NCBI GenBank assembly: GCA_022486625.1
Contig: JAKVKH010000001.1
Coordinates: forward strand, 1-64,000
Origin: Butyrivibrio sp.
Lineage (GTDB): Bacteria; Bacillota; Clostridia; Lachnospirales; Lachnospiraceae
DNA: 64,000 bases
Direction of reading: 5' to 3'
Numbering within the stretch: the stretch's first letter is position 1; each line of letters opens with the position of its first letter. Of this stretch, positions 1-64,000 are shown in pieces. A program made the translations under genes and the position numbers. Below the pieces are notes generated by a model. It was not told where the DNA came from. It was given only the letters and a program-made list of their open reading frames with translations, and searched no databases.

Positions 1-91
1 CTGTTTCCTCTTTTTATGTGTGGAGAGAAAGATGAGAAGCCGTTATAATAAAAACATATTTCAGATGAGATTCGTCTGTTTGAGGGTCGGA

Positions 92-120
92 TTTCCATAA
101 AGCTGAAAATCATATATAAT
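92..120 (+). promoter_or_regulatory. Candidate promoter of hflKC
   Basis: A TTTCCA hexamer (92-97) is followed after 17 bases by a perfect TATAAT (115-120), 42 bases before the hflK start codon. The -10 matches the sigma-A consensus; the -35 is only partial. This is inference from motif and spacing. Confidence 0.4.
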
Positions 121-161
121 TAACTTTTAAATGTTTAAGTAACCAAAAAAGGGAGAGCGGA

Positions 162-1187
162 GTGAAGAAAATGTTTAAACGAAAACAACAGACAGACGAT
201 GCGCATAGCAAATATCCTATTGCCGGGGTGATCAGCCTGGTCATTCTCATTATGGCAATATTTATTTTGTGTATGAATTCTTTCTACAATGTAGGAGAGC
301 AGGAACAGGCGGTTATTACCATGTTTGGCCAGGTACAGGGCGTAAAAAGCGCAGGTCTATATGCAAAGATTCCATTTATACAGAGAGTACATAAGGTAGA
401 TACCACAACACACGGAATGCCGATTGGTTATACCGTAGATCAGGATGCGGGCAGAGACGATGAGGAGAGTGCATCCACGACTACTGTTGCAAATGAATCC
501 ACAATGATTACCTCAGATTTTAATTTTGTGAACATAGATTTTTATCTGGAATACAGAGTAAGTGATCCGGTAAAATATCTGTATGCTTCTTCTAATCCGG
601 ATTCCGTGCTGAAAAATGAGGCGCAGGCATCTATACGGTCTACCGTTGTAAACTATACTGTAGACGATGTGATTACGACAGGGAAAAGTCAGATTCAGGC
701 AGAAGTCAAAGAGAAGCTGATTGCTGCACTTGCGGAAAATGATATTGGCATTCAGGTCGTGAATGTATCCGTGCAGGATGCAGAACCTCCGACAGATGAG
801 GTCATGCAGGCTTTCAAGGCGGTAGAAACTGCAAAACAGGGTGCACAGACAGCTGCAAATAATGCCAATCAGTATAAAAATGAGAAGATTCCGGCGGCAG
901 AAGCCAGTGCAGATAAGATTACACAGGACGCAGAGGCCAAAAAGGAAGCAAGAATTGCAGAAGCACAGGGACAGGTAGAGCGGTTTAATGAAATGTATGC
1001 AGAATACACCAAATATCCGCTGATTACCAAACAGCGCATGTTCTATGAGACCATGGAGGATGTACTTCCGGATCTTAAAGTAATTATTACGGATGGAAAT
1101 ACCCAGACCATGTATCCGCTTGACAGCTTTTCGACGCAGGTTCAGTCAGCAGGAAATGCATCTTCTGCAACAGAAGAATCCAAATAA
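162..1187 (+). CDS. hflK: HflK-like SPFH/band 7 membrane protein
   Basis: This 341-residue protein belongs to the SPFH/band 7 family. In bacteria HflK pairs with HflC in a membrane complex that surrounds and modulates the FtsH protease. One N-terminal membrane segment (about residues 21-40) is followed by the band 7 domain, which opens with YNVGEQEQAVITMFGQV, and then by an Ala/Glu/Lys-rich coiled coil (about 215-275). The GTG at 162 sits 6 bases after GGGAG, which supports that start; an in-frame ATG lies at 171. hflC follows after 13 bases, so the two are co-transcribed. A non-typical insert rich in Asp, Glu, Ser and Thr (about residues 90-115) interrupts the early band 7 region. No ftsH lies nearby. 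The family call is firm; the specific HflK role is inferred from the pairing. Confidence 0.88.
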   Translation: MKKMFKRKQQTDDAHSKYPIAGVISLVILIMAIFILCMNSFYNVGEQEQAVITMFGQVQGVKSAGLYAKIPFIQRVHKVDTTTHGMPIGYTVDQDAGRDDEESASTTTVANESTMITSDFNFVNIDFYLEYRVSDPVKYLYASSNPDSVLKNEAQASIRSTVVNYTVDDVITTGKSQIQAEVKEKLIAALAENDIGIQVVNVSVQDAEPPTDEVMQAFKAVETAKQGAQTAANNANQYKNEKIPAAEASADKITQDAEAKKEARIAEAQGQVERFNEMYAEYTKYPLITKQRMFYETMEDVLPDLKVIITDGNTQTMYPLDSFSTQVQSAGNASSATEESK

Positions 1188-1200
1188 CAGGGAGAACAGA

Positions 1201-2088
1201 ATGAAAAAAATAACAGCGTTTGCACCAAAGGTTCTGCTGACCATAGTTGTTATCGGCCTGATCTTTATTATGGCAGGACCCTTTTATACAGTACCTTCAA
1301 ATCAGTATGCAGTAATCATGCAGTTTGGCAAAATTGTGAGAGTAGATACCACACCGGGGCTTAAGACCAAGATACCGTTTATTCAGAGTATGACCTATAT
1401 TCCAAAATCTGTTCAGATTTATGATATTGCTCCATCAGATGTCATTACCAAGGATAAAAAATCGATGATTGCGGATGATTATATTCTCTGGGAAGTAACG
1501 GATCCGACGAAGTTTGTAAAATCATTGAACGGTTCCATTTCTGGCGCACAGGACAGGTGCTCCGTAGCAGCCTATAATGCGACCAAGAATATTATCAGTT
1601 CCATGTCTCAGGACGATATCATTGCTGCCCGTGGAGAAAAGCTTACGGATATGATTACGGCAGATACAAATCGGAATATCGGTGAATATGGCATTACGAT
1701 CGTAATGACGGAGATCAAGTCGCTCGACCTTCCGGATGATAATAAAGAGGCTGTATATCAGCGAATGATTTCAGAAAGAAATAATATTGCAGCATCTTAT
1801 CAGGCGAAGGGTGAATCAGATGCCCAGAAGATAAAGAATGAAACCGATAAGGAAGTTACTGTCATGCAGGCAGAAGCCGGAAAAAAGGCAGCAATTCTGG
1901 AAGCACAGGGCGAGTCTGAATATATGAAGACGCTTCAGGACGCATATAATACAGAGGATAAGGCAGCATTTTATAACTATACCAGAAGCCTGGACGCGCT
2001 CAGAAATTCCATGAAGGGATCCAATAAAACAATTATTCTGGATAAAGATTCAGAAATTGCCAAGGTACTTTACGGAACAGGTAACTGA
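1201..2088 (+). CDS. hflC: HflC-like SPFH/band 7 membrane protein
   Basis: This 295-residue protein is the second half of the HflKC pair. It has one N-terminal membrane helix (about residues 8-27), then the band 7 domain beginning YTVPSNQYAVIMQFGKIV, and a helical region with QAEAGKKAAILEAQGESE, typical of HflC. The ATG at 1201 follows the Shine-Dalgarno AGGGAGAAC; longer in-frame extensions overlap hflK and lack such a site. HflC normally forms a hetero-oligomeric cage with HflK in the membrane. No terminator is visible after the stop, but an unusual nested inverted repeat follows at 2126-2163. Confidence 0.88.
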   Translation: MKKITAFAPKVLLTIVVIGLIFIMAGPFYTVPSNQYAVIMQFGKIVRVDTTPGLKTKIPFIQSMTYIPKSVQIYDIAPSDVITKDKKSMIADDYILWEVTDPTKFVKSLNGSISGAQDRCSVAAYNATKNIISSMSQDDIIAARGEKLTDMITADTNRNIGEYGITIVMTEIKSLDLPDDNKEAVYQRMISERNNIAASYQAKGESDAQKIKNETDKEVTVMQAEAGKKAAILEAQGESEYMKTLQDAYNTEDKAAFYNYTRSLDALRNSMKGSNKTIILDKDSEIAKVLYGTGN

Positions 2089-2125
2089 TATTTTTCAGAT
2101 GGTTCCGTTCATAATACGTGATATA

Positions 2126-2163
2126 ATAATTTCAGGTGCAGGGGCACCTGAACCTGAAATTAT
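2126..2163 (+). promoter_or_regulatory. Nested, mutually exclusive inverted repeats
   Basis: ATAATTTCAGGT (2126-2137) is perfectly complementary to ACCTGAAATTAT (2152-2163). A shorter perfect hairpin, TCAGGTGC/GCACCTGA (2132-2139 and 2144-2151, loop AGGG), uses the same left-arm bases, so only one fold can form at once. A TATAAT lies at 2122-2127. There is no U-tract, so this is not an ordinary terminator. It lies 40 bases before the kinase start and could be an operator or a switchable leader. Confidence 0.5.
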
Positions 2164-2202
2164 AGATGGTAGGCACGTGATTGTGGCGGAGAGGAACCTG
2201 GC

Positions 2203-4260
2203 ATGAAAAAAAAATCTCACGCAAGTCAGGCTAAAAATCCAGGGGATAATAAAAAAATACGGATATCAGGTACCAGATGGTGGAAGAATAACATATGGGT
2301 ACTTGTGTTCTGTCTTACGGTGTCCACACTGGTATCGTGGGCTTATTTTGATTCGCTTAAGCGACAGTCTGTCAGAAATATTGAAAAAGTCAGTGCGGTG
2401 TATGCAGAACGAACAGAAAATCTGATCAATCTGATTTTCCATAAAACAGATGTATTGGCAGCAGTTGTAAAACTGGAAAACGGTAATATTACGGAAAACA
2501 CCTTCAATGACATTGCCGGGATTGTATATGAGAAAGATTCAGGAATTCGTGGAATTCAGTATATGCCTGGAGCTGTTGTGACTTATTCCTATCCTTTGAG
2601 GGGGAATGAGGCAGTGATAGGTAAGAATTTCCTGCAGATTCCGGAACGCAAAAAAGATGTGGAACTTGCGATCAATACCAAAAGCATTGCCCTTTCCGGT
2701 CCGTATCATCTGCTTCAGGGAGGGCTTGGTGTTGTTGCAAGAAACCCGGTCTTTCTGACAGATGAGGACGGAGAGGAATATTTCTGGGGGTTTTCGGCAA
2801 TTGTGCTGGATCTGCCGGATGCGATAGAGCCGGCGGGACTTGACGGCCTCTATGATGCAGGGTACAGATATCAGCTGTTCTGCATAAATGAGAACAATGA
2901 GAGAATCGTAATTGCGGGAGATAAAAAGCTGAAATCCGGGAATGCAATATGCAGAGCCATTACGGTCCCTCATCATGAATGGACGCTGGTGCTGACAGAA
3001 CGTTATCCATGGGTGAATTTTATTCGGACATGCGTACTGGAACTGGTTGGTATTTTTCTGTCTTTGATTCTCTGGCGCATGCATTGTATCATGATGCAGA
3101 AAAATATGGCAATCAGGGCCAAGAACAGATTCTTTTCCGATATCAGCCATGACATGCGGACTCCGTTGAATGCTGTAATCGGTTTTTCCATGCTGGCGAG
3201 AAATCCCGGCGTGAGTGCTGCGCAGAAGGACGAATATCTGGATCAGATCAATTCTGCAGGAAGGCTGATGCTCGATCTGGTAAATGATACACTGACTATA
3301 TCCAAGGCAGAAAGCGGGAAGCTGCAATTGCAGCTGAAGCCGGTATCGACGTCAGAACTGGGAAGAACAATTCTGTCGCCCATTCAGGAACTGGCTCAGC
3401 AGAAGGGCGTCACACTCATTATTGACAAAGCGGGGTATCGGCCGAGGACAGTAATGGCCGATCAGCTGAATCTTCAGAAGATCTTTCTGAATATCCTGAA
3501 TAACGCGGTAAAATTCACGCCGCAGGGCGGAACAGTTACTGTCAGAATATGGGATGAAGCAAATGAATCCGGGGATCCGGAGCTGGCTGTCAGTATCAGC
3601 GATACCGGAGTCGGGATCAGCCCGGAATTCATGCCGCATTTGTTTGAACCTTTTGCACAGGAGAGACGAAAGGGCTATGAAAATACAGGAACAGGTCTGG
3701 GGTTGACCATCGTAAAGCAGATTGTGGAACTGATGGGCGGAAGAATCACAGCAGAGAGCAGGGAGGGTGAGGGAACTACATTTAAAGTATACCTTCGCCT
3801 TCAGGAGACAGCGCAGCGGTCGGAGGAGAAGGCAATACCGGCAAAAGAAGGTGCTGAGGTGAATCCGGAGGTACTTAAAGGCAGGAAAATTCTGGTCTGC
3901 GAAGATAACCGGATGAACCGGGAGATTGCAGAAACATTGTTGCAGAATCTCGGGATGGAAACGGTTATGGCAGAAAACGGGCAGGAAGGCGTGCAGCGTT
4001 TTGCAGAGAGCATGCCGGGTGAATATACAGCCGTGCTGATGGATATCAGAATGCCGGTCATGGACGGTTATGAGGCGGCGAGACAGATCCGTAAAATGAA
4101 CCGGGAAGATGCCATGCGGGTTCCGATTATTGCAATGAGCGCTGATGTATATGCAGAGGATATCAGCAGATGTGCGCAGGCCGGAATGAACGGGCATATT
4201 GCCAAACCGGTGGATCCGCGCAGACTGACAGCAGAACTGGTTGCATGGATTCAAAAATAA
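2203..4260 (+). CDS. CHASE-domain hybrid sensor histidine kinase
   Basis: This 685-residue hybrid kinase has a membrane helix at about 30-48, an extracytoplasmic CHASE-type sensor (about 75-260), and a second helix at about 272-292. The HisKA dimerisation domain carries the phospho-accepting His316 in SDISHDMRTPLN. The HATPase domain (about 385-540) has the N box (NILNNAVKFTP), the DTGVGI box and GTGLGL. A C-terminal receiver (about 563-680) has acidic residues in LVCEDN and phospho-acceptor Asp614 in LMDIRMP. There is no DNA-binding output and no HPt, so phosphate must pass to a partner encoded elsewhere. CHASE domains usually sense small extracellular ligands; this ligand is unknown. Confidence 0.87.
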   Translation: MKKKSHASQAKNPGDNKKIRISGTRWWKNNIWVLVFCLTVSTLVSWAYFDSLKRQSVRNIEKVSAVYAERTENLINLIFHKTDVLAAVVKLENGNITENTFNDIAGIVYEKDSGIRGIQYMPGAVVTYSYPLRGNEAVIGKNFLQIPERKKDVELAINTKSIALSGPYHLLQGGLGVVARNPVFLTDEDGEEYFWGFSAIVLDLPDAIEPAGLDGLYDAGYRYQLFCINENNERIVIAGDKKLKSGNAICRAITVPHHEWTLVLTERYPWVNFIRTCVLELVGIFLSLILWRMHCIMMQKNMAIRAKNRFFSDISHDMRTPLNAVIGFSMLARNPGVSAAQKDEYLDQINSAGRLMLDLVNDTLTISKAESGKLQLQLKPVSTSELGRTILSPIQELAQQKGVTLIIDKAGYRPRTVMADQLNLQKIFLNILNNAVKFTPQGGTVTVRIWDEANESGDPELAVSISDTGVGISPEFMPHLFEPFAQERRKGYENTGTGLGLTIVKQIVELMGGRITAESREGEGTTFKVYLRLQETAQRSEEKAIPAKEGAEVNPEVLKGRKILVCEDNRMNREIAETLLQNLGMETVMAENGQEGVQRFAESMPGEYTAVLMDIRMPVMDGYEAARQIRKMNREDAMRVPIIAMSADVYAEDISRCAQAGMNGHIAKPVDPRRLTAELVAWIQK

Positions 4261-4283
4261 TATTTCAGGGGTAAGGCAGAAAT

Positions 4284-4955
4284 ATGTTATCAGATCAGCA
4301 GGGAAAACAGATAGATGAATATGTACCGGATTATTGTGTCTTTGATCTGGAAACGACGGGAATATCCGTAGCGACGGACAATGTGATCGAAATCTCGGCG
4401 GTGAAGGTAAAGGGCGGGAAGATCATTGATGAGTTTACATCGCTTGTCAATCCGGGCCGGCCGATTCCTTTTGGTGCCAGTCAGGTCAATCACATTACGG
4501 ATGAAATGGTGGAGGATGCACCGGAATTTGCAGAGGTTTTGCCTGAATTTCTTGCATTTGCCGGAGATGGTATCCTGGCAGGGCATAATATCCGTACTTT
4601 TGATATGGGCTTTATTTACCGGGACTGCAGGAACTTTTTTCATCAGGTACCAGACAATGACTATGTTGATACATTCAGTCTCGCAAAGGCATGCCTTCCG
4701 GCGCTGCATCATCACAGACTGACGGATCTTGCGGCGTATTACGGTATTGCGACGCAGGGTGCGCACAGGGCCTTAAATGACTGTATTATGAACCAGCAGG
4801 TATATGAGTTTCTGGGAAAAGAACTGCAGAAGGGTACGGCAGAACTCAGAAGATGTCCGAAATGCGGAAAACTCATGAAACTCAGAAATGGAAAGTTCGG
4901 TGCTTTTTACGGGTGCAGTGGTTTTCCTGACTGCAGGTACACAGAAAATGTCTGA
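4284..4955 (+). CDS. DnaQ-type 3'-5' exonuclease with topoisomerase zinc finger
   Basis: The N-terminal part (about residues 12-175) is a DEDDh exonuclease related to DnaQ and the PolC proofreading domain. It shows the Exo I motif FDLETTG, Exo II GHNIRTFDMGF, and Exo III HRALNDCIMN. The last 35 residues form a four-Cys topoisomerase-type zinc finger, CPKCGKLMKLRNGKFG then CSGFPDC, which normally binds single-stranded DNA at the C-terminus of topoisomerase I. The 223-residue protein is therefore probably a nuclease with its own DNA-binding tail, acting in repair or replication. It lies 23 bases downstream of the hybrid kinase and converges on the LytS-like gene. Confidence 0.85.
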   Translation: MLSDQQGKQIDEYVPDYCVFDLETTGISVATDNVIEISAVKVKGGKIIDEFTSLVNPGRPIPFGASQVNHITDEMVEDAPEFAEVLPEFLAFAGDGILAGHNIRTFDMGFIYRDCRNFFHQVPDNDYVDTFSLAKACLPALHHHRLTDLAAYYGIATQGAHRALNDCIMNQQVYEFLGKELQKGTAELRRCPKCGKLMKLRNGKFGAFYGCSGFPDCRYTENV

Positions 4956-4976
4956 GTCTGAGCTGTATGGTTAATG

Positions 4977-6275
4977 TCAGAGCGGCGCAGTTGCAGGATC
5001 TTTTGGAATTGTAATCACCGCGCGGGTTCCCTTACCCGGAGTGCTGGTGATGGTAAGACTGCCGTGGCACATGTCTGCAAGGCGGGAGCGCACATTGGAA
5101 ATGCCGATGTGAGAGCGGCCGTCCTGCGGGATGGTATCCGGATCAAAACCAATTCCGTCATCTTCAATGATAATCATAATATTTTCAGAATCTTCGCAGG
5201 TGGAAATAGAAAGTGTTCCGCCTGCTTCTTTTTTCATAAGACCATTTCGCACAGCATTTTCAGCAATCGGCTCCAAAGTAAGCGCAGGAATCATGAAATT
5301 GTCGGAATGAATATCATAGCGGACAGTCAGTTTATCTCCAAAGCGCCTTTTTTCAAGAGCCAGATAATTTCCGGTGTGTTCCAGCTCACGCCGGAAAAGG
5401 ATCGGGACATTCGTAGTGAGTGAATCAAGATTTCCACGCAGATATTCAGCAAATTCGATTGTTGCAGCTTCTGCTTCAGGTGCTTTTCCATGGCAGAGCT
5501 CCTGAATGACGGCGAGGGAATTGAAGAGAAAATGAGGCTGAATCTGGCTCATCATGATGGCGACTTTTGCCTGAGTCAGTTTATTTTCCTGTTCGGCCAT
5601 GACTCTGGTCTGATCTATCTGCAGGAACAGGAAGATCAGAATCAACGCAATGGTATCCGCGCAGTACTGCAGAACAAGGCCGTAGATAAAACTTTGAATT
5701 GTCAGTGCGGAAACAGGCAGGAGAAGATAAACCCATAATGGACAGATCTCCTGAGGAGCGAGTCTTTTACGGTGAAGGATCAGCAGAATGGAGTCGAAGA
5801 CAAGGCAAAGCAGCGGACCGATCTGCGAAAGCCAGAAGAGCGCAGCACGGTGATAGATATTATGTGAATCAATGTAATATATGATCGGAATAAACTGATT
5901 GATGATCAGCAGTATTTCGGAAATCAGACTGGAAACAATGCTCAGACGCAGGGGCATCAGCGATACTTTTGACTGTTTTGACAGATAGAGCGTGAGATAA
6001 CAGGTAAAACAGATTACAAGAAGGTAATTGATGGAAAAGGAGCTGAAGTTGAACAGGCGCACACTCCACCAGTATCCGGCTCCGGAATGTCCACGGGTAA
6101 AAAGAGCAGCGACATCAGAGAGTGAGGCTGCAGTATTACATATGAGCATATACAGAAAAAATCTGTCACATTTTTCACTGATCCTTTTTTCAAGAAAGAG
6201 ACACAGGATAATAAAAATGGACATGACAGATCCCCATAATTCAAGAGATGCATTGATGTAGCTGGTGACGGACAT
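4977..6275 (-). CDS. LytS-like sensor histidine kinase
   Basis: The protein has 432 residues from the ATG at 6275, which follows GGGAGG in the coding strand; an upstream in-frame extension lacks a ribosome site. The N-terminal 220 residues hold about seven membrane helices. Then comes a His_kinase domain of the LytS/YesM class, with QIQPHFLFNSL (His248), and a short HATPase with DDGIGF and the G box. Such kinases normally signal to LytTR-type regulators, but no regulator is adjacent, so it is an orphan. It diverges from the lacI-led sugar operon across an AT-rich gap. The ligand is unknown. Confidence 0.85.
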   Translation of the reverse strand: MSVTSYINASLELWGSVMSIFIILCLFLEKRISEKCDRFFLYMLICNTAASLSDVAALFTRGHSGAGYWWSVRLFNFSSFSINYLLVICFTCYLTLYLSKQSKVSLMPLRLSIVSSLISEILLIINQFIPIIYYIDSHNIYHRAALFWLSQIGPLLCLVFDSILLILHRKRLAPQEICPLWVYLLLPVSALTIQSFIYGLVLQYCADTIALILIFLFLQIDQTRVMAEQENKLTQAKVAIMMSQIQPHFLFNSLAVIQELCHGKAPEAEAATIEFAEYLRGNLDSLTTNVPILFRRELEHTGNYLALEKRRFGDKLTVRYDIHSDNFMIPALTLEPIAENAVRNGLMKKEAGGTLSISTCEDSENIMIIIEDDGIGFDPDTIPQDGRSHIGISNVRSRLADMCHGSLTITSTPGKGTRAVITIPKDPATAPL

Positions 6276-6484
6276 GGTGAAACCTCCCTGTGATGTGAGG
6301 ACATAAATGTATACATCTTTTTTCAGTATAAGCTTTTTTTGTGGGATTAGAAAGATGCGGTCATGACAGAATAAAGGGATGAAAAAGTAATTCTTCACAG
6401 AATTTTGCAGGGATCTCTGTGTACTTTTCTGCTTGCATATTGAAATAAAATATTTATAATCAATAATATAAAATATTTACATGG

Positions 6485-6500
6485 AAATTTATATAAATTT
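6485..6500. promoter_or_regulatory. Perfect AT-only palindrome upstream of lacI-type gene
   Basis: AAATTTATATAAATTT is a perfect 16-base palindrome 45 bases before the regulator start, within the AT-rich gap (6276-6545) that serves two divergent genes. A TTTATAAT lies near 6450. Typical LacI-family operators have a central CG, which this lacks, so assignment to the adjacent regulator is doubtful. Confidence 0.3.
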
Positions 6501-6545
6501 ACACAGACCGGAACCACCAGAAGGATATGGCAAAGAGGAGCAGTC

Positions 6546-7556
6546 ATGAAGATTAATATCAGACAGATCAGTGAAGCAACGGGTTTTTCTCCCGCAACGG
6601 TATCCAATGCACTGAATCATAAAAAAGGCGTAAACCGCGAAACTGCGGAAGCAATTTTCAAGGCGGCCAGCGAAATGGGGTATATCAGTGCCGGAGAAAA
6701 TCACAAAATTCGTCTTGTGATCTACCGCAGAAACGGGATGATCATTGATGGAACACCTTTTTTCACCCAGCTGATTGATGGTTTTGAGAATGAATGCAGA
6801 CAGGCCGGATTTGAAATGTCCATTGTCTATCTGGACAGACGCTCAGAGGATTATGAGCAGCAGGTGCAGGAACTTATTTCTGATCCATCTACGGGAATCG
6901 CACTGCTGGGCTCCGAACTGACGGGGAATGATTTTGAGGTGTTCCGCAGTGCAAGGTGTCCGATGATTACCTTCGATTATTTTGATGAAGAGATGCAGTT
7001 CAGCGGCATTGTCATCAACAACATTGATTCGGCAAGGGCTGCAACAGGCTATCTTCTCCGCATGGGACATAACCGGATCGGGTATCTGTGCGGAAACTTC
7101 CGGATCAGGGCATTTCAGGAACGTGAAGCCGGATACCGTATGGCAATGTCGGCTGCCGGGGCGCCTGTGCAGGAGGAATACCGGATGGAGCTGTCCACGA
7201 CCATGGACGGTGCCTATGCAGATATGAAGAAGTTTCTTGCGGAAAAGAAAAAGCTGCCGACAGCTTTTTTCTCTGATAACGATATGATCGCTCTTGGCGC
7301 AATGAAGGCCATGCAGGAAGCCGGGATTCGGATTCCGGAGGACGTTTCCGCCATCGGATTTGATGATCTTCCCTACAGCGAGATCTGCTCACCGAGGCTG
7401 ACCAGCCTGAAGGTGCCAAAGCAGGAGATGGGCGCCGCCGCTGCGAAATGCCTGATCGAAGTATTAAACGGGGAACATCCGGCGAAGACAAAAACAGAAA
7501 TCTGTACAGAGTTTATAGAACGGGATTCCGTTCAGAAAAAGGAGAAGACAGAATGA
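6546..7556 (+). CDS. LacI-family transcriptional regulator
   Basis: This 336-residue regulator has the N-terminal helix-turn-helix IRQISEATGFSPATVSNALN (residues 4-23) and hinge, followed by a periplasmic-binding-protein-like effector domain (about 58-330) with the typical AIGFDDLPYSEICSPRLTSLKVP stretch. It starts 6 bases after AGAGGAG. Its stop overlaps the next start by four bases (ATGA), so it is the first gene of the sugar operon and is likely to regulate it and itself. The inducer is presumably the sugar, or a phosphorylated form of it, that the operon handles. Confidence 0.9.
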   Translation: MKINIRQISEATGFSPATVSNALNHKKGVNRETAEAIFKAASEMGYISAGENHKIRLVIYRRNGMIIDGTPFFTQLIDGFENECRQAGFEMSIVYLDRRSEDYEQQVQELISDPSTGIALLGSELTGNDFEVFRSARCPMITFDYFDEEMQFSGIVINNIDSARAATGYLLRMGHNRIGYLCGNFRIRAFQEREAGYRMAMSAAGAPVQEEYRMELSTTMDGAYADMKKFLAEKKKLPTAFFSDNDMIALGAMKAMQEAGIRIPEDVSAIGFDDLPYSEICSPRLTSLKVPKQEMGAAAAKCLIEVLNGEHPAKTKTEICTEFIERDSVQKKEKTE

Positions 7557-8956
7557 AAAAGCAGATTAAAATCGGATTTGCACCAACGAGAAGAAGTATT
7601 TTTTCCGCACCGGATGCTTTGAAATATGCGGATCTGACGAGGAAAAAGCTGGATGAACTCGGAATAGAATACGTGGATATCAGGGACTGCAACGAAGAAG
7701 GACTGCTCTATGATGACGAGGGACTTGCAAAGATTGCAGAGAAATTCAGGAGAGAAAAGGTAGACGGTTTGTTCCTGGCACATGAGAACTTCGGAACGGA
7801 ATATGAATGTGCAAGACTGGCAAAGGAGCTCGGTGTGCCGGTGCTGCTGTGGGGGCCAAGGGATGAAAGACCAGATGAGAAGGGCGTACGCCTGCGGGAT
7901 TCCCAGTGCGGACTCTTTGCAACAGGAAAGGTGCTCAGGAGATTTCAGGTACCGTTTACCTATATGACGAACTGCAGGCTGGATGACCCGGAGTTTGCAC
8001 GCGGTATCAGAGACTTCGTTGCAGTCTGCAGCGTGGTAAAGACGTTCCGCCATATCCGCATTCTGCAGATCGCACCAAGACCGTTCGATTTCTGGTCCAC
8101 GATGTGCAATGAAGGAGAACTTCTGGAGAAATTCAATATTCAGCTCTCACCCATTCCGATGACGGAACTGACAGAGGCGGTAAAGGCAGCCAAAAAGGAA
8201 AAGACCGGTGTGCAGAAGACAGTCAGCTACTGCAGAGACTGCATGAATGTGGAGATCAGTGAAGAACAGCTTGAAAATGTGGCAGCCTTAAAGGAAGCCA
8301 TGGAAGCGCTGGTTAAAAAGTACGGCTGCAATGCGATTGCAATTCAGTGCTGGAATGCACTTCAGACAGAACTCGGCATTATGCCGTGCGCGGCAAACTC
8401 CCTGATGAATGAGGAGGGAATCCCGACGGTGTGCGAGACGGATATTCACGGTGCGATTACCGCACTGATGGCGGAAGCTGCAGCAATGGGCGAGCAGAGA
8501 AGCTTCTTTGCAGACTGGACGGTTAGACATCCGGATAATGAGAACGGTGAGCTCCTGCAGCACTGTGGTCCGTGGCCGATTTCCGTTGCAGGAGAAAAGC
8601 CTACAATCACCTATCCGCTGGCCTTTGATCATCCGGGCGCAGTTGCTGCCGAGGCAAAGCACGGTGATGTGACACTTTGCAGATTCGATGGTGATAACGG
8701 AGAGTATTCCCTTCTTCTGGGACATGCGAAGGGAATTGACGGCCCATACACCAAAGGAACATATCTCTGGGTGGAAGTGGAGAACTGGAAACGTCTGGAG
8801 GCAAAGATTGTGGAAGGACCATATATTCATCACTGTGTCGGCATTCACAGAGACATTGTTCCGGTACTGTATGAAGCATGCAAATACATCGGTGTGAAGC
8901 CGGATCTCTATGATCCGATCGAAGAACAGGTGAAGGCATATCTCAGAGGAGAGTGA
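7553..8956 (+). CDS. L-fucose/L-arabinose isomerase-fold sugar isomerase
   Basis: The 467-residue protein resembles the FucI/AraA isomerase family, which interconverts aldoses and ketoses with a divalent metal. The central block CWNALQTELGIMPCAANSLMNEEGIPTVCETDIHG (around residues 266-300, split here only for reference) holds the expected acidic metal ligands Glu295 and Asp297, and a His-rich HHCVGIH near the C-terminus would complete the site. The start at 7553 overlaps the regulator stop, and the transketolase subunit follows after 7 bases. It is shorter than classical FucI (close to 590 residues). The substrate cannot be read from sequence; the neighbours suggest an aldopentose or a branched sugar converted to a ketose for the FGGY kinase. 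Confidence 0.8.
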   Translation: MKKQIKIGFAPTRRSIFSAPDALKYADLTRKKLDELGIEYVDIRDCNEEGLLYDDEGLAKIAEKFRREKVDGLFLAHENFGTEYECARLAKELGVPVLLWGPRDERPDEKGVRLRDSQCGLFATGKVLRRFQVPFTYMTNCRLDDPEFARGIRDFVAVCSVVKTFRHIRILQIAPRPFDFWSTMCNEGELLEKFNIQLSPIPMTELTEAVKAAKKEKTGVQKTVSYCRDCMNVEISEEQLENVAALKEAMEALVKKYGCNAIAIQCWNALQTELGIMPCAANSLMNEEGIPTVCETDIHGAITALMAEAAAMGEQRSFFADWTVRHPDNENGELLQHCGPWPISVAGEKPTITYPLAFDHPGAVAAEAKHGDVTLCRFDGDNGEYSLLLGHAKGIDGPYTKGTYLWVEVENWKRLEAKIVEGPYIHHCVGIHRDIVPVLYEACKYIGVKPDLYDPIEEQVKAYLRGE

Positions 8957-8963
8957 GGCAGAA

Positions 8964-9803
8964 ATGAAAACAAATGAATTAAATGCACTTGCATATGAAC
9001 TCAGAAAAAATGTGATGGACATCATAAAGGCGGGAAAAGGCGGGCATATCGGCGGTGATATGTCAGTCATGGATACACTTGTGACACTGTATTTCCATGA
9101 AATGAATATATCTCCGAAAAATATGGATGATGCAGGCAGAGACCGCTTCATTATGAGCAAGGGACATTCCGTGGAGGCGCTTTATGCAGTGCTTGCCGGA
9201 AAAGGCTTTTTTCCGTTGGAGGAAGTTCTTTCCAAATTCTCACAGTTCGGTTCTGAATTTATCGGTCATCCGAACAATCATTTGCCGGGCATTGAAATGA
9301 ATTCCGGATCACTCGGGCATGGTCTTCCTGTTGCAGTCGGCATGGCGCTGGCGGGTAAGATGAATCATCAGAATTACCGTGTCTATGTGGTTATGGGAGA
9401 CGGCGAGCTGGCAGAAGGATCTGTCTGGGAAGGCGCGATGAGCGCGCATAACTATAATCTGGACAATCTGTGCGCGGTGGTAGACCGCAACAGACTGCAG
9501 ATCTCCGGCGGAACGGAAGAGGTCATGAAGCAGGACAGTCAGGTGGAACGCTGGAAGGCTTTCGGCTGGAACGTGATCGACGTAAAGGACGGCAACAATA
9601 TTCAGGAACTGGAAGATGCATTTGCAGCGGCAAGACTCTGCAAGGGCAGCCCGACCGTACTGATCGCCAATACAGTAAAGGGATGCGGTTCCTCAGTCAT
9701 GGAAAATAAAGCTTCCTGGCATCATAAGGTGCCGACGCAGGAGGAATATGAACAGATCATGAAAGATCTGGAAGCCAGAAGGGAGGTTTTCTGCCATGAA
9801 TAA
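8964..9803 (+). CDS. Transketolase, N-terminal (TPP-binding) subunit
   Basis: This 279-residue protein is the pyrophosphate-binding half of a split transketolase. It shows GHSVEALYAVL, the GSLGHGLPVAVGMA region, and the thiamine-diphosphate/Mg motif beginning MGDGELAEGS and ending at DRNRLQ. Transketolases move two-carbon ketol units between sugar phosphates. The subunit overlaps the C-terminal half by 8 bases, so the pair is translationally coupled. Its place between a sugar isomerase and an FGGY kinase, with no epimerase or aldolase, suggests that it acts on the phosphorylated ketose itself, as apulose-4-phosphate transketolase does, rather than only in the pentose phosphate cycle. Confidence 0.9.
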   Translation: MKTNELNALAYELRKNVMDIIKAGKGGHIGGDMSVMDTLVTLYFHEMNISPKNMDDAGRDRFIMSKGHSVEALYAVLAGKGFFPLEEVLSKFSQFGSEFIGHPNNHLPGIEMNSGSLGHGLPVAVGMALAGKMNHQNYRVYVVMGDGELAEGSVWEGAMSAHNYNLDNLCAVVDRNRLQISGGTEEVMKQDSQVERWKAFGWNVIDVKDGNNIQELEDAFAAARLCKGSPTVLIANTVKGCGSSVMENKASWHHKVPTQEEYEQIMKDLEARREVFCHE

Positions 9804-10731
9804 GATCACCAACAGACAGGTCATCTGCGAGGTTCTGATGGAACGCGCAGCGCAGGATAAGGATATTGTGGTACTCTGCTCCGATTCAAGAGGCAGTGCG
9901 TCCATGACGCCGTTTACGGAAAAGTTCCCGGAGCAGTTCGTGGAAGCAGGAATTGCAGAGCAGGATCTTGTCGGAATGGCAGCAGGGCTTGCAAAGTGCG
10001 GTAAGAAATCCTATGCTTTTTCACCGGCATGTTTCCTTTCCACCAGAAGCTATGAGCAGTGCAAAATTGATTGTGCCTATTCCGATACCAATGTCAAACT
10101 GATCGGGATCAGTGGCGGCATCAGCTACGGTGCGCTCGGCATGAGTCATCACAGCGCACAGGATATTGCGGCGCTTTCCGCCATTCCGAACATGAGAGTC
10201 TATCTGCCAAGCGACAGGCATCTGACGAGACACCTGATAAATGCACTTCTGGAGGATCAGAAATGTGCCTATGTCAGAACCGGCAGAAATGCGGTGGAAG
10301 ATGTCTATGAAAGTGATGAAGCCTGCCCGTTTGTCATGAACAGAGCCAATGTACTGATGGAAGGTGACGATATCGCCATTGTTGCAGCAGGGGAGATGGT
10401 ATATCCTGCGGTGAAGGCTGCAGAGCTTCTGGAGGAAAGCGGAATTCACGCTTCGGTTACAGATATGTACTGTATCAAACCGCTGGATACCGAAACACTT
10501 CTGAAGGTTGCAGGAAACGCAAAGGCAGTCATCACGGTGGAAGAGCATTCTCCGTTCGGCGGACTCGGTTCGATGGTGGCACAGGTTATAGGAGAACACT
10601 GCCCGAAGACGGTAAAATGTCTGGCACTTCCGGATGCACCGGTCATTACGGGTACTTCACAGGAAGTATTTGATTATTACGGTCTGAATGCAGCAGGCAT
10701 TGCACAGACAGCGAAAAAAATACTGGGTTAA
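9796..10731 (+). CDS. Transketolase, C-terminal (Pyr) subunit
   Basis: This 311-residue protein holds the pyrimidine-binding and C-terminal domains of the split transketolase. The catalytic glutamate lies in EAGIAEQDLVGMAAGLA, which activates the cofactor, and the C-terminal regulatory fold includes VTVEEHSPFGGLGS. It overlaps the N-terminal subunit by 8 bases and precedes the FGGY kinase by 24 bases. Together the subunits should form an active heterotetramer in the cytoplasm. Substrate specificity is not visible from sequence. Confidence 0.9.
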   Translation: MNKITNRQVICEVLMERAAQDKDIVVLCSDSRGSASMTPFTEKFPEQFVEAGIAEQDLVGMAAGLAKCGKKSYAFSPACFLSTRSYEQCKIDCAYSDTNVKLIGISGGISYGALGMSHHSAQDIAALSAIPNMRVYLPSDRHLTRHLINALLEDQKCAYVRTGRNAVEDVYESDEACPFVMNRANVLMEGDDIAIVAAGEMVYPAVKAAELLEESGIHASVTDMYCIKPLDTETLLKVAGNAKAVITVEEHSPFGGLGSMVAQVIGEHCPKTVKCLALPDAPVITGTSQEVFDYYGLNAAGIAQTAKKILG

Positions 10732-10755
10732 AATACCGGAATAAAAGGAAAACGT

Positions 10756-12249
10756 ATGGACAGGTATATCATTGGAATCGACCAGAGCACACAGGGAACG
10801 AAGGCCATGGTATTCGATGAAAACGGCAGGATGCTCTGCAGAGAAGACCTGCGGCACCGCCAGATCATCAACGAAGCCGGCTGGGTGGAGCATGACCCTG
10901 AAGAAATCTGGAAAAATACGCTGCAGGTGGTGAAAAATGCGGTAAACCGTGCAGATATTAACATGGATAAAATCTGTGCAGTCGGTATCAGCAACCAGAG
11001 AGAAACGGTTGCTGCATGGAACCGCGTCACAGGAGTGCCTGTCTGCAATGCAATTGTGTGGCAGTGTGCAAGAGGAGAGCAGATCGCTGAGCGCATAATA
11101 AAAAGCGGCGCCGGTGAAATGATCCGTGAGAAAACAGGACTTCCGCTCTCGCCCTATTTCTCGGCTGCCAAGATGGCCTGGATCATGGAAAATGTACCGG
11201 AAGCAAAGAAGCTTGCAGCAGAAGGAAATCTCTGTCTTGGTACGATGGACAGCTATCTGGTGTACCGGCTGACAAAAGGGACACGTTTTCAGTCTGATTA
11301 CTCCAACAGCTGCAGAACACAGCTCTTTAATATCCAGACGCTTTCCTGGGACAGCGATGCCGCACAGATTTTTGGGGTGCCGCTGCAGGCACTGCCGCAG
11401 GTAACACCTTCTGACGGAGATTATGGAACCACGGATTTTGATGGATTTCTGCCGCATACAGTTCCGATCTGCGGTGTAATGGGAGACTCTCATGCAGCAC
11501 TGTTTGGGCAGGGATGTCTCAGTCCCGGAATGATCAAGGCAACCTATGGAACCGGCTCCTCCATTATGATGAATGTCGGCGGGCAGCCTGTCCGGTCGGC
11601 ACATGGCGTGGTATCGTCACTTGCGTGGTTCATGGACGGCAGGGCGCAGTATGTGCTGGAAGGTAATATCAATTATACCGGCGCAGTCATCAGCTGGCTT
11701 GTGGATGATCTGCAGCTGATTCATTCGCCCGGGGAGGCAACAACGCTTTCACAGCTGGCCAATCAGAAGGATCACGCATATGTTGTTCCGGCATTTACAG
11801 GACTTGGAGCGCCTTACTGGGATGCGAAGGCATCAGCAGCGATCATCGGCATGACGAGAACAACCGGCAGAAATGAAATCGTGAAGGCAGCAGTGGAATG
11901 CATTGCCTACCAGATTGCCGATATTGTACGGCTGATGGAAGAGGATGCGGGAATTCCGGTCAGGGAGCTGCGGGTTGACGGAGGCCCCACCGGGAATCCG
12001 TATCTGATGCAGTTCCAGGCGGATATTCTGTCAAAGCAGGTTCTCGTCCCGGATGCGGAAGAACTTTCCGGGATCGGCGCGGCATACTGCGCCGGCATTG
12101 CGGCAGGAATCTATGACAGGAAAGAAATTTCCGGCAGAATTCATCGGAGCTGCTATCATCCGCAGATGGAGGAAACGCTACGGAAGGAAAAGCTCATTGG
12201 ATGGGACCGCGCGGTTAAAATGGTACTCAGCGGAGGGAAACGCACATGA
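10756..12249 (+). CDS. FGGY-family carbohydrate kinase, glycerol-kinase-like
   Basis: The 497-residue kinase starts with the ATPase fold GIDQSTQGTKAMVFD and is close to glycerol kinase. Residues that contact glycerol in GlpK appear kept: NQRET (Arg, Glu), VWQCARG (Trp), SPYFS (Tyr) and GVMGDSHAALFGQG (Asp, with the usual next Gln changed to Ser). Family members phosphorylate a terminal hydroxymethyl of a polyol or ketose using ATP. In this operon it more likely phosphorylates the ketose made by the isomerase, giving the transketolase substrate, but a true glycerol kinase cannot be excluded. It overlaps the GH42 gene by four bases. Confidence 0.85.
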   Translation: MDRYIIGIDQSTQGTKAMVFDENGRMLCREDLRHRQIINEAGWVEHDPEEIWKNTLQVVKNAVNRADINMDKICAVGISNQRETVAAWNRVTGVPVCNAIVWQCARGEQIAERIIKSGAGEMIREKTGLPLSPYFSAAKMAWIMENVPEAKKLAAEGNLCLGTMDSYLVYRLTKGTRFQSDYSNSCRTQLFNIQTLSWDSDAAQIFGVPLQALPQVTPSDGDYGTTDFDGFLPHTVPICGVMGDSHAALFGQGCLSPGMIKATYGTGSSIMMNVGGQPVRSAHGVVSSLAWFMDGRAQYVLEGNINYTGAVISWLVDDLQLIHSPGEATTLSQLANQKDHAYVVPAFTGLGAPYWDAKASAAIIGMTRTTGRNEIVKAAVECIAYQIADIVRLMEEDAGIPVRELRVDGGPTGNPYLMQFQADILSKQVLVPDAEELSGIGAAYCAGIAAGIYDRKEISGRIHRSCYHPQMEETLRKEKLIGWDRAVKMVLSGGKRT

Positions 12250-14252
12250 AGGAAGAACTTTTATTCGGCGCAGCTTATTATCCGGAATATATGCCGTATG
12301 ACAGAATTGATACTGATTTTGCCATGATGAAGAAGGCAGGGATGAATGTCATCCGTGTCGCGGAATCCACCTGGAGTACGCTTGAACCATCAGACGGCAC
12401 CTTTGATTTTCATTATATTGATCTGATTCTTGAGAAGGCGGCAGCGTATGATCTGCAGGTCATTGTGGGAACGCCGACCTATGCGATTCCTTCCTGGATG
12501 GAAAAAGAGCATCCGGAGGTCATGGTGACAACGGCGCAGGGAAGACAGACCTATGGCAGACGTCAGATCATGGATATCACGGATCCGGTATTCCTAAAGT
12601 ATGCGGAGCGTGTCATCCGTACGCTGATCTCACATGTGGCGGAGCACCCCTGTGTGATCGGCTATCAGATTGACAATGAGACCAAATATTATGAGAATTC
12701 GTCTCCGGAACTGCACAGAAGATTTACGGAACATATGAAGCAGAAATTCGGGACAACGGATGCACTGAACAGGGCCTACGGTCTTGCCTACTGGAGTAAT
12801 TCCATTTCTGACTGGAAGGATTTCCCTGATCCGGACGGGACGATCAATGCGGGAATTGCCGGTGAATATGACAGATTCCGGAGGCATCTTGTTACGCAGT
12901 ATCTGCAGTGGCAGGCGGACATTGTATCCGGCTATCGCCGTCCGGATCAGTTCATCACGCAGAACTTCGATTTTGAATGGAAAGGCTATTCCTATGGTGT
13001 GCAGACGGATGTCAATCATCAGGAGGCATCGGCGGCAGTGACGCTGGCCGGGTGTGATATCTACCATCCGTCGCAGGATGAACTGACCGGTGCGGAGATC
13101 GCATTTGGCGGAGATTCCACGAGGAGTCTGAAGATGGCCCCCTATGTGACGCTGGAGACTGAAGCGCAGGCTTTTAAGGAATGGACGCCGTATCCGGGAC
13201 AGCTCCGGCTGCAGGCATACAGCCATCTTGCAAGCGGTGCTAAAGGGCTTATGTACTGGAACTGGCATTCCATTCATAACAGCTTTGAAACCTACTGGAA
13301 GGGAGTACTGAGCCATGATCTGGAGGAAAATCCGGTGTATCACGAGGCAGAGAAAATCGGTGCCGAGTGGAAAAAAATCGGACAGGAACGCCTGCAGATC
13401 ACGAAGCAGAACAGGATCGCGCTTGTGACGGACAACCATTCCCTGACTGCGCTCAAGTGGTTTGGAATCGATCAGAAGACGACCTATAACGACGTCGTGC
13501 GAACCGTGTATGACAGTCTGTATGAACTGAATCTGGAATGTGATATCGTCGATGTGAATGCGCTGCAGACGGACCGCTATGATATGATCCTTACGCCGGC
13601 GCTTTACAGTGCAACAGAGAAGACCATCAGTCAGCTGAAACAGTTTGTGGAAAAAGGCGGTGTCCTTGTCAGTACGCTCCGGAGCTTTGTGTCAGATGAC
13701 CATTTCAGTGTATATGCGGACAGAGCGCCGCATGGTCTGACAGATGTATTCGGAATGTACTATCAGGAAATTGCAGCTCCCGGAAAAACCATGATTGATG
13801 GTGCAAAGGCACAGTTCATGCTGGAACTTTTAAATCCGGCAGCGGATACTGTTTTCGTTTCTTATGAGCATAAATACTGGGGCAGCTATGCCGGTATCAC
13901 GCAGCATGCCTTTGGCAGCGGAACTGCGTTTTATATCGGAACATACCTGGACAAGGCGGCAATGAAGCCGGTTCTGAAAAAGGCAGCGCAGAAGATGCGG
14001 ACGCTCCCGGAGCAGTATACAAATCCGGTGATGAAGGATGCGCAGGAGAAATTCGGGTTTCCGCTGATTCTTCGAAGCGGTGTGAATGCAGAAGGGAATA
14101 AGTTGCATTATGTCATGAACTACAGTGAGGAAGATATGGCGGTCCGGATGCCGTATGCACATGTAAAAGACCTGGTGACAGGTACAGAGTATCAGCAGGG
14201 AGATGAACTGAAGCTGAAGGACTGGGATGTGTGTGTGCTTCAGGAACTGTGA
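12246..14252 (+). CDS. Glycoside hydrolase family 42 (beta-galactosidase type)
   Basis: This 668-residue enzyme matches the GH42 layout: a TIM barrel (about 1-385), a trimerisation-type flavodoxin-like domain (about 390-600) and a small C-terminal beta domain. The acid/base is probably Glu145 in IGYQIDNET, and the nucleophile is probably Glu304 in VTLETEAQ. GH42 enzymes cleave beta-D-galactosides, and some act on alpha-L-arabinopyranosides. No signal peptide is present, so it should act on imported oligosaccharides in the cytoplasm. It starts within the kinase stop (ATGA) and is followed after 29 bases by the apiosidase-like gene. Confidence 0.88.
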   Translation: MKEELLFGAAYYPEYMPYDRIDTDFAMMKKAGMNVIRVAESTWSTLEPSDGTFDFHYIDLILEKAAAYDLQVIVGTPTYAIPSWMEKEHPEVMVTTAQGRQTYGRRQIMDITDPVFLKYAERVIRTLISHVAEHPCVIGYQIDNETKYYENSSPELHRRFTEHMKQKFGTTDALNRAYGLAYWSNSISDWKDFPDPDGTINAGIAGEYDRFRRHLVTQYLQWQADIVSGYRRPDQFITQNFDFEWKGYSYGVQTDVNHQEASAAVTLAGCDIYHPSQDELTGAEIAFGGDSTRSLKMAPYVTLETEAQAFKEWTPYPGQLRLQAYSHLASGAKGLMYWNWHSIHNSFETYWKGVLSHDLEENPVYHEAEKIGAEWKKIGQERLQITKQNRIALVTDNHSLTALKWFGIDQKTTYNDVVRTVYDSLYELNLECDIVDVNALQTDRYDMILTPALYSATEKTISQLKQFVEKGGVLVSTLRSFVSDDHFSVYADRAPHGLTDVFGMYYQEIAAPGKTMIDGAKAQFMLELLNPAADTVFVSYEHKYWGSYAGITQHAFGSGTAFYIGTYLDKAAMKPVLKKAAQKMRTLPEQYTNPVMKDAQEKFGFPLILRSGVNAEGNKLHYVMNYSEEDMAVRMPYAHVKDLVTGTEYQQGDELKLKDWDVCVLQEL

Positions 14253-14281
14253 CAGGTAAATTCAGGAAGGAAGAGGAATCT

Positions 14282-15823
14282 ATGGGAACAGCAGATTATA
14301 AAGCGCAGGTGGAACGCTGGGGAATACAGGAAATTACCCTGAAAGGGAAGACAGAGGGGAATCCCTTCACGGATTATACGATCCGGGGTGTCTTTACCGG
14401 GAAAAGTGAGACAGTGGAAGCAGACGGTTTCTATGACGGAGACGGCACTTATAAGGTCAGATTCATGCCCTCCTTCGAAGGAGAGTACCATTTCAGGGCA
14501 GAAGGAAGCTTTGCAGAAGATGCTGCGGAAGGTGACTTTACCGTAATACCTGCAGGGAAGGGAAATCACGGACCTGTCAGAACGGTCAATACCTATCACT
14601 TTGCCTATGAGGACGGAACTCCTTATTATTCCATCGGAACGACCTGCTATGTATGGGCACTGCAGTCTGATGAACGGATCAGCCAGACACTCGAAACGCT
14701 CAAAAAGAGCGCATTCAATAAAATCCGTTTCTGCATTTTTCCCAAGCATTATGCGTATAACCTTGGCGAACCGAGGTCCTATCCGTATGAAGGAACACCG
14801 ATGGATTCAAGCGTACTGAATACTGAGAACTTTTTTGCCTATACGGGGAAAACAGAAGGGAACAGCTGGGATTTCTACCGTTTCAATCCGGCACATTTCC
14901 GGCATCTGGAATACTGCATCGGAGAACTTGAACAGATGGGCATCGAGGCAGATCTGATCGTCATGCATCCGTATGACAGATGGGGGTTTTCACAGATGCA
15001 GGCGGATCAGGATGATCTGTACTGGAAGTACGTGATTGCAAGATTTGCAGCCTTCCGGAATGTATGGTGGTCGCTTGCCAATGAATACGACCTGATGGCA
15101 GCCAAGAAGATTACAGACTGGGAGCGGATCGCAGGGATCATCTGCGAAAAGGATCCGTATCAGCATCCGAGATCCATTCATAACTGTATGGCGATGTATG
15201 ATCACACGAGACCATGGATTACGCACTGCAGCATCCAGCGGCAGGATCTGTACAAGACAACGGAGCTTGTGAATGAATACCGGATGCGTTATCACAAGCC
15301 GGTGGTCATGGATGAGATTGCCTATGAAGGCGATATCCAGTATGGCTGGGGGAACATCAGCGGTGAAGAACTGGTCAGAAGATTCTGGGAAGCAACCTGC
15401 AGAGGCGGCTACGCAGGACACGGCGAGACCTATATGAGCCCGGATGATGTACTGTGGTGGTCTCACGGCGGCGTTCTGCACGGCGAGAGCCATAAGAGAC
15501 TCGGGTTCCTGCATCAGATCATGTGTGAGACTCCCGGAATCGGACTTCGTCCTTATGAAAAGTGTTCCTTCGATGAGACAGTTGCAGTTCCGGAAGATGT
15601 GATGATGAGCTTTGCACCCGTCAAGGATTATTATCTGTATTATTACAGCTTCATGCGGCCGCGTTTCAGAGAATTCTATTTTGATGATACGACAAAGTTC
15701 CGGGTCAGAGTTCTTGATACCTGGAACATGACGATTGAAGACAGAGGGATCTGCAGCGGGCGCTTTAAGATCGACCTGCCGGGCAGGGCATACATGGCGA
15801 TTCAGCTCCGCAAAGCGGAGTAA
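14282..15823 (+). CDS. Apiosidase-like glycoside hydrolase (DUF5060-DUF4038-DUF5605 type)
   Basis: The start at 14282 follows AGGAAGAGG; the product has 513 residues and no signal peptide. The N-terminal beta-sandwich (about 8-95) looks like DUF5060. It is followed by a TIM-barrel domain of the apiosidase-like/DUF4038 type (about 105-420) and a beta-rich end like DUF5605. Likely catalytic residues are Glu268 in WWSLANEYD and Glu345 in VVMDEIAYEG, the usual pair of clan-A retaining enzymes. The characterised GH140 member releases apiose-containing products from rhamnogalacturonan II. It closes the operon, and the terminator follows 24 bases later. The domain call is by recognition; apiose specificity is inference. 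Confidence 0.78.
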   Translation: MGTADYKAQVERWGIQEITLKGKTEGNPFTDYTIRGVFTGKSETVEADGFYDGDGTYKVRFMPSFEGEYHFRAEGSFAEDAAEGDFTVIPAGKGNHGPVRTVNTYHFAYEDGTPYYSIGTTCYVWALQSDERISQTLETLKKSAFNKIRFCIFPKHYAYNLGEPRSYPYEGTPMDSSVLNTENFFAYTGKTEGNSWDFYRFNPAHFRHLEYCIGELEQMGIEADLIVMHPYDRWGFSQMQADQDDLYWKYVIARFAAFRNVWWSLANEYDLMAAKKITDWERIAGIICEKDPYQHPRSIHNCMAMYDHTRPWITHCSIQRQDLYKTTELVNEYRMRYHKPVVMDEIAYEGDIQYGWGNISGEELVRRFWEATCRGGYAGHGETYMSPDDVLWWSHGGVLHGESHKRLGFLHQIMCETPGIGLRPYEKCSFDETVAVPEDVMMSFAPVKDYYLYYYSFMRPRFREFYFDDTTKFRVRVLDTWNMTIEDRGICSGRFKIDLPGRAYMAIQLRKAE

Positions 15824-15846
15824 ATGAAAAGGTTATCCGGTTTATG

Positions 15847-15881
15847 ACAGGCAGTCACGGTTTCGTGGCTGCCTGTTTTTG
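15847..15881 (+). terminator. Rho-independent terminator of the sugar operon
   Basis: ACAGGCAGTCACG pairs with CGTGGCTGCCTGT around a short GTTT loop, with one G-U pair, and is followed by TTTTT. It lies 24 bases after the last operon gene. Confidence 0.88.
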
Positions 15882-15943
15882 ACTTGAGAAAATGATTCAG
15901 AAGGTATAATATGATGCAAAACGTTTATCAGGGAGAGAGCAAA

Positions 15944-16522
15944 ATGGAATTAACAACGAAACGTCTGATTTTACGCCACTGGAAGGAAACGGATGCAGAC
16001 AGTCTATATCAGTATGCAAAAGATCCTGATGTAGGACCTGTTACGGGATGGCCTGCGCATAAGAATGTTCAGGAAAGCTGTGATGTAATCAGAAATGTTC
16101 TCAGCGCAAAGCAGTGCTATGCTGTCTGTCTTAAAACAGATGGCAGGGCAATCGGAAGTATTGAACTGATTCTCAATGGTCGCACAGATATGACAGAACG
16201 GGAAGATGAATGTGAACTTGGGTTCTGGCTGGGACAGGATTTCTGGGGGCAGGGCATTATGCCTGAAGCTGCCGGAGAACTTTTGCGTTATGGATTTGAA
16301 GATCTGCACATGCAGACCATCTGGTGCGCATATTATGATGGAAACGTCAAATCAAAGAGAACACAGGAAAAAATTGGTTTTATATATCATCATACCATCA
16401 ATAATGTTTTGGTTCCGCTTATGCACGAAACCAGAACCTGTCATGTAAACTGCATGACAAAAAAACGCTGGCTTGAAATCAACGCGCAGGAGAAAGCGAG
16501 TTTGGGAGAGAAAAAGTCATGA
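15944..16522 (+). CDS. GNAT acetyltransferase, RimJ/RimL type
   Basis: The 192-residue protein begins TTKRLILRHWKETDADSLYQYAKDPDV, typical of RimJ/RimL-type N-acetyltransferases. The acetyl-CoA region is WGQGIMPEAAGELLRYGF, and the end of the fold is seen in KSKRTQEKIGF. The ATG at 15944 sits 7 bases after GGGAGAG; upstream in-frame ATGs lack a site. A TATAAT at 15905-15910 gives it its own promoter. Members acetylate ribosomal protein N-termini, small amines or antibiotics; the substrate here is unknown. A broken second GNAT gene starts at the end of this one. Confidence 0.85.
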   Translation: MELTTKRLILRHWKETDADSLYQYAKDPDVGPVTGWPAHKNVQESCDVIRNVLSAKQCYAVCLKTDGRAIGSIELILNGRTDMTEREDECELGFWLGQDFWGQGIMPEAAGELLRYGFEDLHMQTIWCAYYDGNVKSKRTQEKIGFIYHHTINNVLVPLMHETRTCHVNCMTKKRWLEINAQEKASLGEKKS

Positions 16523-16826
16523 AATATGAAATCAGAAATGCAGCTCATGAGGACTTTTTACAGGTTGCTGAATTCTTGAAATCCGGTATCGTCACATAGA
16601 GTCGCCGGCACATGTGACCCGCGAAGTGATTTTTGGGGATTCAATGACTGTGGATGAGAACTACAGAGGTCGCGGAATCGGGCATCAGTTTTTGACATGC
16701 TCAGAGAGCTGAAGCAGGAAAAAGGACTGGATGGAATTGAGCTTCAGGTGAATGCCGGAAATCGATTAATATGTAACTGATGGAAGATGAATGAAAGTCG
16801 TTGACAGAATGTATGGTATCCGGTAA
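16519..16826 (+). pseudogene. Decayed GNAT acetyltransferase
   Basis: A reading frame starts at ATG 16519 (MKYEIRNAAHEDFLQVAEFL) and stops after 27 residues. Further on, in shifted frames, come VTREVIFGDSMTVDENYRGRGIG, read in two parts as the beta4 and the acetyl-CoA loop R-G-R-G-I-G, then MLRELKQEKGLDGIELQVNAGNR, and finally MKVVDRMYGIR ending at 16826. These are the ordered blocks of one GNAT domain broken by frameshifts and a deletion. It overlaps the end of the intact GNAT gene, which suggests an old tandem pair. Confidence 0.75.
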
Positions 16827-16839
16827 TATCTCTTTCTAT

Positions 16840-16874
16840 GGAGCAGGTATGGTTTCATATCTGCTCCGTTTTTC
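16840..16874 (+). terminator. Rho-independent terminator
   Basis: GGAGCAGGTATG pairs with CATATCTGCTCC across a GTTT loop (one G-U pair), followed by GTTTTT. It ends the GNAT/pseudo-GNAT transcript. Confidence 0.85.
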
Positions 16875-16942
16875 TGAAAGCAGACCTTTGGGGCACTGCT
16901 TTTCGTGTGGGCATTTCGCCCGGATTTTCACTGCTGTTGTAG

Positions 16943-17404
16943 CGTTATAGAACTGACGTATTGCATGAACTTTTTATGAGCTTTATTCGTGTGCTGCGCC
17001 TGTTTATGGCGTTGCAGAATGTCCCGGATGGCGTGCTCAGATTCCTTAAGTTCGTAGAGAATATGAATACAGCAGAAGTAAGAGAAGATGCACTCCTTGC
17101 CAGAATCCGCAGCAGGATTCTAAAGGAACGTGTCAGCAGGGAAGGGAGGCAGGAATATATCATGATGCAGATGTTTTATAATGATGCACTCCGGAAAGGC
17201 GGCGAAGAAGGTCGCAGCGAAGGCGAGAACCGCAAGCTGATCAGTCTGGTCTGTCGTAAACTGTTGAAGCACAGGAACGCGAAGCAGATTGCCGAAGCGC
17301 TTGAAGAAGATCCGGTGTTGATTGAGAAGATTGTTGCTGCAGCAGAGCAGTGTGCACCTGACTATGATGAAGATAAGGTGTATGAGGTATTGATGAAAGA
17401 GTGA
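16943..17404 (+). pseudogene. C-terminal remnant of Rpn/PD-(D/E)XK nuclease-family transposase
   Basis: About 150 codons remain open, with FLKFVENMNTAEVREDALL, a helical YIMMQMFYNDALRKGGEEGRSEGE segment and an AKQIAEALEEDP helix. This resembles the C-terminal tail of the PD-(D/E)XK nuclease (Rpn/transposase_31) family common in Clostridia, whose tails carry KGGEEG-type repeats. The N-terminal nuclease domain, with its catalytic Asp and Glu, is absent, and no good ribosome site precedes the frame. It is best read as a dead remnant beside the decayed GNAT gene. Family assignment rests on tail features only. Confidence 0.55.
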
Positions 17405-17467
17405 TCCGGCTTCTGCTTTGACTGACGGGAGAGAAAGCGGGCCGTATCCGGAAATTCCGGGCAGGAT

Positions 17468-19048
17468 TTATCCCTTCCGAAATGAACTCCGGTATGCATT
17501 CGGCGTCTGGCCGGTCAGCTTCTTGAACTGTTTATGGAAGTAGGTATCGTTGGCAAAGCCGCAGGAGGATGCCACGACGGACAGTGGCTGATCTGTGGTG
17601 GACAGGAGTTTCCTGGCAAGGGCAATGCGCTCTTCATTGATATAGGAGGAGAGAACTCCGCCTGTTTCCTTGTGGTACAGGTAGGACAGATAATCAGGTG
17701 ACATATGTACGGCAGCTGCAATGCTGTTCCGGTCCAGATCCGGATCAGCAAGGTGGCTGCCGATATATTTGCGTACGGTTGAGACCGTTGAATCCGGTGC
17801 GGACTTCTGCTCGATCAGGGCCGAAAAGGCATGGAAGGTACGATCCGCCCAGTGCAGGAAGTTATCTGCAGAGGATGTGATCTGTGCCGGTGAAGACGGC
17901 ACATCAGAAAGAGAGAGCGCTTCATCAATCGGAATCATCCGTTCCGAGAATAATGCGAAAATTATGTGAACCAGCTGATAATAAGACATCATCAGATATC
18001 TGGAGGAATATACGGAAGAGGTACCCAGTTTGTGACGAAGTTCCAGCATGACATCATCCGGGCGTCCCTGTACAAGCCATTCTCCCCATTTCCGGAGCAG
18101 GTCGTTCTCAAAGATCACGCCGGATTCTGAGCCGGGTACCGACTGTGTCAGCACGGGGATTACGGTACTGGTTTCGGACAGAATCTGCATGGAATAGCGT
18201 TTTAACAGTTCATAGGCATAGGCCGCAGAATAGAGCGGGGCATCGGAAAATGTGTACAGGACGAAGCGGAAAGCAGGAAACTCCGCAGACAGTGCCTGTA
18301 CGAACTGCGTAAAAGAAGCATTTGCCGCACCGGTGTCTTCTGTAACTGCAGGGTCAAGACAGAGCATGAAACCCAAATCATTCAGATCCACAATGGCAGA
18401 ATGGTCTGCATTCTGAAAACAGTGCGCAAACAATCCGGAAATTCTGCCAAAGGGAAGGCCTTCTGCAGCTCCGGCTGAAGAAGCTGTGCTGCTCAGCGGC
18501 GCAGCGCTTAAGTAACAGTAATGATAGCATTCAGAAAGCGCATCATCGGGAATATCATGTGTACTCAGATACTCAGCAATTGCATCCTGGTCCGCTTCGA
18601 TCGCACCGCGAAAGAGTTCCCGGAAGAACGTCTGAATTCGAAGTTTTGCGGCAGCTTCTGCAGAAGCTTTACTGTCAGTGACCTTCTGCAGTGCATCCTT
18701 TAAGGTCTGCGTCAGTTCGCCGGTGTCGGCGGGTTTTAAGACATAGCGGAAGACCTGCAGGCCGATGGCATCCTGTGCATAACTGAAGTTTGCATGACCG
18801 GTCAGCAGGACATTGATGGATTCATAGCCGTTATCCCTGACCCAGCGGATCAGGTCAAGCCCTGATTCACGCGGCATCTCCACATCGGACAGCAGAATGT
18901 CCACAGGAGAAGTTTCAAAGACCTTTCTGGCCTGATCTGCACTGTAGGCAGTATATACCTGTGTAATGCCGAGTGCATTCCAGTCAACATTACTCCTGAT
19001 TCCCTGTGCAATAAAATATTCATCATCTACAATTAAAATGGCGGGCAT
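17468..19048 (-). CDS. YesN-type response regulator with AraC DNA-binding domain
   Basis: The 526-residue regulator starts at the ATG at 19048, 6 bases after GGAGG; a slightly longer TTG start would lie inside that site. It has an N-terminal receiver with acidic VDDE and phospho-acceptor Asp55 in ILLSDVEMP, a long variable middle, and a C-terminal AraC double helix-turn-helix (about 425-526) with DPDLDRNSIAAAVHMSPDYLSYLYHKETG and a DTYFHKQFKKLTGQTP signature, each shown only in part. It lies 17 bases after the yesM-type kinase in the same transcript and probably activates the divergent importer/rhamnosidase genes. Confidence 0.9.
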   Translation of the reverse strand: MPAILIVDDEYFIAQGIRSNVDWNALGITQVYTAYSADQARKVFETSPVDILLSDVEMPRESGLDLIRWVRDNGYESINVLLTGHANFSYAQDAIGLQVFRYVLKPADTGELTQTLKDALQKVTDSKASAEAAAKLRIQTFFRELFRGAIEADQDAIAEYLSTHDIPDDALSECYHYCYLSAAPLSSTASSAGAAEGLPFGRISGLFAHCFQNADHSAIVDLNDLGFMLCLDPAVTEDTGAANASFTQFVQALSAEFPAFRFVLYTFSDAPLYSAAYAYELLKRYSMQILSETSTVIPVLTQSVPGSESGVIFENDLLRKWGEWLVQGRPDDVMLELRHKLGTSSVYSSRYLMMSYYQLVHIIFALFSERMIPIDEALSLSDVPSSPAQITSSADNFLHWADRTFHAFSALIEQKSAPDSTVSTVRKYIGSHLADPDLDRNSIAAAVHMSPDYLSYLYHKETGGVLSSYINEERIALARKLLSTTDQPLSVVASSCGFANDTYFHKQFKKLTGQTPNAYRSSFRKG

Positions 19049-19065
19049 AATCAACCTCCGGGCAG

Positions 19066-20841
19066 TTATTCTGCCTGTTTATCCATGGGACGTATAGGCT
19101 CGTATGCAATGTATGGAATATCAATTTCCGTGCAGGCACCCATGCCGGGTGTATTTGAGAGCTGCAGCCGTGCGCTGTCGTCGTAATACAGTTTGATCCG
19201 TTTGACCAGATTGTATATTCCGATGCGTTTTCCGGCAGACAGATCGGCGGAGTGACAGTCTTCATTCTGATAGCTCTGCAGAATTTCCTCCGGATATCCA
19301 TCTCCCGAATCAATGTGTGTCAGGTGAAGTCTTCTGGCGTTCTCAGACCCTGTTACCTGCGCACGGATGATGACGGTCAGCGGTTCACCCATGACCAGGT
19401 TATGTTTGAAGGTATTTTCCGTGATCATGAGAAGAATCAAAGGGAATACCACTGCATTTCTGGCCTGCGGATCTATTTCAGGCCGATAGGTGATACAGTC
19501 CGGGAAGCGGAGCCTGGTCAGTTCAATATAGTTTTCCACATAGGTCAGCTCTTTTTCCAGCGGGACACGGTCATTGGTACTTAAAGTATAGCGCAGATGG
19601 TCGGAAAGCGTTGTGATCATTCTGCGAATTAATGCGGTGTGTTCACTTGTGCCGTCCGCCATGTAGGAAATGAGATTGAGGCAGTTGATCAGGAAGTGCG
19701 GTGCCACCTGCGATTTCAGATACTGCATTTCCACATTCTTTTTCTGAAGGTTCTCTTCATACACATCGATCTTGAGTTTCTGGACGGTGTCAATCATATG
19801 ATTATAGGATTCTGAGATCTCCAGAATTTCGGTACAGCGCTGACTGGAGGTATCAATGCGGCTCTCGGTCTGGCCGTCTGCAATGGAGTTGGTGACAGAC
19901 TCAAGCGTGGAGACAGATTCAGACAGAAATCTGCTCATGAGCCGGTCAATCAGTAAGAAAATGCCGAGGGTGATCATAATCATCAGGCCGACGGCGCGCA
20001 GGACGGTCATTCGGGATACATCCACCTGACTTAAGGGAACCATGGCGGTAATGTAATCATTGCAGTAGTCCAGTGCAGAAGATACCGTCAGATATTTCGT
20101 ATGGTTATGAGCGATGATGTCATATTCATTCAGTGTTTTGTCAACGGAAATGTCTGGCATATCTGCATCAGCGGTTCCGGGGAGAGGCGAGCCGTATCTG
20201 TCGACGAACAGAATCTTACCGTTGCGGTTCAGAAGATCGGTCAGTGTGGAAGAGAGCGTGTCCGCATCAGTCCATGCGCCGACGATACTGTCCCCGAGTT
20301 TGAAGAAATTGACAAAATAGCTTTTGCCGTTAAAACGGTAAAGAATCCAGGACATGCTCGATTTCTTCGCAAGAATATTCATATCGGTATGGGAGAGTTC
20401 ATTTCGAAGATAGGTTTCAAAATCGGTGCTTTGAAAACTGTCCTTACGGTTGGCAATCCAGGTGTCATTTTGGGGAAAATAGGCATAGAGCCCCTGAATG
20501 TTCGGGAAAGAACGCAGGTTATATTCAAAGAGCTGATTGATTCTGGCGATACTGTCATATTTGTCCTGTACATTGGAGGCAGCACCGACAAGGCTGATGT
20601 CACTGCTGTAGTGATTGATTTCAACAATATAGTAATCAACACTTTTGAGGTTGGTGCTGATTTCATTATTATACAGTTCCAGTGTCTGCCGGATTTCACT
20701 GTAGGCACGGTTACGGATGAAATAATTGAAAAAGAGTGAATACAGAATAAATCCGGCAATCTGAAAAACAAGCAGCAGACGCAGAATCTGGCTGAGACGT
20801 TTACGAAAGGAATAATTCCTGTTTTTTAATCTGAACATCAT
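19066..20841 (-). CDS. YesM-type sensor histidine kinase
   Basis: The start at 20841 follows GGAG by 6 bases; another in-frame ATG lies 12 bases upstream. The 591-residue protein has a membrane helix at about 18-42, a long extracellular sensor (about 45-275), a second helix (about 283-300), a HAMP linker, and a His_kinase domain with VAPHFLINCLN (His382). HATPase motifs follow (ITENTFKHNL, DSGDGYP). The H box differs from the usual NPHFLYNTL. With its partner regulator it likely senses extracellular oligosaccharide, as family pairs beside Lpl-type transporters do. Confidence 0.9.
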   Translation of the reverse strand: MMFRLKNRNYSFRKRLSQILRLLLVFQIAGFILYSLFFNYFIRNRAYSEIRQTLELYNNEISTNLKSVDYYIVEINHYSSDISLVGAASNVQDKYDSIARINQLFEYNLRSFPNIQGLYAYFPQNDTWIANRKDSFQSTDFETYLRNELSHTDMNILAKKSSMSWILYRFNGKSYFVNFFKLGDSIVGAWTDADTLSSTLTDLLNRNGKILFVDRYGSPLPGTADADMPDISVDKTLNEYDIIAHNHTKYLTVSSALDYCNDYITAMVPLSQVDVSRMTVLRAVGLMIMITLGIFLLIDRLMSRFLSESVSTLESVTNSIADGQTESRIDTSSQRCTEILEISESYNHMIDTVQKLKIDVYEENLQKKNVEMQYLKSQVAPHFLINCLNLISYMADGTSEHTALIRRMITTLSDHLRYTLSTNDRVPLEKELTYVENYIELTRLRFPDCITYRPEIDPQARNAVVFPLILLMITENTFKHNLVMGEPLTVIIRAQVTGSENARRLHLTHIDSGDGYPEEILQSYQNEDCHSADLSAGKRIGIYNLVKRIKLYYDDSARLQLSNTPGMGACTEIDIPYIAYEPIRPMDKQAE

Positions 20842-20862
20842 ATCGGACTCCATAGGCTAAAA

Positions 20863-20896
20863 CATAAATATGCATCATATTGATATTGCATTTATG
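20863..20896 (-). promoter_or_regulatory. Imperfect inverted repeat before yesM-type gene
   Basis: CATAAATATGCATCATAT is nearly mirrored by ATATTGCATTTATG, differing by small bulges. It lies 22 bases before the kinase start in the 249-base divergent gap and may be an operator or part of its promoter. The rest of the gap (20897-21090) is AT-rich and holds no promoter that I could assign with confidence. Confidence 0.35.
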
Positions 20897-21090
20897 TGCA
20901 TTGTGCCATAAGAATATGTAAAAAGCAAGAACATGAAGGACAAACTGACAGGAAAAATTGAGCAATCTAAGAATTGTTTATAAACACCGAATAAAAATTC
21001 ACTTTCAGAAATCGCTCATGGCATACAATTACAACAGTTAAGAAAGTTCGAACGGTGACAAAGTTCAAGCAGAAAAAAGGAGGTAAGGCC

Positions 21091-22044
21091 ATGGCAGCAT
21101 CAACAGCCGTGATCAGAGAGCATAGAAAGGGAAGCGCGGGGGCAAAGCTGAAAAGATATCTTCCGCTTTATCTGATGTTTCTGCCGGGAGGCATTTATCT
21201 TTTCATCAATAACTACATACCGATGGCAGGCATCATTGTTGCATTCAAGAATTATAATGCCAGACAGGGAATCTGGGGAAGCCCGTTTGCAGGACTTAAG
21301 AACTTCCAGTTTCTGTTCGCCACACCGGATGCATTTGTCATTACGAGAAATACCATTCTCTACAATCTGGTATTTATCATTTTGAATACACTGCTTGGTA
21401 TCATCTTTGCAATCTTCATCTGTGATACTGTAAGCAAGAAGCTGAAGAAGACCTACCAGAGTGCGATCCTGTTTCCATATCTGATGTCAGCGGTTATCCT
21501 GGGCTACATTGTATTCGCATTCCTCAGCCAGAGTACCGGTATTGTGAACAAATCTATTCTGCCGGCACTTGGAATTGAAGCAGTTGACTGGTACTCGAAC
21601 GCAAAGTACTGGCCGTTTATCCTGGTTCTGGCCAACACCTGGAAGGGCGTCGGATACGGGTGTCTGATTTACATATCAACGATCAACGGAATTGATCCGT
21701 CACTTTATGAAGCAGCAGAACTTGACAGCGCGACCAAATGGCAGCAGATCAAATACATTACCTTACCGTTCCTGAAAACAACCGTGATCACACTGACACT
21801 GATGAGCGTCGGCAGAATCTTCTATTCAGACTTTGGTTTATTCTATCAGGTACCTCGTAATTCCGGTCTTCTGTATTCTGCGACTAATGTAATTGATACC
21901 TATGTATACCGCGGACTGATGCAGTCCGGTAATGTGGGAATGAGCGCAGCAGCAGGGTTCTATCAGTCAATCGTCGGATTTGCCATTGTACTGATTGCGA
22001 ATGCAATTGTACGTAAGACAAACGAAGAGAGCGCATTATTCTAA
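21091..22044 (+). CDS. LplB-type sugar ABC transporter permease
   Basis: The ATG at 21091 follows AGGAGGT; an in-frame GTG 36 bases upstream lacks such a site. The 317-residue protein has about six membrane helices and the cytoplasmic EAA loop EAAELDSATKWQQIKYITLP, which docks the ATPase. It belongs to the LplB/YtcP-like branch of CUT1 importers that often sit beside YesMN pairs and handle complex oligosaccharides. The second permease and the binding protein follow. No ATPase gene is present, so a shared MsmX/UgpC-type ATPase elsewhere is expected. Confidence 0.9.
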   Translation: MAASTAVIREHRKGSAGAKLKRYLPLYLMFLPGGIYLFINNYIPMAGIIVAFKNYNARQGIWGSPFAGLKNFQFLFATPDAFVITRNTILYNLVFIILNTLLGIIFAIFICDTVSKKLKKTYQSAILFPYLMSAVILGYIVFAFLSQSTGIVNKSILPALGIEAVDWYSNAKYWPFILVLANTWKGVGYGCLIYISTINGIDPSLYEAAELDSATKWQQIKYITLPFLKTTVITLTLMSVGRIFYSDFGLFYQVPRNSGLLYSATNVIDTYVYRGLMQSGNVGMSAAAGFYQSIVGFAIVLIANAIVRKTNEESALF

Positions 22045-22057
22045 GGGGGGACGGAAC

Positions 22058-22948
22058 ATGAAAAGAAAGGCTTTTACACCATATCAGATTCTTGCAAATG
22101 CAGTGATGCTTCTGGTCACGCTTTGTGTCATACTTCCCTTTCTACTGCTGTTCATGTCTTCCATAACAGCTGAGAAAGTACTGGTGGCAGATGGTTATTC
22201 CTTCTGGCCCAAACAGTTTTCACTGGCATCCTATGCCTACATTATCAAGTCAGGACAGCAGATCCTGAAGGCGTACGGGATCAGTATTCTGGTAACCGTG
22301 ATCGGTACACTTGTCAATGTGATTCTGTCAGCACTGATGGCATATCCGCTGGCGGTAAAAAACCTGCCGGGCAGAAGAATCATGATGTTCTACGTATTTT
22401 TCACCATGCTGTTTAACGGAGGAATTGTTCCTTCCTACCTGATGTGGAGCGGTATCTTCCATATCAAGGATACATTTTTTGCACAGCTTCTGCCGAATCT
22501 TCTCTTAAGTGCATGGAACGTCATGATGATCCGGACGTATTTCTCGACCAGCATACCGGATTCACTGTATGAGGCAGCAGAGATCGACGGGGCATCACAG
22601 TATACGATTTTCCATAAAATCGTACTGCCGCTCGGCAAACCGATTCTCGTGACCATGGGAACCTTTGCAGGACTGTCCTACTGGAATGACTGGACGAACG
22701 GACTTTACTATGTGGTCAAAAACAAGGATATGTACAATATTCAGAATCTTCTGAACAATATGGTGACCAACATTCAGTATCTGTCGCAGAGCTCCAATTC
22801 CAATATGTCCTCTGCCATGTCGGCCATCCCGACCACCGGAATTCAGATGGCAATCGCATTTGTGGCGATCCTGCCGATCATGCTGATCTTCCCGTTATTT
22901 TCCAAGTACTATGCAAAGGGAATCACGATGGGTGCAGTCAAAGGCTGA
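22058..22948 (+). CDS. LplC-type sugar ABC transporter permease
   Basis: The ATG at 22058 follows GGGGGG by 8 bases and lies 13 bases after the first permease. The 296-residue product has about six membrane helices, an extracellular loop, and the EAA loop EAAEIDGASQYTIFHKIVLP. It should form the heterodimeric channel with the upstream permease for import of an oligosaccharide, probably rhamnose- or arabinose-containing given the downstream enzymes. Confidence 0.9.
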   Translation: MKRKAFTPYQILANAVMLLVTLCVILPFLLLFMSSITAEKVLVADGYSFWPKQFSLASYAYIIKSGQQILKAYGISILVTVIGTLVNVILSALMAYPLAVKNLPGRRIMMFYVFFTMLFNGGIVPSYLMWSGIFHIKDTFFAQLLPNLLLSAWNVMMIRTYFSTSIPDSLYEAAEIDGASQYTIFHKIVLPLGKPILVTMGTFAGLSYWNDWTNGLYYVVKNKDMYNIQNLLNNMVTNIQYLSQSSNSNMSSAMSAIPTTGIQMAIAFVAILPIMLIFPLFSKYYAKGITMGAVKG

Positions 22949-22978
22949 CAGGAAACTGATAACAGAAGCAGGTTATAC

Positions 22979-22994
22979 CGCAGCATGTGCTGCG
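22979..22994 (+). other. Intercistronic hairpin
   Basis: CGCAGCATGTGCTGCG folds into a compact hairpin between the permease and binding-protein genes, without a U-tract. Such hairpins often protect the downstream message and let the binding protein be made in excess; here that is inference. Confidence 0.4.
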
Positions 22995-23034
22995 CGATAT
23001 ATAATAAAGGGTAATCACAATAAGGAGGGTATTT

Positions 23035-24732
23035 ATGAAGAGGAAATTACTGGCAATGGGACTGACACTGTCCATTACAGCAGGAATGCTCGCAGGATGC
23101 GGGAGCGCAGGGACAGCTTCCGGAACGAGTGCACAGAGCACGGCATCAGCATCATCAGGTGCAGCAGCAACTGATGCATCGGTGACAAAGACTTCTGTCG
23201 GGGAGTATACAGAAGCAAACCCGTATGAACTGACTTTTGCCTACATTGAATTCTATCAGCAGGATGATACGGAGCGTCAGGCAGTTCAGGATGAACTCAA
23301 TAAATATATGATTCCGACCTATCATATCAAGGTGAATTTCCTGCCGCTGCAGTATTCGGAGTATCAGTCCACAATTCAGCTGATGATCTCCGGCGGCGAT
23401 GCACTGGATGTCATGCCGATCTATTATACCTACGCTTCAAGCTGGATCGGAATGAACGGTATTGTTGATATGACGCCTTATATGAGTACGGATGATGGCA
23501 AGAAGATCATCAGTGCGCTTGGCGAATCCAATGCATATGTTGGCAAGATGGGAAACACACTGTTCGGCTTCCCTGCCAATAAGGAATCTGTTGAACTTGG
23601 CGGTCTGTGCATGAGAGCGGATATCTGTGATGAGCTGGGGCTGACACAGAAGTATGGCCTTACCGCTGATGGCGATGAGTATACCGGAAAGGTATACAGC
23701 TGGGATGTGGCAACAGAGATCTTCAAGGAAGTTAAGGATAAATATCCGGATATGATTCCGCTGTACCTGCAGGGCAATTCCAGTGCCATGAGAAGATTTG
23801 CATTCTTCGATGAACTGGCGGACCAGTTCGGTACACTGGACTGGGAAGCAGATCATGATTCCACAACCGTAGTTAATGAATTTGCAACCGACACCTATAA
23901 GAATGCAGTAACACGTCTTGCACAGTGGTATGATGCAGGCTATATCTATAAAGATGCGGCAACCGATACACAGGGTTCTGCAACCATGATGAAGGCAGGA
24001 AATACCTTCAGTTATCCTTCAGCAATCAAGCCGGGATTCCTTGCTGAAGCAGACGCTGCAAATGGCACAAAGTGCTATGCGATGTACTTCGGCAACGATG
24101 TGGAAGGCGGCTATTCCACAACAAATGTCAGCTTCTTTGATACAGGTATTGCTTCCAACAGCAAGGATCCGGAAATGGCGTTCAAGTTCATCGCAGCACT
24201 TTACTCTGATTCCAAGGTCATGAACCTGTGGCAGTATGGTATTGAAGGAACAGATTATAAGATACAGGATGACGGTACAGCATATTATGCAGACGGAACA
24301 GATGATACCAATTATAAATATCATCAGAACTCCGGCTGGTGCATGGGAAATCAGTTCAATTCCTATGTATGGAACAACGGTACCAAGACAGCAGATTACT
24401 GGGATAAGCTTCAGCATCACAATGACTGGGCTCAGTATTCACCGGCATACGGCTTTATGTGGGACAGCACAAATTATCAGACACAGATCACGGCACTGAA
24501 CAATGCTCTTTCCACCTACAGACCGGCACTGGAAACAGGTTCCGAAGGCGTTGCCAATGTAGAGTCCACATTGAAGCAGCTCAACGATGCGCTGACGGCA
24601 GCAGGACTTGATGATGTCATGAAAGCAAAGCAGGAACAGCTCGATGCATGGATCAAGACCAACGGAACAGCAAAGACACCTGATTCCAACCTTGAAAAGA
24701 TCAAATCGGTAAGCGGTGTGCTTACACAGTAA
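23035..24732 (+). CDS. Oligosaccharide ABC transporter binding lipoprotein
   Basis: This 565-residue protein has a lipoprotein signal ending LAGC (Cys22), a Ser/Ala/Thr-rich spacer, and a large extracellular solute-binding domain of the LplA-like type. It is anchored to the outside of the membrane and delivers sugar to the two upstream permeases. AAGGAGGG precedes the start. Its length is usual for binding proteins of the YesMN-linked transporters and larger than simple sugar-binding proteins, in keeping with an oligosaccharide ligand. Confidence 0.92.
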   Translation: MKRKLLAMGLTLSITAGMLAGCGSAGTASGTSAQSTASASSGAAATDASVTKTSVGEYTEANPYELTFAYIEFYQQDDTERQAVQDELNKYMIPTYHIKVNFLPLQYSEYQSTIQLMISGGDALDVMPIYYTYASSWIGMNGIVDMTPYMSTDDGKKIISALGESNAYVGKMGNTLFGFPANKESVELGGLCMRADICDELGLTQKYGLTADGDEYTGKVYSWDVATEIFKEVKDKYPDMIPLYLQGNSSAMRRFAFFDELADQFGTLDWEADHDSTTVVNEFATDTYKNAVTRLAQWYDAGYIYKDAATDTQGSATMMKAGNTFSYPSAIKPGFLAEADAANGTKCYAMYFGNDVEGGYSTTNVSFFDTGIASNSKDPEMAFKFIAALYSDSKVMNLWQYGIEGTDYKIQDDGTAYYADGTDDTNYKYHQNSGWCMGNQFNSYVWNNGTKTADYWDKLQHHNDWAQYSPAYGFMWDSTNYQTQITALNNALSTYRPALETGSEGVANVESTLKQLNDALTAAGLDDVMKAKQEQLDAWIKTNGTAKTPDSNLEKIKSVSGVLTQ

Positions 24733-24772
24733 AGTAAACATGTACAGATAAAAAGAATATAAACATAATACG

Positions 24773-24823
24773 GATCCCTCCTTACTGCAACTGCATATAC
24801 TGCAGGGGCGGAAAGGAGGGATC
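24773..24823 (+). promoter_or_regulatory. Hairpin that masks a strong Shine-Dalgarno sequence
   Basis: GATCCCTCCTT (24773-24783) pairs perfectly with AAGGAGGGATC (24813-24823). The right arm contains an ideal Shine-Dalgarno, which would be hidden when the 11-pair stem forms. No U-tract follows. The masked site serves a 21-codon frame at 24830 rather than the rhamnosidase, which has its own AGGAG at 24840. Confidence 0.5.
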
Positions 24824-24829
24824 TGCAGT

Positions 24830-24895
24830 ATGAAAAAACAGGAGATGAGTGTATGGACGGGCTCAGGCTATATGACTGCAGAACGGAATACATGA
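24830..24895 (+). CDS. Possible 21-residue leader peptide overlapping the rhamnosidase gene
   Basis: ATG 24830 lies 9 bases after AAGGAGGG and opens 21 codons (MKKQEMSVWTGSGYMTAERN and one more), ending with TGA at 24895, in a different frame from the rhamnosidase that starts at 24853. The strong site, the masking hairpin and the overlap suggest translation-coupled control, but the peptide has no recognisable family and may not be made. Confidence 0.3.
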   Translation: MKKQEMSVWTGSGYMTAERNT

Positions 24896-27800
24896 AAGAC
24901 CCGGTTGGAATCGATATAAAAAAACCGAGGTTTTCATGGAAATTAAGCAGCAAAAGGACGGATGTACGGCAAAAATCCTATCATATTACTGTTGGTACGA
25001 AGCCGGGGAGAAGTGACTTCTGGGACAGCGGTGAGGTGATCAGCAGCATCTCTGCAGGTACTGAATATGAGGGAAAAGAGCTGACGCCATGCACACAGTA
25101 CTTCTGGCAGGTGACTGTGGTAACACAGGACGGAGACCGGGCAGCGAGTGAGCATGCTTTTTTTGAAACCGGACTGCTGAATCCTTCAATCAGTGCATGG
25201 AATGGGGCAGAATGGATCGGACCTTCGGAATGCACACTCAGTGCGGATGTCCGGGGTGTGTTTTCCATAGAAATGGAATTTGCCATACATGAGGGCAGTA
25301 CCTGTATGGGACTTGTTTTTGGCAGAAATGACAGAAGAATACAGGGGCGTGACAATTATTTCAGGTTTGATACTGATGTGAGTACGATTCCTGCAAAGCT
25401 CCTGATCAGCAGAGTCGGTATCACAGACGAGGATGCATGGAATAAACGGAAGAAGCCTCTTTATACAATTATTGTCGCTGACGTTGACGATGCAGCACAC
25501 AGACCGGTCATTACGGAAGATAACCGGTACGGCCGGCATACACTTACAGTGAAAGTAACAGGAAACTGTGCATATACATATATGGATGGAATCCGGATTG
25601 ATGCGGTAAAAGGAACTTATCCGTGGGGAGAAGCGGCATTACTGCCAAGGCAGCTCAATCCGTATGGCAGTAATGATGTGAATACCTGGCCGAGACTGAA
25701 TGAAATCGGTTATGCGCTTCCTGCCGGGCAGAGTGCCTGCCTGTATGGAATTACGGTCAGAAATAACAGAAAACCGGGCGCTGTGATCTATGAAGACGGG
25801 AAGGTGCGGGAACTGCAGGCAGATGATCATGATGTGCTGTGCACGGTCAATCCATCGCATACTTCGGAGCCGATCCTGCGCAGAATATTTACATTGAAGA
25901 AAAAGCAGCTTCAGAAGGCCAGACTCTATGCTACGGCAAGGGGCATTTATGAATGCCGCATAAACGGGCAGAGTGTGACGGATACCCGGCTGAATCCCGG
26001 TGTTACGCAATATGACAGACATCTGATGTATCAGACTTACCGGATTGAGCATCTTTTGCAGCCCGGGGAGAATGTCATTACCGTGGTGCTTTCCTCCGGC
26101 TGGTGGAGTGATGCACAGACCTATGTCACTGCCAATTATAATTATTACGGAGACAGGACGTCATTTCTGGGAATGCTGACGGCGGAATATACGGACGGAA
26201 CCATGCAGCAGGTGGTAACGGATCCGCAGACCTGGAAATACTGTGATCATGGTCCATGGACCTACGCGGGGCTTTTCAACGGGGAACATTATGATGCACG
26301 TCGGATGGAGGAGATTGCAGGTTATGAACTTCCGGGATTTGATGATACGCCTTGGAGCAGACCGGTTGAAATTATGCCGATACCGATTGATGCGGAAGAT
26401 GCAGAGGGCACAGGCATATTCTCATGGCCTGCGGTAAATCAGCAGGAGCCTCTTCTGGTCGGACAAAGTGTTCCGCCCATCGGGGTAAGGGGAAAAGTGC
26501 AGGCAGTCTCTGTGACGGAGATTCGCAAGGGCGTATATATTTATGATATGGGTGCCAATATGGCAGGCGTTCCTTCTGTAAGAATCTTCGGAAAAAAGGG
26601 GATGACAGCACAGCTGCGATTTGCAGAGGTACTGTGCCCTGATCTGCCCGAATTTGCAGGCCGGGCTGGAACGCTGATGGTGGAAAATCTCAGGGACGCG
26701 GACTGCACGGATCTGTACACCTTTGCAGGAAATCCGGACGGAGAGGAATATACACCGGTATTTACCTTCCGCGGCTATCGTTATATTGAAATCAGCGGTG
26801 TCAGCAAAAAGCCGGAGCTGTCGGATGTACATATGCTTCTGCTGTCCTCTGTGGAGCGGATGAGCGGAAAGGTAAGGGTATCCGATGATCTGGTAAATCT
26901 CTTTCTTGAAAACGTGCAGAGATCGCAGCGCTCTAATTTTATCGGAATACCGACCGACTGCCCGCAGAGAAATGAACGGATGGGATGGAACGGAGATACT
27001 TCCATTTTCGCCAGAACGGCAACCTTCAATGCGGATGTCAGACTGTTCTATGCAAACTGGCTGCAGATGACGCGTGACCTTCAGGAGGCGGATGGCAGAT
27101 ACACGGATATTTCGCCGGTAGGCGGAGGCTTTGGCGGCTATACCTACGACAGCGCACCACTCCATGTGACATGGGAGGTTTACCAGCAGTATCAGGATAC
27201 GGCGGTGATCAGAGAGAACTACGCGGCGATGGAGCACTTCATGAAATATTCTGCGGAGAAATGGCAGCAGGGGGATCTGGCAGCACCGATGACACTCGGA
27301 GACTGGCTGGCACCGGAAGAAACTGATATTCGGCTGATCTGCCATGCCTTTTACGGATACAATGCAAGGATTATGGCCCGGATGTCGGCAGCAGTGGGGG
27401 AGACAGAAAAGGCGGATGCCTATGAAAAACTGTACCGAAGCCTTCGCCGGAGCTTCTGCAGTCAGTATATTGATCCGGACACCGGCAGAACGAAAGATCA
27501 TACCCAGTGTTCCTATGCACTTCCGCTTTCCATGCATATGATTGAAGAACCGCTGAAGGGAAAGGTCGGAAACTGCCTTGCAGAGAAGACCGGAGAATGC
27601 GGATATCTGGTAAATACGGGATTTTTCGGAACTGCACCACTGAATCCGATGCTGACGGAAACCGGGCATTTTGAGGAAGCATTCCGGTTGATGGAGCAGA
27701 AGAAAAATCCGTCCTGGCTGTACCCGGTAACGCAGGGGGCGACTTCCGTATGGGAACGCTGGGATTCCTATACCGGGGAAAAAGGCTTTGGCGGGCACAA

Positions 27801-28170
27801 TAATATGAATTCTTTCAATCATTATTCGCTTGGCGCCGTATATGAGTGGTTCTACCGGTATGTACTCGGAATCCGCAGGCAAGAAGAGCATCCCGGTTAT
27901 TCTCATTTCCGGATCAGACCGCAGATGAAGGGCTGGAAATGGGCAGAGGGCGGTTTTGAAAGCCCGTACGGACGGATTGAAGTGAGCTGGGTCAGAGAAG
28001 ATCCGATTACTTCAAAGCAGGGCAGCAGGGTGACACTGACTGTCAGAATTCCTGAAAATTCTGCAGCAACAGTGATCCTTCCGGGAGACGTGGAGAAGGA
28101 ATGCGGAAGCGGCAGATACGTGTTTGAAGTGCCGGATGATATGAATGACAGAAAGGACAGCCTAAAATGA
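24853..28170 (+). CDS. Alpha-L-rhamnosidase, GH78
   Basis: This 1105-residue protein has the GH78 plan: an N-terminal Ig-like domain with a jelly-roll carbohydrate-binding insert, a second beta domain, an (alpha/alpha)6 catalytic barrel (about 680-1020) and a C-terminal beta domain. The signature TDCPQRNERMGWNGDT contains the catalytic-site Glu708, and YPVTQGATSVWERWDSY carries a second acidic residue of the site. It removes terminal alpha-L-rhamnose from glycosides or pectin fragments. There is no signal peptide, so it acts inside the cell on imported substrates. The stop overlaps the GH43 start (ATGA). The start at 24853 has AGGAG 8 bases upstream; an in-frame alternative is not evident. 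Confidence 0.93.
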   Translation: MDGLRLYDCRTEYMKDPVGIDIKKPRFSWKLSSKRTDVRQKSYHITVGTKPGRSDFWDSGEVISSISAGTEYEGKELTPCTQYFWQVTVVTQDGDRAASEHAFFETGLLNPSISAWNGAEWIGPSECTLSADVRGVFSIEMEFAIHEGSTCMGLVFGRNDRRIQGRDNYFRFDTDVSTIPAKLLISRVGITDEDAWNKRKKPLYTIIVADVDDAAHRPVITEDNRYGRHTLTVKVTGNCAYTYMDGIRIDAVKGTYPWGEAALLPRQLNPYGSNDVNTWPRLNEIGYALPAGQSACLYGITVRNNRKPGAVIYEDGKVRELQADDHDVLCTVNPSHTSEPILRRIFTLKKKQLQKARLYATARGIYECRINGQSVTDTRLNPGVTQYDRHLMYQTYRIEHLLQPGENVITVVLSSGWWSDAQTYVTANYNYYGDRTSFLGMLTAEYTDGTMQQVVTDPQTWKYCDHGPWTYAGLFNGEHYDARRMEEIAGYELPGFDDTPWSRPVEIMPIPIDAEDAEGTGIFSWPAVNQQEPLLVGQSVPPIGVRGKVQAVSVTEIRKGVYIYDMGANMAGVPSVRIFGKKGMTAQLRFAEVLCPDLPEFAGRAGTLMVENLRDADCTDLYTFAGNPDGEEYTPVFTFRGYRYIEISGVSKKPELSDVHMLLLSSVERMSGKVRVSDDLVNLFLENVQRSQRSNFIGIPTDCPQRNERMGWNGDTSIFARTATFNADVRLFYANWLQMTRDLQEADGRYTDISPVGGGFGGYTYDSAPLHVTWEVYQQYQDTAVIRENYAAMEHFMKYSAEKWQQGDLAAPMTLGDWLAPEETDIRLICHAFYGYNARIMARMSAAVGETEKADAYEKLYRSLRRSFCSQYIDPDTGRTKDHTQCSYALPLSMHMIEEPLKGKVGNCLAEKTGECGYLVNTGFFGTAPLNPMLTETGHFEEAFRLMEQKKNPSWLYPVTQGATSVWERWDSYTGEKGFGGHNNMNSFNHYSLGAVYEWFYRYVLGIRRQEEHPGYSHFRIRPQMKGWKWAEGGFESPYGRIEVSWVREDPITSKQGSRVTLTVRIPENSAATVILPGDVEKECGSGRYVFEVPDDMNDRKDSLK

Positions 28171-29657
28171 GAAAAGAGCAGATTTATAATCCCTATTTAC
28201 CTTTGAATGAATATGTTCCTGACGGAGAACCGCATGTATTTGAAGGCCGGATTTACATATACGGGTCTCATGATGCACCGGATGCAGAAGTATACTGTCC
28301 GGGACATTATGTAACATGGTCGGCATCTGTGGATAATCTGAAGGAGTGGAGATATGAGGGAGAGATATACAGAAGAGATCAGGACCCGAGTAATGCAAAA
28401 GATACCATGCAGCTCTGGGCGCCGGATGTGACGAAAGGACCGGATGGCAGATATTATCTGTATTACTGCTTCTCTTTTTATCCGGAAATCGGTGTGGCAG
28501 TCAGCGATTCACCGGCAGGTCCGTTTGCATTCTACGGTCATGTGAAGTATCCGGACAGAATAAATGGAGGTAAGACGCTGCAGGAATTCATGCCCTTTGA
28601 CCCTGCAGTGCTGACGGATGATAATGGCCGGGTTTATCTGTACTATGGTTTTGCACCGGCCTGTGAAAAGGAGATGAAGGCGCCGAAGCTCAGTGAAGCG
28701 GAAATTGAAGCGCTTCCGGAGAGTCAGCAGGAAATCATGCGGGTCCTGTCAAAAACGGAATTTGGAGAAAATGGCATGGCGGTAGAACTGGAGCCTGACA
28801 TGATCACCATGAAAGCAGTACCGCAGCCGTGTATCCCGGGCGGGCATCATACGAAAGGAACAGGCTTTGAAGGACACGGATTTTTTGAAGCCTCATCAAT
28901 CCGGAAGATCCGGGGCAGGTATTATTTTGTCTATTCCAGTCATAAGAGCCATGAACTGTGCTATGCAGTAAGCGATCATCCGATGGAGGGATACCGCTAT
29001 GGCGGAATCATTGTTTCTAACGGAGATGTCGGGCTGGGTGGCAGAACGAAACCGGTATATACACTTGGAAATAACCATGGCGGCATTGCACAGGTAGGGG
29101 ACGATTTCTATATCTTTTATCACCGACAGACAGCAGGTTCGGAATATTCCAGGCAGGGCTGTGCCGAGAAAATCGAGATCTCAGCGGACGGCAGCATTGC
29201 ACAGGTGGAGATAACGAGCTGTGGATTAAACGGCGGACCGCTCTGTGCATCCGGCACGTATCCTGCTGCAATTGCCTGTCATATGACAGGCAGTACGACG
29301 ATGAGCCGCATTGATTATAATGATCCCGTCATGAAACAGCAGACCAGAATTGTGGAAGCACAGAATCAGCAGTATATTACAGCGATTACGGAGGGAACGG
29401 TAATCGGGTATAAGTATTTTGATTTTAAGGAGGCAGCGGAAGTCGGAATTGAAGTCAGAGGGGAATTTAAGGGAGAGGTCATCCTTTCGACAGATGAAGG
29501 GGGACAAAAGAAAATCGGAGTAAAGAGCATTGAAATTTCAGCAGAGGGATGGAAAGTTATTGGTGCCCGGGCAGAAAGGCAGACCGGAGTCCTGCCATTG
29601 TACCTTCATTTTCATGGGGATGGGTTAATGGACCTGAAAACAATTATATTAAGATAA
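28167..29657 (+). CDS. GH43-family glycosidase
   Basis: The 496-residue protein shows a five-bladed beta-propeller of family 43 (about 1-320) and a beta-sandwich C-terminal domain resembling CBM6 (about 375-496). Likely catalytic residues are the early Asp in EYVPDGEPH, the Asp in MPFDPAVLTDD, and the Glu in GHGFFEASSIRK. GH43 enzymes act mainly on alpha-L-arabinofuranosides and beta-xylosides. It has no signal peptide and is coupled to the rhamnosidase by a four-base overlap, so the two probably trim one imported plant oligosaccharide. Confidence 0.88.
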   Translation: MRKEQIYNPYLPLNEYVPDGEPHVFEGRIYIYGSHDAPDAEVYCPGHYVTWSASVDNLKEWRYEGEIYRRDQDPSNAKDTMQLWAPDVTKGPDGRYYLYYCFSFYPEIGVAVSDSPAGPFAFYGHVKYPDRINGGKTLQEFMPFDPAVLTDDNGRVYLYYGFAPACEKEMKAPKLSEAEIEALPESQQEIMRVLSKTEFGENGMAVELEPDMITMKAVPQPCIPGGHHTKGTGFEGHGFFEASSIRKIRGRYYFVYSSHKSHELCYAVSDHPMEGYRYGGIIVSNGDVGLGGRTKPVYTLGNNHGGIAQVGDDFYIFYHRQTAGSEYSRQGCAEKIEISADGSIAQVEITSCGLNGGPLCASGTYPAAIACHMTGSTTMSRIDYNDPVMKQQTRIVEAQNQQYITAITEGTVIGYKYFDFKEAAEVGIEVRGEFKGEVILSTDEGGQKKIGVKSIEISAEGWKVIGARAERQTGVLPLYLHFHGDGLMDLKTIILR

Positions 29658-29835
29658 GATTATTTCAGAATTTTTTTGGGGGGAGGTATGAAGTGATATC
29701 ACCACACAGTATCGGAATATTAATTCTCTTGCAGTCTATTTAAACATTAATGAGTATGCGGTATAATGTTAATAAGTATAGCTTCATACACACATGAAAG
29801 GCTGCTGCGGTTCTGGTAATGTGGAGGGCAATGGC

Positions 29836-32800
29836 ATGGAAGCTTTTTCAGAGGAACAGCTCTTTTTGATTGATCATTCATCCTGCATCATCTATGTGAT
29901 TGATGCGGATACCTACGAACTTCTGTATGCAAATGCAGAGGCACTTTCTGTGTGGGATGAAAAGGAATATCAGGGCAGAACCTGCTATGAATTTATCAAT
30001 AGCAGGAAAAATCCATGTCCCTGGTGTTCTGTACCAATCATGAAAAACGGAAATTGTCATGTGGAGGCTGCTTATTCTCCGCAGCAGGATGTGTGGTTTA
30101 CCATTGACTGTATTGAAATGAAATGGGCTGGCAGAAAGGCAATCGCAGTTTATGCCAGAGATATTACAAAGCAGCAGAAACAGCGGGAAAAGCTGGAACT
30201 GGATATCCGTAATATTGACGGGATACTTGGAAATATTCCCGGAGGTGTTGCAGTCTTTTCTGACAGAAACGGTAAAATACATCTGGAATATACTAATGAC
30301 GGCTTTTACGAAATTCATTTCGGGAGCAGATGCTTCTGGAACAGCCAAAGTGAAGATCCGGTGAACTGGATTCAGAAAGAAGACAGGCGTTTTTTTGAAG
30401 AAGCATTTCAGAGAGTCAAGAGCGGAGAAGTGGAAAAAGGCAGTGCTACCTATCGCGTGCTTGGAGAAGACGGCAAGGTGCACTGGGTTAATCAGCAGTT
30501 TTGCCGCGCCTATGTAGTAGACGGAATACAGAACTATTATTCTTCTTTTACCTGTCTTGATGAGCAGATGCAGAAGGAAAATGCCAGGATTGAGACACGC
30601 AGGATATATGAGTCTGCAGTGGAGGAAGCCCGGCTGTTTGTCTGGGAATATGATATTAAGATGCATCGTGTTACCATGGCAGAAAATGAATTTTCAAAAT
30701 ATGATTATCGTAAATTCGGTTTGCCAAAGGTGGTTGAAAATGCACCCGGGTCATTAATTCCATATATTGATGAGCGGTATGTGGACGTTTTCCTGGAAAT
30801 GTACCGGAAGGTGGAAAACGGGGAACCGGAGGCCAGTTGTGATATATGGTATAAATTTGGCGTCGGAACCGAACCAAGGTGTGAACACATCGCCTATACC
30901 ACCATATATGATGAAAATGGCAGACCGGTCAAAGCATACGGAATTGGACAGAATATTACGGCGCAGATGGTGGAAAGGGAAAATTATCAGCGTCTGTATC
31001 AGCAGGTTTCCAGTACTTTTCCGGATACGGTTTCCAGTTCACAACTTAATCTGACGAAAAACAGATATATCAAGGGGTACAGCATTTTTCCGCAGGTATT
31101 GAAAAGGCTGGAGACCGTTACGGCAGATGAACATTTCAGAGCGGCAGCTGCGGCGGTGACGGTCTGCCGCCTGCAGACTGAGCTTCTGGCAACATTTAAC
31201 TGTGCACATCTGCTGGAAATGTTCAAAAGTGGGAAATCGGAATTCAGTAAAGAATACCCTGTCAGAGCATCAGGCGGTGGGATTGTCTGGGTGAATACCG
31301 TTGTTCATCTGCTGCAGAATCCGGATACTGGAGATGTGGAAGCACTGACCTGTACGACAGATGTTTCCAGAAGAAAAAAGGATGAAGAAATTATTGCACG
31401 TTTTGCAGAAAATGGCTGCGATTTTATTGGAATCATAGATCCGGCAGAAGCTGTGTTTGAAATGCACTATGGGGTCTGGGACTGCAAGGAATGCCAGCAG
31501 GGTCAGAAAGTGGAGTTTGAGGGAATCAGACATCTTCTGTCAGAAACGTATGTGACCGGAGAAAATGTGGAGGATTTTCTGAAGGAAACGATGCTTTCGG
31601 AAATTCTGAAGAGCCTGCAACAGAATGCGCAGTATACGGTGACTTATGACTACAGAGAGCCGGGTAATGATGAACCCTGTATGAAAAAGCAACTCAGATT
31701 TCTGTGGATGAACACGGAACAAGATGAAATTCTGGTGATTCAGAATGATATTACTGATGTATACCGGACGGAACAAAAGAAAATGCGGCAGATGCAGGAA
31801 GCAGTATTGGAAGCGGAGAAAGCCAGCTCCTCCAAGTCTGAATTTGTTTCCCGAATCAGTCATGATATCAGAACCCCGATCAGTATCATCAGCAGTATGA
31901 CACAATTTGCCTTTGAAGACATGGAGAATCATGAAAAGTTAAGATCAGATCTTCGGAAGATTGAGGCTTCCAATACATTTCTGCTGAGTTTGATTAATGA
32001 TGTACTGGATATTTCCAAAATTGACAGCGGTAAAATCGAACTTCATTTGATGCCATATATTTATGCAGATTATATTTCCAACATCCGAAATATGTTTGAG
32101 CCGCTGTGTGCACAGAAAAGCATTCAGTTTGAAATTCTGCGGGAACCGGAGAAAAATGTGATTCTGGTTGACCCGACCAGATTGAATCAGATCACACTGA
32201 ATCTGTTGTCCAACGCTGTCAAATATACACCGCCCGGAGGAAAGATTGTTTTTTCAGCCGGAACGCAGATGCAGGAGGATGGGAGAGTGACCTGCGAAAT
32301 CCGTGTGAAGGATACCGGAATCGGCATGAGCCATGAGTTTCAGCAGAAAATGTTTGAGCCTTTTACACAGGAGTATGATAATCCGAAAAGGGATAAAGGC
32401 AGCACGGGAACCGGTCTGGGTCTTTCCATTGTTAAAAAGCTTGTGGATCTTATGAAGGGAACGATCACTGTGCAGAGCGAACTGGGAAAAGGAACGGAGT
32501 TTGTACTCAGATTCAGTACGGAGATCGCCACCGCAGCAAAGAATGATGGTTCTGGAAGAGACGCGGAAGAGCAGGAGGCTGAAAAGAAACTGGAAGGGGT
32601 GGTTCTGCTGGCAGAAGATAATCCAATCAATACAGAGATTGCCAGACGGATTCTGGAGAGTATCGGGGTGAGCGTAGTACATGGAGAAAACGGGAAGGAA
32701 ATTCTTGAACTTTTTGAAGATGCTGCTCCGGATACGTTTGTGGCAATTCTGATGGATATTCAGATGCCGGTGATGAACGGATATGAGGCGACGGAAGCGA

Positions 32801-32988
32801 TACGTGGACTTCACAGGGCGGATGCCTCTGAGATACCGATTATTGCAATGACGGCAGATGCTTTTTCGGCAGCACTTGAACATAGCAGAGAAATCGGAAT
32901 GAATGATTATATTACAAAGCCGATTGATCCGCAGCAGCTGCGTCAGACGTTGGAGAAGTATATTAAGAAGAGCAGCAGAATAGGATAG
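29836..32988 (+). CDS. Multi-PAS hybrid sensor histidine kinase
   Basis: I place the start at ATG 29836, 7 bases after GGAGGG; an ATG at 29794 lacks a site. The 1050-residue protein is cytoplasmic, with about four PAS-like modules (first at about 5-115, with CPWC-type cysteines), then HisKA with His676 in SRISHDIRTP, a HATPase with NLLSNAVKYTPPGG, DTGIGM and GTGLGL, and a C-terminal receiver with Asp974 in LMDIQMPVMNG. No output domain is present. A TATAAT at 29762-29767 marks a possible promoter. Its role is unknown; the PAS modules suggest a redox, energy or small-ligand cue. Confidence 0.88.
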   Translation: MEAFSEEQLFLIDHSSCIIYVIDADTYELLYANAEALSVWDEKEYQGRTCYEFINSRKNPCPWCSVPIMKNGNCHVEAAYSPQQDVWFTIDCIEMKWAGRKAIAVYARDITKQQKQREKLELDIRNIDGILGNIPGGVAVFSDRNGKIHLEYTNDGFYEIHFGSRCFWNSQSEDPVNWIQKEDRRFFEEAFQRVKSGEVEKGSATYRVLGEDGKVHWVNQQFCRAYVVDGIQNYYSSFTCLDEQMQKENARIETRRIYESAVEEARLFVWEYDIKMHRVTMAENEFSKYDYRKFGLPKVVENAPGSLIPYIDERYVDVFLEMYRKVENGEPEASCDIWYKFGVGTEPRCEHIAYTTIYDENGRPVKAYGIGQNITAQMVERENYQRLYQQVSSTFPDTVSSSQLNLTKNRYIKGYSIFPQVLKRLETVTADEHFRAAAAAVTVCRLQTELLATFNCAHLLEMFKSGKSEFSKEYPVRASGGGIVWVNTVVHLLQNPDTGDVEALTCTTDVSRRKKDEEIIARFAENGCDFIGIIDPAEAVFEMHYGVWDCKECQQGQKVEFEGIRHLLSETYVTGENVEDFLKETMLSEILKSLQQNAQYTVTYDYREPGNDEPCMKKQLRFLWMNTEQDEILVIQNDITDVYRTEQKKMRQMQEAVLEAEKASSSKSEFVSRISHDIRTPISIISSMTQFAFEDMENHEKLRSDLRKIEASNTFLLSLINDVLDISKIDSGKIELHLMPYIYADYISNIRNMFEPLCAQKSIQFEILREPEKNVILVDPTRLNQITLNLLSNAVKYTPPGGKIVFSAGTQMQEDGRVTCEIRVKDTGIGMSHEFQQKMFEPFTQEYDNPKRDKGSTGTGLGLSIVKKLVDLMKGTITVQSELGKGTEFVLRFSTEIATAAKNDGSGRDAEEQEAEKKLEGVVLLAEDNPINTEIARRILESIGVSVVHGENGKEILELFEDAAPDTFVAILMDIQMPVMNGYEATEAIRGLHRADASEIPIIAMTADAFSAALEHSREIGMNDYITKPIDPQQLRQTLEKYIKKSSRIG

Positions 32989-33003
32989 AACAGACACAGT
33001 AAC

Positions 33004-33051
33004 AAAAACCCCGAAGCATGGAGAAAATCAAATCCCTGCTTCGGGGTTTTT
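33004..33051. terminator. Bidirectional terminator between convergent genes
   Basis: CCCCGAAGCA pairs perfectly with TGCTTCGGGG, flanked by AAAAA on the left and TTTTT on the right, so it can stop transcription from both sides. It sits between the hybrid kinase and the convergent Cys/His-rich gene. Confidence 0.92.
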
Positions 33052-33067
33052 ATTGCAGAAAGATCTG

Positions 33068-33544
33068 TTATAAACCCTGTTCTGCTGCCCGACGGTTCAG
33101 AAGCTCTTCTCTGTGTCTGGTATATTCTTCACGGATGACAGAAGCCTTTTCGGCGTCCAGACCGCTGACTTTGACCATGTATTCCAGGGGAGAACCCTCG
33201 TAGATCTGCGAGTCTCCAAATTCGATGACTTCATAACAGCTTCTGACGATGTTCAGGATGCAACTTTCAGAATGATCCTTTTTGCAGGAGTGGCATTGGT
33301 TCAGAAGATGTGCAATACCGTGCAGAACATCAAATTCATCATAATCGCCGCGGATGTCACTGGATGGAAGCTTTTCAAAACGTTCGGGCATGGCGTCCTG
33401 ATTTTTCTCAATGCATTCGTGGGTACTTATTTTGGCAAACCCGATCATGCATTCTTCACCTCTACAGTCGGTGTGTTTGGACCAGTCGTGACAGATCCTG
33501 TCCAGGTCCGCATCAATTTCTTTCAGATCAAATGTACTGGCCAT
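33068..33544 (-). CDS. Cys/His-rich protein of unknown function
   Basis: I do not recognise the family. The 158-residue protein has 8 cysteines and many histidines, including DCRGEEC, QCHSCKKDHSESC and HGIAHLLNQCH, which could bind zinc or an iron-sulfur cluster. No signal peptide or membrane helix is evident, and the C-terminal third is charged and helical. The ATG at 33544 has a fine AGGAGG site. It is a single gene, with a shared terminator at its 3' end and the potassium module diverging upstream. Expression seems real from the start signals; the role is open. Confidence 0.75.
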   Translation of the reverse strand: MASTFDLKEIDADLDRICHDWSKHTDCRGEECMIGFAKISTHECIEKNQDAMPERFEKLPSSDIRGDYDEFDVLHGIAHLLNQCHSCKKDHSESCILNIVRSCYEVIEFGDSQIYEGSPLEYMVKVSGLDAEKASVIREEYTRHREELLNRRAAEQGL

Positions 33545-33695
33545 AAAATCCTCCTGATAATCAAATCCTTCTGATTTTGATGAAATAAACGATTAATTTC
33601 ATCATAACACCTGCGGATTTTGAATACAAATCTTTATATGGTCTTAATGCTGTATGAAGAATTGTTAATACTATCTTTAGGGCGCAGAAACCATA

Positions 33696-33744
33696 ATTAA
33701 GACAGTATAAAGATACATTAAGACACATAAAGATACATTAAGAA
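33696..33744 (+). promoter_or_regulatory. Three direct ATTAAGA repeats before the potassium module
   Basis: ATTAAGAC (33696), ATTAAGAC (33717) and ATTAAGAA (33737) recur at 21- and 20-base intervals, two helical turns apart, within longer AAAGATAC repeats. An inverted copy, GTCTTAAT, lies at 33642-33649. This is the layout of a response-regulator binding array; KdpE, encoded downstream, is the natural candidate. The 239-base gap shows no other clear signal. Confidence 0.5.
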
Positions 33745-33783
33745 ATTCAGAAGTACGGAAAAAGACAAGTGAGGTGGGACATC

Positions 33784-34431
33784 ATGAAATCAATTTTGCT
33801 GATTGGTGCCGGAAGATTCGGAAAAAATATAGCCATAAAATTAAGAGAAATGGATCATCAGGTTCTGGCAGTGGATAAGCGGGAAGACAGAATAGATGCA
33901 ATTTTACCTTTTGTAACAAATGCGCAGATCGGTGATGGCATGAACAGAGAGTTTCTGCAGTCTCTTGGTGTTGGAAATTTTGATGTCTGTATTGTGGCAA
34001 TTGGAAATGATTTTCAGGGTTCTCTTGAGTCAACTGCTTATCTGAAAGAACTGGGTGCGAAACAGGTCGTATCCAGAGCGGCAAGCGATGAACAGGCGAA
34101 GTTTCTTCTTCGGAACGGAGCAGATGAAATTGTCTATCCGGAGAAGCAGATGGCATTCTGGACTGCTATCCGTTATGGTTCGGAGCATATATTTGATTAT
34201 GTAGAGTTCGGACAGGATTATGCAATTTTTGAGGTGGCGATTCCTGGTGAGTGGATCGGAAAAACTGTTGGGGAACTGGATATCAGGCAGAAGTACAAAA
34301 TCAATATCATGGCACTTAAAAATGACGGGAAGATTGATATGGATATTTCATCAGATACCCGGCTTACCGGCAGAGAGACAATGATGGTGCTGGGACACTA
34401 CAGGGATATTCAGAAGTGTTTCCATATCTGA
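33784..34431 (+). CDS. TrkA/KtrA-type potassium channel regulatory protein
   Basis: This 215-residue RCK protein has the nucleotide-binding Rossmann fold with GAGRFGKNIA and the acidic end of strand two (AVDKRED), then a TrkA_C domain (about 135-215). Such subunits bind NAD(H) or ATP and gate a TrkH/KtrB potassium channel at the membrane. The start at 33784 is preceded by GAGGTGGG; an in-frame GTG inside that site is unlikely. No channel gene is found in this window. The gene leads a run with a small membrane protein, KdpD and KdpE. Confidence 0.9.
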   Translation: MKSILLIGAGRFGKNIAIKLREMDHQVLAVDKREDRIDAILPFVTNAQIGDGMNREFLQSLGVGNFDVCIVAIGNDFQGSLESTAYLKELGAKQVVSRAASDEQAKFLLRNGADEIVYPEKQMAFWTAIRYGSEHIFDYVEFGQDYAIFEVAIPGEWIGKTVGELDIRQKYKINIMALKNDGKIDMDISSDTRLTGRETMMVLGHYRDIQKCFHI

Positions 34432-34451
34432 ATATGAGAGGAAGTGGTTTT

Positions 34452-34634
34452 ATGCTGGATATTCTTCTGATTGTATGTGTGGCAGGACTGATTCTGTATG
34501 GATACAGAATCATGAACCGGATTGACAGATTTGATGAGGAACAGGAGAAGGAAAGAATCCGTGAGGAGGAACGAAACCGGATCAATAATCCGGACACGGA
34601 TGAAAAAGAAAACACATATGCCAGAGAGAAGTGA
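34452..34634 (+). CDS. Small single-pass membrane protein
   Basis: The 60-residue product begins MLDILLIVCVAGLILYGYRIM, one membrane helix, followed by a very charged Glu/Arg/Asp-rich cytoplasmic tail. GAGGAAGTGG precedes the ATG by a few bases. It lies between trkA and kdpD in the same direction, so it could be an accessory of the potassium system, like other tiny subunits of transporters (for example KdpF), but there is no sequence match that I recognise. Confidence 0.6.
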   Translation: MLDILLIVCVAGLILYGYRIMNRIDRFDEEQEKERIREEERNRINNPDTDEKENTYAREK

Positions 34635-34683
34635 TAAAGTGATAGGGGAAGATTTACTTTTCATTTTGCGAGAGGCATGAAAA

Positions 34684-37281
34684 ATGGTACAGGGAAGACT
34701 GAAAATCTTTTTCGGATATGCGGCAGGGGTGGGAAAAACCTATGCAATGCTGGATGCAGCGCTGGATGCGAAAAAGGCGGGAATTGATGTTGTGGCAGGT
34801 TTTGTGGATACACATCAAAGACCACAGACAAAGGTGCTGTTGGATAAAATAGAGAAAATTCCGGTTCTGCAGATAAATGCAGCTCAGGAGCTGAATGCAG
34901 ATGCGGTAATTGAAAGAAAACCGCAGCTGGTGCTGGTGGATGACCTGGCACATGTCAATGACAGGGGATGCAGGCATCTTGGGCGTTATCAGGATGTGGA
35001 AGAACTGCTTAAGGCAGGGATCAATGTCTATACCACGGTGAATCTGGAAAATATCGAAAGCCTTAATGATATTGTGGCATCCGTAACCGGGAAGCCGGCC
35101 ACGGAGCGTATTCCGGATTCTGTTTTTGATCAGGCGGATCAAGTGGAACTGATTGATATTGAGCCGCGGGAGCTGATTGCCAGAGAAACAGGAAAATTGC
35201 CGGAAGAAGATAATGAGAAAACCGGAATGCTGACAGCGCTTCGTGAAATTGCGCTGCGGCGCTGTGCAGACAGAGTAAACCGGCTGAATAATGAGAAAAA
35301 TGAAGCAGCAGGAAGTGAATTCCGGGTGGATGAGCATATTCTGGTCTGTCTGTCACCGGCACCGTCCAATGCGAAGATTATCCGGACAGCAGCAAGAATG
35401 GCAGCGGCTTTCAAAGGCAGTTTTACCGCATTGTATGTGGAAACACCGGATTTCGGCGACATGCAGGAGGAAGAAAAGAAAAGACTCTGGGAAAACATGC
35501 ATCTGGCACAGCAGCTGGGTGCCCAGATCCAGACAGTATATGGCAGTAATGTACCGCAGCAGATAGCGGAATTTGCAAAGGTTTCCAACGTATCCAGGGT
35601 GGTGATCGGCAGAAGCAACGCCAGAACCGGAAGATTTTCAGTGAAAAAGGCATTGACAGAGAAACTGATCGAAAATGCACCGGATCTGGATATTTACATT
35701 ATTCCGGATGGAATGGCAGAAGCAGGTTACAGGGAGAGAAAGACGCATGTAACGGATTTTGTCACATCAATCAGGGATGGCTTTCGAACTGCAGGTGTGA
35801 TCCTGCTTACCACCCTGATCGGATTTGCATTTTCCAGACTCGGGTTTACGGATGCCAATATCATTACAGTGTATATTCTGGGAGTGCTGATTATTTCCGT
35901 GATTACTTCAAACCGTTTTTACAGCCTGATCGCATCTGCGGTCAGTGTATTGATGTTCAATTTCTTTTTTACTGTACCAAGGTTTACATTCCGTGCATAT
36001 GAAAACGGGTATCCGGTAACATTTGCAGTAATGTTTCTGGCGGCCTTTATCATGGGGTCACTTGCAGCGAAACTGAAGGATCAGGCAAGAGAATCTGCAC
36101 AGTCTGCATACTGGACAAGGGTCCTTTTTGATACCAATCAGCTTTTGCAGAAGGCAAGAGGAAAAGAAAAAATTCTTTCGGAGACAGCGAATCAGCTGGT
36201 AAAGCTGCTGCAGAAGAATGTGATTGTATACCCGGTACAGGAGGGAAAACTTGGGAAACCTTCTGTTTTCCTCAGAGAGCCGGGAATGTCAGATAATGAA
36301 TGGATTTCGGAAGAGGAGCGCAAGGTTGCACAGTGGGCGTTTCGTAACGGTAAACATGCAGGAGCAACGACAGATACCTTTTCGGCTTCAAGATGTCTTT
36401 ATCTGACAATCCGCATTAACCAGAGAGTTTACGGAGTGGTTGGAATTGTGGCCGGTGTGCAGCCACTGGATGTTTCAGAAAACAGCATGCTTCTTTCAAT
36501 TCTGGGAGAATGTGCGCTTGCACTTGAAAATGAGCGTAATGCGGCAGAGAAGGAGGAAGCAGCCATCGCTGCAAAGAATGAGCAGTTGCGGGCAAATCTG
36601 CTGCGCACCATATCGCATGATCTTCGCACGCCACTGACTTCAATTTCCGGAAATGCCAGTAATCTTCTGTCCAATGCGGATCAGTTTGATGCAACTACAA
36701 GAAAACAGATCTATACAGACATTTATGATGATTCCATGTGGCTGATTACACTGGTCGAAAACCTTCTGGCGGTTACCAGGATTGAAGAAGGACACATGAA
36801 TATCAGTATGACCTGTGAACTGATGGAAGATGTGATTGCAGAGTCGCTTCGTCACATCAACCGTAAAAGTGTGGAGCATCATATTACGGTCAGCAGTGAC
36901 AATGATCTGATTCTGGCCAGAATGGATGCAAGACTGATCATTCAGATGGTGATCAATATTGTAGATAACGCCATTAAATATACACCTGCGGGATCGGAAA
37001 TTTCGATCCGAACATGGAAGGAGCAGGGCTTTGTTCATGTCAGTATTGCTGATAATGGACCGGGAATTCCGGATGAAGTCAAGGCGCATGTGTTTGAAAT
37101 GTTTTACAGAGGGAAAAATAAAATAGCAGACAGCAGGAGGAGCCTTGGGCTTGGTCTTGCACTCTGCAGGTCAATTGCCGGTGCACACGGCGGTGAAATA
37201 ACGGTAACGGACAATATTCCGCATGGTGCGGTGTTTACATTTACATTGCCTGCGGCAAGAGAGGTAAAAATGAATGAATAA
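34684..37281 (+). CDS. kdpD: KdpD-type potassium/turgor sensor kinase
   Basis: The 865-residue protein has the full KdpD plan: N-terminal KdpD domain with Walker A GYAAGVGKTYAM and Walker B LVLVDDLAHVN (usual DELAH changed to DDLAH), a universal-stress-like domain (about 215-345), four membrane helices (about 370-475), a GAF-like part, HisKA with His645 in RTISHDLRTP, and a HATPase with DNGPGIP and GLGLAL. KdpD senses low potassium or osmotic stress and phosphorylates KdpE. It overlaps kdpE by 8 bases. No kdpFABC genes are in the window, so the target may be the trkA run. Confidence 0.93.
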   Translation: MVQGRLKIFFGYAAGVGKTYAMLDAALDAKKAGIDVVAGFVDTHQRPQTKVLLDKIEKIPVLQINAAQELNADAVIERKPQLVLVDDLAHVNDRGCRHLGRYQDVEELLKAGINVYTTVNLENIESLNDIVASVTGKPATERIPDSVFDQADQVELIDIEPRELIARETGKLPEEDNEKTGMLTALREIALRRCADRVNRLNNEKNEAAGSEFRVDEHILVCLSPAPSNAKIIRTAARMAAAFKGSFTALYVETPDFGDMQEEEKKRLWENMHLAQQLGAQIQTVYGSNVPQQIAEFAKVSNVSRVVIGRSNARTGRFSVKKALTEKLIENAPDLDIYIIPDGMAEAGYRERKTHVTDFVTSIRDGFRTAGVILLTTLIGFAFSRLGFTDANIITVYILGVLIISVITSNRFYSLIASAVSVLMFNFFFTVPRFTFRAYENGYPVTFAVMFLAAFIMGSLAAKLKDQARESAQSAYWTRVLFDTNQLLQKARGKEKILSETANQLVKLLQKNVIVYPVQEGKLGKPSVFLREPGMSDNEWISEEERKVAQWAFRNGKHAGATTDTFSASRCLYLTIRINQRVYGVVGIVAGVQPLDVSENSMLLSILGECALALENERNAAEKEEAAIAAKNEQLRANLLRTISHDLRTPLTSISGNASNLLSNADQFDATTRKQIYTDIYDDSMWLITLVENLLAVTRIEEGHMNISMTCELMEDVIAESLRHINRKSVEHHITVSSDNDLILARMDARLIIQMVINIVDNAIKYTPAGSEISIRTWKEQGFVHVSIADNGPGIPDEVKAHVFEMFYRGKNKIADSRRSLGLGLALCRSIAGAHGGEITVTDNIPHGAVFTFTLPAAREVKMNE

Positions 37282-37975
37282 ACCATTAGTGCTGGTGGTA
37301 GAAGATGATATTCCGGTTCAGAATCTGATTACGACAACGCTCAGAGCGCATGATTACAGGTTTCTGACGGCGGGAACTGCAGAAGAAGCCATTATGGAGA
37401 CAGCTTCGCATAATCCGGAAATTGTACTGCTGGATCTGGGACTTCCGGACATGGATGGCGTGGAAGTTATCAGAAGAATCAGAACCTGGTCCAATGTGCC
37501 GATTATTGTGATCAGTGCGCGCAGTGAAGATACAGATAAAATTGATGCGCTGGATGCCGGTGCGGATGATTATCTGACCAAACCGTTTTCTGTAGAGGAG
37601 CTTCTGGCAAGGTTGCGTGTTACACAAAGAAGGCTTTCTGTCATGATGTCGGAAACTCTTGTTTCAGATGCGGTATTTACTAACGGAGATCTGAAGATTG
37701 ATTATGCAGCAGGATGCTGCTATCTTGGAAAGGAAGAACTGCATCTGACACCGATTGAATATAAGCTGCTGGTACTTCTGGCGCAGAATGTCGGTAAGGT
37801 GCTGACACATAAATTCATTACACTTCATATCTGGGGCAGCAGCTTTGACAGCGATGTCTCCTCACTGCGTGTCTTTATGGCAACGCTTCGAAAGAAACTG
37901 GAGAGCGCACCGGATTCACCGCAATATATTCAGACGCATATCGGTGTCGGTTACCGGATGATGAAGGTGGAATAA
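37274..37975 (+). CDS. kdpE: KdpE-type response regulator (OmpR family)
   Basis: The 233-residue regulator has an N-terminal receiver (acidic EDD, phospho-acceptor Asp54 in VLLDLGLPDMDG, Lys in LTKPF) and a C-terminal winged-helix domain with LTPIEYKLLVLLAQNVGKVLTH, read in part, and RVFMATLRKKLE. It is translationally coupled to kdpD and is expected to bind promoters of potassium-uptake genes; the repeats before trkA are a plausible site. NagZ-like GH3 follows after 17 bases. Confidence 0.93.
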   Translation: MNKPLVLVVEDDIPVQNLITTTLRAHDYRFLTAGTAEEAIMETASHNPEIVLLDLGLPDMDGVEVIRRIRTWSNVPIIVISARSEDTDKIDALDAGADDYLTKPFSVEELLARLRVTQRRLSVMMSETLVSDAVFTNGDLKIDYAAGCCYLGKEELHLTPIEYKLLVLLAQNVGKVLTHKFITLHIWGSSFDSDVSSLRVFMATLRKKLESAPDSPQYIQTHIGVGYRMMKVE

Positions 37976-37992
37976 CCGGGGAAAATCATAAC

Positions 37993-39192
37993 ATGAAGAG
38001 AACACTGGCAGGTATTTTGACAGTATTTGCTCTGCTGATTCCAGTGGTTGTGCTTTCCATACAGGGAACGGCACAGTCGGAAAAAACACAGGAAGTGGGA
38101 GTACAGGGAGCGGAAGATGCAGAAGTTACACAGGAGCTTTTACAGATGACAATACAGGAAAAGGTGGCACAGCTCTTTTTTGTGACGCCGCAGGCACTTT
38201 GTCAGACGGACAGCGCAGTGACAGAAGCGGATCAGAACCTGTTTACCGCACTGGACAGATATCCTGTCGGCGGAATTATTTTTTTTGCGGATAATCTTCA
38301 GAATACGCAGCAGACCATGCAGCTGCTTACACAGATACAGCAGCATATGGAGTTGCAGACCGGTATTCCGGTGTTTCTGGGAACGGATGAGGAAGGCGGA
38401 CGGGTACGTCGTGTCGGCAGCAATCCAAACTTTGGGGTTAAGCAGGTTCCTGCAATGGGAACACTTGCACGGCAGAAAGATCCGGAAGTCATCAGAAAGG
38501 CAGCGCAGACCATCGGAACATACCTGTCAGTGCTGGGATTCAATGTGGATTTTGCGCCGGATGCAGATGTCATTACGAACAGCAGCAATACGGTAATCGG
38601 AGATCGTTCATTCGGAACAGATCCGCTTTTGACAGCAAGGATGGCAGCTGCCTATATGAATGGACTTCATGAAGAGGGAATGCTCTGTGCCTATAAGCAT
38701 TATCCGGGTCATGGCGGAACGCAGGCAGATACACATAAGGGTTATGCCTATACGGACAGAACACTGAAGGAGCTTGCACAGAGTGAACTGGTGCCGTTTC
38801 AGGACGGTGTGTCCGGGAAAACGGATTTTATCATGGTGTCACATATCTCTGTGCCGAATGTGACTGGCAGCGATATCCCGGCATCCATGTCTCCGCTCAT
38901 GGTACAGAACATTCTGAGAGAAAAAATGAAGTATAACGGCGTGATTATCACAGATGCCATGAATATGGGCGCGGTTACGCAGCATTATACATCGGCGCAG
39001 GCTGCGGTAGGTGCGCTGCAGGCAGGCTGTGATGTGATTCTGATGCCGGAAGACTTTCAGAGTGCATATCAGGCGGTGCTGAAAAGTGTCAGAAAAGGCA
39101 CCATATCAAAAGCAAGGCTTGATGCTTCCGTCAGCAGAGTGCTGAAAGCGAAAATGAATATCGGGATAAAGACAGACAGCCGGCAGCGATGA
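37993..39192 (+). CDS. NagZ-like beta-N-acetylhexosaminidase, GH3
   Basis: The 399-residue protein has an N-terminal signal or membrane anchor (about 5-25), a linker and a GH3 barrel. The NagZ-type loop KHYPGHGGTQADTH carries the His that acts as acid/base in this subgroup, and IITDAMNMGAV carries the nucleophile Asp. It is expected to remove N-acetylglucosamine from muropeptides or other glycans outside the membrane. Transcription follows kdpE closely, which may be read-through or a real link between turgor and wall turnover. The stop lies inside a terminator hairpin. Confidence 0.88.
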   Translation: MKRTLAGILTVFALLIPVVVLSIQGTAQSEKTQEVGVQGAEDAEVTQELLQMTIQEKVAQLFFVTPQALCQTDSAVTEADQNLFTALDRYPVGGIIFFADNLQNTQQTMQLLTQIQQHMELQTGIPVFLGTDEEGGRVRRVGSNPNFGVKQVPAMGTLARQKDPEVIRKAAQTIGTYLSVLGFNVDFAPDADVITNSSNTVIGDRSFGTDPLLTARMAAAYMNGLHEEGMLCAYKHYPGHGGTQADTHKGYAYTDRTLKELAQSELVPFQDGVSGKTDFIMVSHISVPNVTGSDIPASMSPLMVQNILREKMKYNGVIITDAMNMGAVTQHYTSAQAAVGALQAGCDVILMPEDFQSAYQAVLKSVRKGTISKARLDASVSRVLKAKMNIGIKTDSRQR

Positions 39193-39207
39193 AGCATGCC
39201 GGCTTAT
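39178..39207. terminator. Probable bidirectional terminator
   Basis: AGCCGGCA pairs with TGCCGGCT across 11 bases. The stem covers the end of the GH3 gene and reaches the stop codon of the convergent LysR gene. The U-tract is weak (TATTTA), so efficiency is uncertain. Confidence 0.5.
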
Positions 39208-40172
39208 TTATGGCTGATACAGGTTCCCTTTGTATAAGACAGAAATGCTTTAACCGTCGGTGTCAGATACAGTGGATTTTTGTGATAAAAGGTAATTTCA
39301 CGGACGGCGAGCGGATCGTCAATTTTATAGAACATAACATCGTTTTCTGTATCCTGAGGCGTGGGAACAATATGGAGCGTAGTGTCACGGATAATGGAAA
39401 ATCCGTAGCCGTAAAGCGTCATATAATAAGTTGTGGGAATCTGATCCAGATACATGAAGACGTTCGGAGAAAAGCCGGCGTTTGCAAACAGCTGGAAGGC
39501 TCTGCCATACAGATCGCTTCCCTGACGCAGGGAGATAAAAGGAATCTGATCAAAATGTTTCAGGGATACGGCAGGAGTATCTGCAAGCCGATGCCTGCCG
39601 GACAGAATGTCCTTACTGGTCAGCCGGTACTTTTTCAGACGCTGATTGATTTCAAAATGGGCGGGAACGGCCAGAATCAGATGTTCATGTTGAAAGAACT
39701 GCTGCTGATATTCTTCAAAGCCAAGAGAATTACTGGTCAGAACAAGATCCAGTTTTCCGGATTTCAGAGACTGGGAAAGCTCTGCGTTGCTGGCACTTTC
39801 CATAAGACTGATCCGGATTCCGGGATGAAGTTCGGAGAAGGGACGGATATGGAGCGGCAGACTGTAACAGCAGTAGAATGTGCTGGTCCCGATATTCAGG
39901 GAGCCGGTATCAAGGCTTCGCAGGTTGTTGAAATAGGTCGTCATATTTTTCTTTACGGACAGGATTTCTTCTGCGGACTGAATGTAGAATTTCCCAGCCT
40001 GTGTAAGCTGGATGGGACTGCAGCTGCGATCAAAAAGTGTCGTACCGAGTTCGTGTTCCAGACGCTTGACAGTTGCACTGAGCGCCGGCTGAGAAATATA
40101 CAGTGCTTCGGCTGCCTTGGAGAAACTGCCACTCTGGTAGATCGCATAGACATATTCCATCTCTTTTATCAT
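39204..40172 (-). CDS. LysR-family transcriptional regulator
   Basis: The 322-residue regulator from ATG 40172 (AGGTG upstream) has the winged helix-turn-helix MEYVYAIYQSGSFSKAAEALYISQPALSATVKRLE (first 40 residues) and a periplasmic-binding-like effector domain. It diverges from the amino-acid importer across a 408-base gap holding a LysR-type box, so it probably controls that cluster in answer to an amino acid or a downstream acid. A longer in-frame start at 40241 would add 23 residues without an obvious site. Confidence 0.88.
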   Translation of the reverse strand: MIKEMEYVYAIYQSGSFSKAAEALYISQPALSATVKRLEHELGTTLFDRSCSPIQLTQAGKFYIQSAEEILSVKKNMTTYFNNLRSLDTGSLNIGTSTFYCCYSLPLHIRPFSELHPGIRISLMESASNAELSQSLKSGKLDLVLTSNSLGFEEYQQQFFQHEHLILAVPAHFEINQRLKKYRLTSKDILSGRHRLADTPAVSLKHFDQIPFISLRQGSDLYGRAFQLFANAGFSPNVFMYLDQIPTTYYMTLYGYGFSIIRDTTLHIVPTPQDTENDVMFYKIDDPLAVREITFYHKNPLYLTPTVKAFLSYTKGTCISHK

Positions 40173-40580
40173 GTCAGACACCTGCCTTTCTGATCTGATG
40201 TATATATCTGTTTTTATACACTGTTTTTTCGGTAACTTCAAGCAGAAGCCGGATTCATGAGCGGCGGCAAATGTTTTTCTGCAGGAGATATCCGGTGGAT
40301 AAACTGGTACTATACAAAATTTGTTATAACAGGTATACGTATTTTAATATTTGCGTTATGAGAGAAAGGATTTATAATCTAAAGCATGTCAGATGTACTG
40401 GTGAACATGTGACAGAAGAACTGAAGACCACAATTTCATGCAATTTCGTTTATGTACCGGCTGCTTTCGCCTGACATAATCATCCAACAAAGATGATGGA
40501 ATCAGAGAAAACCATGCCGGTATTTTTTTATTCTGAAAAATGCATGAAAGATACTGGAAGGGTATAAGGAGGAGAACAGT
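40173..40580. promoter_or_regulatory. Divergent regulatory gap with LysR-type box
   Basis: No gene is supported in these 408 bases. ATAC-N7-GTTAT at 40312-40327, within ACAAAATTTGT, is close to the ATAC-N7-GTAT form of LysR-type operators, and ATACGTATTTTAATATTTGCGTTAT-like repeats follow. The remaining 3' portion (40400-40560) could hold a leader, but I see no known riboswitch. Confidence 0.4.
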
Positions 40581-41468
40581 ATGATGAGAAGAAATGCAGT
40601 GGCAGAAAGGGCAGTAATGACAGCAGCGGTTTCCATGATGGTGGCAGGAATGCTTGCCGGATGCGGAAGCAGTCAGGCATCTGCAAAGTCAGCTGGAACT
40701 TCAGCAGATGGAACAACGGCATCGTCAGGCGTTAAGGTAATCAAAGTAGGGACAGGACAGTCTTTCGCACCATACTGTTATCTGGATGATAACAATAATC
40801 TGACCGGATATGATGTGGATGTACTTCATGCAATTGATGATTATCTTAAGGATTACAGCTTTGATATTCAGGGGCTTGATTTTAATACCTGTATTGTTTC
40901 CATTGATTCAGGGGCACTGGATATGGTTTCCTACCAGTTGGTACAAAGTGATGAAAGGAAGAAAAAGTATATTTTTCCGGATATGCCCTATTGCCTGTCT
41001 CCCTTGAGTCTGGTGGTAAAATCGGACAGCGGAATCAGTTCACTTGAAGATCTGAAGGGAAAGACCATTTACTCCACGCCGACGACCTATGAATATACAC
41101 TGCTGACAGCATATAACAAGGCACATGCAGACAGTCAGTTCAAGATCGAGGCAGTATCGGATATGACAACGGCAGATGAGTATAAAGGCATTTCAGACGG
41201 AACTGTAGATGCGGCACTTACCTATCAGACGGCGTACGATACCACAGTTCCGCAGCTGGGAATCAAAAATCTGAAAATGACGGATGCGGTTCTGGTAGAA
41301 GAATCCTATGAAATGATCAGACCGGATCTTACCGATTTCAGAGATGCCATGTCTGAAGCACTGAAGGCGTTGAAAGATAACGGAACGCTTAAACAGCTGA
41401 ATGAGAAATGGTTTAAGGATGATTATTTTACAAAATATGCTAATCTTGTGAACTATAAACTGAACTGA
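40581..41468 (+). CDS. Amino-acid ABC transporter binding lipoprotein
   Basis: This 295-residue protein has a lipoprotein signal ending LAGC (Cys28) and a family 3 solute-binding domain (GTGQSFAPYCYLDDNNNLTGYDVDV, read in part, and SLEDLKGKTIYS). It captures a polar amino acid outside the cell for the two permeases that follow. AAGGAGGAG precedes paired ATGs at 40581 and 40584; either may be used. The LysR gene diverges upstream. Confidence 0.92.
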   Translation: MMRRNAVAERAVMTAAVSMMVAGMLAGCGSSQASAKSAGTSADGTTASSGVKVIKVGTGQSFAPYCYLDDNNNLTGYDVDVLHAIDDYLKDYSFDIQGLDFNTCIVSIDSGALDMVSYQLVQSDERKKKYIFPDMPYCLSPLSLVVKSDSGISSLEDLKGKTIYSTPTTYEYTLLTAYNKAHADSQFKIEAVSDMTTADEYKGISDGTVDAALTYQTAYDTTVPQLGIKNLKMTDAVLVEESYEMIRPDLTDFRDAMSEALKALKDNGTLKQLNEKWFKDDYFTKYANLVNYKLN

Positions 41469-41480
41469 AGGAGCGTCCGT

Positions 41481-42185
41481 ATGAATTATTCTTATGATTT
41501 TGCATCAATACCGGATTATATGATCAAAATCATGACTGCGTTTCCGGTCACACTGGAAATTCTGCTGATTTCTCTCCTGATCAGTCTGCTTCTCGGCGCA
41601 GCGGTTGCTGCCGGATCGCTTGGCAGAAAGCCTGTAATAGTTGCTATTTCCAGAGGATATATTTCCTTCATGAGAGGAATTCCGACACTGGTGCTGATCT
41701 TTCTGCTGTATCTGGGGCTCCCCCAGATACTGCAGGGATGCGGGGTCAATATCAGCTCGTGGAACAAGATGTTTTTTATCATTGCCACGCTGGGACTGAA
41801 TACTTCCGCCAATATGGCAGAAATGATGCGTGCTGCATACCTGGCGGTGGATAAAGGCCAGCTGGAAGCTGCATACAGCGTCGGAATGAAGGGGACGACA
41901 GCATTTCGCAGAATCATATATCCGCAGGCATTCGGGATTGCAATTCCGATGCTGGGAAATAATATTATCAATCTGTTCAAGGAAACGTCACTTGCCTTTA
42001 CGGTAGGAGTGATTGACATTCTGGGTAAGGCAAGGGCAATTACCAGTGCCAGTTATGGTGCCAATAAACTTGAGACATATATCGCAACGGGGATTATTTT
42101 CTGGATTGTCTGTGTGGCGCTGGAACAGGGAAGCAAATACCTGGAAGGTGTATATACAAAGGGAAGAAAACAGGCAGCTTCTTAA
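41481..42185 (+). CDS. Polar amino-acid ABC transporter permease
   Basis: The 234-residue HisM/GlnP-type permease has about five membrane helices, FMRGIPTLVLIFLLYLGLPQ and the EAA loop EAAYSVGMKGTTAFRRIIYP. It lies 12 bases after the binding protein and 21 before the second permease, and forms half of the channel. Confidence 0.92.
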   Translation: MNYSYDFASIPDYMIKIMTAFPVTLEILLISLLISLLLGAAVAAGSLGRKPVIVAISRGYISFMRGIPTLVLIFLLYLGLPQILQGCGVNISSWNKMFFIIATLGLNTSANMAEMMRAAYLAVDKGQLEAAYSVGMKGTTAFRRIIYPQAFGIAIPMLGNNIINLFKETSLAFTVGVIDILGKARAITSASYGANKLETYIATGIIFWIVCVALEQGSKYLEGVYTKGRKQAAS

Positions 42186-42206
42186 AAAGCGGAAGGAGAT
42201 GAGAAT

Positions 42207-42917
42207 ATGGATTTTGCATTTATGGCGGAAGCTTTTCCGCAGATTGTCGGGGCAATTCCGATCACGCTGCTGATGGTATTTGTATCTGCAGCCATCGGAT
42301 GGGTTCTGGGCCTTTTGTTTGCACTTGTCAGGCGGGCAGATGTACAGTTCTTTTCCCAGGCAGTTGCAGTATTCATTTCGTTTATGAGAAGTGTGCCTTC
42401 TGTGATCCTGCTGTATATTTCTTATTATGTCATGCCGGCTGTGATTTATTTTTACGGTCAGAACATTGGTATAGAGATCAATGTTTCCGGAATCCCTGCA
42501 GTGGTATATGCAATTGCAGCGCTCACCTTAAATCAGGCAGCATACGCTTCGGAGGTGTTTCGAAGTGCAATTGCAGCGGTGGATGAAGGGCAGTTCGAGG
42601 CCTCCTACAGCATTGGCATGAATAAGACACAGGCGCTGCAAAAAGTCATACTGCCGCAGGCCATGGCAACCGCCATGCCAAATCTTGGCGGATTGTTTAT
42701 CATGCTGATCAAGGATACTTCACTTGCCTATTATGTCGGCGTATATGAAATCACGGCAACAGCCAACCTGCTGTCCATGCCGACGCTTAATTTCATTGAG
42801 GCCTATATTATGACAACGGTGATTTATGAGGTACTCAGTTTTGTTTTCAATCAGATGTTCCGTGCGGAAGAAAATCATCTCAAGCGGTTCCGGGCGGTAT
42901 TGGCTGCACAGGTATAA
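42207..42917 (+). CDS. Polar amino-acid ABC transporter permease, second subunit
   Basis: The 236-residue permease has about five membrane helices, [19 protein letters not shown] and the EAA loop [20 protein letters not shown]. It differs clearly from the first permease, so the channel is a heterodimer. GGAGATGAG precedes the ATG. Confidence 0.92.
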
Positions 42918-42937
42918 GTGATAGAAAGGAGTCAGTG

Positions 42938-43702
42938 ATGGAATATATGGTACAGATTGATCACATTCATAAATCATTTGGAGATAACCACGTGCTGCAG
43001 GGAGTCAGCATGAACATTAAAAAGGGTGAGGTGGTCGTGATTCTGGGACCGTCAGGATCAGGAAAAACCACACTTCTTCGAACCATTAATTTCCTGGATG
43101 CCGCAGATGAGGGCAGTATTACAGTGAATGAGGCGAGGGTGGATGCACAAAAACACAGTAAGGCGCAGGTACTGGAACTTCGCAAAAAGACGGCAATGGT
43201 GTTCCAGAACTACAATCTGTTCGCCAATATGACCATATTACAGAATGTGATGGAGGGTCTTGTGACGGTCAGAAAATTCAAAAAGAGTGATGCAGAAAAA
43301 ATGAGTATGGAAATTCTGGATAAGGTAGGACTTTCGGAAAAGTATCATTGTTATCCGTCACAGCTTTCCGGTGGACAGCAGCAGAGAGCCGGAATTGCCA
43401 GGGCGCTGATTCTGGATCCGGATGTTATTTTGTTTGATGAACCGACCTCTGCACTGGATCCGGAGCTGGTAGGAGAAGTTCTGAATACCATCAAGGCAGT
43501 TGCACAGACAGGAATTACCATGATTGTGGTGACACATGAAATCGCATTTGCCAAAGAAGTCGCGAGCAGAGTGGTATTCATGGAGGGGGGAGTAGTGGTA
43601 GAGGAAGGAAAGCCGGGAGAAATTCTGGTTAATCCGAAGGAACCAAGAACACAGCAGTTCCTTAGCCGGATTACAGGCGGTATCAATCAGAAGAGTGCGT
43701 AA
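42938..43702 (+). CDS. Polar amino-acid ABC transporter ATPase
   Basis: The 254-residue ATPase has Walker [11 protein letters not shown]-loop VFQNYNLF, signature [15 protein letters not shown], Walker [15 protein letters not shown] and switch His in VVTHE. It powers uptake with the two permeases. ATG 42938 lies 6 bases after AAGGAG; a GTG three bases upstream is possible. The Amt-PII gene follows after 8 bases. Confidence 0.93.
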
Positions 43703-43710
43703 AGCGGGGG

Positions 43711-45408
43711 ATGACTATGACATTATCGGTGAATATGATCTGGATGGCACTGTGTACGGCACTGATTATTTCACTTCAGGCAGGTTTTACGCTGATGGAG
43801 GCAGGTTTTACCAGAGAAAAAAATGCCGGGGACATCATTATCAAGAATCTGTTGAATTTCAGTATATGTATGCTTCTGTTCTGGTTTATCGGTTTCGGAA
43901 TCATGTTCGGAAAGGGTAGTGGATTTGCCGGAAAAATAGATTTTTTCAGTATGGGTGATTATACGGAAAGCATTGCAGATGATGCATCATCAGGAATGTT
44001 CATTGCCATGCAGGGTGCAACTGCAGCAGTGATTATGGCAGTTGTGACGGGTGCAATGGCAGAACGCAGCAGAATGACGGCCGTGTGTGCATTCGGTGCA
44101 GTCATGGCGGCATTTATCTATCCGATTGCCGGGCACTGGACTATGGGCGGCGGGTGGCTTTCTGCAAATGGTTTTCACGATGCGGCAGGAGCATGTACGG
44201 TTCAGATGGTGGCCGGAATCGCGGCTTTTATCGGTGCAAAGCTTTTGGGACCCAGAAAGGGACGCTACGCAGAAAATGGAAATATTCATGCAATTCCGGG
44301 GCACAGTCTTCTGATGGGAACGCTTGGTGTTTTACTTCTGTGGACCGGCTGGTTTGGACTGATCGGTCAGGGAGGAACGGTACGGATTGGCAATGTATTT
44401 CTGAATACCAGTCTGTCTGTGGCGTCAGCTTCTGTGATTACGGTTCTGTATACGACCGGAAAGTATAAAAGACCGGATATCTCTCTGATTCTGAACGGCG
44501 TTATGGCAGGACTGGTTTCAATTTCTTCCGGATGTGATGAAGTAGCACCTGCAGGTGCCGTTATCATTGGAAGCATGGCGGGAATTCTGACGGTGAATGG
44601 CACGGTATGGATGGATCAGAAGGCAAAGGAAGATGATCCGATCGGTGCAGCTGCAGTATTCGGGCTGTGCGGAGGAGCAGGTACGATAGCAACAGGAATT
44701 TTCTCTACAAAAGGAGGACTTTTGTATGGTGGGGGAGGAAGTCTTCTGGCGGTCCAGATTATCGGTGTGGCGGCGGTTGTACTCTGGGTGTCACTGACCA
44801 GCTATATCACATTCAGGATTATTGACCATATTACAGGACTGCGGGTGTCAGAGGAAGAGGAAACGGCGGGACTTGGCATTTCATTTCAGGAAGCACCGCA
44901 TGATTATGTAGATCTGCTGCCGGAAGTCAAAGAGGATGCAGACTATGAGCATTCACTGAAAGCTACAGTGAAAGATATTCCGATTGATATTGCCATACCG
45001 GTCAGAGGAGCCATGCCGGGATCGGGAAACTGGGACGGAACAGCACTTACCAGAGTAGATATCCTCTGCAGACAGTCCAGATTTGAAGAGCTCAAGAGCG
45101 CCATGAATCGGATTGGTGTGACCGGAATGACGGTGTCTCAGGTACTGGGATGTGGAATGCAGAAAGGTGCAGCAGAGTATTACAGAGGAATTCCGATGGA
45201 TATACAGCTGCTTCCGAAAATGAGGGTTGAAATTGTTGTGGCGAAAATTCCGGTGTCAAAGGTTGTAAACTGTGCACGGAAAATACTGTATACCGGTCAT
45301 ATCGGAGACGGTAAAATATTTATTTATGATGTGCGGGATGCCATCAAGATCAGAACGGGAGAAACAGGCTATGCTGCAATGCAGGGCATAGAAGATGTTG
45401 TTTCATAA
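43711..45408 (+). CDS. Amt-type transporter fused to PII domain, with altered pore residues
   Basis: The 565-residue protein joins an Amt/Rh-type membrane domain of about 11 helices (about 5-390) to a C-terminal PII (GlnB) domain (about 450-565). The PII part keeps the Gln in GMQKG, the T-loop Tyr in YYRG, the B-loop GHIGDGKIF and the RTGETG end, so it should bind ATP and 2-oxoglutarate. In the Amt part, ungapped comparison with usual family motifs puts Gln165 (CTVQMVAG) at the first pore His, Phe317 (AAVFGLCG) at the second, and Met145 (HWTMGGGWL) at the Trp before GGG; Asp157 is kept. It may carry another substrate or act as a sensor. The ATG at 43717 is an alternative, better-spaced start. 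Confidence 0.88.
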   Translation: MTMTLSVNMIWMALCTALIISLQAGFTLMEAGFTREKNAGDIIIKNLLNFSICMLLFWFIGFGIMFGKGSGFAGKIDFFSMGDYTESIADDASSGMFIAMQGATAAVIMAVVTGAMAERSRMTAVCAFGAVMAAFIYPIAGHWTMGGGWLSANGFHDAAGACTVQMVAGIAAFIGAKLLGPRKGRYAENGNIHAIPGHSLLMGTLGVLLLWTGWFGLIGQGGTVRIGNVFLNTSLSVASASVITVLYTTGKYKRPDISLILNGVMAGLVSISSGCDEVAPAGAVIIGSMAGILTVNGTVWMDQKAKEDDPIGAAAVFGLCGGAGTIATGIFSTKGGLLYGGGGSLLAVQIIGVAAVVLWVSLTSYITFRIIDHITGLRVSEEEETAGLGISFQEAPHDYVDLLPEVKEDADYEHSLKATVKDIPIDIAIPVRGAMPGSGNWDGTALTRVDILCRQSRFEELKSAMNRIGVTGMTVSQVLGCGMQKGAAEYYRGIPMDIQLLPKMRVEIVVAKIPVSKVVNCARKILYTGHIGDGKIFIYDVRDAIKIRTGETGYAAMQGIEDVVS

Positions 45409-45439
45409 TAAAGTCGGGAGAAAAAGGCAGGATGGAGCA

Positions 45440-46435
45440 ATGAGAGTAAAACTATGTCAGGATGATCCGTTTGGCGGGGCACCGTCAAGGGCGGAAATCA
45501 TATCCTTCTGGAGAAAACAGCTGGAAGGTATTCCGGCAATTACATCAGTGGATATTGAAGAGAATTTTACGCCGGACAGAGCGGATGAAATAGCAGCGGA
45601 TTATGACATCCTTCTGGGGGCGTGGATTGCGGATGATCTTTTTGACAGGGCCTTTTTTGAACGACATCCGAATCTGAAGTATATCGCTACTTTCGGACAT
45701 GGATTCGGCAAATTTGATCATCAGGCAGCGCGGGACTGCGGTGTTACCATTACGAACACTGTATATGGAGATATGACCATTGCACAGTTCGCAATGGCGC
45801 TGCTTCTGGGAATCTGTCATCATGTGGAAACGGAAAGCAGTTATTACAATAAAATTCTGGATAAGAACATGAGCTTCAGAGCGGTACCGGGAGTGACAAC
45901 AAGGCAGATAGAACTATATGAAAAAACAATCGGAATTATCGGACTTGGCAGCATCGGTCTGTGGATGGCCAGAATGGCTTCCGGCTTTGGAATGAAGGTG
46001 ATTGCATACAGCAGACATAAGCGTGAAGGGGAAAAATACAGCTTTGTGGAGCAGGTTTCGCTGGAAGAGCTACTGCGAAGAAGTGATGTCATTTCCATTC
46101 ACTGTCCGCTGACGGATGACACCAGGGGAATGATTTCCGCACAGGCAATCAGCCGGATGAAAGACGGCGTAATCCTGATCAATACGGCAAGAGGGGCGAT
46201 TATTGATGAAACGGCGATGGTAGATGCCCTGAAGTCAGGCAAAATCTATGCCGCAGGACTTGATGTGGTAACCGGGGAACCAAGACATGACAGATCACCG
46301 GTATTTGACTGTCCCAATGCACTGATTACCGGGCATATTGCATGGGCACCTGCGGAGGCAAGATACAGAACCGTGAGAATTGCGGTTCAGAATATGAGAA
46401 ACTGGCTGGCCGGAAATCCGACCAGTGTAATCTGA
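45440..46435 (+). CDS. D-2-hydroxyacid dehydrogenase
   Basis: The 331-residue enzyme from ATG 45440 (GGATGGAG upstream) has the NAD-binding GLGSIGLWMARMASGFGMKV and the catalytic Arg in NTARGAIID, Glu in VVTGEP and His in ITGHIAW. It reduces 2-oxoacids to D-2-hydroxyacids or the reverse, in the cytoplasm. The next genes are PLP aminotransferases, so it may work on the 2-oxoacid made from the imported amino acid. The substrate is not readable from sequence. Confidence 0.9.
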   Translation: MRVKLCQDDPFGGAPSRAEIISFWRKQLEGIPAITSVDIEENFTPDRADEIAADYDILLGAWIADDLFDRAFFERHPNLKYIATFGHGFGKFDHQAARDCGVTITNTVYGDMTIAQFAMALLLGICHHVETESSYYNKILDKNMSFRAVPGVTTRQIELYEKTIGIIGLGSIGLWMARMASGFGMKVIAYSRHKREGEKYSFVEQVSLEELLRRSDVISIHCPLTDDTRGMISAQAISRMKDGVILINTARGAIIDETAMVDALKSGKIYAAGLDVVTGEPRHDRSPVFDCPNALITGHIAWAPAEARYRTVRIAVQNMRNWLAGNPTSVI

Positions 46436-46454
46436 GCAGCAGATGGAGGCGAGA

Positions 46455-47540
46455 ATGAATACAGAAGAAATTTTCAGCAGAAGTGTACTTGAAAAACCGG
46501 AATCCCAGAGAGCCAGCAGGTCTAATGCTTCACTTGATCTGACAAGACTCATGCGGCTTGGATGGAATGAAAATCCGTATGGAATGGCACCGGAGGTTTT
46601 AAAAACAATTCAGGAAGCAGCAAGGAAGGGACATCTGTATCAGGATTTCTGGTGCAGAGATGTAAAAAAGGCGATTGCAGATTTCTACGGAATGACACCG
46701 GAAAATGTAATTATGGGTGCAGGATCCAGTCCTCTGATCGAAATGACGGGGCAGGCTTTTATCAATCCGGGAGATGAGGTACTGATGTGTCCGACCTTTG
46801 CTGCATTCAATGATATGACGGAAGTAAGGCTCGGCAGGGTGGTAACTGTACCGCTTAAAGAAAACAAAGGCTATGATTTGAACGGATTGTTAAAGGCAGT
46901 GACTCCCAGAACCAAAATGGTGGTGATCTGTAATCCGAATAACCCGACAGGACAGTATATTCCCTATGAGGAGATTGTCAGCTTTATGGAAAAACTGCCG
47001 GAGGATATTGTAGTCTTTTTTGATGAAGCATATATCGAATTTGCAACGGCACCGGATTGCAGGAGTGCGGTGCCGCTGATCAGTCAGATGCCGGATAAGC
47101 CGATTATCGTATCCAGAACGTTTTCCAAATATTACGGAATGGCAGGAGTTCGCTGCGGATATCTGCTTTGCAGCAGAGAACTGGCAGCAGGGATCAGCAG
47201 GATCCCGGGAAGCTGGGTATCGAGAGATGCACAGGCCGGGGCAGTTGCCGCACTGAAAGAGCAGAAATATTATCAGAGTACGAAAAAGCAGATTGTGGAA
47301 GGAGTTGCATATCTGGAACGGGAACTTGCTGCACTTGGATGTACTGTATACCATACACAGACGAACTTTATCATGTTCGATCCGCATATTGACTGCGAAA
47401 AGGTCAGAGAGGAAATCATTGAACGAGGAATTCTGATCAGTATCCCCATGCTGTGCAGAGTATCTGTCGGGACAGAAACGGAAAATGAATATTTTATCCA
47501 GTGTATGAAGGACATACTGAAAAATGCAGCAGTTGCCTGA
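46455..47540 (+). CDS. HisC-like class I/II aminotransferase A
   Basis: The 361-residue enzyme starts at ATG 46455, 5 bases after GGAGG. It has the histidinol-phosphate aminotransferase plan: LGWNENPYGMAPEV, CNPNNPTG, DEAYIEF, and the PLP lysine in SRTFSKYYGMAGVRCGY. No other his genes are nearby, so a biosynthetic HisC role is unlikely; HisC-like enzymes also use aromatic amino acids and other amines. A second, diverged copy follows after 30 bases. Confidence 0.87.
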   Translation: MNTEEIFSRSVLEKPESQRASRSNASLDLTRLMRLGWNENPYGMAPEVLKTIQEAARKGHLYQDFWCRDVKKAIADFYGMTPENVIMGAGSSPLIEMTGQAFINPGDEVLMCPTFAAFNDMTEVRLGRVVTVPLKENKGYDLNGLLKAVTPRTKMVVICNPNNPTGQYIPYEEIVSFMEKLPEDIVVFFDEAYIEFATAPDCRSAVPLISQMPDKPIIVSRTFSKYYGMAGVRCGYLLCSRELAAGISRIPGSWVSRDAQAGAVAALKEQKYYQSTKKQIVEGVAYLERELAALGCTVYHTQTNFIMFDPHIDCEKVREEIIERGILISIPMLCRVSVGTETENEYFIQCMKDILKNAAVA

Positions 47541-47570
47541 AAACAGGATTCTGATACGGGAGGAAACGGT

Positions 47571-48668
47571 ATGATTGATATTTCGGAACTTATGAGAGAT
47601 CCACTTAAGGAATCCAGAGCATATATTGCAGGACAGGCGATTCCGGCGGCACTCATGCAGCCGGGAGTTGTAAAACTCAACGCCAATGAGAATCAGTACG
47701 GCCCAAGTCCCATGGCAATCAAGGCAATGGCACGGGAGCTTCAGAATGGAAATCTGTATCCGCAGAGTGTGATGCAGGCACTTCGTGAAAAAATCGCATC
47801 GCATTATCAGAAAGATCCCGGACAGATTACCTTGTTCAATGGTTCAGGTGCGGCAATCAATGCAATCGGGGATACGTTTCTGAATCCGGAGGATGAGGTA
47901 CTGATCTGCTCGCCGACCTACATGGCATATGCGCCGCTTCCTTCAAGATTCGGGGCGAAAATTGTGGAGGTACCGGCACTGGAAGGACTTTATACGGATC
48001 TGGATGCATTGTATGGAGGAATTTCGGACAGGACGAAACTGATTTTCATCTGCAATCCGAATAATCCGACGGGGACACTGCTGAATCACCATGCACTGAA
48101 GAATTTCATTTATCACCTGCCGGAGCATGTGATCTGCGTCGTGGATGAAGCGTATTATGACTGGATTGATGTTCCCGGGTACGAGAGCGCTATGAACTTT
48201 ATTGATGAACGGAGCAAACTGATCGTACTCCGTACTTTTTCCAAAATATACGGAATGGCGGGCTGCAGAGTCGGATTTGCGGTTACGAATGAAGAAACGG
48301 CAAAGACACTCGGAACAGCGTCCAATCTGTTCTATACGAACAGGATCGGCGCTGCGGGAGCAATTGATGCGCTTGATGATACTGCATTCTGTAAAATGGT
48401 ATACCGCAATAACTGTGAGCAGCGGGAGTATATGAGCACAGAAATGGAAAAAATGGGAATTGACGTGGCACCAAGTCAGGCCAGCTTCATTTATTTCAAT
48501 GCACATTGCGATACGGATAAATGTCTGCAGGAACTGGAAGAAAAGCATATTTTTATCAGAACATTTCCTGCTTCGTGTCTCAGGGTCAGCATTGGAAGAC
48601 CGGAACAGAATCAGGCATTTCTTGATGCCATGAAAGAATTTCTGATCAGAAACCGGAAAGTTGCATAA
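47571..48668 (+). CDS. HisC-like class I/II aminotransferase B
   Basis: The 365-residue enzyme is a diverged neighbour of aminotransferase A, with LNANENQYGPSPMA, CNPNNPTG, DEAYYDW and the PLP lysine in LRTFSKIYGMAGCRVGF. Sequence identity is clearly partial, so the pair may use different substrates or form a heterodimer. GGGAGGAAACGGT precedes the ATG. It precedes the MATE exporter by 8 bases. Confidence 0.87.
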   Translation: MIDISELMRDPLKESRAYIAGQAIPAALMQPGVVKLNANENQYGPSPMAIKAMARELQNGNLYPQSVMQALREKIASHYQKDPGQITLFNGSGAAINAIGDTFLNPEDEVLICSPTYMAYAPLPSRFGAKIVEVPALEGLYTDLDALYGGISDRTKLIFICNPNNPTGTLLNHHALKNFIYHLPEHVICVVDEAYYDWIDVPGYESAMNFIDERSKLIVLRTFSKIYGMAGCRVGFAVTNEETAKTLGTASNLFYTNRIGAAGAIDALDDTAFCKMVYRNNCEQREYMSTEMEKMGIDVAPSQASFIYFNAHCDTDKCLQELEEKHIFIRTFPASCLRVSIGRPEQNQAFLDAMKEFLIRNRKVA

Positions 48669-48676
48669 AGCGGAAA

Positions 48677-50056
48677 GTGGTGGATGAATTGGCAGATGAA
48701 ATGTTGTTTGACGGAAAAAAGATCAGAAAGCTGATACTGCCGCTTGTGGTGGAACAGATGTTGGCGGTTACGGTAGGCATGGCGGATATGATTATGGTAT
48801 CCGGAGCCGGAGAGACGGCAGTTTCCGGAATTTCACTGGTTAATACCATCAGCAACCTTCTGATTATGTTTTTTTCGGCGCTTGCAACAGGAGGTGCGGT
48901 TGTATCTGCACAGTTTCTGGGTGCGGGGAATCATAAAAAAGCCTGTCATGCTGCAGGGGAGCTTTTAAGCATCTGTATTCTGACTTCTGTAGTCATTACA
49001 CTGATTTCTCTGATACTGAATCATCAGATTCTGCATCTGATTTATGGGAATGTCGAGCCGCAGGTGATGCAGAATGCCGTAACCTATTTCTATATTACGG
49101 CACTTTCTTTTCCGTTTCTGGCAGTGTACAATGCCTGCGCCGGATTGTTCCGATCTATGAATAATTCAAGAGTATCCATGGAAGTGTCAGTGGTAATGAA
49201 TTTTATGAATGTGGCCGGGAATGCAGTGTTCGTATATGGATTCCATCTCATGGTGGCGGGGGTTGCGCTGTCAACTCTGATCTCCAGAATGGCGGCATGC
49301 ATGATCATGTATCTTTTAATCAGAAGACCCGGATTTGAGATTCATATTACAGAAAGAGTAAATTTTCATCTGGATATGGAAACGGTAAGGGGGATTCTTT
49401 CCATCGGGATTCCCAATGCATTGGAAAACAGTATGTTTAATATCGGCAAGCTGATGACACAGAGTCTGATATCCGGATTCGGGACAGCATCAATTGCGGC
49501 AAATGCCTGTGCATCGACAGTAGAAACAATGGCAGATATTCCTTCCATTGCAATCGGTCTGGGTCTTGTGACGATGGTTGGGCAGTGCGCAGGTGCTGGA
49601 CGATATGATCAGGCAAGATTTTATGGCAAAAAAATGATGAAAACCGCGTATCAGCTGCTGGCAGTTACCAATATCCTGATTCTGGCAGGTGCAGGATTCA
49701 TTGCCGGTTGGTTCAATCTGTCAGAAGAAGGTAATACACTGGCCATCATCCTGATCCGTTATCATAGTGTCTGCTGCATGGCGATATGGCCGCTTGCGTT
49801 TACAATTCCCAGTATTCTGCGTGCTGCAGGAGATGCAAAATATACTATGACAATCAGTATTGTTTCCATGTGGATTTTCCGGATCGGACTGGCATATGTG
49901 ATCGGCGGATATATGCAGGAATATCTGCAGATGGGTGTTGTGGGTGTATGGATTGCAATGACAATTGACTGGGTGGTACGTGCTGTGTTTAATATTATCC
50001 GTTTTCGCGGACACAGATGGGAAGGAAAGGCAGTTACGCTTCAGGAGCCAGCTTGA
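48677..50056 (+). CDS. MATE-family multidrug/metabolite exporter
   Basis: The 459-residue protein has about 12 membrane helices in two halves (ILPLVVEQMLAVTVGMADMI and ILSIGIPNALENSMFNIGKLM, each typical of MATE proteins). It exports organic cations or small metabolites using sodium or proton gradients. The start is uncertain: GTG 48677 has no spaced site; TTG 48689 lies 5 bases after GTGG; ATG 48701 is another choice. As last gene of the amino-acid run it might export a product of the aminotransferase or dehydrogenase steps. Confidence 0.9.
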   Translation: MVDELADEMLFDGKKIRKLILPLVVEQMLAVTVGMADMIMVSGAGETAVSGISLVNTISNLLIMFFSALATGGAVVSAQFLGAGNHKKACHAAGELLSICILTSVVITLISLILNHQILHLIYGNVEPQVMQNAVTYFYITALSFPFLAVYNACAGLFRSMNNSRVSMEVSVVMNFMNVAGNAVFVYGFHLMVAGVALSTLISRMAACMIMYLLIRRPGFEIHITERVNFHLDMETVRGILSIGIPNALENSMFNIGKLMTQSLISGFGTASIAANACASTVETMADIPSIAIGLGLVTMVGQCAGAGRYDQARFYGKKMMKTAYQLLAVTNILILAGAGFIAGWFNLSEEGNTLAIILIRYHSVCCMAIWPLAFTIPSILRAAGDAKYTMTISIVSMWIFRIGLAYVIGGYMQEYLQMGVVGVWIAMTIDWVVRAVFNIIRFRGHRWEGKAVTLQEPA

Positions 50057-50100
50057 AATATCGATAATTAATGTATGACATCAGGACAATCAAGGAGTAT

Positions 50101-50124
50101 GATATTAATGTGACAATTAATATC
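50101..50124. promoter_or_regulatory. Perfect 9-base inverted repeat before the SBP-hybrid kinase
   Basis: GATATTAAT and ATTAATATC flank GTGACA, 21 bases before the kinase start. The symmetry and position suggest a repressor or regulator site. Confidence 0.45.
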
Positions 50125-50145
50125 TTCCGATGAAGGAGAGTTCAC

Positions 50146-53007
50146 ATGATGTCATATGAGTGCTTATGCAGGAGCTTATACAGAGCAGAAAAGGACAGTG
50201 TCGGACGTATGTTCTTTTTTGCTCTTTTTATGATCGTTTTTTATTTGGGTACGGGGACGGGCAATTTTAAGGTATCTGCAGCAGAACCGGGACAGCGCAC
50301 AGTGGTGAAAGCCGGATTTTTTGAAAACGGCGATTTCATGCATAAGGATGCAGACGGAGAATATGAAGGCTATGATATAGATTACTATTATACAATTGCG
50401 GGATATGCGGGCTGGAAAATTGAATTTGTTGAATATGAAGGCGTAAATGATGCTGTAGCAGCACTGAAAAGAGGGGACATTCAGGTCCTGAGCGGACTGA
50501 CGGAGACGAAGGCGCGGGATAAAGAATTCCTGGTGTCAGAACAGAAGATGTGCACATCTGGGCTTGCAGTGCAGGTACGGGCAGATGAGGACAGGTTTGA
50601 TGTCAGTGATATTACGTCGATGGAGAATATGACCTGCGGAGTGCTGAAAGGGTCCAGTGTGGAGCAGCAGTATCGGCAGTGGTGCATTTTAAACGGACTT
50701 ACACCACATATTACTGAATATGACAGTATTACGCAACGTAATGAAGCGTTCTATGCCAAAGAGACAGATGCCATTGTGGCAGGTTCGACTATCGAAAATG
50801 CACAGAAGCTGGCTGAGGTTTCGTCAGTGGATCTGTATTTTATGTTCCATTGGGGAGAAACACAGTTAAAGAACAGTCTGGACAGTGCGATGCGGATTCT
50901 GGCACTGGAAAATCCGGATTATACACTCCATTTGAAGGAGAAATATTTTCCGGCAACAAGAAATGCAAAGCCCTCATTTACCGCAGCGGAAAAAAAATAT
51001 ATTCAGGAAAATCCGGTAGTCAGAATTGCTGTTCCGGTAAAAGATGAACCGTTCTGTCAGAAGGAGGGAGATACAGTTACGGGAATTTTGCCGGAATATT
51101 ATGCGCATCTGGGAGAACTTACAGGACTTACCTTTGAATGTGTGCCTTTCACATCCAAGGAAGAAGCCTGTGATGCCCTTATAAATGGAAAAATTGATGT
51201 GGCGGGTGTATTTGAATATGACAGCTATAGAGCACATAACCTGAATGTGATTCTGTCTCAGCCGTATCTGCAGATCAGCATGGTGCAGCTTACGCGTGCA
51301 GGAACAGACAGAATCTCCACAGTTGCCATGCCTGAACCGTATCAGGAATTTGTATCGGAAATCCTTCTTGGGCAGAATTCGAAGGCCAAAATTAAAGTGT
51401 ATGCATATAGCGATGAGTGCTTTGCTGCGCTTAAAAGCGGAGAAACGGATGCCGTCCTCTGTACACAGCCGGCGGCAACCTGGCTTCTGAACAGAAACCG
51501 GGCATCAGATTATGTACTTTCGGGTTTTGGCGGGAATGAAACATGGAATGTCAGTTTTGCCTTCGGGTACGGTGGAAAGGGGAATACACTTCGGTCTGTT
51601 TTGAATAAATCCATTCTGGCGGATCAGGGATATATCGATCAGCTTGTCAGCAGTGATATATTGCAGGATTCGGCAGATCTGGCAGGACTTTTCGACAGGT
51701 TGCCTGTATCAATTGTGGCGGCAATGGCAGGAATGGCAATGGCACTTCTGGTGATTGTGACAGCAGCACTGCTTATTATTGTCAGAAGAAGGCAGATAGA
51801 GAGAAAACTGGCAGCACAGCAGGTTGCACTTACGACTGCAATGGAAGAAACAAGGGCAAGGCATGCGTTTTTTGGTGCGATCAGTCATGATATGCGTACA
51901 CCGCTGAACGGAATTATCGGATTTACAGATCTGGCACTGAAAAGCGCAGATCTGCGGCAGATCATGGATTACCTGCAGAAAATTCACAGATCAGCGAATG
52001 TACTGAGCAGGCTCGTCAGTGATACGCTGATCATGTCCAGAATGGAAAATGGACAGTATATCCTCCATCCGGAGGAATGCAATATGAAAGAACTTCTGGA
52101 AGAAATTGCAGAGCCGGTGCGGGAAATGGCAATGGAAAAGGAAGTCAGTTTCAGGGTGCAGATCGAGGACAGCGCGGATCATTATGTATATGCAGACCGG
52201 CTGAGTCTCCAGCGCATTCTGCTGAACCTACTTTCAAATGCAGTTAAATTTACGCCAAATGGAGGATATGTCGCGCTTGATTATCAGTCTGAAAAGGATG
52301 GAAAAGAAAGCGTGATCACTGTTTCTGACAACGGAATCGGAATGAGCAGAGAATTTCTGCCGCATGCGTTTGAGATGCTTGCCCAGGAAAATCCGACTTC
52401 CGTAAGCATGGTTGGAAGTGGTATGGGACTTCCGGTAGTAAAGAGCATTGTGGATGCAATGGGCGGCACCGTTGAAGTTTCCAGCAGAAAAGGGAGTGGA
52501 ACGACATTTACGGTAAGACTGAATCTGGAAGAGAGGAAAGGATCGTCGGATACACAGAAAGAAATGCCGGAAGAAGAAAACTTAAGTGGAAGACATATTC
52601 TGGTCTGTGAAGATAATGAACTGAATCTGGAGATTATCAGGCAGATTCTGGAGATGCAGAAAATAACGGTAACTGTGGCAGAGAACGGAAAGGCCGGAGT
52701 TCAGGCATTTAAACAGAGCGCTCCTTACTTTTATGATCTGATTCTGATGGATCTGCGGATGCCGGTTATGGATGGCAAAACGGCAGCACATACCATTCGT
52801 ATGCTGCAGAGAGCGGATGCTGCAGATATTCCGATTCTGGCAGTTTCAGCGGATGCATATCAGGAAAATGTGGATGAAAGTATTGAAGCGGGCATGAATG
52901 GACATATTTCCAAGCCCGTGGATGCGGTAAAACTGATTCATACAATATTCAAATTCATTCAGTCATATGATAAGATAAGACAGGAACAGAAAAATGAAAA
53001 GACATGA
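50146..53007 (+). CDS. Hybrid histidine kinase with tandem solute-binding domains
   Basis: The 953-residue protein resembles BvgS/EvgS. A signal or anchor segment (about 20-45) is followed by two family-3 solute-binding domains (about 50-270 and 285-520), a membrane helix (about 523-548), HisKA with His581 in AISHDMRTPLN, a HATPase with NLLSNAVKFTP and DNGIGM, and a receiver with Asp869 in LMDLRMP. The first two domains probably bind an amino acid directly, outside the cell. It starts 89 bases after the amino-acid cluster, so it may sense the ligand that the cluster imports. No output domain is present. AAGGAG precedes ATG 50146 by 7 bases. Confidence 0.9.
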   Translation: MMSYECLCRSLYRAEKDSVGRMFFFALFMIVFYLGTGTGNFKVSAAEPGQRTVVKAGFFENGDFMHKDADGEYEGYDIDYYYTIAGYAGWKIEFVEYEGVNDAVAALKRGDIQVLSGLTETKARDKEFLVSEQKMCTSGLAVQVRADEDRFDVSDITSMENMTCGVLKGSSVEQQYRQWCILNGLTPHITEYDSITQRNEAFYAKETDAIVAGSTIENAQKLAEVSSVDLYFMFHWGETQLKNSLDSAMRILALENPDYTLHLKEKYFPATRNAKPSFTAAEKKYIQENPVVRIAVPVKDEPFCQKEGDTVTGILPEYYAHLGELTGLTFECVPFTSKEEACDALINGKIDVAGVFEYDSYRAHNLNVILSQPYLQISMVQLTRAGTDRISTVAMPEPYQEFVSEILLGQNSKAKIKVYAYSDECFAALKSGETDAVLCTQPAATWLLNRNRASDYVLSGFGGNETWNVSFAFGYGGKGNTLRSVLNKSILADQGYIDQLVSSDILQDSADLAGLFDRLPVSIVAAMAGMAMALLVIVTAALLIIVRRRQIERKLAAQQVALTTAMEETRARHAFFGAISHDMRTPLNGIIGFTDLALKSADLRQIMDYLQKIHRSANVLSRLVSDTLIMSRMENGQYILHPEECNMKELLEEIAEPVREMAMEKEVSFRVQIEDSADHYVYADRLSLQRILLNLLSNAVKFTPNGGYVALDYQSEKDGKESVITVSDNGIGMSREFLPHAFEMLAQENPTSVSMVGSGMGLPVVKSIVDAMGGTVEVSSRKGSGTTFTVRLNLEERKGSSDTQKEMPEEENLSGRHILVCEDNELNLEIIRQILEMQKITVTVAENGKAGVQAFKQSAPYFYDLILMDLRMPVMDGKTAAHTIRMLQRADAADIPILAVSADAYQENVDESIEAGMNGHISKPVDAVKLIHTIFKFIQSYDKIRQEQKNEKT

Positions 53008-53016
53008 GGTATAAAA

Positions 53017-54081
53017 ATGAAATTCAGTGCGGCAAGTGGTAAAGTCAGAATCTCAGGAAGAGTATTACGGGAAAAGAAAGCGGTATATTTCGGATATTCA
53101 GCTTCGTTTGCGGAGTTTACATTTACCGGTACTTATGCAAAGGCGGAAATTGACAATAAAACTTATGTGCCCGGAGACAGCAGTTTTGATACTTTTGTAG
53201 CGGTATTTATCGACGGAGATGCACAGCCATATGCAAGATTCCCTCTGGAAGAGGGACTGCGGGAATATGTGCTGTATCATTCAGAGGAAAAGAAAAAGAC
53301 AACGGTCAGGCTGATGAAAATGTCTGAAGCGGCATTTGGGTCTTACGGAATCATATCACTGGAAACAGATGATCCGAGAGGCGCGATGCCGTCAAGAGAA
53401 CTTCCGCACCGGATTGAATTTATCGGTGATTCCATTACCTGCGGGTATGGGAATGAAGGTGTATTCAATCAGGATACATTCTGCACCGGACAGGAAAATC
53501 CGACGAAGGCATATGCAGTTCTGACGGCGCAGCAGCTGCAGGCGGAGTTTCAGCTGATTTCCTGGAGCGGAATCGGCCTGATTTCAGATTATGTGGATCC
53601 TGACGTGAATGAACCAAGGGAAGAAATTCTGATGCCGGAGTTATATTCCTTTATTGATAAAAGGACTTCAGAAGCATGGGACTTTACCAGGTGGAAGTAT
53701 AACGGCGCATATGATCCGGATCTTGTGATCATTAACATCGGAACCAATGATGCCAGCTATACGAGAGAAATTGAAGCACGTGACCGCAAGTTTGGAGAAA
53801 CGTATTACCGTTTTCTGAAGGAAGTACGGACGGCAAATCCGCGGGCAGAGATTCTGTGCATTCTGGGACTTATGGATAAAAGGCTGTGCGGTCAGACGGA
53901 AAGTACAGTCAGAAAGTTCATGCAGGAGCAGCATGATCAGCATGTATCCTACTATGAACTGGAACTGCAGCGGGAAGAAGACGGGAAAGGAACGGATGAA
54001 CATCCCAGTCAGATCACGCACGAAAAGCTCGCAGCAGAACTTTCTGAACTGATAAAAAGCAGGAATTATCTTGAAAACTGA
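53017..54081 (+). CDS. CE2-like SGNH acetylesterase
   Basis: The 354-residue protein has an N-terminal jelly-roll domain (about 1-125) and a C-terminal SGNH hydrolase domain with FIGDSITCGYG (Ser139), GTND in the third block and His329 in DEHPSQ. This matches carbohydrate esterase family 2, which removes acetyl groups from xylan or other sugars. There is no signal peptide, so it may act on imported acetylated oligosaccharides. It follows the hybrid kinase by 9 bases. Its 3' end overlaps the convergent aldo/keto reductase gene by 16 bases. Confidence 0.85.
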   Translation: MKFSAASGKVRISGRVLREKKAVYFGYSASFAEFTFTGTYAKAEIDNKTYVPGDSSFDTFVAVFIDGDAQPYARFPLEEGLREYVLYHSEEKKKTTVRLMKMSEAAFGSYGIISLETDDPRGAMPSRELPHRIEFIGDSITCGYGNEGVFNQDTFCTGQENPTKAYAVLTAQQLQAEFQLISWSGIGLISDYVDPDVNEPREEILMPELYSFIDKRTSEAWDFTRWKYNGAYDPDLVIINIGTNDASYTREIEARDRKFGETYYRFLKEVRTANPRAEILCILGLMDKRLCGQTESTVRKFMQEQHDQHVSYYELELQREEDGKGTDEHPSQITHEKLAAELSELIKSRNYLEN

Positions 54082-55058
54082 TCTATTTCACGAAGCTCTT
54101 CTTCTGAAAAATCTGTATTCTGAATGGCTTTGATATTATCGAGAATCTGTGACGGACGGGAAGCACCTGCCAGTACGCTGGTTACAATACCGTCCCGCAG
54201 AATCCAGGCAAGTGCCATTTCTGCAAGGGTCTGACCGCGTCTGGAAGCCAGTTCATTCAGAGAACGGATCTGAGACAGGCGCTGCGGTGTCAGTGCGGTT
54301 TCCTTTAAGAAACGACCATCGGTGCGAATCCGGCTGTCCTGCGGAATTCCGTTCAGATAACGGTCAGTCAGCATACCCTGTGCCAGGGGAGAAAAGGCAA
54401 TGATCCCCTTACCGAGTCTGTCTGCGGTCTTTTTCAGACCGTTTTCTTCAATCCCACGATCAAAAATGGAATAACGGTTCTGGTTGATGACAAACGGGCA
54501 ATGCAGCTCGTTTAAAATGCTGACCGCTTTTTCAAGTGCAGGACCATTATAATTGGAAAGACCTGCATAAAGTGCTTTCCCACTGGAAACGGACTGTGCA
54601 AGAGCGCCCATGGTTTCTTCAAGAGGGGTATTCGGATCCATTCTGTGATGGTAGAAGATATCCACATATTCAAGACCCATGCGCTGCAGGGACTGATCCA
54701 GGCTTGCAAGAAGGTATTTGCGGCTTCCCCAGTCGCCATAAGGACCTTTCCACATATCATAGCCGGCCTTGGTGGAAATAATCATTTCATCCCTGTAAGG
54801 GCGGAAATGCTCCTGCAGAATCTGACCGAAATTCCGTTCTGCACTGCCGGGTTTAGGCCCGTAATTGTTTGCCAGATCGAAATGGGTGATGCCATTGTCG
54901 AAGGCGGTAAAGCACATCTGCTCCATATTGGCATAAATGCCGGTGTCACCGAAATTGTGCCACAGACCAAGAGAAACAGCGGGAAGCATGAGTCCGCTTT
55001 TTCCGCAGCGGTTGTATTTCATGGATTCATATCTTTTGTCTGATGCAATATAAGTCAT
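54066..55058 (-). CDS. Aldo/keto reductase (YghZ-like)
   Basis: The 330-residue enzyme has the AKR barrel with the tetrad Asp in HFDLANNYG (Tyr), Lys in IISTKAGYD and His in DIFYHHRMD. It resembles YghZ/L-glyceraldehyde-3-phosphate reductase, which reduces aldehydes with NADPH. GGGAGG precedes the ATG. It diverges from a MerR gene across a gap with a perfect operator, a common pairing for stress- or aldehyde-induced control. Its stop overlaps the esterase gene. Confidence 0.9.
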   Translation of the reverse strand: MTYIASDKRYESMKYNRCGKSGLMLPAVSLGLWHNFGDTGIYANMEQMCFTAFDNGITHFDLANNYGPKPGSAERNFGQILQEHFRPYRDEMIISTKAGYDMWKGPYGDWGSRKYLLASLDQSLQRMGLEYVDIFYHHRMDPNTPLEETMGALAQSVSSGKALYAGLSNYNGPALEKAVSILNELHCPFVINQNRYSIFDRGIEENGLKKTADRLGKGIIAFSPLAQGMLTDRYLNGIPQDSRIRTDGRFLKETALTPQRLSQIRSLNELASRRGQTLAEMALAWILRDGIVTSVLAGASRPSQILDNIKAIQNTDFSEEELREIDQFSR

Positions 55059-55123
55059 CTTTTCCTCCCTGTCGGAGCCTTTCTGATGAAGGCTCTCAAT
55101 TGCAGTTTAAATATTCTGTACAC

Positions 55124-55154
55124 AGGTTAACACTTCAAGTATACTTGAAGACAA
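55124..55154 (-). promoter_or_regulatory. MerR-type operator in a 19-base promoter spacer
   Basis: CTTCAAGTATACTTGAAG (55133-55150) is a perfect palindrome. On the reductase strand it lies between TTGTCT (55149-55154) and TAACCT (55124-55129), 19 bases apart, the lengthened spacer typical of MerR-activated promoters. Confidence 0.6.
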
Positions 55155-55197
55155 GTATTTTTTTTGTTATGAAAGAAAAAGCTGAAAAAGGAGCATT

Positions 55198-55674
55198 ATG
55201 GCACAGTATACAATCAGGCAGGTAGCAGAAATGTTCGGAATGCCCACATCAACGCTGAGATATTACGAAGAGGAAGGAATTCTGACCAATGTGACAAAAA
55301 ATGGAAGTGGCCAGAGAATTTATACAGAAGGTCACCTGAACAGACTTCGTACAATCTGCTGTTTCAAGGGGACAGGGATGACCATTGCGCAGCTGAAGGC
55401 TTTTTTTACCTATGAAGAAGATGAGGAGCACCATATTGATGATATTGTGAATCTGCTGCAGGAACGCAGGATGTATGTAAGAAAGCAGATGGAAGAACTT
55501 GAGAAAGACTATGCACATGTGCTTCGAAAACTCCATTATTACAGTGATATCAGGGAAAGCATCCGGGAGGGCGGCACGCGTCCGGACTGGTGTGATTACA
55601 GAAAACGGATCTATACGGATCAGGAGGATGGACAGGTGTATGTGGAAGGGAAAAATATAAAGAAGAATGAATAA
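55198..55674 (+). CDS. MerR-family transcriptional regulator
   Basis: The 158-residue protein has the winged helix IRQVAEMFGMPTSTLRYYEEEGIL, read in part, a second wing, and a long coiled coil (about 80-120). No cysteine-rich metal site is seen. It probably controls itself and the divergent aldo/keto reductase through the palindrome between them, in answer to an aldehyde or other stress. It overlaps recQ by 8 bases. AAAAAGGAGC precedes the ATG. Confidence 0.9.
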   Translation: MAQYTIRQVAEMFGMPTSTLRYYEEEGILTNVTKNGSGQRIYTEGHLNRLRTICCFKGTGMTIAQLKAFFTYEEDEEHHIDDIVNLLQERRMYVRKQMEELEKDYAHVLRKLHYYSDIRESIREGGTRPDWCDYRKRIYTDQEDGQVYVEGKNIKKNE

Positions 55675-57520
55675 GTATGAAACACTGAAAAATTATTTTG
55701 GATATGACAGCTTTCGTGAGGGACAGGAGCATCTGATTGATGCCATTCTTTCGGGGCGTGATGTTCTGGGAATCATGCCGACGGGTGCAGGAAAATCACT
55801 TTGTTATCAGGTGCCGGCACTGATGCTGCCAGGAATAACACTTGTAATCTCACCATTGATTTCGCTGATGAAGGATCAGGTACAGGCGCTTAATCAGGCG
55901 GGTGTTCATGCAGCGTATCTTAACAGTTCGTTGACGGAAAGGCAGATGACAAAGGCACTTCAACTGGCAGCACAGGGACAGTACAGGATCATCTATGTGG
56001 CGCCGGAAAGACTGGAAACATGGGAATTTCTTGACTTCGCATCGAAAGTTACGATTTCCATGGTAACCGTAGATGAAGCACATTGCATTTCGCAGTGGGG
56101 ACAGGATTTCAGACCAAGCTATCTGAAAATAGTGACTTTTATCCGCAGACTGCCAAAAAGACCAGTTGTAAGTGCATTTACGGCAACTGCAACAGAAACT
56201 GTAAAAAATGATATCTGTGAAGTGCTTCAGCTTAAGAGACCAAAGGTTCTGGTAACCGGATTTGATCGCCGGAACCTGTATTTTGGTGTGGAGACGCCGC
56301 CGTCAAAAGATGCTTTTACAATGGATTATATCAGGCAGCATGGCAGGGACAGCGGGATTATTTACTGTGCAACCCGCAAGAATGTGGATCAGCTGTATGA
56401 AAAACTCAGGAAGAAAAAGGTCCCTGTAACGCGTTACCATGCAGGTCTTTCTGCGCAGGAGCGGCAGGGCAGTCAGGATGATTTTATTTATGACCGGAAA
56501 CCGGTAATGGTTGCAACAAATGCATTCGGGATGGGAATTGATAAATCGGATGTCCGTTATGTCATTCATTATAATATGCCGCAGAGCCTTGAAAACTATT
56601 ATCAGGAAGCTGGCAGAGCCGGACGTGACGGAGAGCCTGCAGAGTGTATTCTGCTGTTTTCTGCGCAGGATATCATGATTGCCAAATTCCTGATTGAAAA
56701 CAGGGAGGACAATCCTGATTTAGACAGCCGGGAGGCAGAGAAAATTCTGGCACGGGACGAGGAACGGCTGCGCGCCATGTCCTATTACTGTATGACGCAG
56801 GAATGTCTCAGAAGATATATTCTGAACTATTTCGGTGAGGAAATGAAGGAGGATTGCGGAAACTGTTCCTGTTGTCAGAAAGATTATGAAAAGGAAGATG
56901 TGACAGCTGCTGCAGTCAGTGTTATAGAGTGTATAAGGCAGTGCAGAGGACGCTTTGGAATCAATGTGATCGCCGGAACGCTTTCAGGCGCAAACAGGGC
57001 AAAACTCAGAGAGTATGGGATGGAGGAACTTCCGTCATTCGGAGTGCTTAAGAACCTGTCTGAGGGCGGAATCAAGGAAATTATACAGCAGATGCTGGTC
57101 ATGGGATATCTGATTGCCAGCAGTGACAGATACGCACTGATTCGTACCACAAAAGAGGCGGATGAGATCATGGACGGAAGACAGCGGATCAGTGTAAGAA
57201 AGCTGAAGAAAAATCATTCGGAGGAGAAGATACACCGGCATACACATGCGGCTGATTCACTTACAGGAAGAGGCACAGAGCTGTTTGAGATACTGAGGGG
57301 GCTAAGAACCGAGCTGGCAAAGGAGGCTGGAGTTCCGCCATACATGATATTTTCGGATAAGACGCTCACGGACATGTGTGTTCGCCAGCCGTTGAATCGT
57401 GCGGAAATGCTGGAAGTTTCCGGAGTCGGTGAGAATAAATATGAACGGTTTGGCGAACAGTTTATGGATAAAATTACCCGGTTCAGTAAGGGGGGAAAGG
57501 AAAAAATGTACCGGGATTAA
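55667..57520 (+). CDS. recQ: RecQ-family ATP-dependent DNA helicase
   Basis: This 617-residue helicase has Walker A MPTGAGKSLCYQVPAL, DEAHCISQWGQDFRPSY (aromatic-rich loop), the motif V/VI region ATNAFGMGIDKSDVRY and EAGRAGRDGEPAEC, then the RecQ zinc site CMTQECLRRYILNYFG and CGNCSCC, a winged helix, and a C-terminal HRDC domain. It unwinds DNA 3'-5' in recombination repair. Coupling to merR is by overlap, which looks accidental in function. Confidence 0.95.
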   Translation: MNKYETLKNYFGYDSFREGQEHLIDAILSGRDVLGIMPTGAGKSLCYQVPALMLPGITLVISPLISLMKDQVQALNQAGVHAAYLNSSLTERQMTKALQLAAQGQYRIIYVAPERLETWEFLDFASKVTISMVTVDEAHCISQWGQDFRPSYLKIVTFIRRLPKRPVVSAFTATATETVKNDICEVLQLKRPKVLVTGFDRRNLYFGVETPPSKDAFTMDYIRQHGRDSGIIYCATRKNVDQLYEKLRKKKVPVTRYHAGLSAQERQGSQDDFIYDRKPVMVATNAFGMGIDKSDVRYVIHYNMPQSLENYYQEAGRAGRDGEPAECILLFSAQDIMIAKFLIENREDNPDLDSREAEKILARDEERLRAMSYYCMTQECLRRYILNYFGEEMKEDCGNCSCCQKDYEKEDVTAAAVSVIECIRQCRGRFGINVIAGTLSGANRAKLREYGMEELPSFGVLKNLSEGGIKEIIQQMLVMGYLIASSDRYALIRTTKEADEIMDGRQRISVRKLKKNHSEEKIHRHTHAADSLTGRGTELFEILRGLRTELAKEAGVPPYMIFSDKTLTDMCVRQPLNRAEMLEVSGVGENKYERFGEQFMDKITRFSKGGKEKMYRD

Positions 57521-57601
57521 TGATATAATCAAATACAGCTGGAGCGATAACTGCATCTGAATGAGGATGCGTTTAATTCTGTATTTTCGTAAAGAGGGCA
57601 T

Positions 57602-60600
57602 ATGCTACATAAAATCGGGTCTTTTTTTCAGAAGCATCCTGTTCTGCAGAGCGTTATTATTAATCTGATTATGATTGTCTGTACCTGCATTCTGACTATT
57701 AAGTATAATCGCAGGGTAGATGAGGATATGGAGATCAGTGACCTTGAACGATGGTGTATTTATGCATTCAAATATTATCCGATGCTGATGACAGCATCTC
57801 TTTGCGGAACCGTTCCGGCCATGATCTGTGCATTGATTGTTTTTGCTGTAAAATGTATGACTGATATGGCGTTTTCCTATATGACCTGTATTTATCTTGT
57901 GGCATCAATTATCATTATCCAAATGAATCGCAAAAAATGGTTTCGTCTTCCCGGAAAGTCAGTTCTGGCTGCATTATGCCTGATGTTTGTGCTGGGGGAT
58001 GCGTGGGGAGTGGCACTGGGACTTGCCGCAGGCAGAGGCCTCGCAGAAATACAACTGCGGAAGATGGTCCTGTATTTTCTTAACGAGGGAGTCGGGTGCG
58101 GATTTACCGCAGCGTCGCTCTATGTTATTGTGAATTATACGCCGAAAGGCTTTAAACATTTGTTCAACGGAATGTTGCCCTATCTGGGGGAAGAGAAGCA
58201 AACGCGGCAGAATCTGTTTATCTATGAACAGAGTGATGAGTCGAAGCTGGGAAGCGCTGTAACGAGAATTGTGGTAATTGAAGCAGCAGTACTGGGAATC
58301 TTTGCGGCAATTTCCGCAAATACACTGATTCCTTTTATGATGACAGCGCAGACCGGAGATGGTGCGGTGCAGGAAGAAAACGTTCAGGAGTGGGATTCCA
58401 TTACAACTACCATGGAACTGGAAAAAAAGGTCAGTGAAATGGTAAGCGGCGGAACTCTTGGCGGTACGCCTGCATTTATGGTGACACTGGCATTTGATGC
58501 GCGGCTTATGATGCTGATTATTGATATTATTATTCCGATGGCTGTATTTGCAAATCACTATGCGTTATGGAGGATTGTAGTACCAATCCGTGAAATGTCG
58601 GATGCAGTAAAGCGCTTTGTCGGTGCATCAGAAGATGCAATGATTGAAAATGCGGAAAAGATTCACACGCTTGGAATTCATACCGGAGATGAAATTGAGG
58701 ATCTGTATCATAATTTTGATGATACAGCGACCAAAACGGTAAATTATATCAGAGATATTCAGGAAGGCAGAAAACTGGAAAATGATCTCAAGGTTGCAAA
58801 GGCTGCAAGTGATGCCAAATCAACGTTCCTTTCTAATGTTTCGCACGAAATCCGGACTCCGATTAATGCAGTACTCGGATTTGATGAAATGATCATTAGA
58901 GAAAGTAAGGATCATTCCATTATTGAATATGCGCGTAATATTCAGAATTCGGGAAAAACGCTTTTAAGCCTGATTAATGATATCTTGGATTTTTCCAAAA
59001 TTGAAGCCGGAAAAATGGAAATTGTGCCGGTGGAATATGAACTGAGTTCTGTGATCAACGACCTGGTTAACATGACTTTGATAAAAGCGAAGGCAAAGAA
59101 TCTGCAGCTGAGTGTAGACATGGATGAAAACATACCGCATGTGCTGATCGGAGATGAGATCCGAATCAAACAATGTGTAATGAATCTGTTGAACAATGCA
59201 GTTAAATACACGGATCGTGGAGAAGTAGGACTGAAGGTCATGTGGAAGAGGCTGGATGATGACCTGATTTCGCTGAAGTTTGAGGTGTCGGATACCGGAA
59301 CCGGTCTGACGCAGGAACAGATTAAAAAGATGTTTGACCCATTTGAACGGTTGGATGAAGCCAGAAACCGTACTATTGAGGGAACCGGGCTAGGAATGAA
59401 TATTGTACGGCAGTTGCTGGATCTGATGGGTACGGAGCTGCAGGTATACAGTGAAAAAGGTGTGGGATCAATGTTTTCCTTTGCACTGGAGCAGAAAGTG
59501 GTGGTCTGGGAAGCAATTGGCAATTTTAACCAGACCTATGAGGAATCACTGGCCGCTCTTGCACCATACCGTGAGAAATTCCATGCACCGGAGGCCAGAA
59601 TCCTTGTTGTTGATGATACACATACAAATCTTACAGTATTCAGGGGATTGCTGAAGAACACACAGGCACAGATCGATGCGGTAGAAAGTGGCAGAGCGGC
59701 ACTGGACATGGTCAGGGAAAAGAAGTATGATATGATATTCCTGGATCACAGGATGCCGGAAATGGATGGGATTGAAACGCTGCATGCCATGCAGCAGATG
59801 GATGATAATCTGAACCGTACAACTCCTGTGATCGCACTTACGGCAAATGTAGTGTCCGGGGCGCGTGAAAGATATTTTCAGGAAGGTTTTTCAGGATACC
59901 TGGCAAAGCCGGTCAGCGGAGAACATCTGGAAGAAATGGTGCTCAACTGGCTACCGGAGCAATTGGTGATTCATTCGAATGACCCGGAATTCAGAGAAGA
60001 AAACAGCAGCGAAAAGCACACAGATTCGGAACTGGTATCCTCACTGCTTCGCATTACCGATATAGATATTAATTCTGCAATTGAAAACTGTGGCGGCGTC
60101 GAGATGGTGCCACAGGTAATAGAAGATTTCTGGCTTTCAATTGATGAAAAAGCGCATCAGATCGAAATATATGAAAAAACGGACGATATTGAAAAATACA
60201 CAATTCTGGTGCATGGACTTAAAAGCTCGGCAAGAGCAATCGGAGCGCTCAGTCTTTCAGAAAAGGCCGCAGCATTGGAAAAAGCCGGAAATGAATCTGA
60301 CATGACGATGATCAGGGAGGACACGCCGCAGCTGCTGGAACTGTATCGCAGTTATAAAGAAAAACTGAGAGAGGTTGCGGAAAGCGGTGATACGTATAAT
60401 AAACGGCAGATTGAACCTGAAGAGCTGGAAAGTGCGCTCAGCAGTCTCAGGGAATTTGTTGAAGCGTCTTATTTTGACAGTGCTGATGATGTTATGAAAC
60501 TTTTGGCGGAATATAAGATTCCGGAGGAATTTGAAGATAAATATGAACAGATTCGCAGGCTGATGGCGGCAGTTGACAGGGATGGACTTCTGAAACTTCT

Positions 60601-60640
60601 TCAGAAGACAGAAAGTACAGAGAAAGGTGAAGAGATATGA
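57602..60640 (+). CDS. Membrane hybrid histidine kinase with receiver and HPt
   Basis: The 1012-residue protein starts with about 7-8 membrane helices (about 15-325, with a long extracellular loop near 245-300), then HisKA with His415 in SNVSHEIRTPIN, a HATPase with NLLNNAVKYTD, DTGTGL and GTGLGM, a receiver with Asp715 in IFLDHRMPEMDG, and a C-terminal HPt with His871 in LVHGLKSSAR. The HPt makes a full His-Asp-His relay in one chain. The next gene encodes its likely target. The ATG is only 3 bases after AGAGGG, so initiation may be weak. Confidence 0.9.
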   Translation: MLHKIGSFFQKHPVLQSVIINLIMIVCTCILTIKYNRRVDEDMEISDLERWCIYAFKYYPMLMTASLCGTVPAMICALIVFAVKCMTDMAFSYMTCIYLVASIIIIQMNRKKWFRLPGKSVLAALCLMFVLGDAWGVALGLAAGRGLAEIQLRKMVLYFLNEGVGCGFTAASLYVIVNYTPKGFKHLFNGMLPYLGEEKQTRQNLFIYEQSDESKLGSAVTRIVVIEAAVLGIFAAISANTLIPFMMTAQTGDGAVQEENVQEWDSITTTMELEKKVSEMVSGGTLGGTPAFMVTLAFDARLMMLIIDIIIPMAVFANHYALWRIVVPIREMSDAVKRFVGASEDAMIENAEKIHTLGIHTGDEIEDLYHNFDDTATKTVNYIRDIQEGRKLENDLKVAKAASDAKSTFLSNVSHEIRTPINAVLGFDEMIIRESKDHSIIEYARNIQNSGKTLLSLINDILDFSKIEAGKMEIVPVEYELSSVINDLVNMTLIKAKAKNLQLSVDMDENIPHVLIGDEIRIKQCVMNLLNNAVKYTDRGEVGLKVMWKRLDDDLISLKFEVSDTGTGLTQEQIKKMFDPFERLDEARNRTIEGTGLGMNIVRQLLDLMGTELQVYSEKGVGSMFSFALEQKVVVWEAIGNFNQTYEESLAALAPYREKFHAPEARILVVDDTHTNLTVFRGLLKNTQAQIDAVESGRAALDMVREKKYDMIFLDHRMPEMDGIETLHAMQQMDDNLNRTTPVIALTANVVSGARERYFQEGFSGYLAKPVSGEHLEEMVLNWLPEQLVIHSNDPEFREENSSEKHTDSELVSSLLRITDIDINSAIENCGGVEMVPQVIEDFWLSIDEKAHQIEIYEKTDDIEKYTILVHGLKSSARAIGALSLSEKAAALEKAGNESDMTMIREDTPQLLELYRSYKEKLREVAESGDTYNKRQIEPEELESALSSLREFVEASYFDSADDVMKLLAEYKIPEEFEDKYEQIRRLMAAVDRDGLLKLLQKTESTEKGEEI

Positions 60641-61404
60641 TCAAAAGAGTGCTGCTGATTGGAAATGAGAAGAGTTTTATGGCAAATGCGGTAGCAAAAG
60701 GCCTGGAACATGAGAATTATGAGGTGATTCATGCAGAACCGTCTCAGACAGCTGTTGTGGCAGTCGCAGACAAACCCTCTGTTTACCTTCTGTATCTTGG
60801 AGATCATGTTGCGGACAGAACAGAACTGCTGCAGTATCTGGATGAAGCAGTTGATACAGAACGTTTTTTTCTTTATCTGATCGGTACACCGGAAGAATTT
60901 GAAAAGGCATATAAGGTTCTGCCCAAAAATAAAATAACAGATGAGTTTGTCAGACCGCTTGATATCAAGATGGTTGCAAAGGAATTGGATGCAGCGGTTC
61001 TCAGCAGCGAAATGGGAGAAGAAGGAAAGAAAAAGATCCTGGTAGTGGATGATGACGGGACAATGTTGCGTATGATCAGAACGTGGCTGTCGGTAAAATA
61101 TCAGGTATATATGGCAAGTTCCGGGAAGATAGCGCTTTCTTTTCTGGCTGAAAATCAGGTGGATCTGATTTTGCTGGATTACGAAATGCCGGTAATGAAC
61201 GGACCGGAGGTGTTCAGGGCGCTTCGGGAGAATCCGGAAACGATGGATATTCCCGTGATGTTCCTGACAGCAAGAAATGATAAGGACAGTGTCATTACGG
61301 CTGCGTCACTTGGACCGGAAAAATATCTTTTGAAAACAATGCCCAAAGCAAAGCTGATTGGGAGCATAGATGGATTTTTTGTCGGGCAGAGTCTGAAAAA
61401 ATAA
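60637..61404 (+). CDS. Response regulator with degenerate and active receivers
   Basis: The 255-residue protein overlaps the kinase by four bases (ATGA). It has an N-terminal receiver-like domain (about 1-125) in which the phospho-acceptor position, in VYLLYLGDH, is not Asp, and a normal C-terminal receiver (about 130-250) with acidic VVDDD, Asp181 in LLDYEMPVMNG and a Lys in LLKTM. No DNA-binding or enzyme domain is present. It should take phosphate from the HPt and act by protein contact. Confidence 0.88.
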   Translation: MIKRVLLIGNEKSFMANAVAKGLEHENYEVIHAEPSQTAVVAVADKPSVYLLYLGDHVADRTELLQYLDEAVDTERFFLYLIGTPEEFEKAYKVLPKNKITDEFVRPLDIKMVAKELDAAVLSSEMGEEGKKKILVVDDDGTMLRMIRTWLSVKYQVYMASSGKIALSFLAENQVDLILLDYEMPVMNGPEVFRALRENPETMDIPVMFLTARNDKDSVITAASLGPEKYLLKTMPKAKLIGSIDGFFVGQSLKK

Positions 61405-61413
61405 AATAAATGC

Positions 61414-61441
61414 TGTCATATTTTCTGTTCATGGATATAAT
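61414..61441 (+). promoter_or_regulatory. Candidate promoter of the carboxypeptidase gene
   Basis: TGTCAT, 16 bases, then TATAAT (61436-61441) lies 64 bases before the next gene. The -10 is perfect; the -35 is weak. Confidence 0.35.
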
Positions 61442-61504
61442 AGTAGTACGTGTGCTGTATATGAAGTACAAATATTGATCAGGTAAGGCAGGAAATGAAC
61501 AGAA

Positions 61505-62698
61505 ATGAGTTATCGGCATTATGACAATGGCGGGGAAGACCCGGAAGTAAGACGAGCCAGACGACTGGAACGAATGAAAAATGAGAAGAAAAGGCAGGAA
61601 TTGCGCCGCAGACTGATACAGCATTATACGGTACCGGCAGTGGCAGTAATTGCGTGCGTGGCAGTGATTATTACCGCAATCTGCGCAGTTCGCATATTAC
61701 AGAGAAAACAGACGGATGACAGTGTGGAACAGGCTGTTTCTGAGCTGATTGTGAGTCAGACCAGTGCTTCAGCGGCGACTGCCTCCACGCAGGCACCAAA
61801 GGTGTATCAGGCGAGAGTAACAGATCAGACACAGCAGATCGGTGCGGATGTAGTGAGCGGGCATGCAGTTCTGGTTAAGCTGTCGGATCATACGATTGTG
61901 GCCCAGAAGGGTGCAATGGAGCGAATCAGTCCGGCATCGATGACAAAGGTGCTGACTGTGCTGGTGGCAGCGGAGCATGTAAAGAATCTGGATGATAAAG
62001 TCAAAATTACACTTGATGATACAGATTTCAGTTATTCAAATGATTGCAGTGCAGTGGGGTTTTCAAAGGATGAGCAGGTAACAGTCAGGGATCTGTTTTA
62101 TGGGACGATCCTTTCATCGGGAGCAGATGCTGCCGTTGCACTGGCAACTTATGTTGCGGGCTCACAGGATAAGTTCGTGACCATGATGAATGCCAAGCTG
62201 GATGAACTGGGATTATCTGATACGGCACATTTTACCAACTGTGTCGGAATTTATAATGAAGATCACTATTGTACTGTCTATGATATGGCAATGATTCTCG
62301 AAGCAGCGGTTGACAATGATTTTTTGAAAGAAGTATTGTCAACACATACCTATACTACATCTTCCACTTTGCAGCATCCGGACGGAATCACCATTTCCAA
62401 CTGGTTTCTTCGTAGAATAGAGGATAAGGACAGCGGCGGTACTGTGCTTTGTGGAAAAACAGGTTATGTTGTTCAGTCGGGGAACTGTGCAGCAAGTTAT
62501 GCAGAGGATGCAACGGGGAACGGGTATATCTGTGTAACAGCGGGATCGACGAGCGCCTGGAGATGTATTCTTGATCACGTGGCAATTTATTATCCATTTC
62601 TGTCAGGTACAGGAGTTGCAGGAAGTACATCTTCAGATAGTGTTTCCGGAGAAAGCAGCGCAGATTCTGCGGGGAGTCAGACATCGGGTTCTGATTGA
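61505..62698 (+). CDS. D-alanyl-D-alanine carboxypeptidase (S11 type)
   Basis: The 397-residue protein has a short basic cytoplasmic end, one membrane helix (about 42-64) and an extracellular S11 domain. The nucleophile is Ser145 in SMTK (Lys148); the second motif is SGA at 205-207 (SxN elsewhere), and KTG is at 318-320. It trims the last D-Ala from peptidoglycan pentapeptides. A Ser/Gly-rich tail replaces the usual C-terminal PBP5 domain, and anchoring is at the N-terminus. A terminator follows. Confidence 0.87.
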   Translation: MSYRHYDNGGEDPEVRRARRLERMKNEKKRQELRRRLIQHYTVPAVAVIACVAVIITAICAVRILQRKQTDDSVEQAVSELIVSQTSASAATASTQAPKVYQARVTDQTQQIGADVVSGHAVLVKLSDHTIVAQKGAMERISPASMTKVLTVLVAAEHVKNLDDKVKITLDDTDFSYSNDCSAVGFSKDEQVTVRDLFYGTILSSGADAAVALATYVAGSQDKFVTMMNAKLDELGLSDTAHFTNCVGIYNEDHYCTVYDMAMILEAAVDNDFLKEVLSTHTYTTSSTLQHPDGITISNWFLRRIEDKDSGGTVLCGKTGYVVQSGNCAASYAEDATGNGYICVTAGSTSAWRCILDHVAIYYPFLSGTGVAGSTSSDSVSGESSADSAGSQTSGSD

Positions 62699-62732
62699 AG
62701 TGAATTGCTGCAATCGCAGTAAAAAGAAATAT

Positions 62733-62775
62733 AAAAAAAGGATTTCTCTGTGCAGTAAACGGAGGAATCCTTTTT
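62733..62775. terminator. Terminator after the carboxypeptidase gene
   Basis: AAAAAAAGGATT pairs with AATCCTTTTT, extended by TCTC/GAGG-like bases, followed by T residues. The A-tract on the other side means that it could also serve the convergent symporter gene. Confidence 0.75.
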
Positions 62776-62856
62776 CTGTATTGAATTGTGAAATCCGCGA
62801 AAGCGGACTCTTTTGAAATGAACTGTCGTTGAAGTTTATTTCAATGCAGAAAATAC

Positions 62857-64000
62857 TTATGATACGTTCTTTAAATGATTCATATCATGCGCTATCTTTT
62901 TTTTTACTTTGAGTTTCTCCAGATAGAGTTTTGTTTCAGATACTGTTACTCCGCTCAGTACCACGAGGGCGATCAGGTTCGGGATGGCCATAAGACCGTT
63001 AAATATATCGGCAATTGTCCATACAGCAGAGACGGTCATGAAAGGACCGGCCAGTACAGCAAGCAGATAGAACCAGCGGAAAATCCGGAGTGCATGTCTG
63101 TTTCCGTGAGTCAGATAATCGAGGCAGCGTTCGCTGTAATAATTCCAGCCAAGAATGGTTGTGAATGCGAAAAAGACGAGGCATAGCATCAGACTGAATG
63201 AGGCAATTCTTGAAGAAAATGGAAGACCGAGTTGAAAAGCTCTGGTGGATACTTCAACGCCTTCAAGACCAATGTTCCAGGTTCCGGTGATGATGATGGA
63301 GAGACCGGTCATGGTACAGATAACCAGGGTATCAATAATGGTTCCCAGCATGGATACAAGACCCTGCTTTGCAGGCATATCGACATGTGCGGCAGCGGCA
63401 GCAATCGGTGCACTTCCAAGACCTGCCTCATTGGAAAAAATACCACGTGCAATTCCTTTTTGCATTGCCAGCATCATGGCACCGAGTGCACCGCCGGAGG
63501 CAGCACGCATGCCGAATGCACTTTGAATGATTTCTATAATTGCAGAAGGGATTGCAGAGGCGTGTGAAATCAGAATGATCAATGCCAGGGTAACATAGAG
63601 AACTGCCATAAATGGAACAATCAGTTCTGCAACTTTCGAAATACGCTGAAGTCCGCCGATGATGACAAGACCGGCACATACCGTAATGACGACAGCAGAA
63701 ATAACAATTGAAATTGAATAAGAATGTCCGAAAATCATTACAGTATTGATGGAATTTGGATCAAAGAAATTATGTACCGCACTGGTAATGCCGTTGGTCT
63801 GCGTACTGGTACCGATGCCCATAAGTCCGGCTGCAGCGCCGAAGAATGCAAAGAAACAGGCCAGCCATTTCCATTTTTTGCCCATACCGTTTTCAATGTA
63901 GCAGAACGGACCACCTACAATATGACCATCTGATGCAATGTTGCGAAATTTGACAGCAAGGAGACATTCGGAATATTTTGTGGCTGTGCCCAGAAGCGCT
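62857..64000 (-). CDS. AGCS-family sodium:alanine/glycine symporter (5' end beyond window)
   Basis: The reading frame is open from 62857 through the window edge, so the N-terminus is missing. Near the edge it reads ALLGTATKYSECLLAVKFRN then GGPFCYIENGMGKKW, the AGCS family signature (usual GGPMYYI). About eight membrane helices remain, with NEAGLGSAPIAAAAAHVDMPAKQG in the middle (read in part). Members import alanine or glycine with sodium. An internal ATG at 63885 is not the start. The 3' end faces the carboxypeptidase terminator. Confidence 0.9.
   Translation of the reverse strand, partial: ALLGTATKYSECLLAVKFRNIASDGHIVGGPFCYIENGMGKKWKWLACFFAFFGAAAGLMGIGTSTQTNGITSAVHNFFDPNSINTVMIFGHSYSISIVISAVVITVCAGLVIIGGLQRISKVAELIVPFMAVLYVTLALIILISHASAIPSAIIEIIQSAFGMRAASGGALGAMMLAMQKGIARGIFSNEAGLGSAPIAAAAAHVDMPAKQGLVSMLGTIIDTLVICTMTGLSIIITGTWNIGLEGVEVSTRAFQLGLPFSSRIASFSLMLCLVFFAFTTILGWNYYSERCLDYLTHGNRHALRIFRWFYLLAVLAGPFMTVSAVWTIADIFNGLMAIPNLIALVVLSGVTVSETKLYLEKLKVKKKIAHDMNHLKNVS

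Follow-up and report, generated by a model that had tools for sequence, protein, structure and literature searches.

In Ks-Amt5 (PDB 6eu6), transport is lost, the filter, Phe gate and His pair are kept, and ammonium is bound at an added site (PMC5764959; review PMC10433425). This high-affinity site comprises Q24, E31, N47, D50, T51, T109 and T112 (PMC5764959). Ks-Amt5 was the best structural match to a fusion protein encoded in the window, by which we mean the whole 64,000-nucleotide stretch of Butyrivibrio sp. DNA that was analysed. Both proteins have an Amt module with a fused cytoplasmic domain and suggest a change from transport to signalling; the output domain, however, is a kinase in Ks-Amt5 and PII in the window fusion. 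Whereas Ks-Amt5 keeps the filter, the gate and the His pair (the Trp and both His of 6eu6 were confirmed in our alignment), the window fusion has lost all of them. Sd-Amt1, a receptor of Shewanella denitrificans (PDB 8qj3, 8qj4 and 8qpf), also carries an extra C-terminal part behind its Amt module, but it retains the Trp and both His in the 8qj3 alignment and its output domain is not PII; we take this domain to be a diguanylate cyclase. The E. coli AmtB-GlnK complex (PDB 2ns1 and 2nuu) is composed of the same two partner folds, with the T-loop Arg47 kept in the window fusion. In that complex, separate proteins bind reversibly to block a working pore, whereas the window fusion joins the two and lacks the pore residues. 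Human RhCE and RhD (7uzq) are Amt/Mep/Rh members thought to be structural and non-conducting for ammonium, and they differ from the window fusion in being eukaryotic, hetero-trimeric and without PII. A natural loss of the twin-His pair in RhD/RhCE was not found in the accessible parts of PMC3742762, PMC10985258 and PMC3003898. Finally, the canonical Amt-PII fusions that occur in Lachnospiraceae and related families share the domain order, the length, the PII domain (76-81% identical in the closest group) and in some cases the operon, but they keep the Phe gate, S1 site, twin-His pair and C-terminal motif that the window fusion has lost. In the literature searched, with most subscription papers outside its reach, we found no naturally pore-less Amt-PII protein, and a phrase search returned no paper on Amt-PII or AmtB-GlnK fusions.

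The gene lies in a run of amino-acid uptake and transamination genes, as the preliminary description had stated, with an ABC importer on one side and a dehydrogenase and aminotransferases on the other:

39204..40241, minus strand: LysR-type regulator, divergent
40581..41468, plus strand: amino-acid ABC solute-binding protein (SBP_bac_3; profile match)
41481..42185, plus strand: amino-acid ABC permease 1 (profile match)
42207..42917, plus strand: amino-acid ABC permease 2 (profile match)
42935..43702, plus strand: amino-acid ABC ATPase (profile match)
43711..45408, plus strand: Amt-PII fusion with lost pore (ORF, PF00909 and PF00543 profile matches, AmtB alignment)
43738..44880, plus strand: Amt membrane domain of the fusion, PF00909, residues 10-390, 293.7 bits, 11 predicted TM helices (profile match, predicted helices)
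44143..44145, plus strand: M145 at AmtB W148, S1 ammonium site (AmtB alignment)
44203..44205, plus strand: Q165 at AmtB H168, first twin-His (AmtB alignment)
44659..44661, plus strand: F317 at AmtB H318, second twin-His (AmtB alignment)
44875..44913, plus strand: changed C-terminal Amt motif, GLG..HDY versus GLD..HG..AY in canonical fusions (alignment)
45049..45363, plus strand: PII domain of the fusion, PF00543, residues 447-551, 76.1 bits, ligand and T-loop residues kept (profile match, alignments)
45440..46435, plus strand: D-2-hydroxyacid dehydrogenase (the listed ORF runs from 45395; the start is placed at 45440)
46443..47540, plus strand: HisC-like aminotransferase 1 (profile match)
47571..48668, plus strand: HisC-like aminotransferase 2 (profile match)
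48677..50056, plus strand: MATE-type protein

The open reading frame of the fusion has 565 codons counted from 43711. The true start is likely the second ATG at 43717, because a GGGGG stretch is well spaced for it and a 90% identical protein, P0001, begins there. The PF00909 match and the 11-TM Amt fold place the protein in the Amt/Mep/Rh family, and the PF00543 match and fold place its C-terminal domain among the PII signal proteins. Against the ammonium transporter model TIGR00836 (NCBIfam) the fusion scored 299.2 bits, below the curated cut-off of 343.3; three canonical fusions tested scored 424.7-440.3 and another relative, P0121, scored 137.1. The window's genome carries two more Amt genes, namely an Amt-PII fusion of 584 residues with a canonical pore (L002:979-2733, minus strand), which has E at AmtB Q104, and an Amt gene after which PII is encoded separately.

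When pore positions were read off against E. coli AmtB (NC_000913), the absence of His, His and Trp noted in the preliminary description was borne out, and the loss was wider than had been noted. Both twin-His positions and W148 are replaced as listed above, and five further pore positions are changed: F103M, F107T, F215L, N216I and S219, whose column holds G in one alignment and a gap in two others. Consequently neither the S1 site (F107, W148 and S219) nor the Phe gate (F107 and F215) is present, the window fusion having T104, M145, L217 and a loop deletion at S219. Q104, W212, D310 and D160 are retained, the last being the Asp157 already described as kept. The three substitutions reported earlier do fall on W148, H168 and H318, but the Amt domain as a whole is not gap-free, since the periplasmic loop bearing S219 is about 8 residues shorter. 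Histidines elsewhere in the pore, which the preliminary description had named as a contrary outcome, were not found in TM5 (161-179) or TM10 (311-331), as judged from the sequence and predicted helices. The C-terminal Amt motif also differs from that of canonical fusions (D389G, E392F, H393Q and F402L). Chance or misalignment was ruled out as four alignments concur at H168, H318, W148 and F107. An assembly error was ruled out by P0001, P0121 and P0253, in particular because the same positions are changed in P0001, whose contig is a different one. Judged from its sequence, the window fusion has lost its pore, which supports the earlier doubt about ordinary ammonium conduction. The Amt half would thus no longer pass ammonium by the Amt mechanism. 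Replacement of both histidines by Ala left AmtB or Mep2 unable to support growth on ammonium (PMC3647058). In vitro, cations can pass through AmtB variants altered at the twin-His pair, of which the doubly acidic one becomes an unselective channel (PMC9040831); some leak through the window fusion is therefore possible.

We found this loss to be rare. Among 318 distinct fusions, tabulated from the loci and proteins gathered that had at least 400 residues and the exact PII motif, 314 kept the twin-His pair and four lacked both histidines: the window fusion, P0001, P0121 and P0253. Both histidines were present in 206 of the 209 rows of one alignment (with the window fusion entered twice and AmtB included) and in 231 of the 234 rows of another; P0002, a fragment matching the window fusion at 100%, was removed by the length filters. 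Similar fusions are common in the order, where 171 of 392 genomes matched at E<=1e-100, although some listed matches (for example G056) are Amt alone. At E<=1e-170 the matches fell to 9 of 397 genomes in the family and, in the genus, to 1 of 79, the window's own. A contig scan of the named genomes gave 10 loci, all with the canonical Phe, Trp and His letters. P0121 is encoded at locus L121 of genome G763 and belongs to a database cluster of 7 sequences from 5 contigs; P0253 has 568 residues and 8 member sequences. P0253 as a query gave no match at E<=1e-170 in the 397 family genomes, which does not imply absence, and the six genomes of the G763 genus gave, besides P0121, only matches of 33-35% identity with canonical pores.

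The four proteins do not carry the same letters. For the window fusion, P0001, P0121 and P0253 in that order, F103 is replaced by M, M, R and I, F107 by T, S, L and I, W148 by M, V, F and F, H168 by Q, Q, G and C, and H318 by F, F, Y and F. P0001 agrees with the window fusion at 103, 168, 215 and 318 and has S, V and V at 107, 148 and 216. At AmtB positions 103, 104, 107, 148, 160, 168, 212, 215, 216, 219, 310 and 318, P0121 has R, G, L, F, D, G, I, L, I, a gap, D and Y, and P0253 has I, N, I, F, D, C, F, I, E, F, D and F. The P0121 letters in columns 168-219 depend on the alignment, because two other alignments place gaps at some of those columns; the G at 168 is a gap in three others, including the 318-sequence tabulation. 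The Amt domain of P0121 is 30% identical to that of the window fusion and 24-26% to those of the canonical fusions compared, and its PII domain is 77% identical to that of the window fusion. For P0253, identity to the canonical fusions in the comparison is 35-41% in Amt and 60-82% in PII. Milder departures were also seen. In the otherwise canonical P0230 and P0158 there are single departures, namely L at AmtB W212 and I at F215. N at AmtB Q104 together with A at S219 occurs in 32 of 203 canonical-fusion rows (e.g. L015-L018, L089 and L090), including species of the window's genus, and is on sequence grounds a milder change of the ammonium-binding site. In G541 (L112:7465-10881, sequences from L108), the gene directly after an Amt-PII fusion encodes another Amt, this one ordinary; the Trp and His letters are canonical in the two proteins.

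The PII domain, which the preliminary description had considered intact, proved to be so. The equivalents of Q39, K58, G87-K90 and R103, together with the T-loop R47, are kept; the roles of these residues and of R101 in ATP and 2-oxoglutarate binding and in the T-loop are those that we presume for PII proteins. The R101 equivalent is Lys, likewise in the canonical fusion P0003, and the uridylylation Tyr51 is absent, with Met in the window fusion and Val in P0003. Among sites that 247 canonical rows (the reference set without P0253) keep near-invariant at the 90% level, the window fusion, P0001, P0121 and P0253 have broken 2, 2, 3 and 7 of 58 in PII versus 69, 70, 139 and 109 of 205 in Amt. At the 95% level in 198 canonical fusions, none of the 34 invariant PII sites is changed in the window fusion or P0001, and 48 of 140 invariant Amt sites differ in one or both. 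Between these two proteins, 5 of 119 PII sites differ versus 48 of 376 Amt sites (p=0.006).

Such figures could mean that the Amt half is a relic, carried in frame upstream of PII and heading for loss: 69 to 139 of its 205 near-invariant sites are gone, the letters differ among members at several pore positions, and, with PII at the C-terminal end, the reading frame has to be kept through Amt regardless of its role. The membrane character of the Amt half argues otherwise and is the main sign that it has an active membrane role. Mean TM hydropathy was 1.36, 1.41, 1.56 and 1.57 in the window fusion, P0001, P0121 and P0253, compared with 1.28-1.46 in thirteen canonical fusions, and the TM segments held 12, 14, 16 and 20 charged residues, compared with 10-15. 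In a neutral codon simulation with one start gene and a simple mutation model, from which P0253 was left out, none of 300 runs kept charges as few or hydropathy as high as the window fusion or P0121. Moreover, Amt sites that are still invariant differ less between the window fusion and P0001 (5 of 97) than other sites (43 of 279, p=0.008), so the Amt domain appears to be constrained, and the P0121 cluster is itself spread over several sequences and contigs. We therefore regard a relic as unlikely. The membrane-core third of the window fusion is the most broken part, with 20 of 41 sites kept versus 119 of 168 elsewhere (p=0.01, P0253 being among the reference rows). Preferential retention of cytoplasmic-face Amt sites was not found in the window fusion (p=0.88) or P0121 (p=0.18) against 248 rows counted as canonical, P0253 among them; this counts against a strict docking-scaffold model, which might predict it.

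The slower sites would also suit an Amt domain whose pore has been re-lined to pass or to sense a different small molecule, for example the amino acid or amine that the operon handles, and of the 48 invariant Amt sites that are changed, 38 carry the same new residue in the window fusion and P0001. However, no new lining is common to the four members, and position 318 is aromatic in all of them, which suggests a plugged rather than a re-tuned pore. Since the pore linings of the four members differ, we disfavour the amine substrate put forward earlier, and a re-lined pore has, in our judgement, a low probability.

The predicted structures revealed both Amt and PII folds, with a pLDDT of 75 and pTM of 0.67 for the AlphaFold2 model of the window fusion and 82 and 0.71 for that of P0121, although the linker and part of the T-loop were poorly predicted. 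The nearest solved structures were Ks-Amt5, A. fulgidus Amt-1, AmtB-GlnK and Sd-Amt1. A pore-less fusion with this fold might enter mixed trimers with the canonical Amt-PII of its own cell as a dominant-negative or structural subunit, tuning ammonium uptake. Both genomes known to have the pore-less form, the window's and G763, also encode a canonical fusion, in G763 at a separate place; the RhAG-RhCE complex is a solved structure (7uzq), and in red cells RhCE and RhD are believed to associate with RhAG. The window fusion, however, is only 45% identical in Amt and 55% in PII to its own canonical counterpart, and identity as low as this and as that of the P0121 Amt domain makes a conserved hetero-trimer interface unlikely. 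It is also encoded beside an amino-acid importer and not with the canonical amt. Mixed trimers thus seem improbable to us.

The pore may have been lost once or several times, as both would fit the trees. A full-length tree grouped the window fusion, P0001 and P0121 at 100/100, with a very long P0121 branch, and a PII-only tree without P0253 grouped them at 99/98. When P0253 was added, the PII tree was largely unresolved and recovered neither the trio nor all four as a group; forcing three or four pore-less members together was not rejected (p-AU 0.373 and 0.369). The trio was therefore dropped as a PII clade, being neither recovered nor rejected. The broken Amt sites of the window fusion overlap those of P0121 (61 sites, p=2.7e-6) and P0253 (53 sites, p=9e-7) above chance, which would be expected from common descent as well as from common release of the same pore sites. 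The 17 sites common to the window fusion, P0001 and P0121 were judged too few to prove a shared pore loss.

The operon is conserved. Locus L121 encodes a LysR regulator, a binding protein, two permeases, an ATPase, the pore-less Amt-PII, a dehydrogenase and an aminotransferase, as in the window, with identities of 56% for the binding protein, 70% for the second permease, 63% for the dehydrogenase and 61% for the aminotransferase; the ATG of its fusion overlaps the stop codon of the ATPase gene. The order from binding protein to aminotransferase also occurs with a canonical-pore fusion in Hungatella hathewayi (L039), G369 (L083) and G458 (L110), and a partial operon, with no dehydrogenase match, carries such a fusion in Lacrimispora and a Hungatella MAG. 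MatE proteins are present in the window, L039 and L083 operons. At E<=1e-60 the binding protein of the operon had matches in 7 of the 397 genomes of the family, one of them the window's own. In G695 the ABC genes are present, with no fusion match in the 19.9 kb covered, and the G485 contig ends inside the ATPase. The operon combined with pore loss was seen in two genomes only, the window's and G763. Promoter- and terminator-like counts in the region were close to those of shuffled sequence.

Our preferred reading, held with about even confidence, is that the window fusion serves as a non-conducting trimeric membrane anchor for a working PII sensor beside an amino-acid ABC importer. The Amt half would be retained as a channel-like trimer holding three PII domains at the membrane, where they would still bind ATP/ADP and 2-oxoglutarate and would report the nitrogen and energy state of the cell to a membrane partner. 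Because of the operon, we infer that this partner, contacted by PII, is most likely the importer encoded immediately upstream. Cyanobacterial PII contacts the ABC ATPases NrtC, NrtD and UrtE (PMC6603209); it is these contacts, the twin-His mutants and the contrast with Ks-Amt5 that together lead us to favour an anchored sensor. Somewhat more tentatively, a few Amt-PII fusions, of which two or more belong to amino-acid ABC importer operons, may have given up ammonium conduction entirely, leaving the former channel only as a trimer scaffold that places its own PII by the importer. If so, a transporter has become a regulatory subunit of another transporter. With pore, filter and gate gone and PII nearly unchanged, the window fusion separates ammonium conduction from the placing of PII at the membrane, which Amt-GlnK pairs normally mix, and makes placement testable alone; the four members offer natural cases of a channel whose pore residues are gone while its fold is, as far as predicted, kept.

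For the control or sensing role suggested earlier, PII-based control is accordingly plausible, but ammonium sensing of the Ks-Amt5 type is disfavoured by the loss of the filter, gate and His pair and of the D50 and T109 equivalents. By the residue list in PMC5764959, the site is incomplete in the window fusion, with Q23, E30, N46, N49, F50, A110 and T113 at the corresponding positions. None of the four pore-less members has the D50 or the T109 equivalent; 12 of the 13 canonical fusions in the comparison have both. These canonical fusions carry the Q24, E31, N47, D50 and T109 equivalents (12 of 13; P0032 has N for D50), and E. coli AmtB lacks the site equivalents in the same alignment. Canonical Amt-PII fusions may themselves act as sensors, with ammonium bound at a site of the Ks-Amt5 kind.

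The gene that directly follows the operon (50146-53007, plus strand) encodes a hybrid histidine kinase whose sensor domain is of the SBP_bac_3 type; this kinase may sense an amino acid similar to that of the operon. It is one of four large hybrid histidine kinases in the window, the others lying at 2203-4260, 29794-32988 and 57602-60640 (all plus strand), and a KdpD is encoded at 34684-37281.
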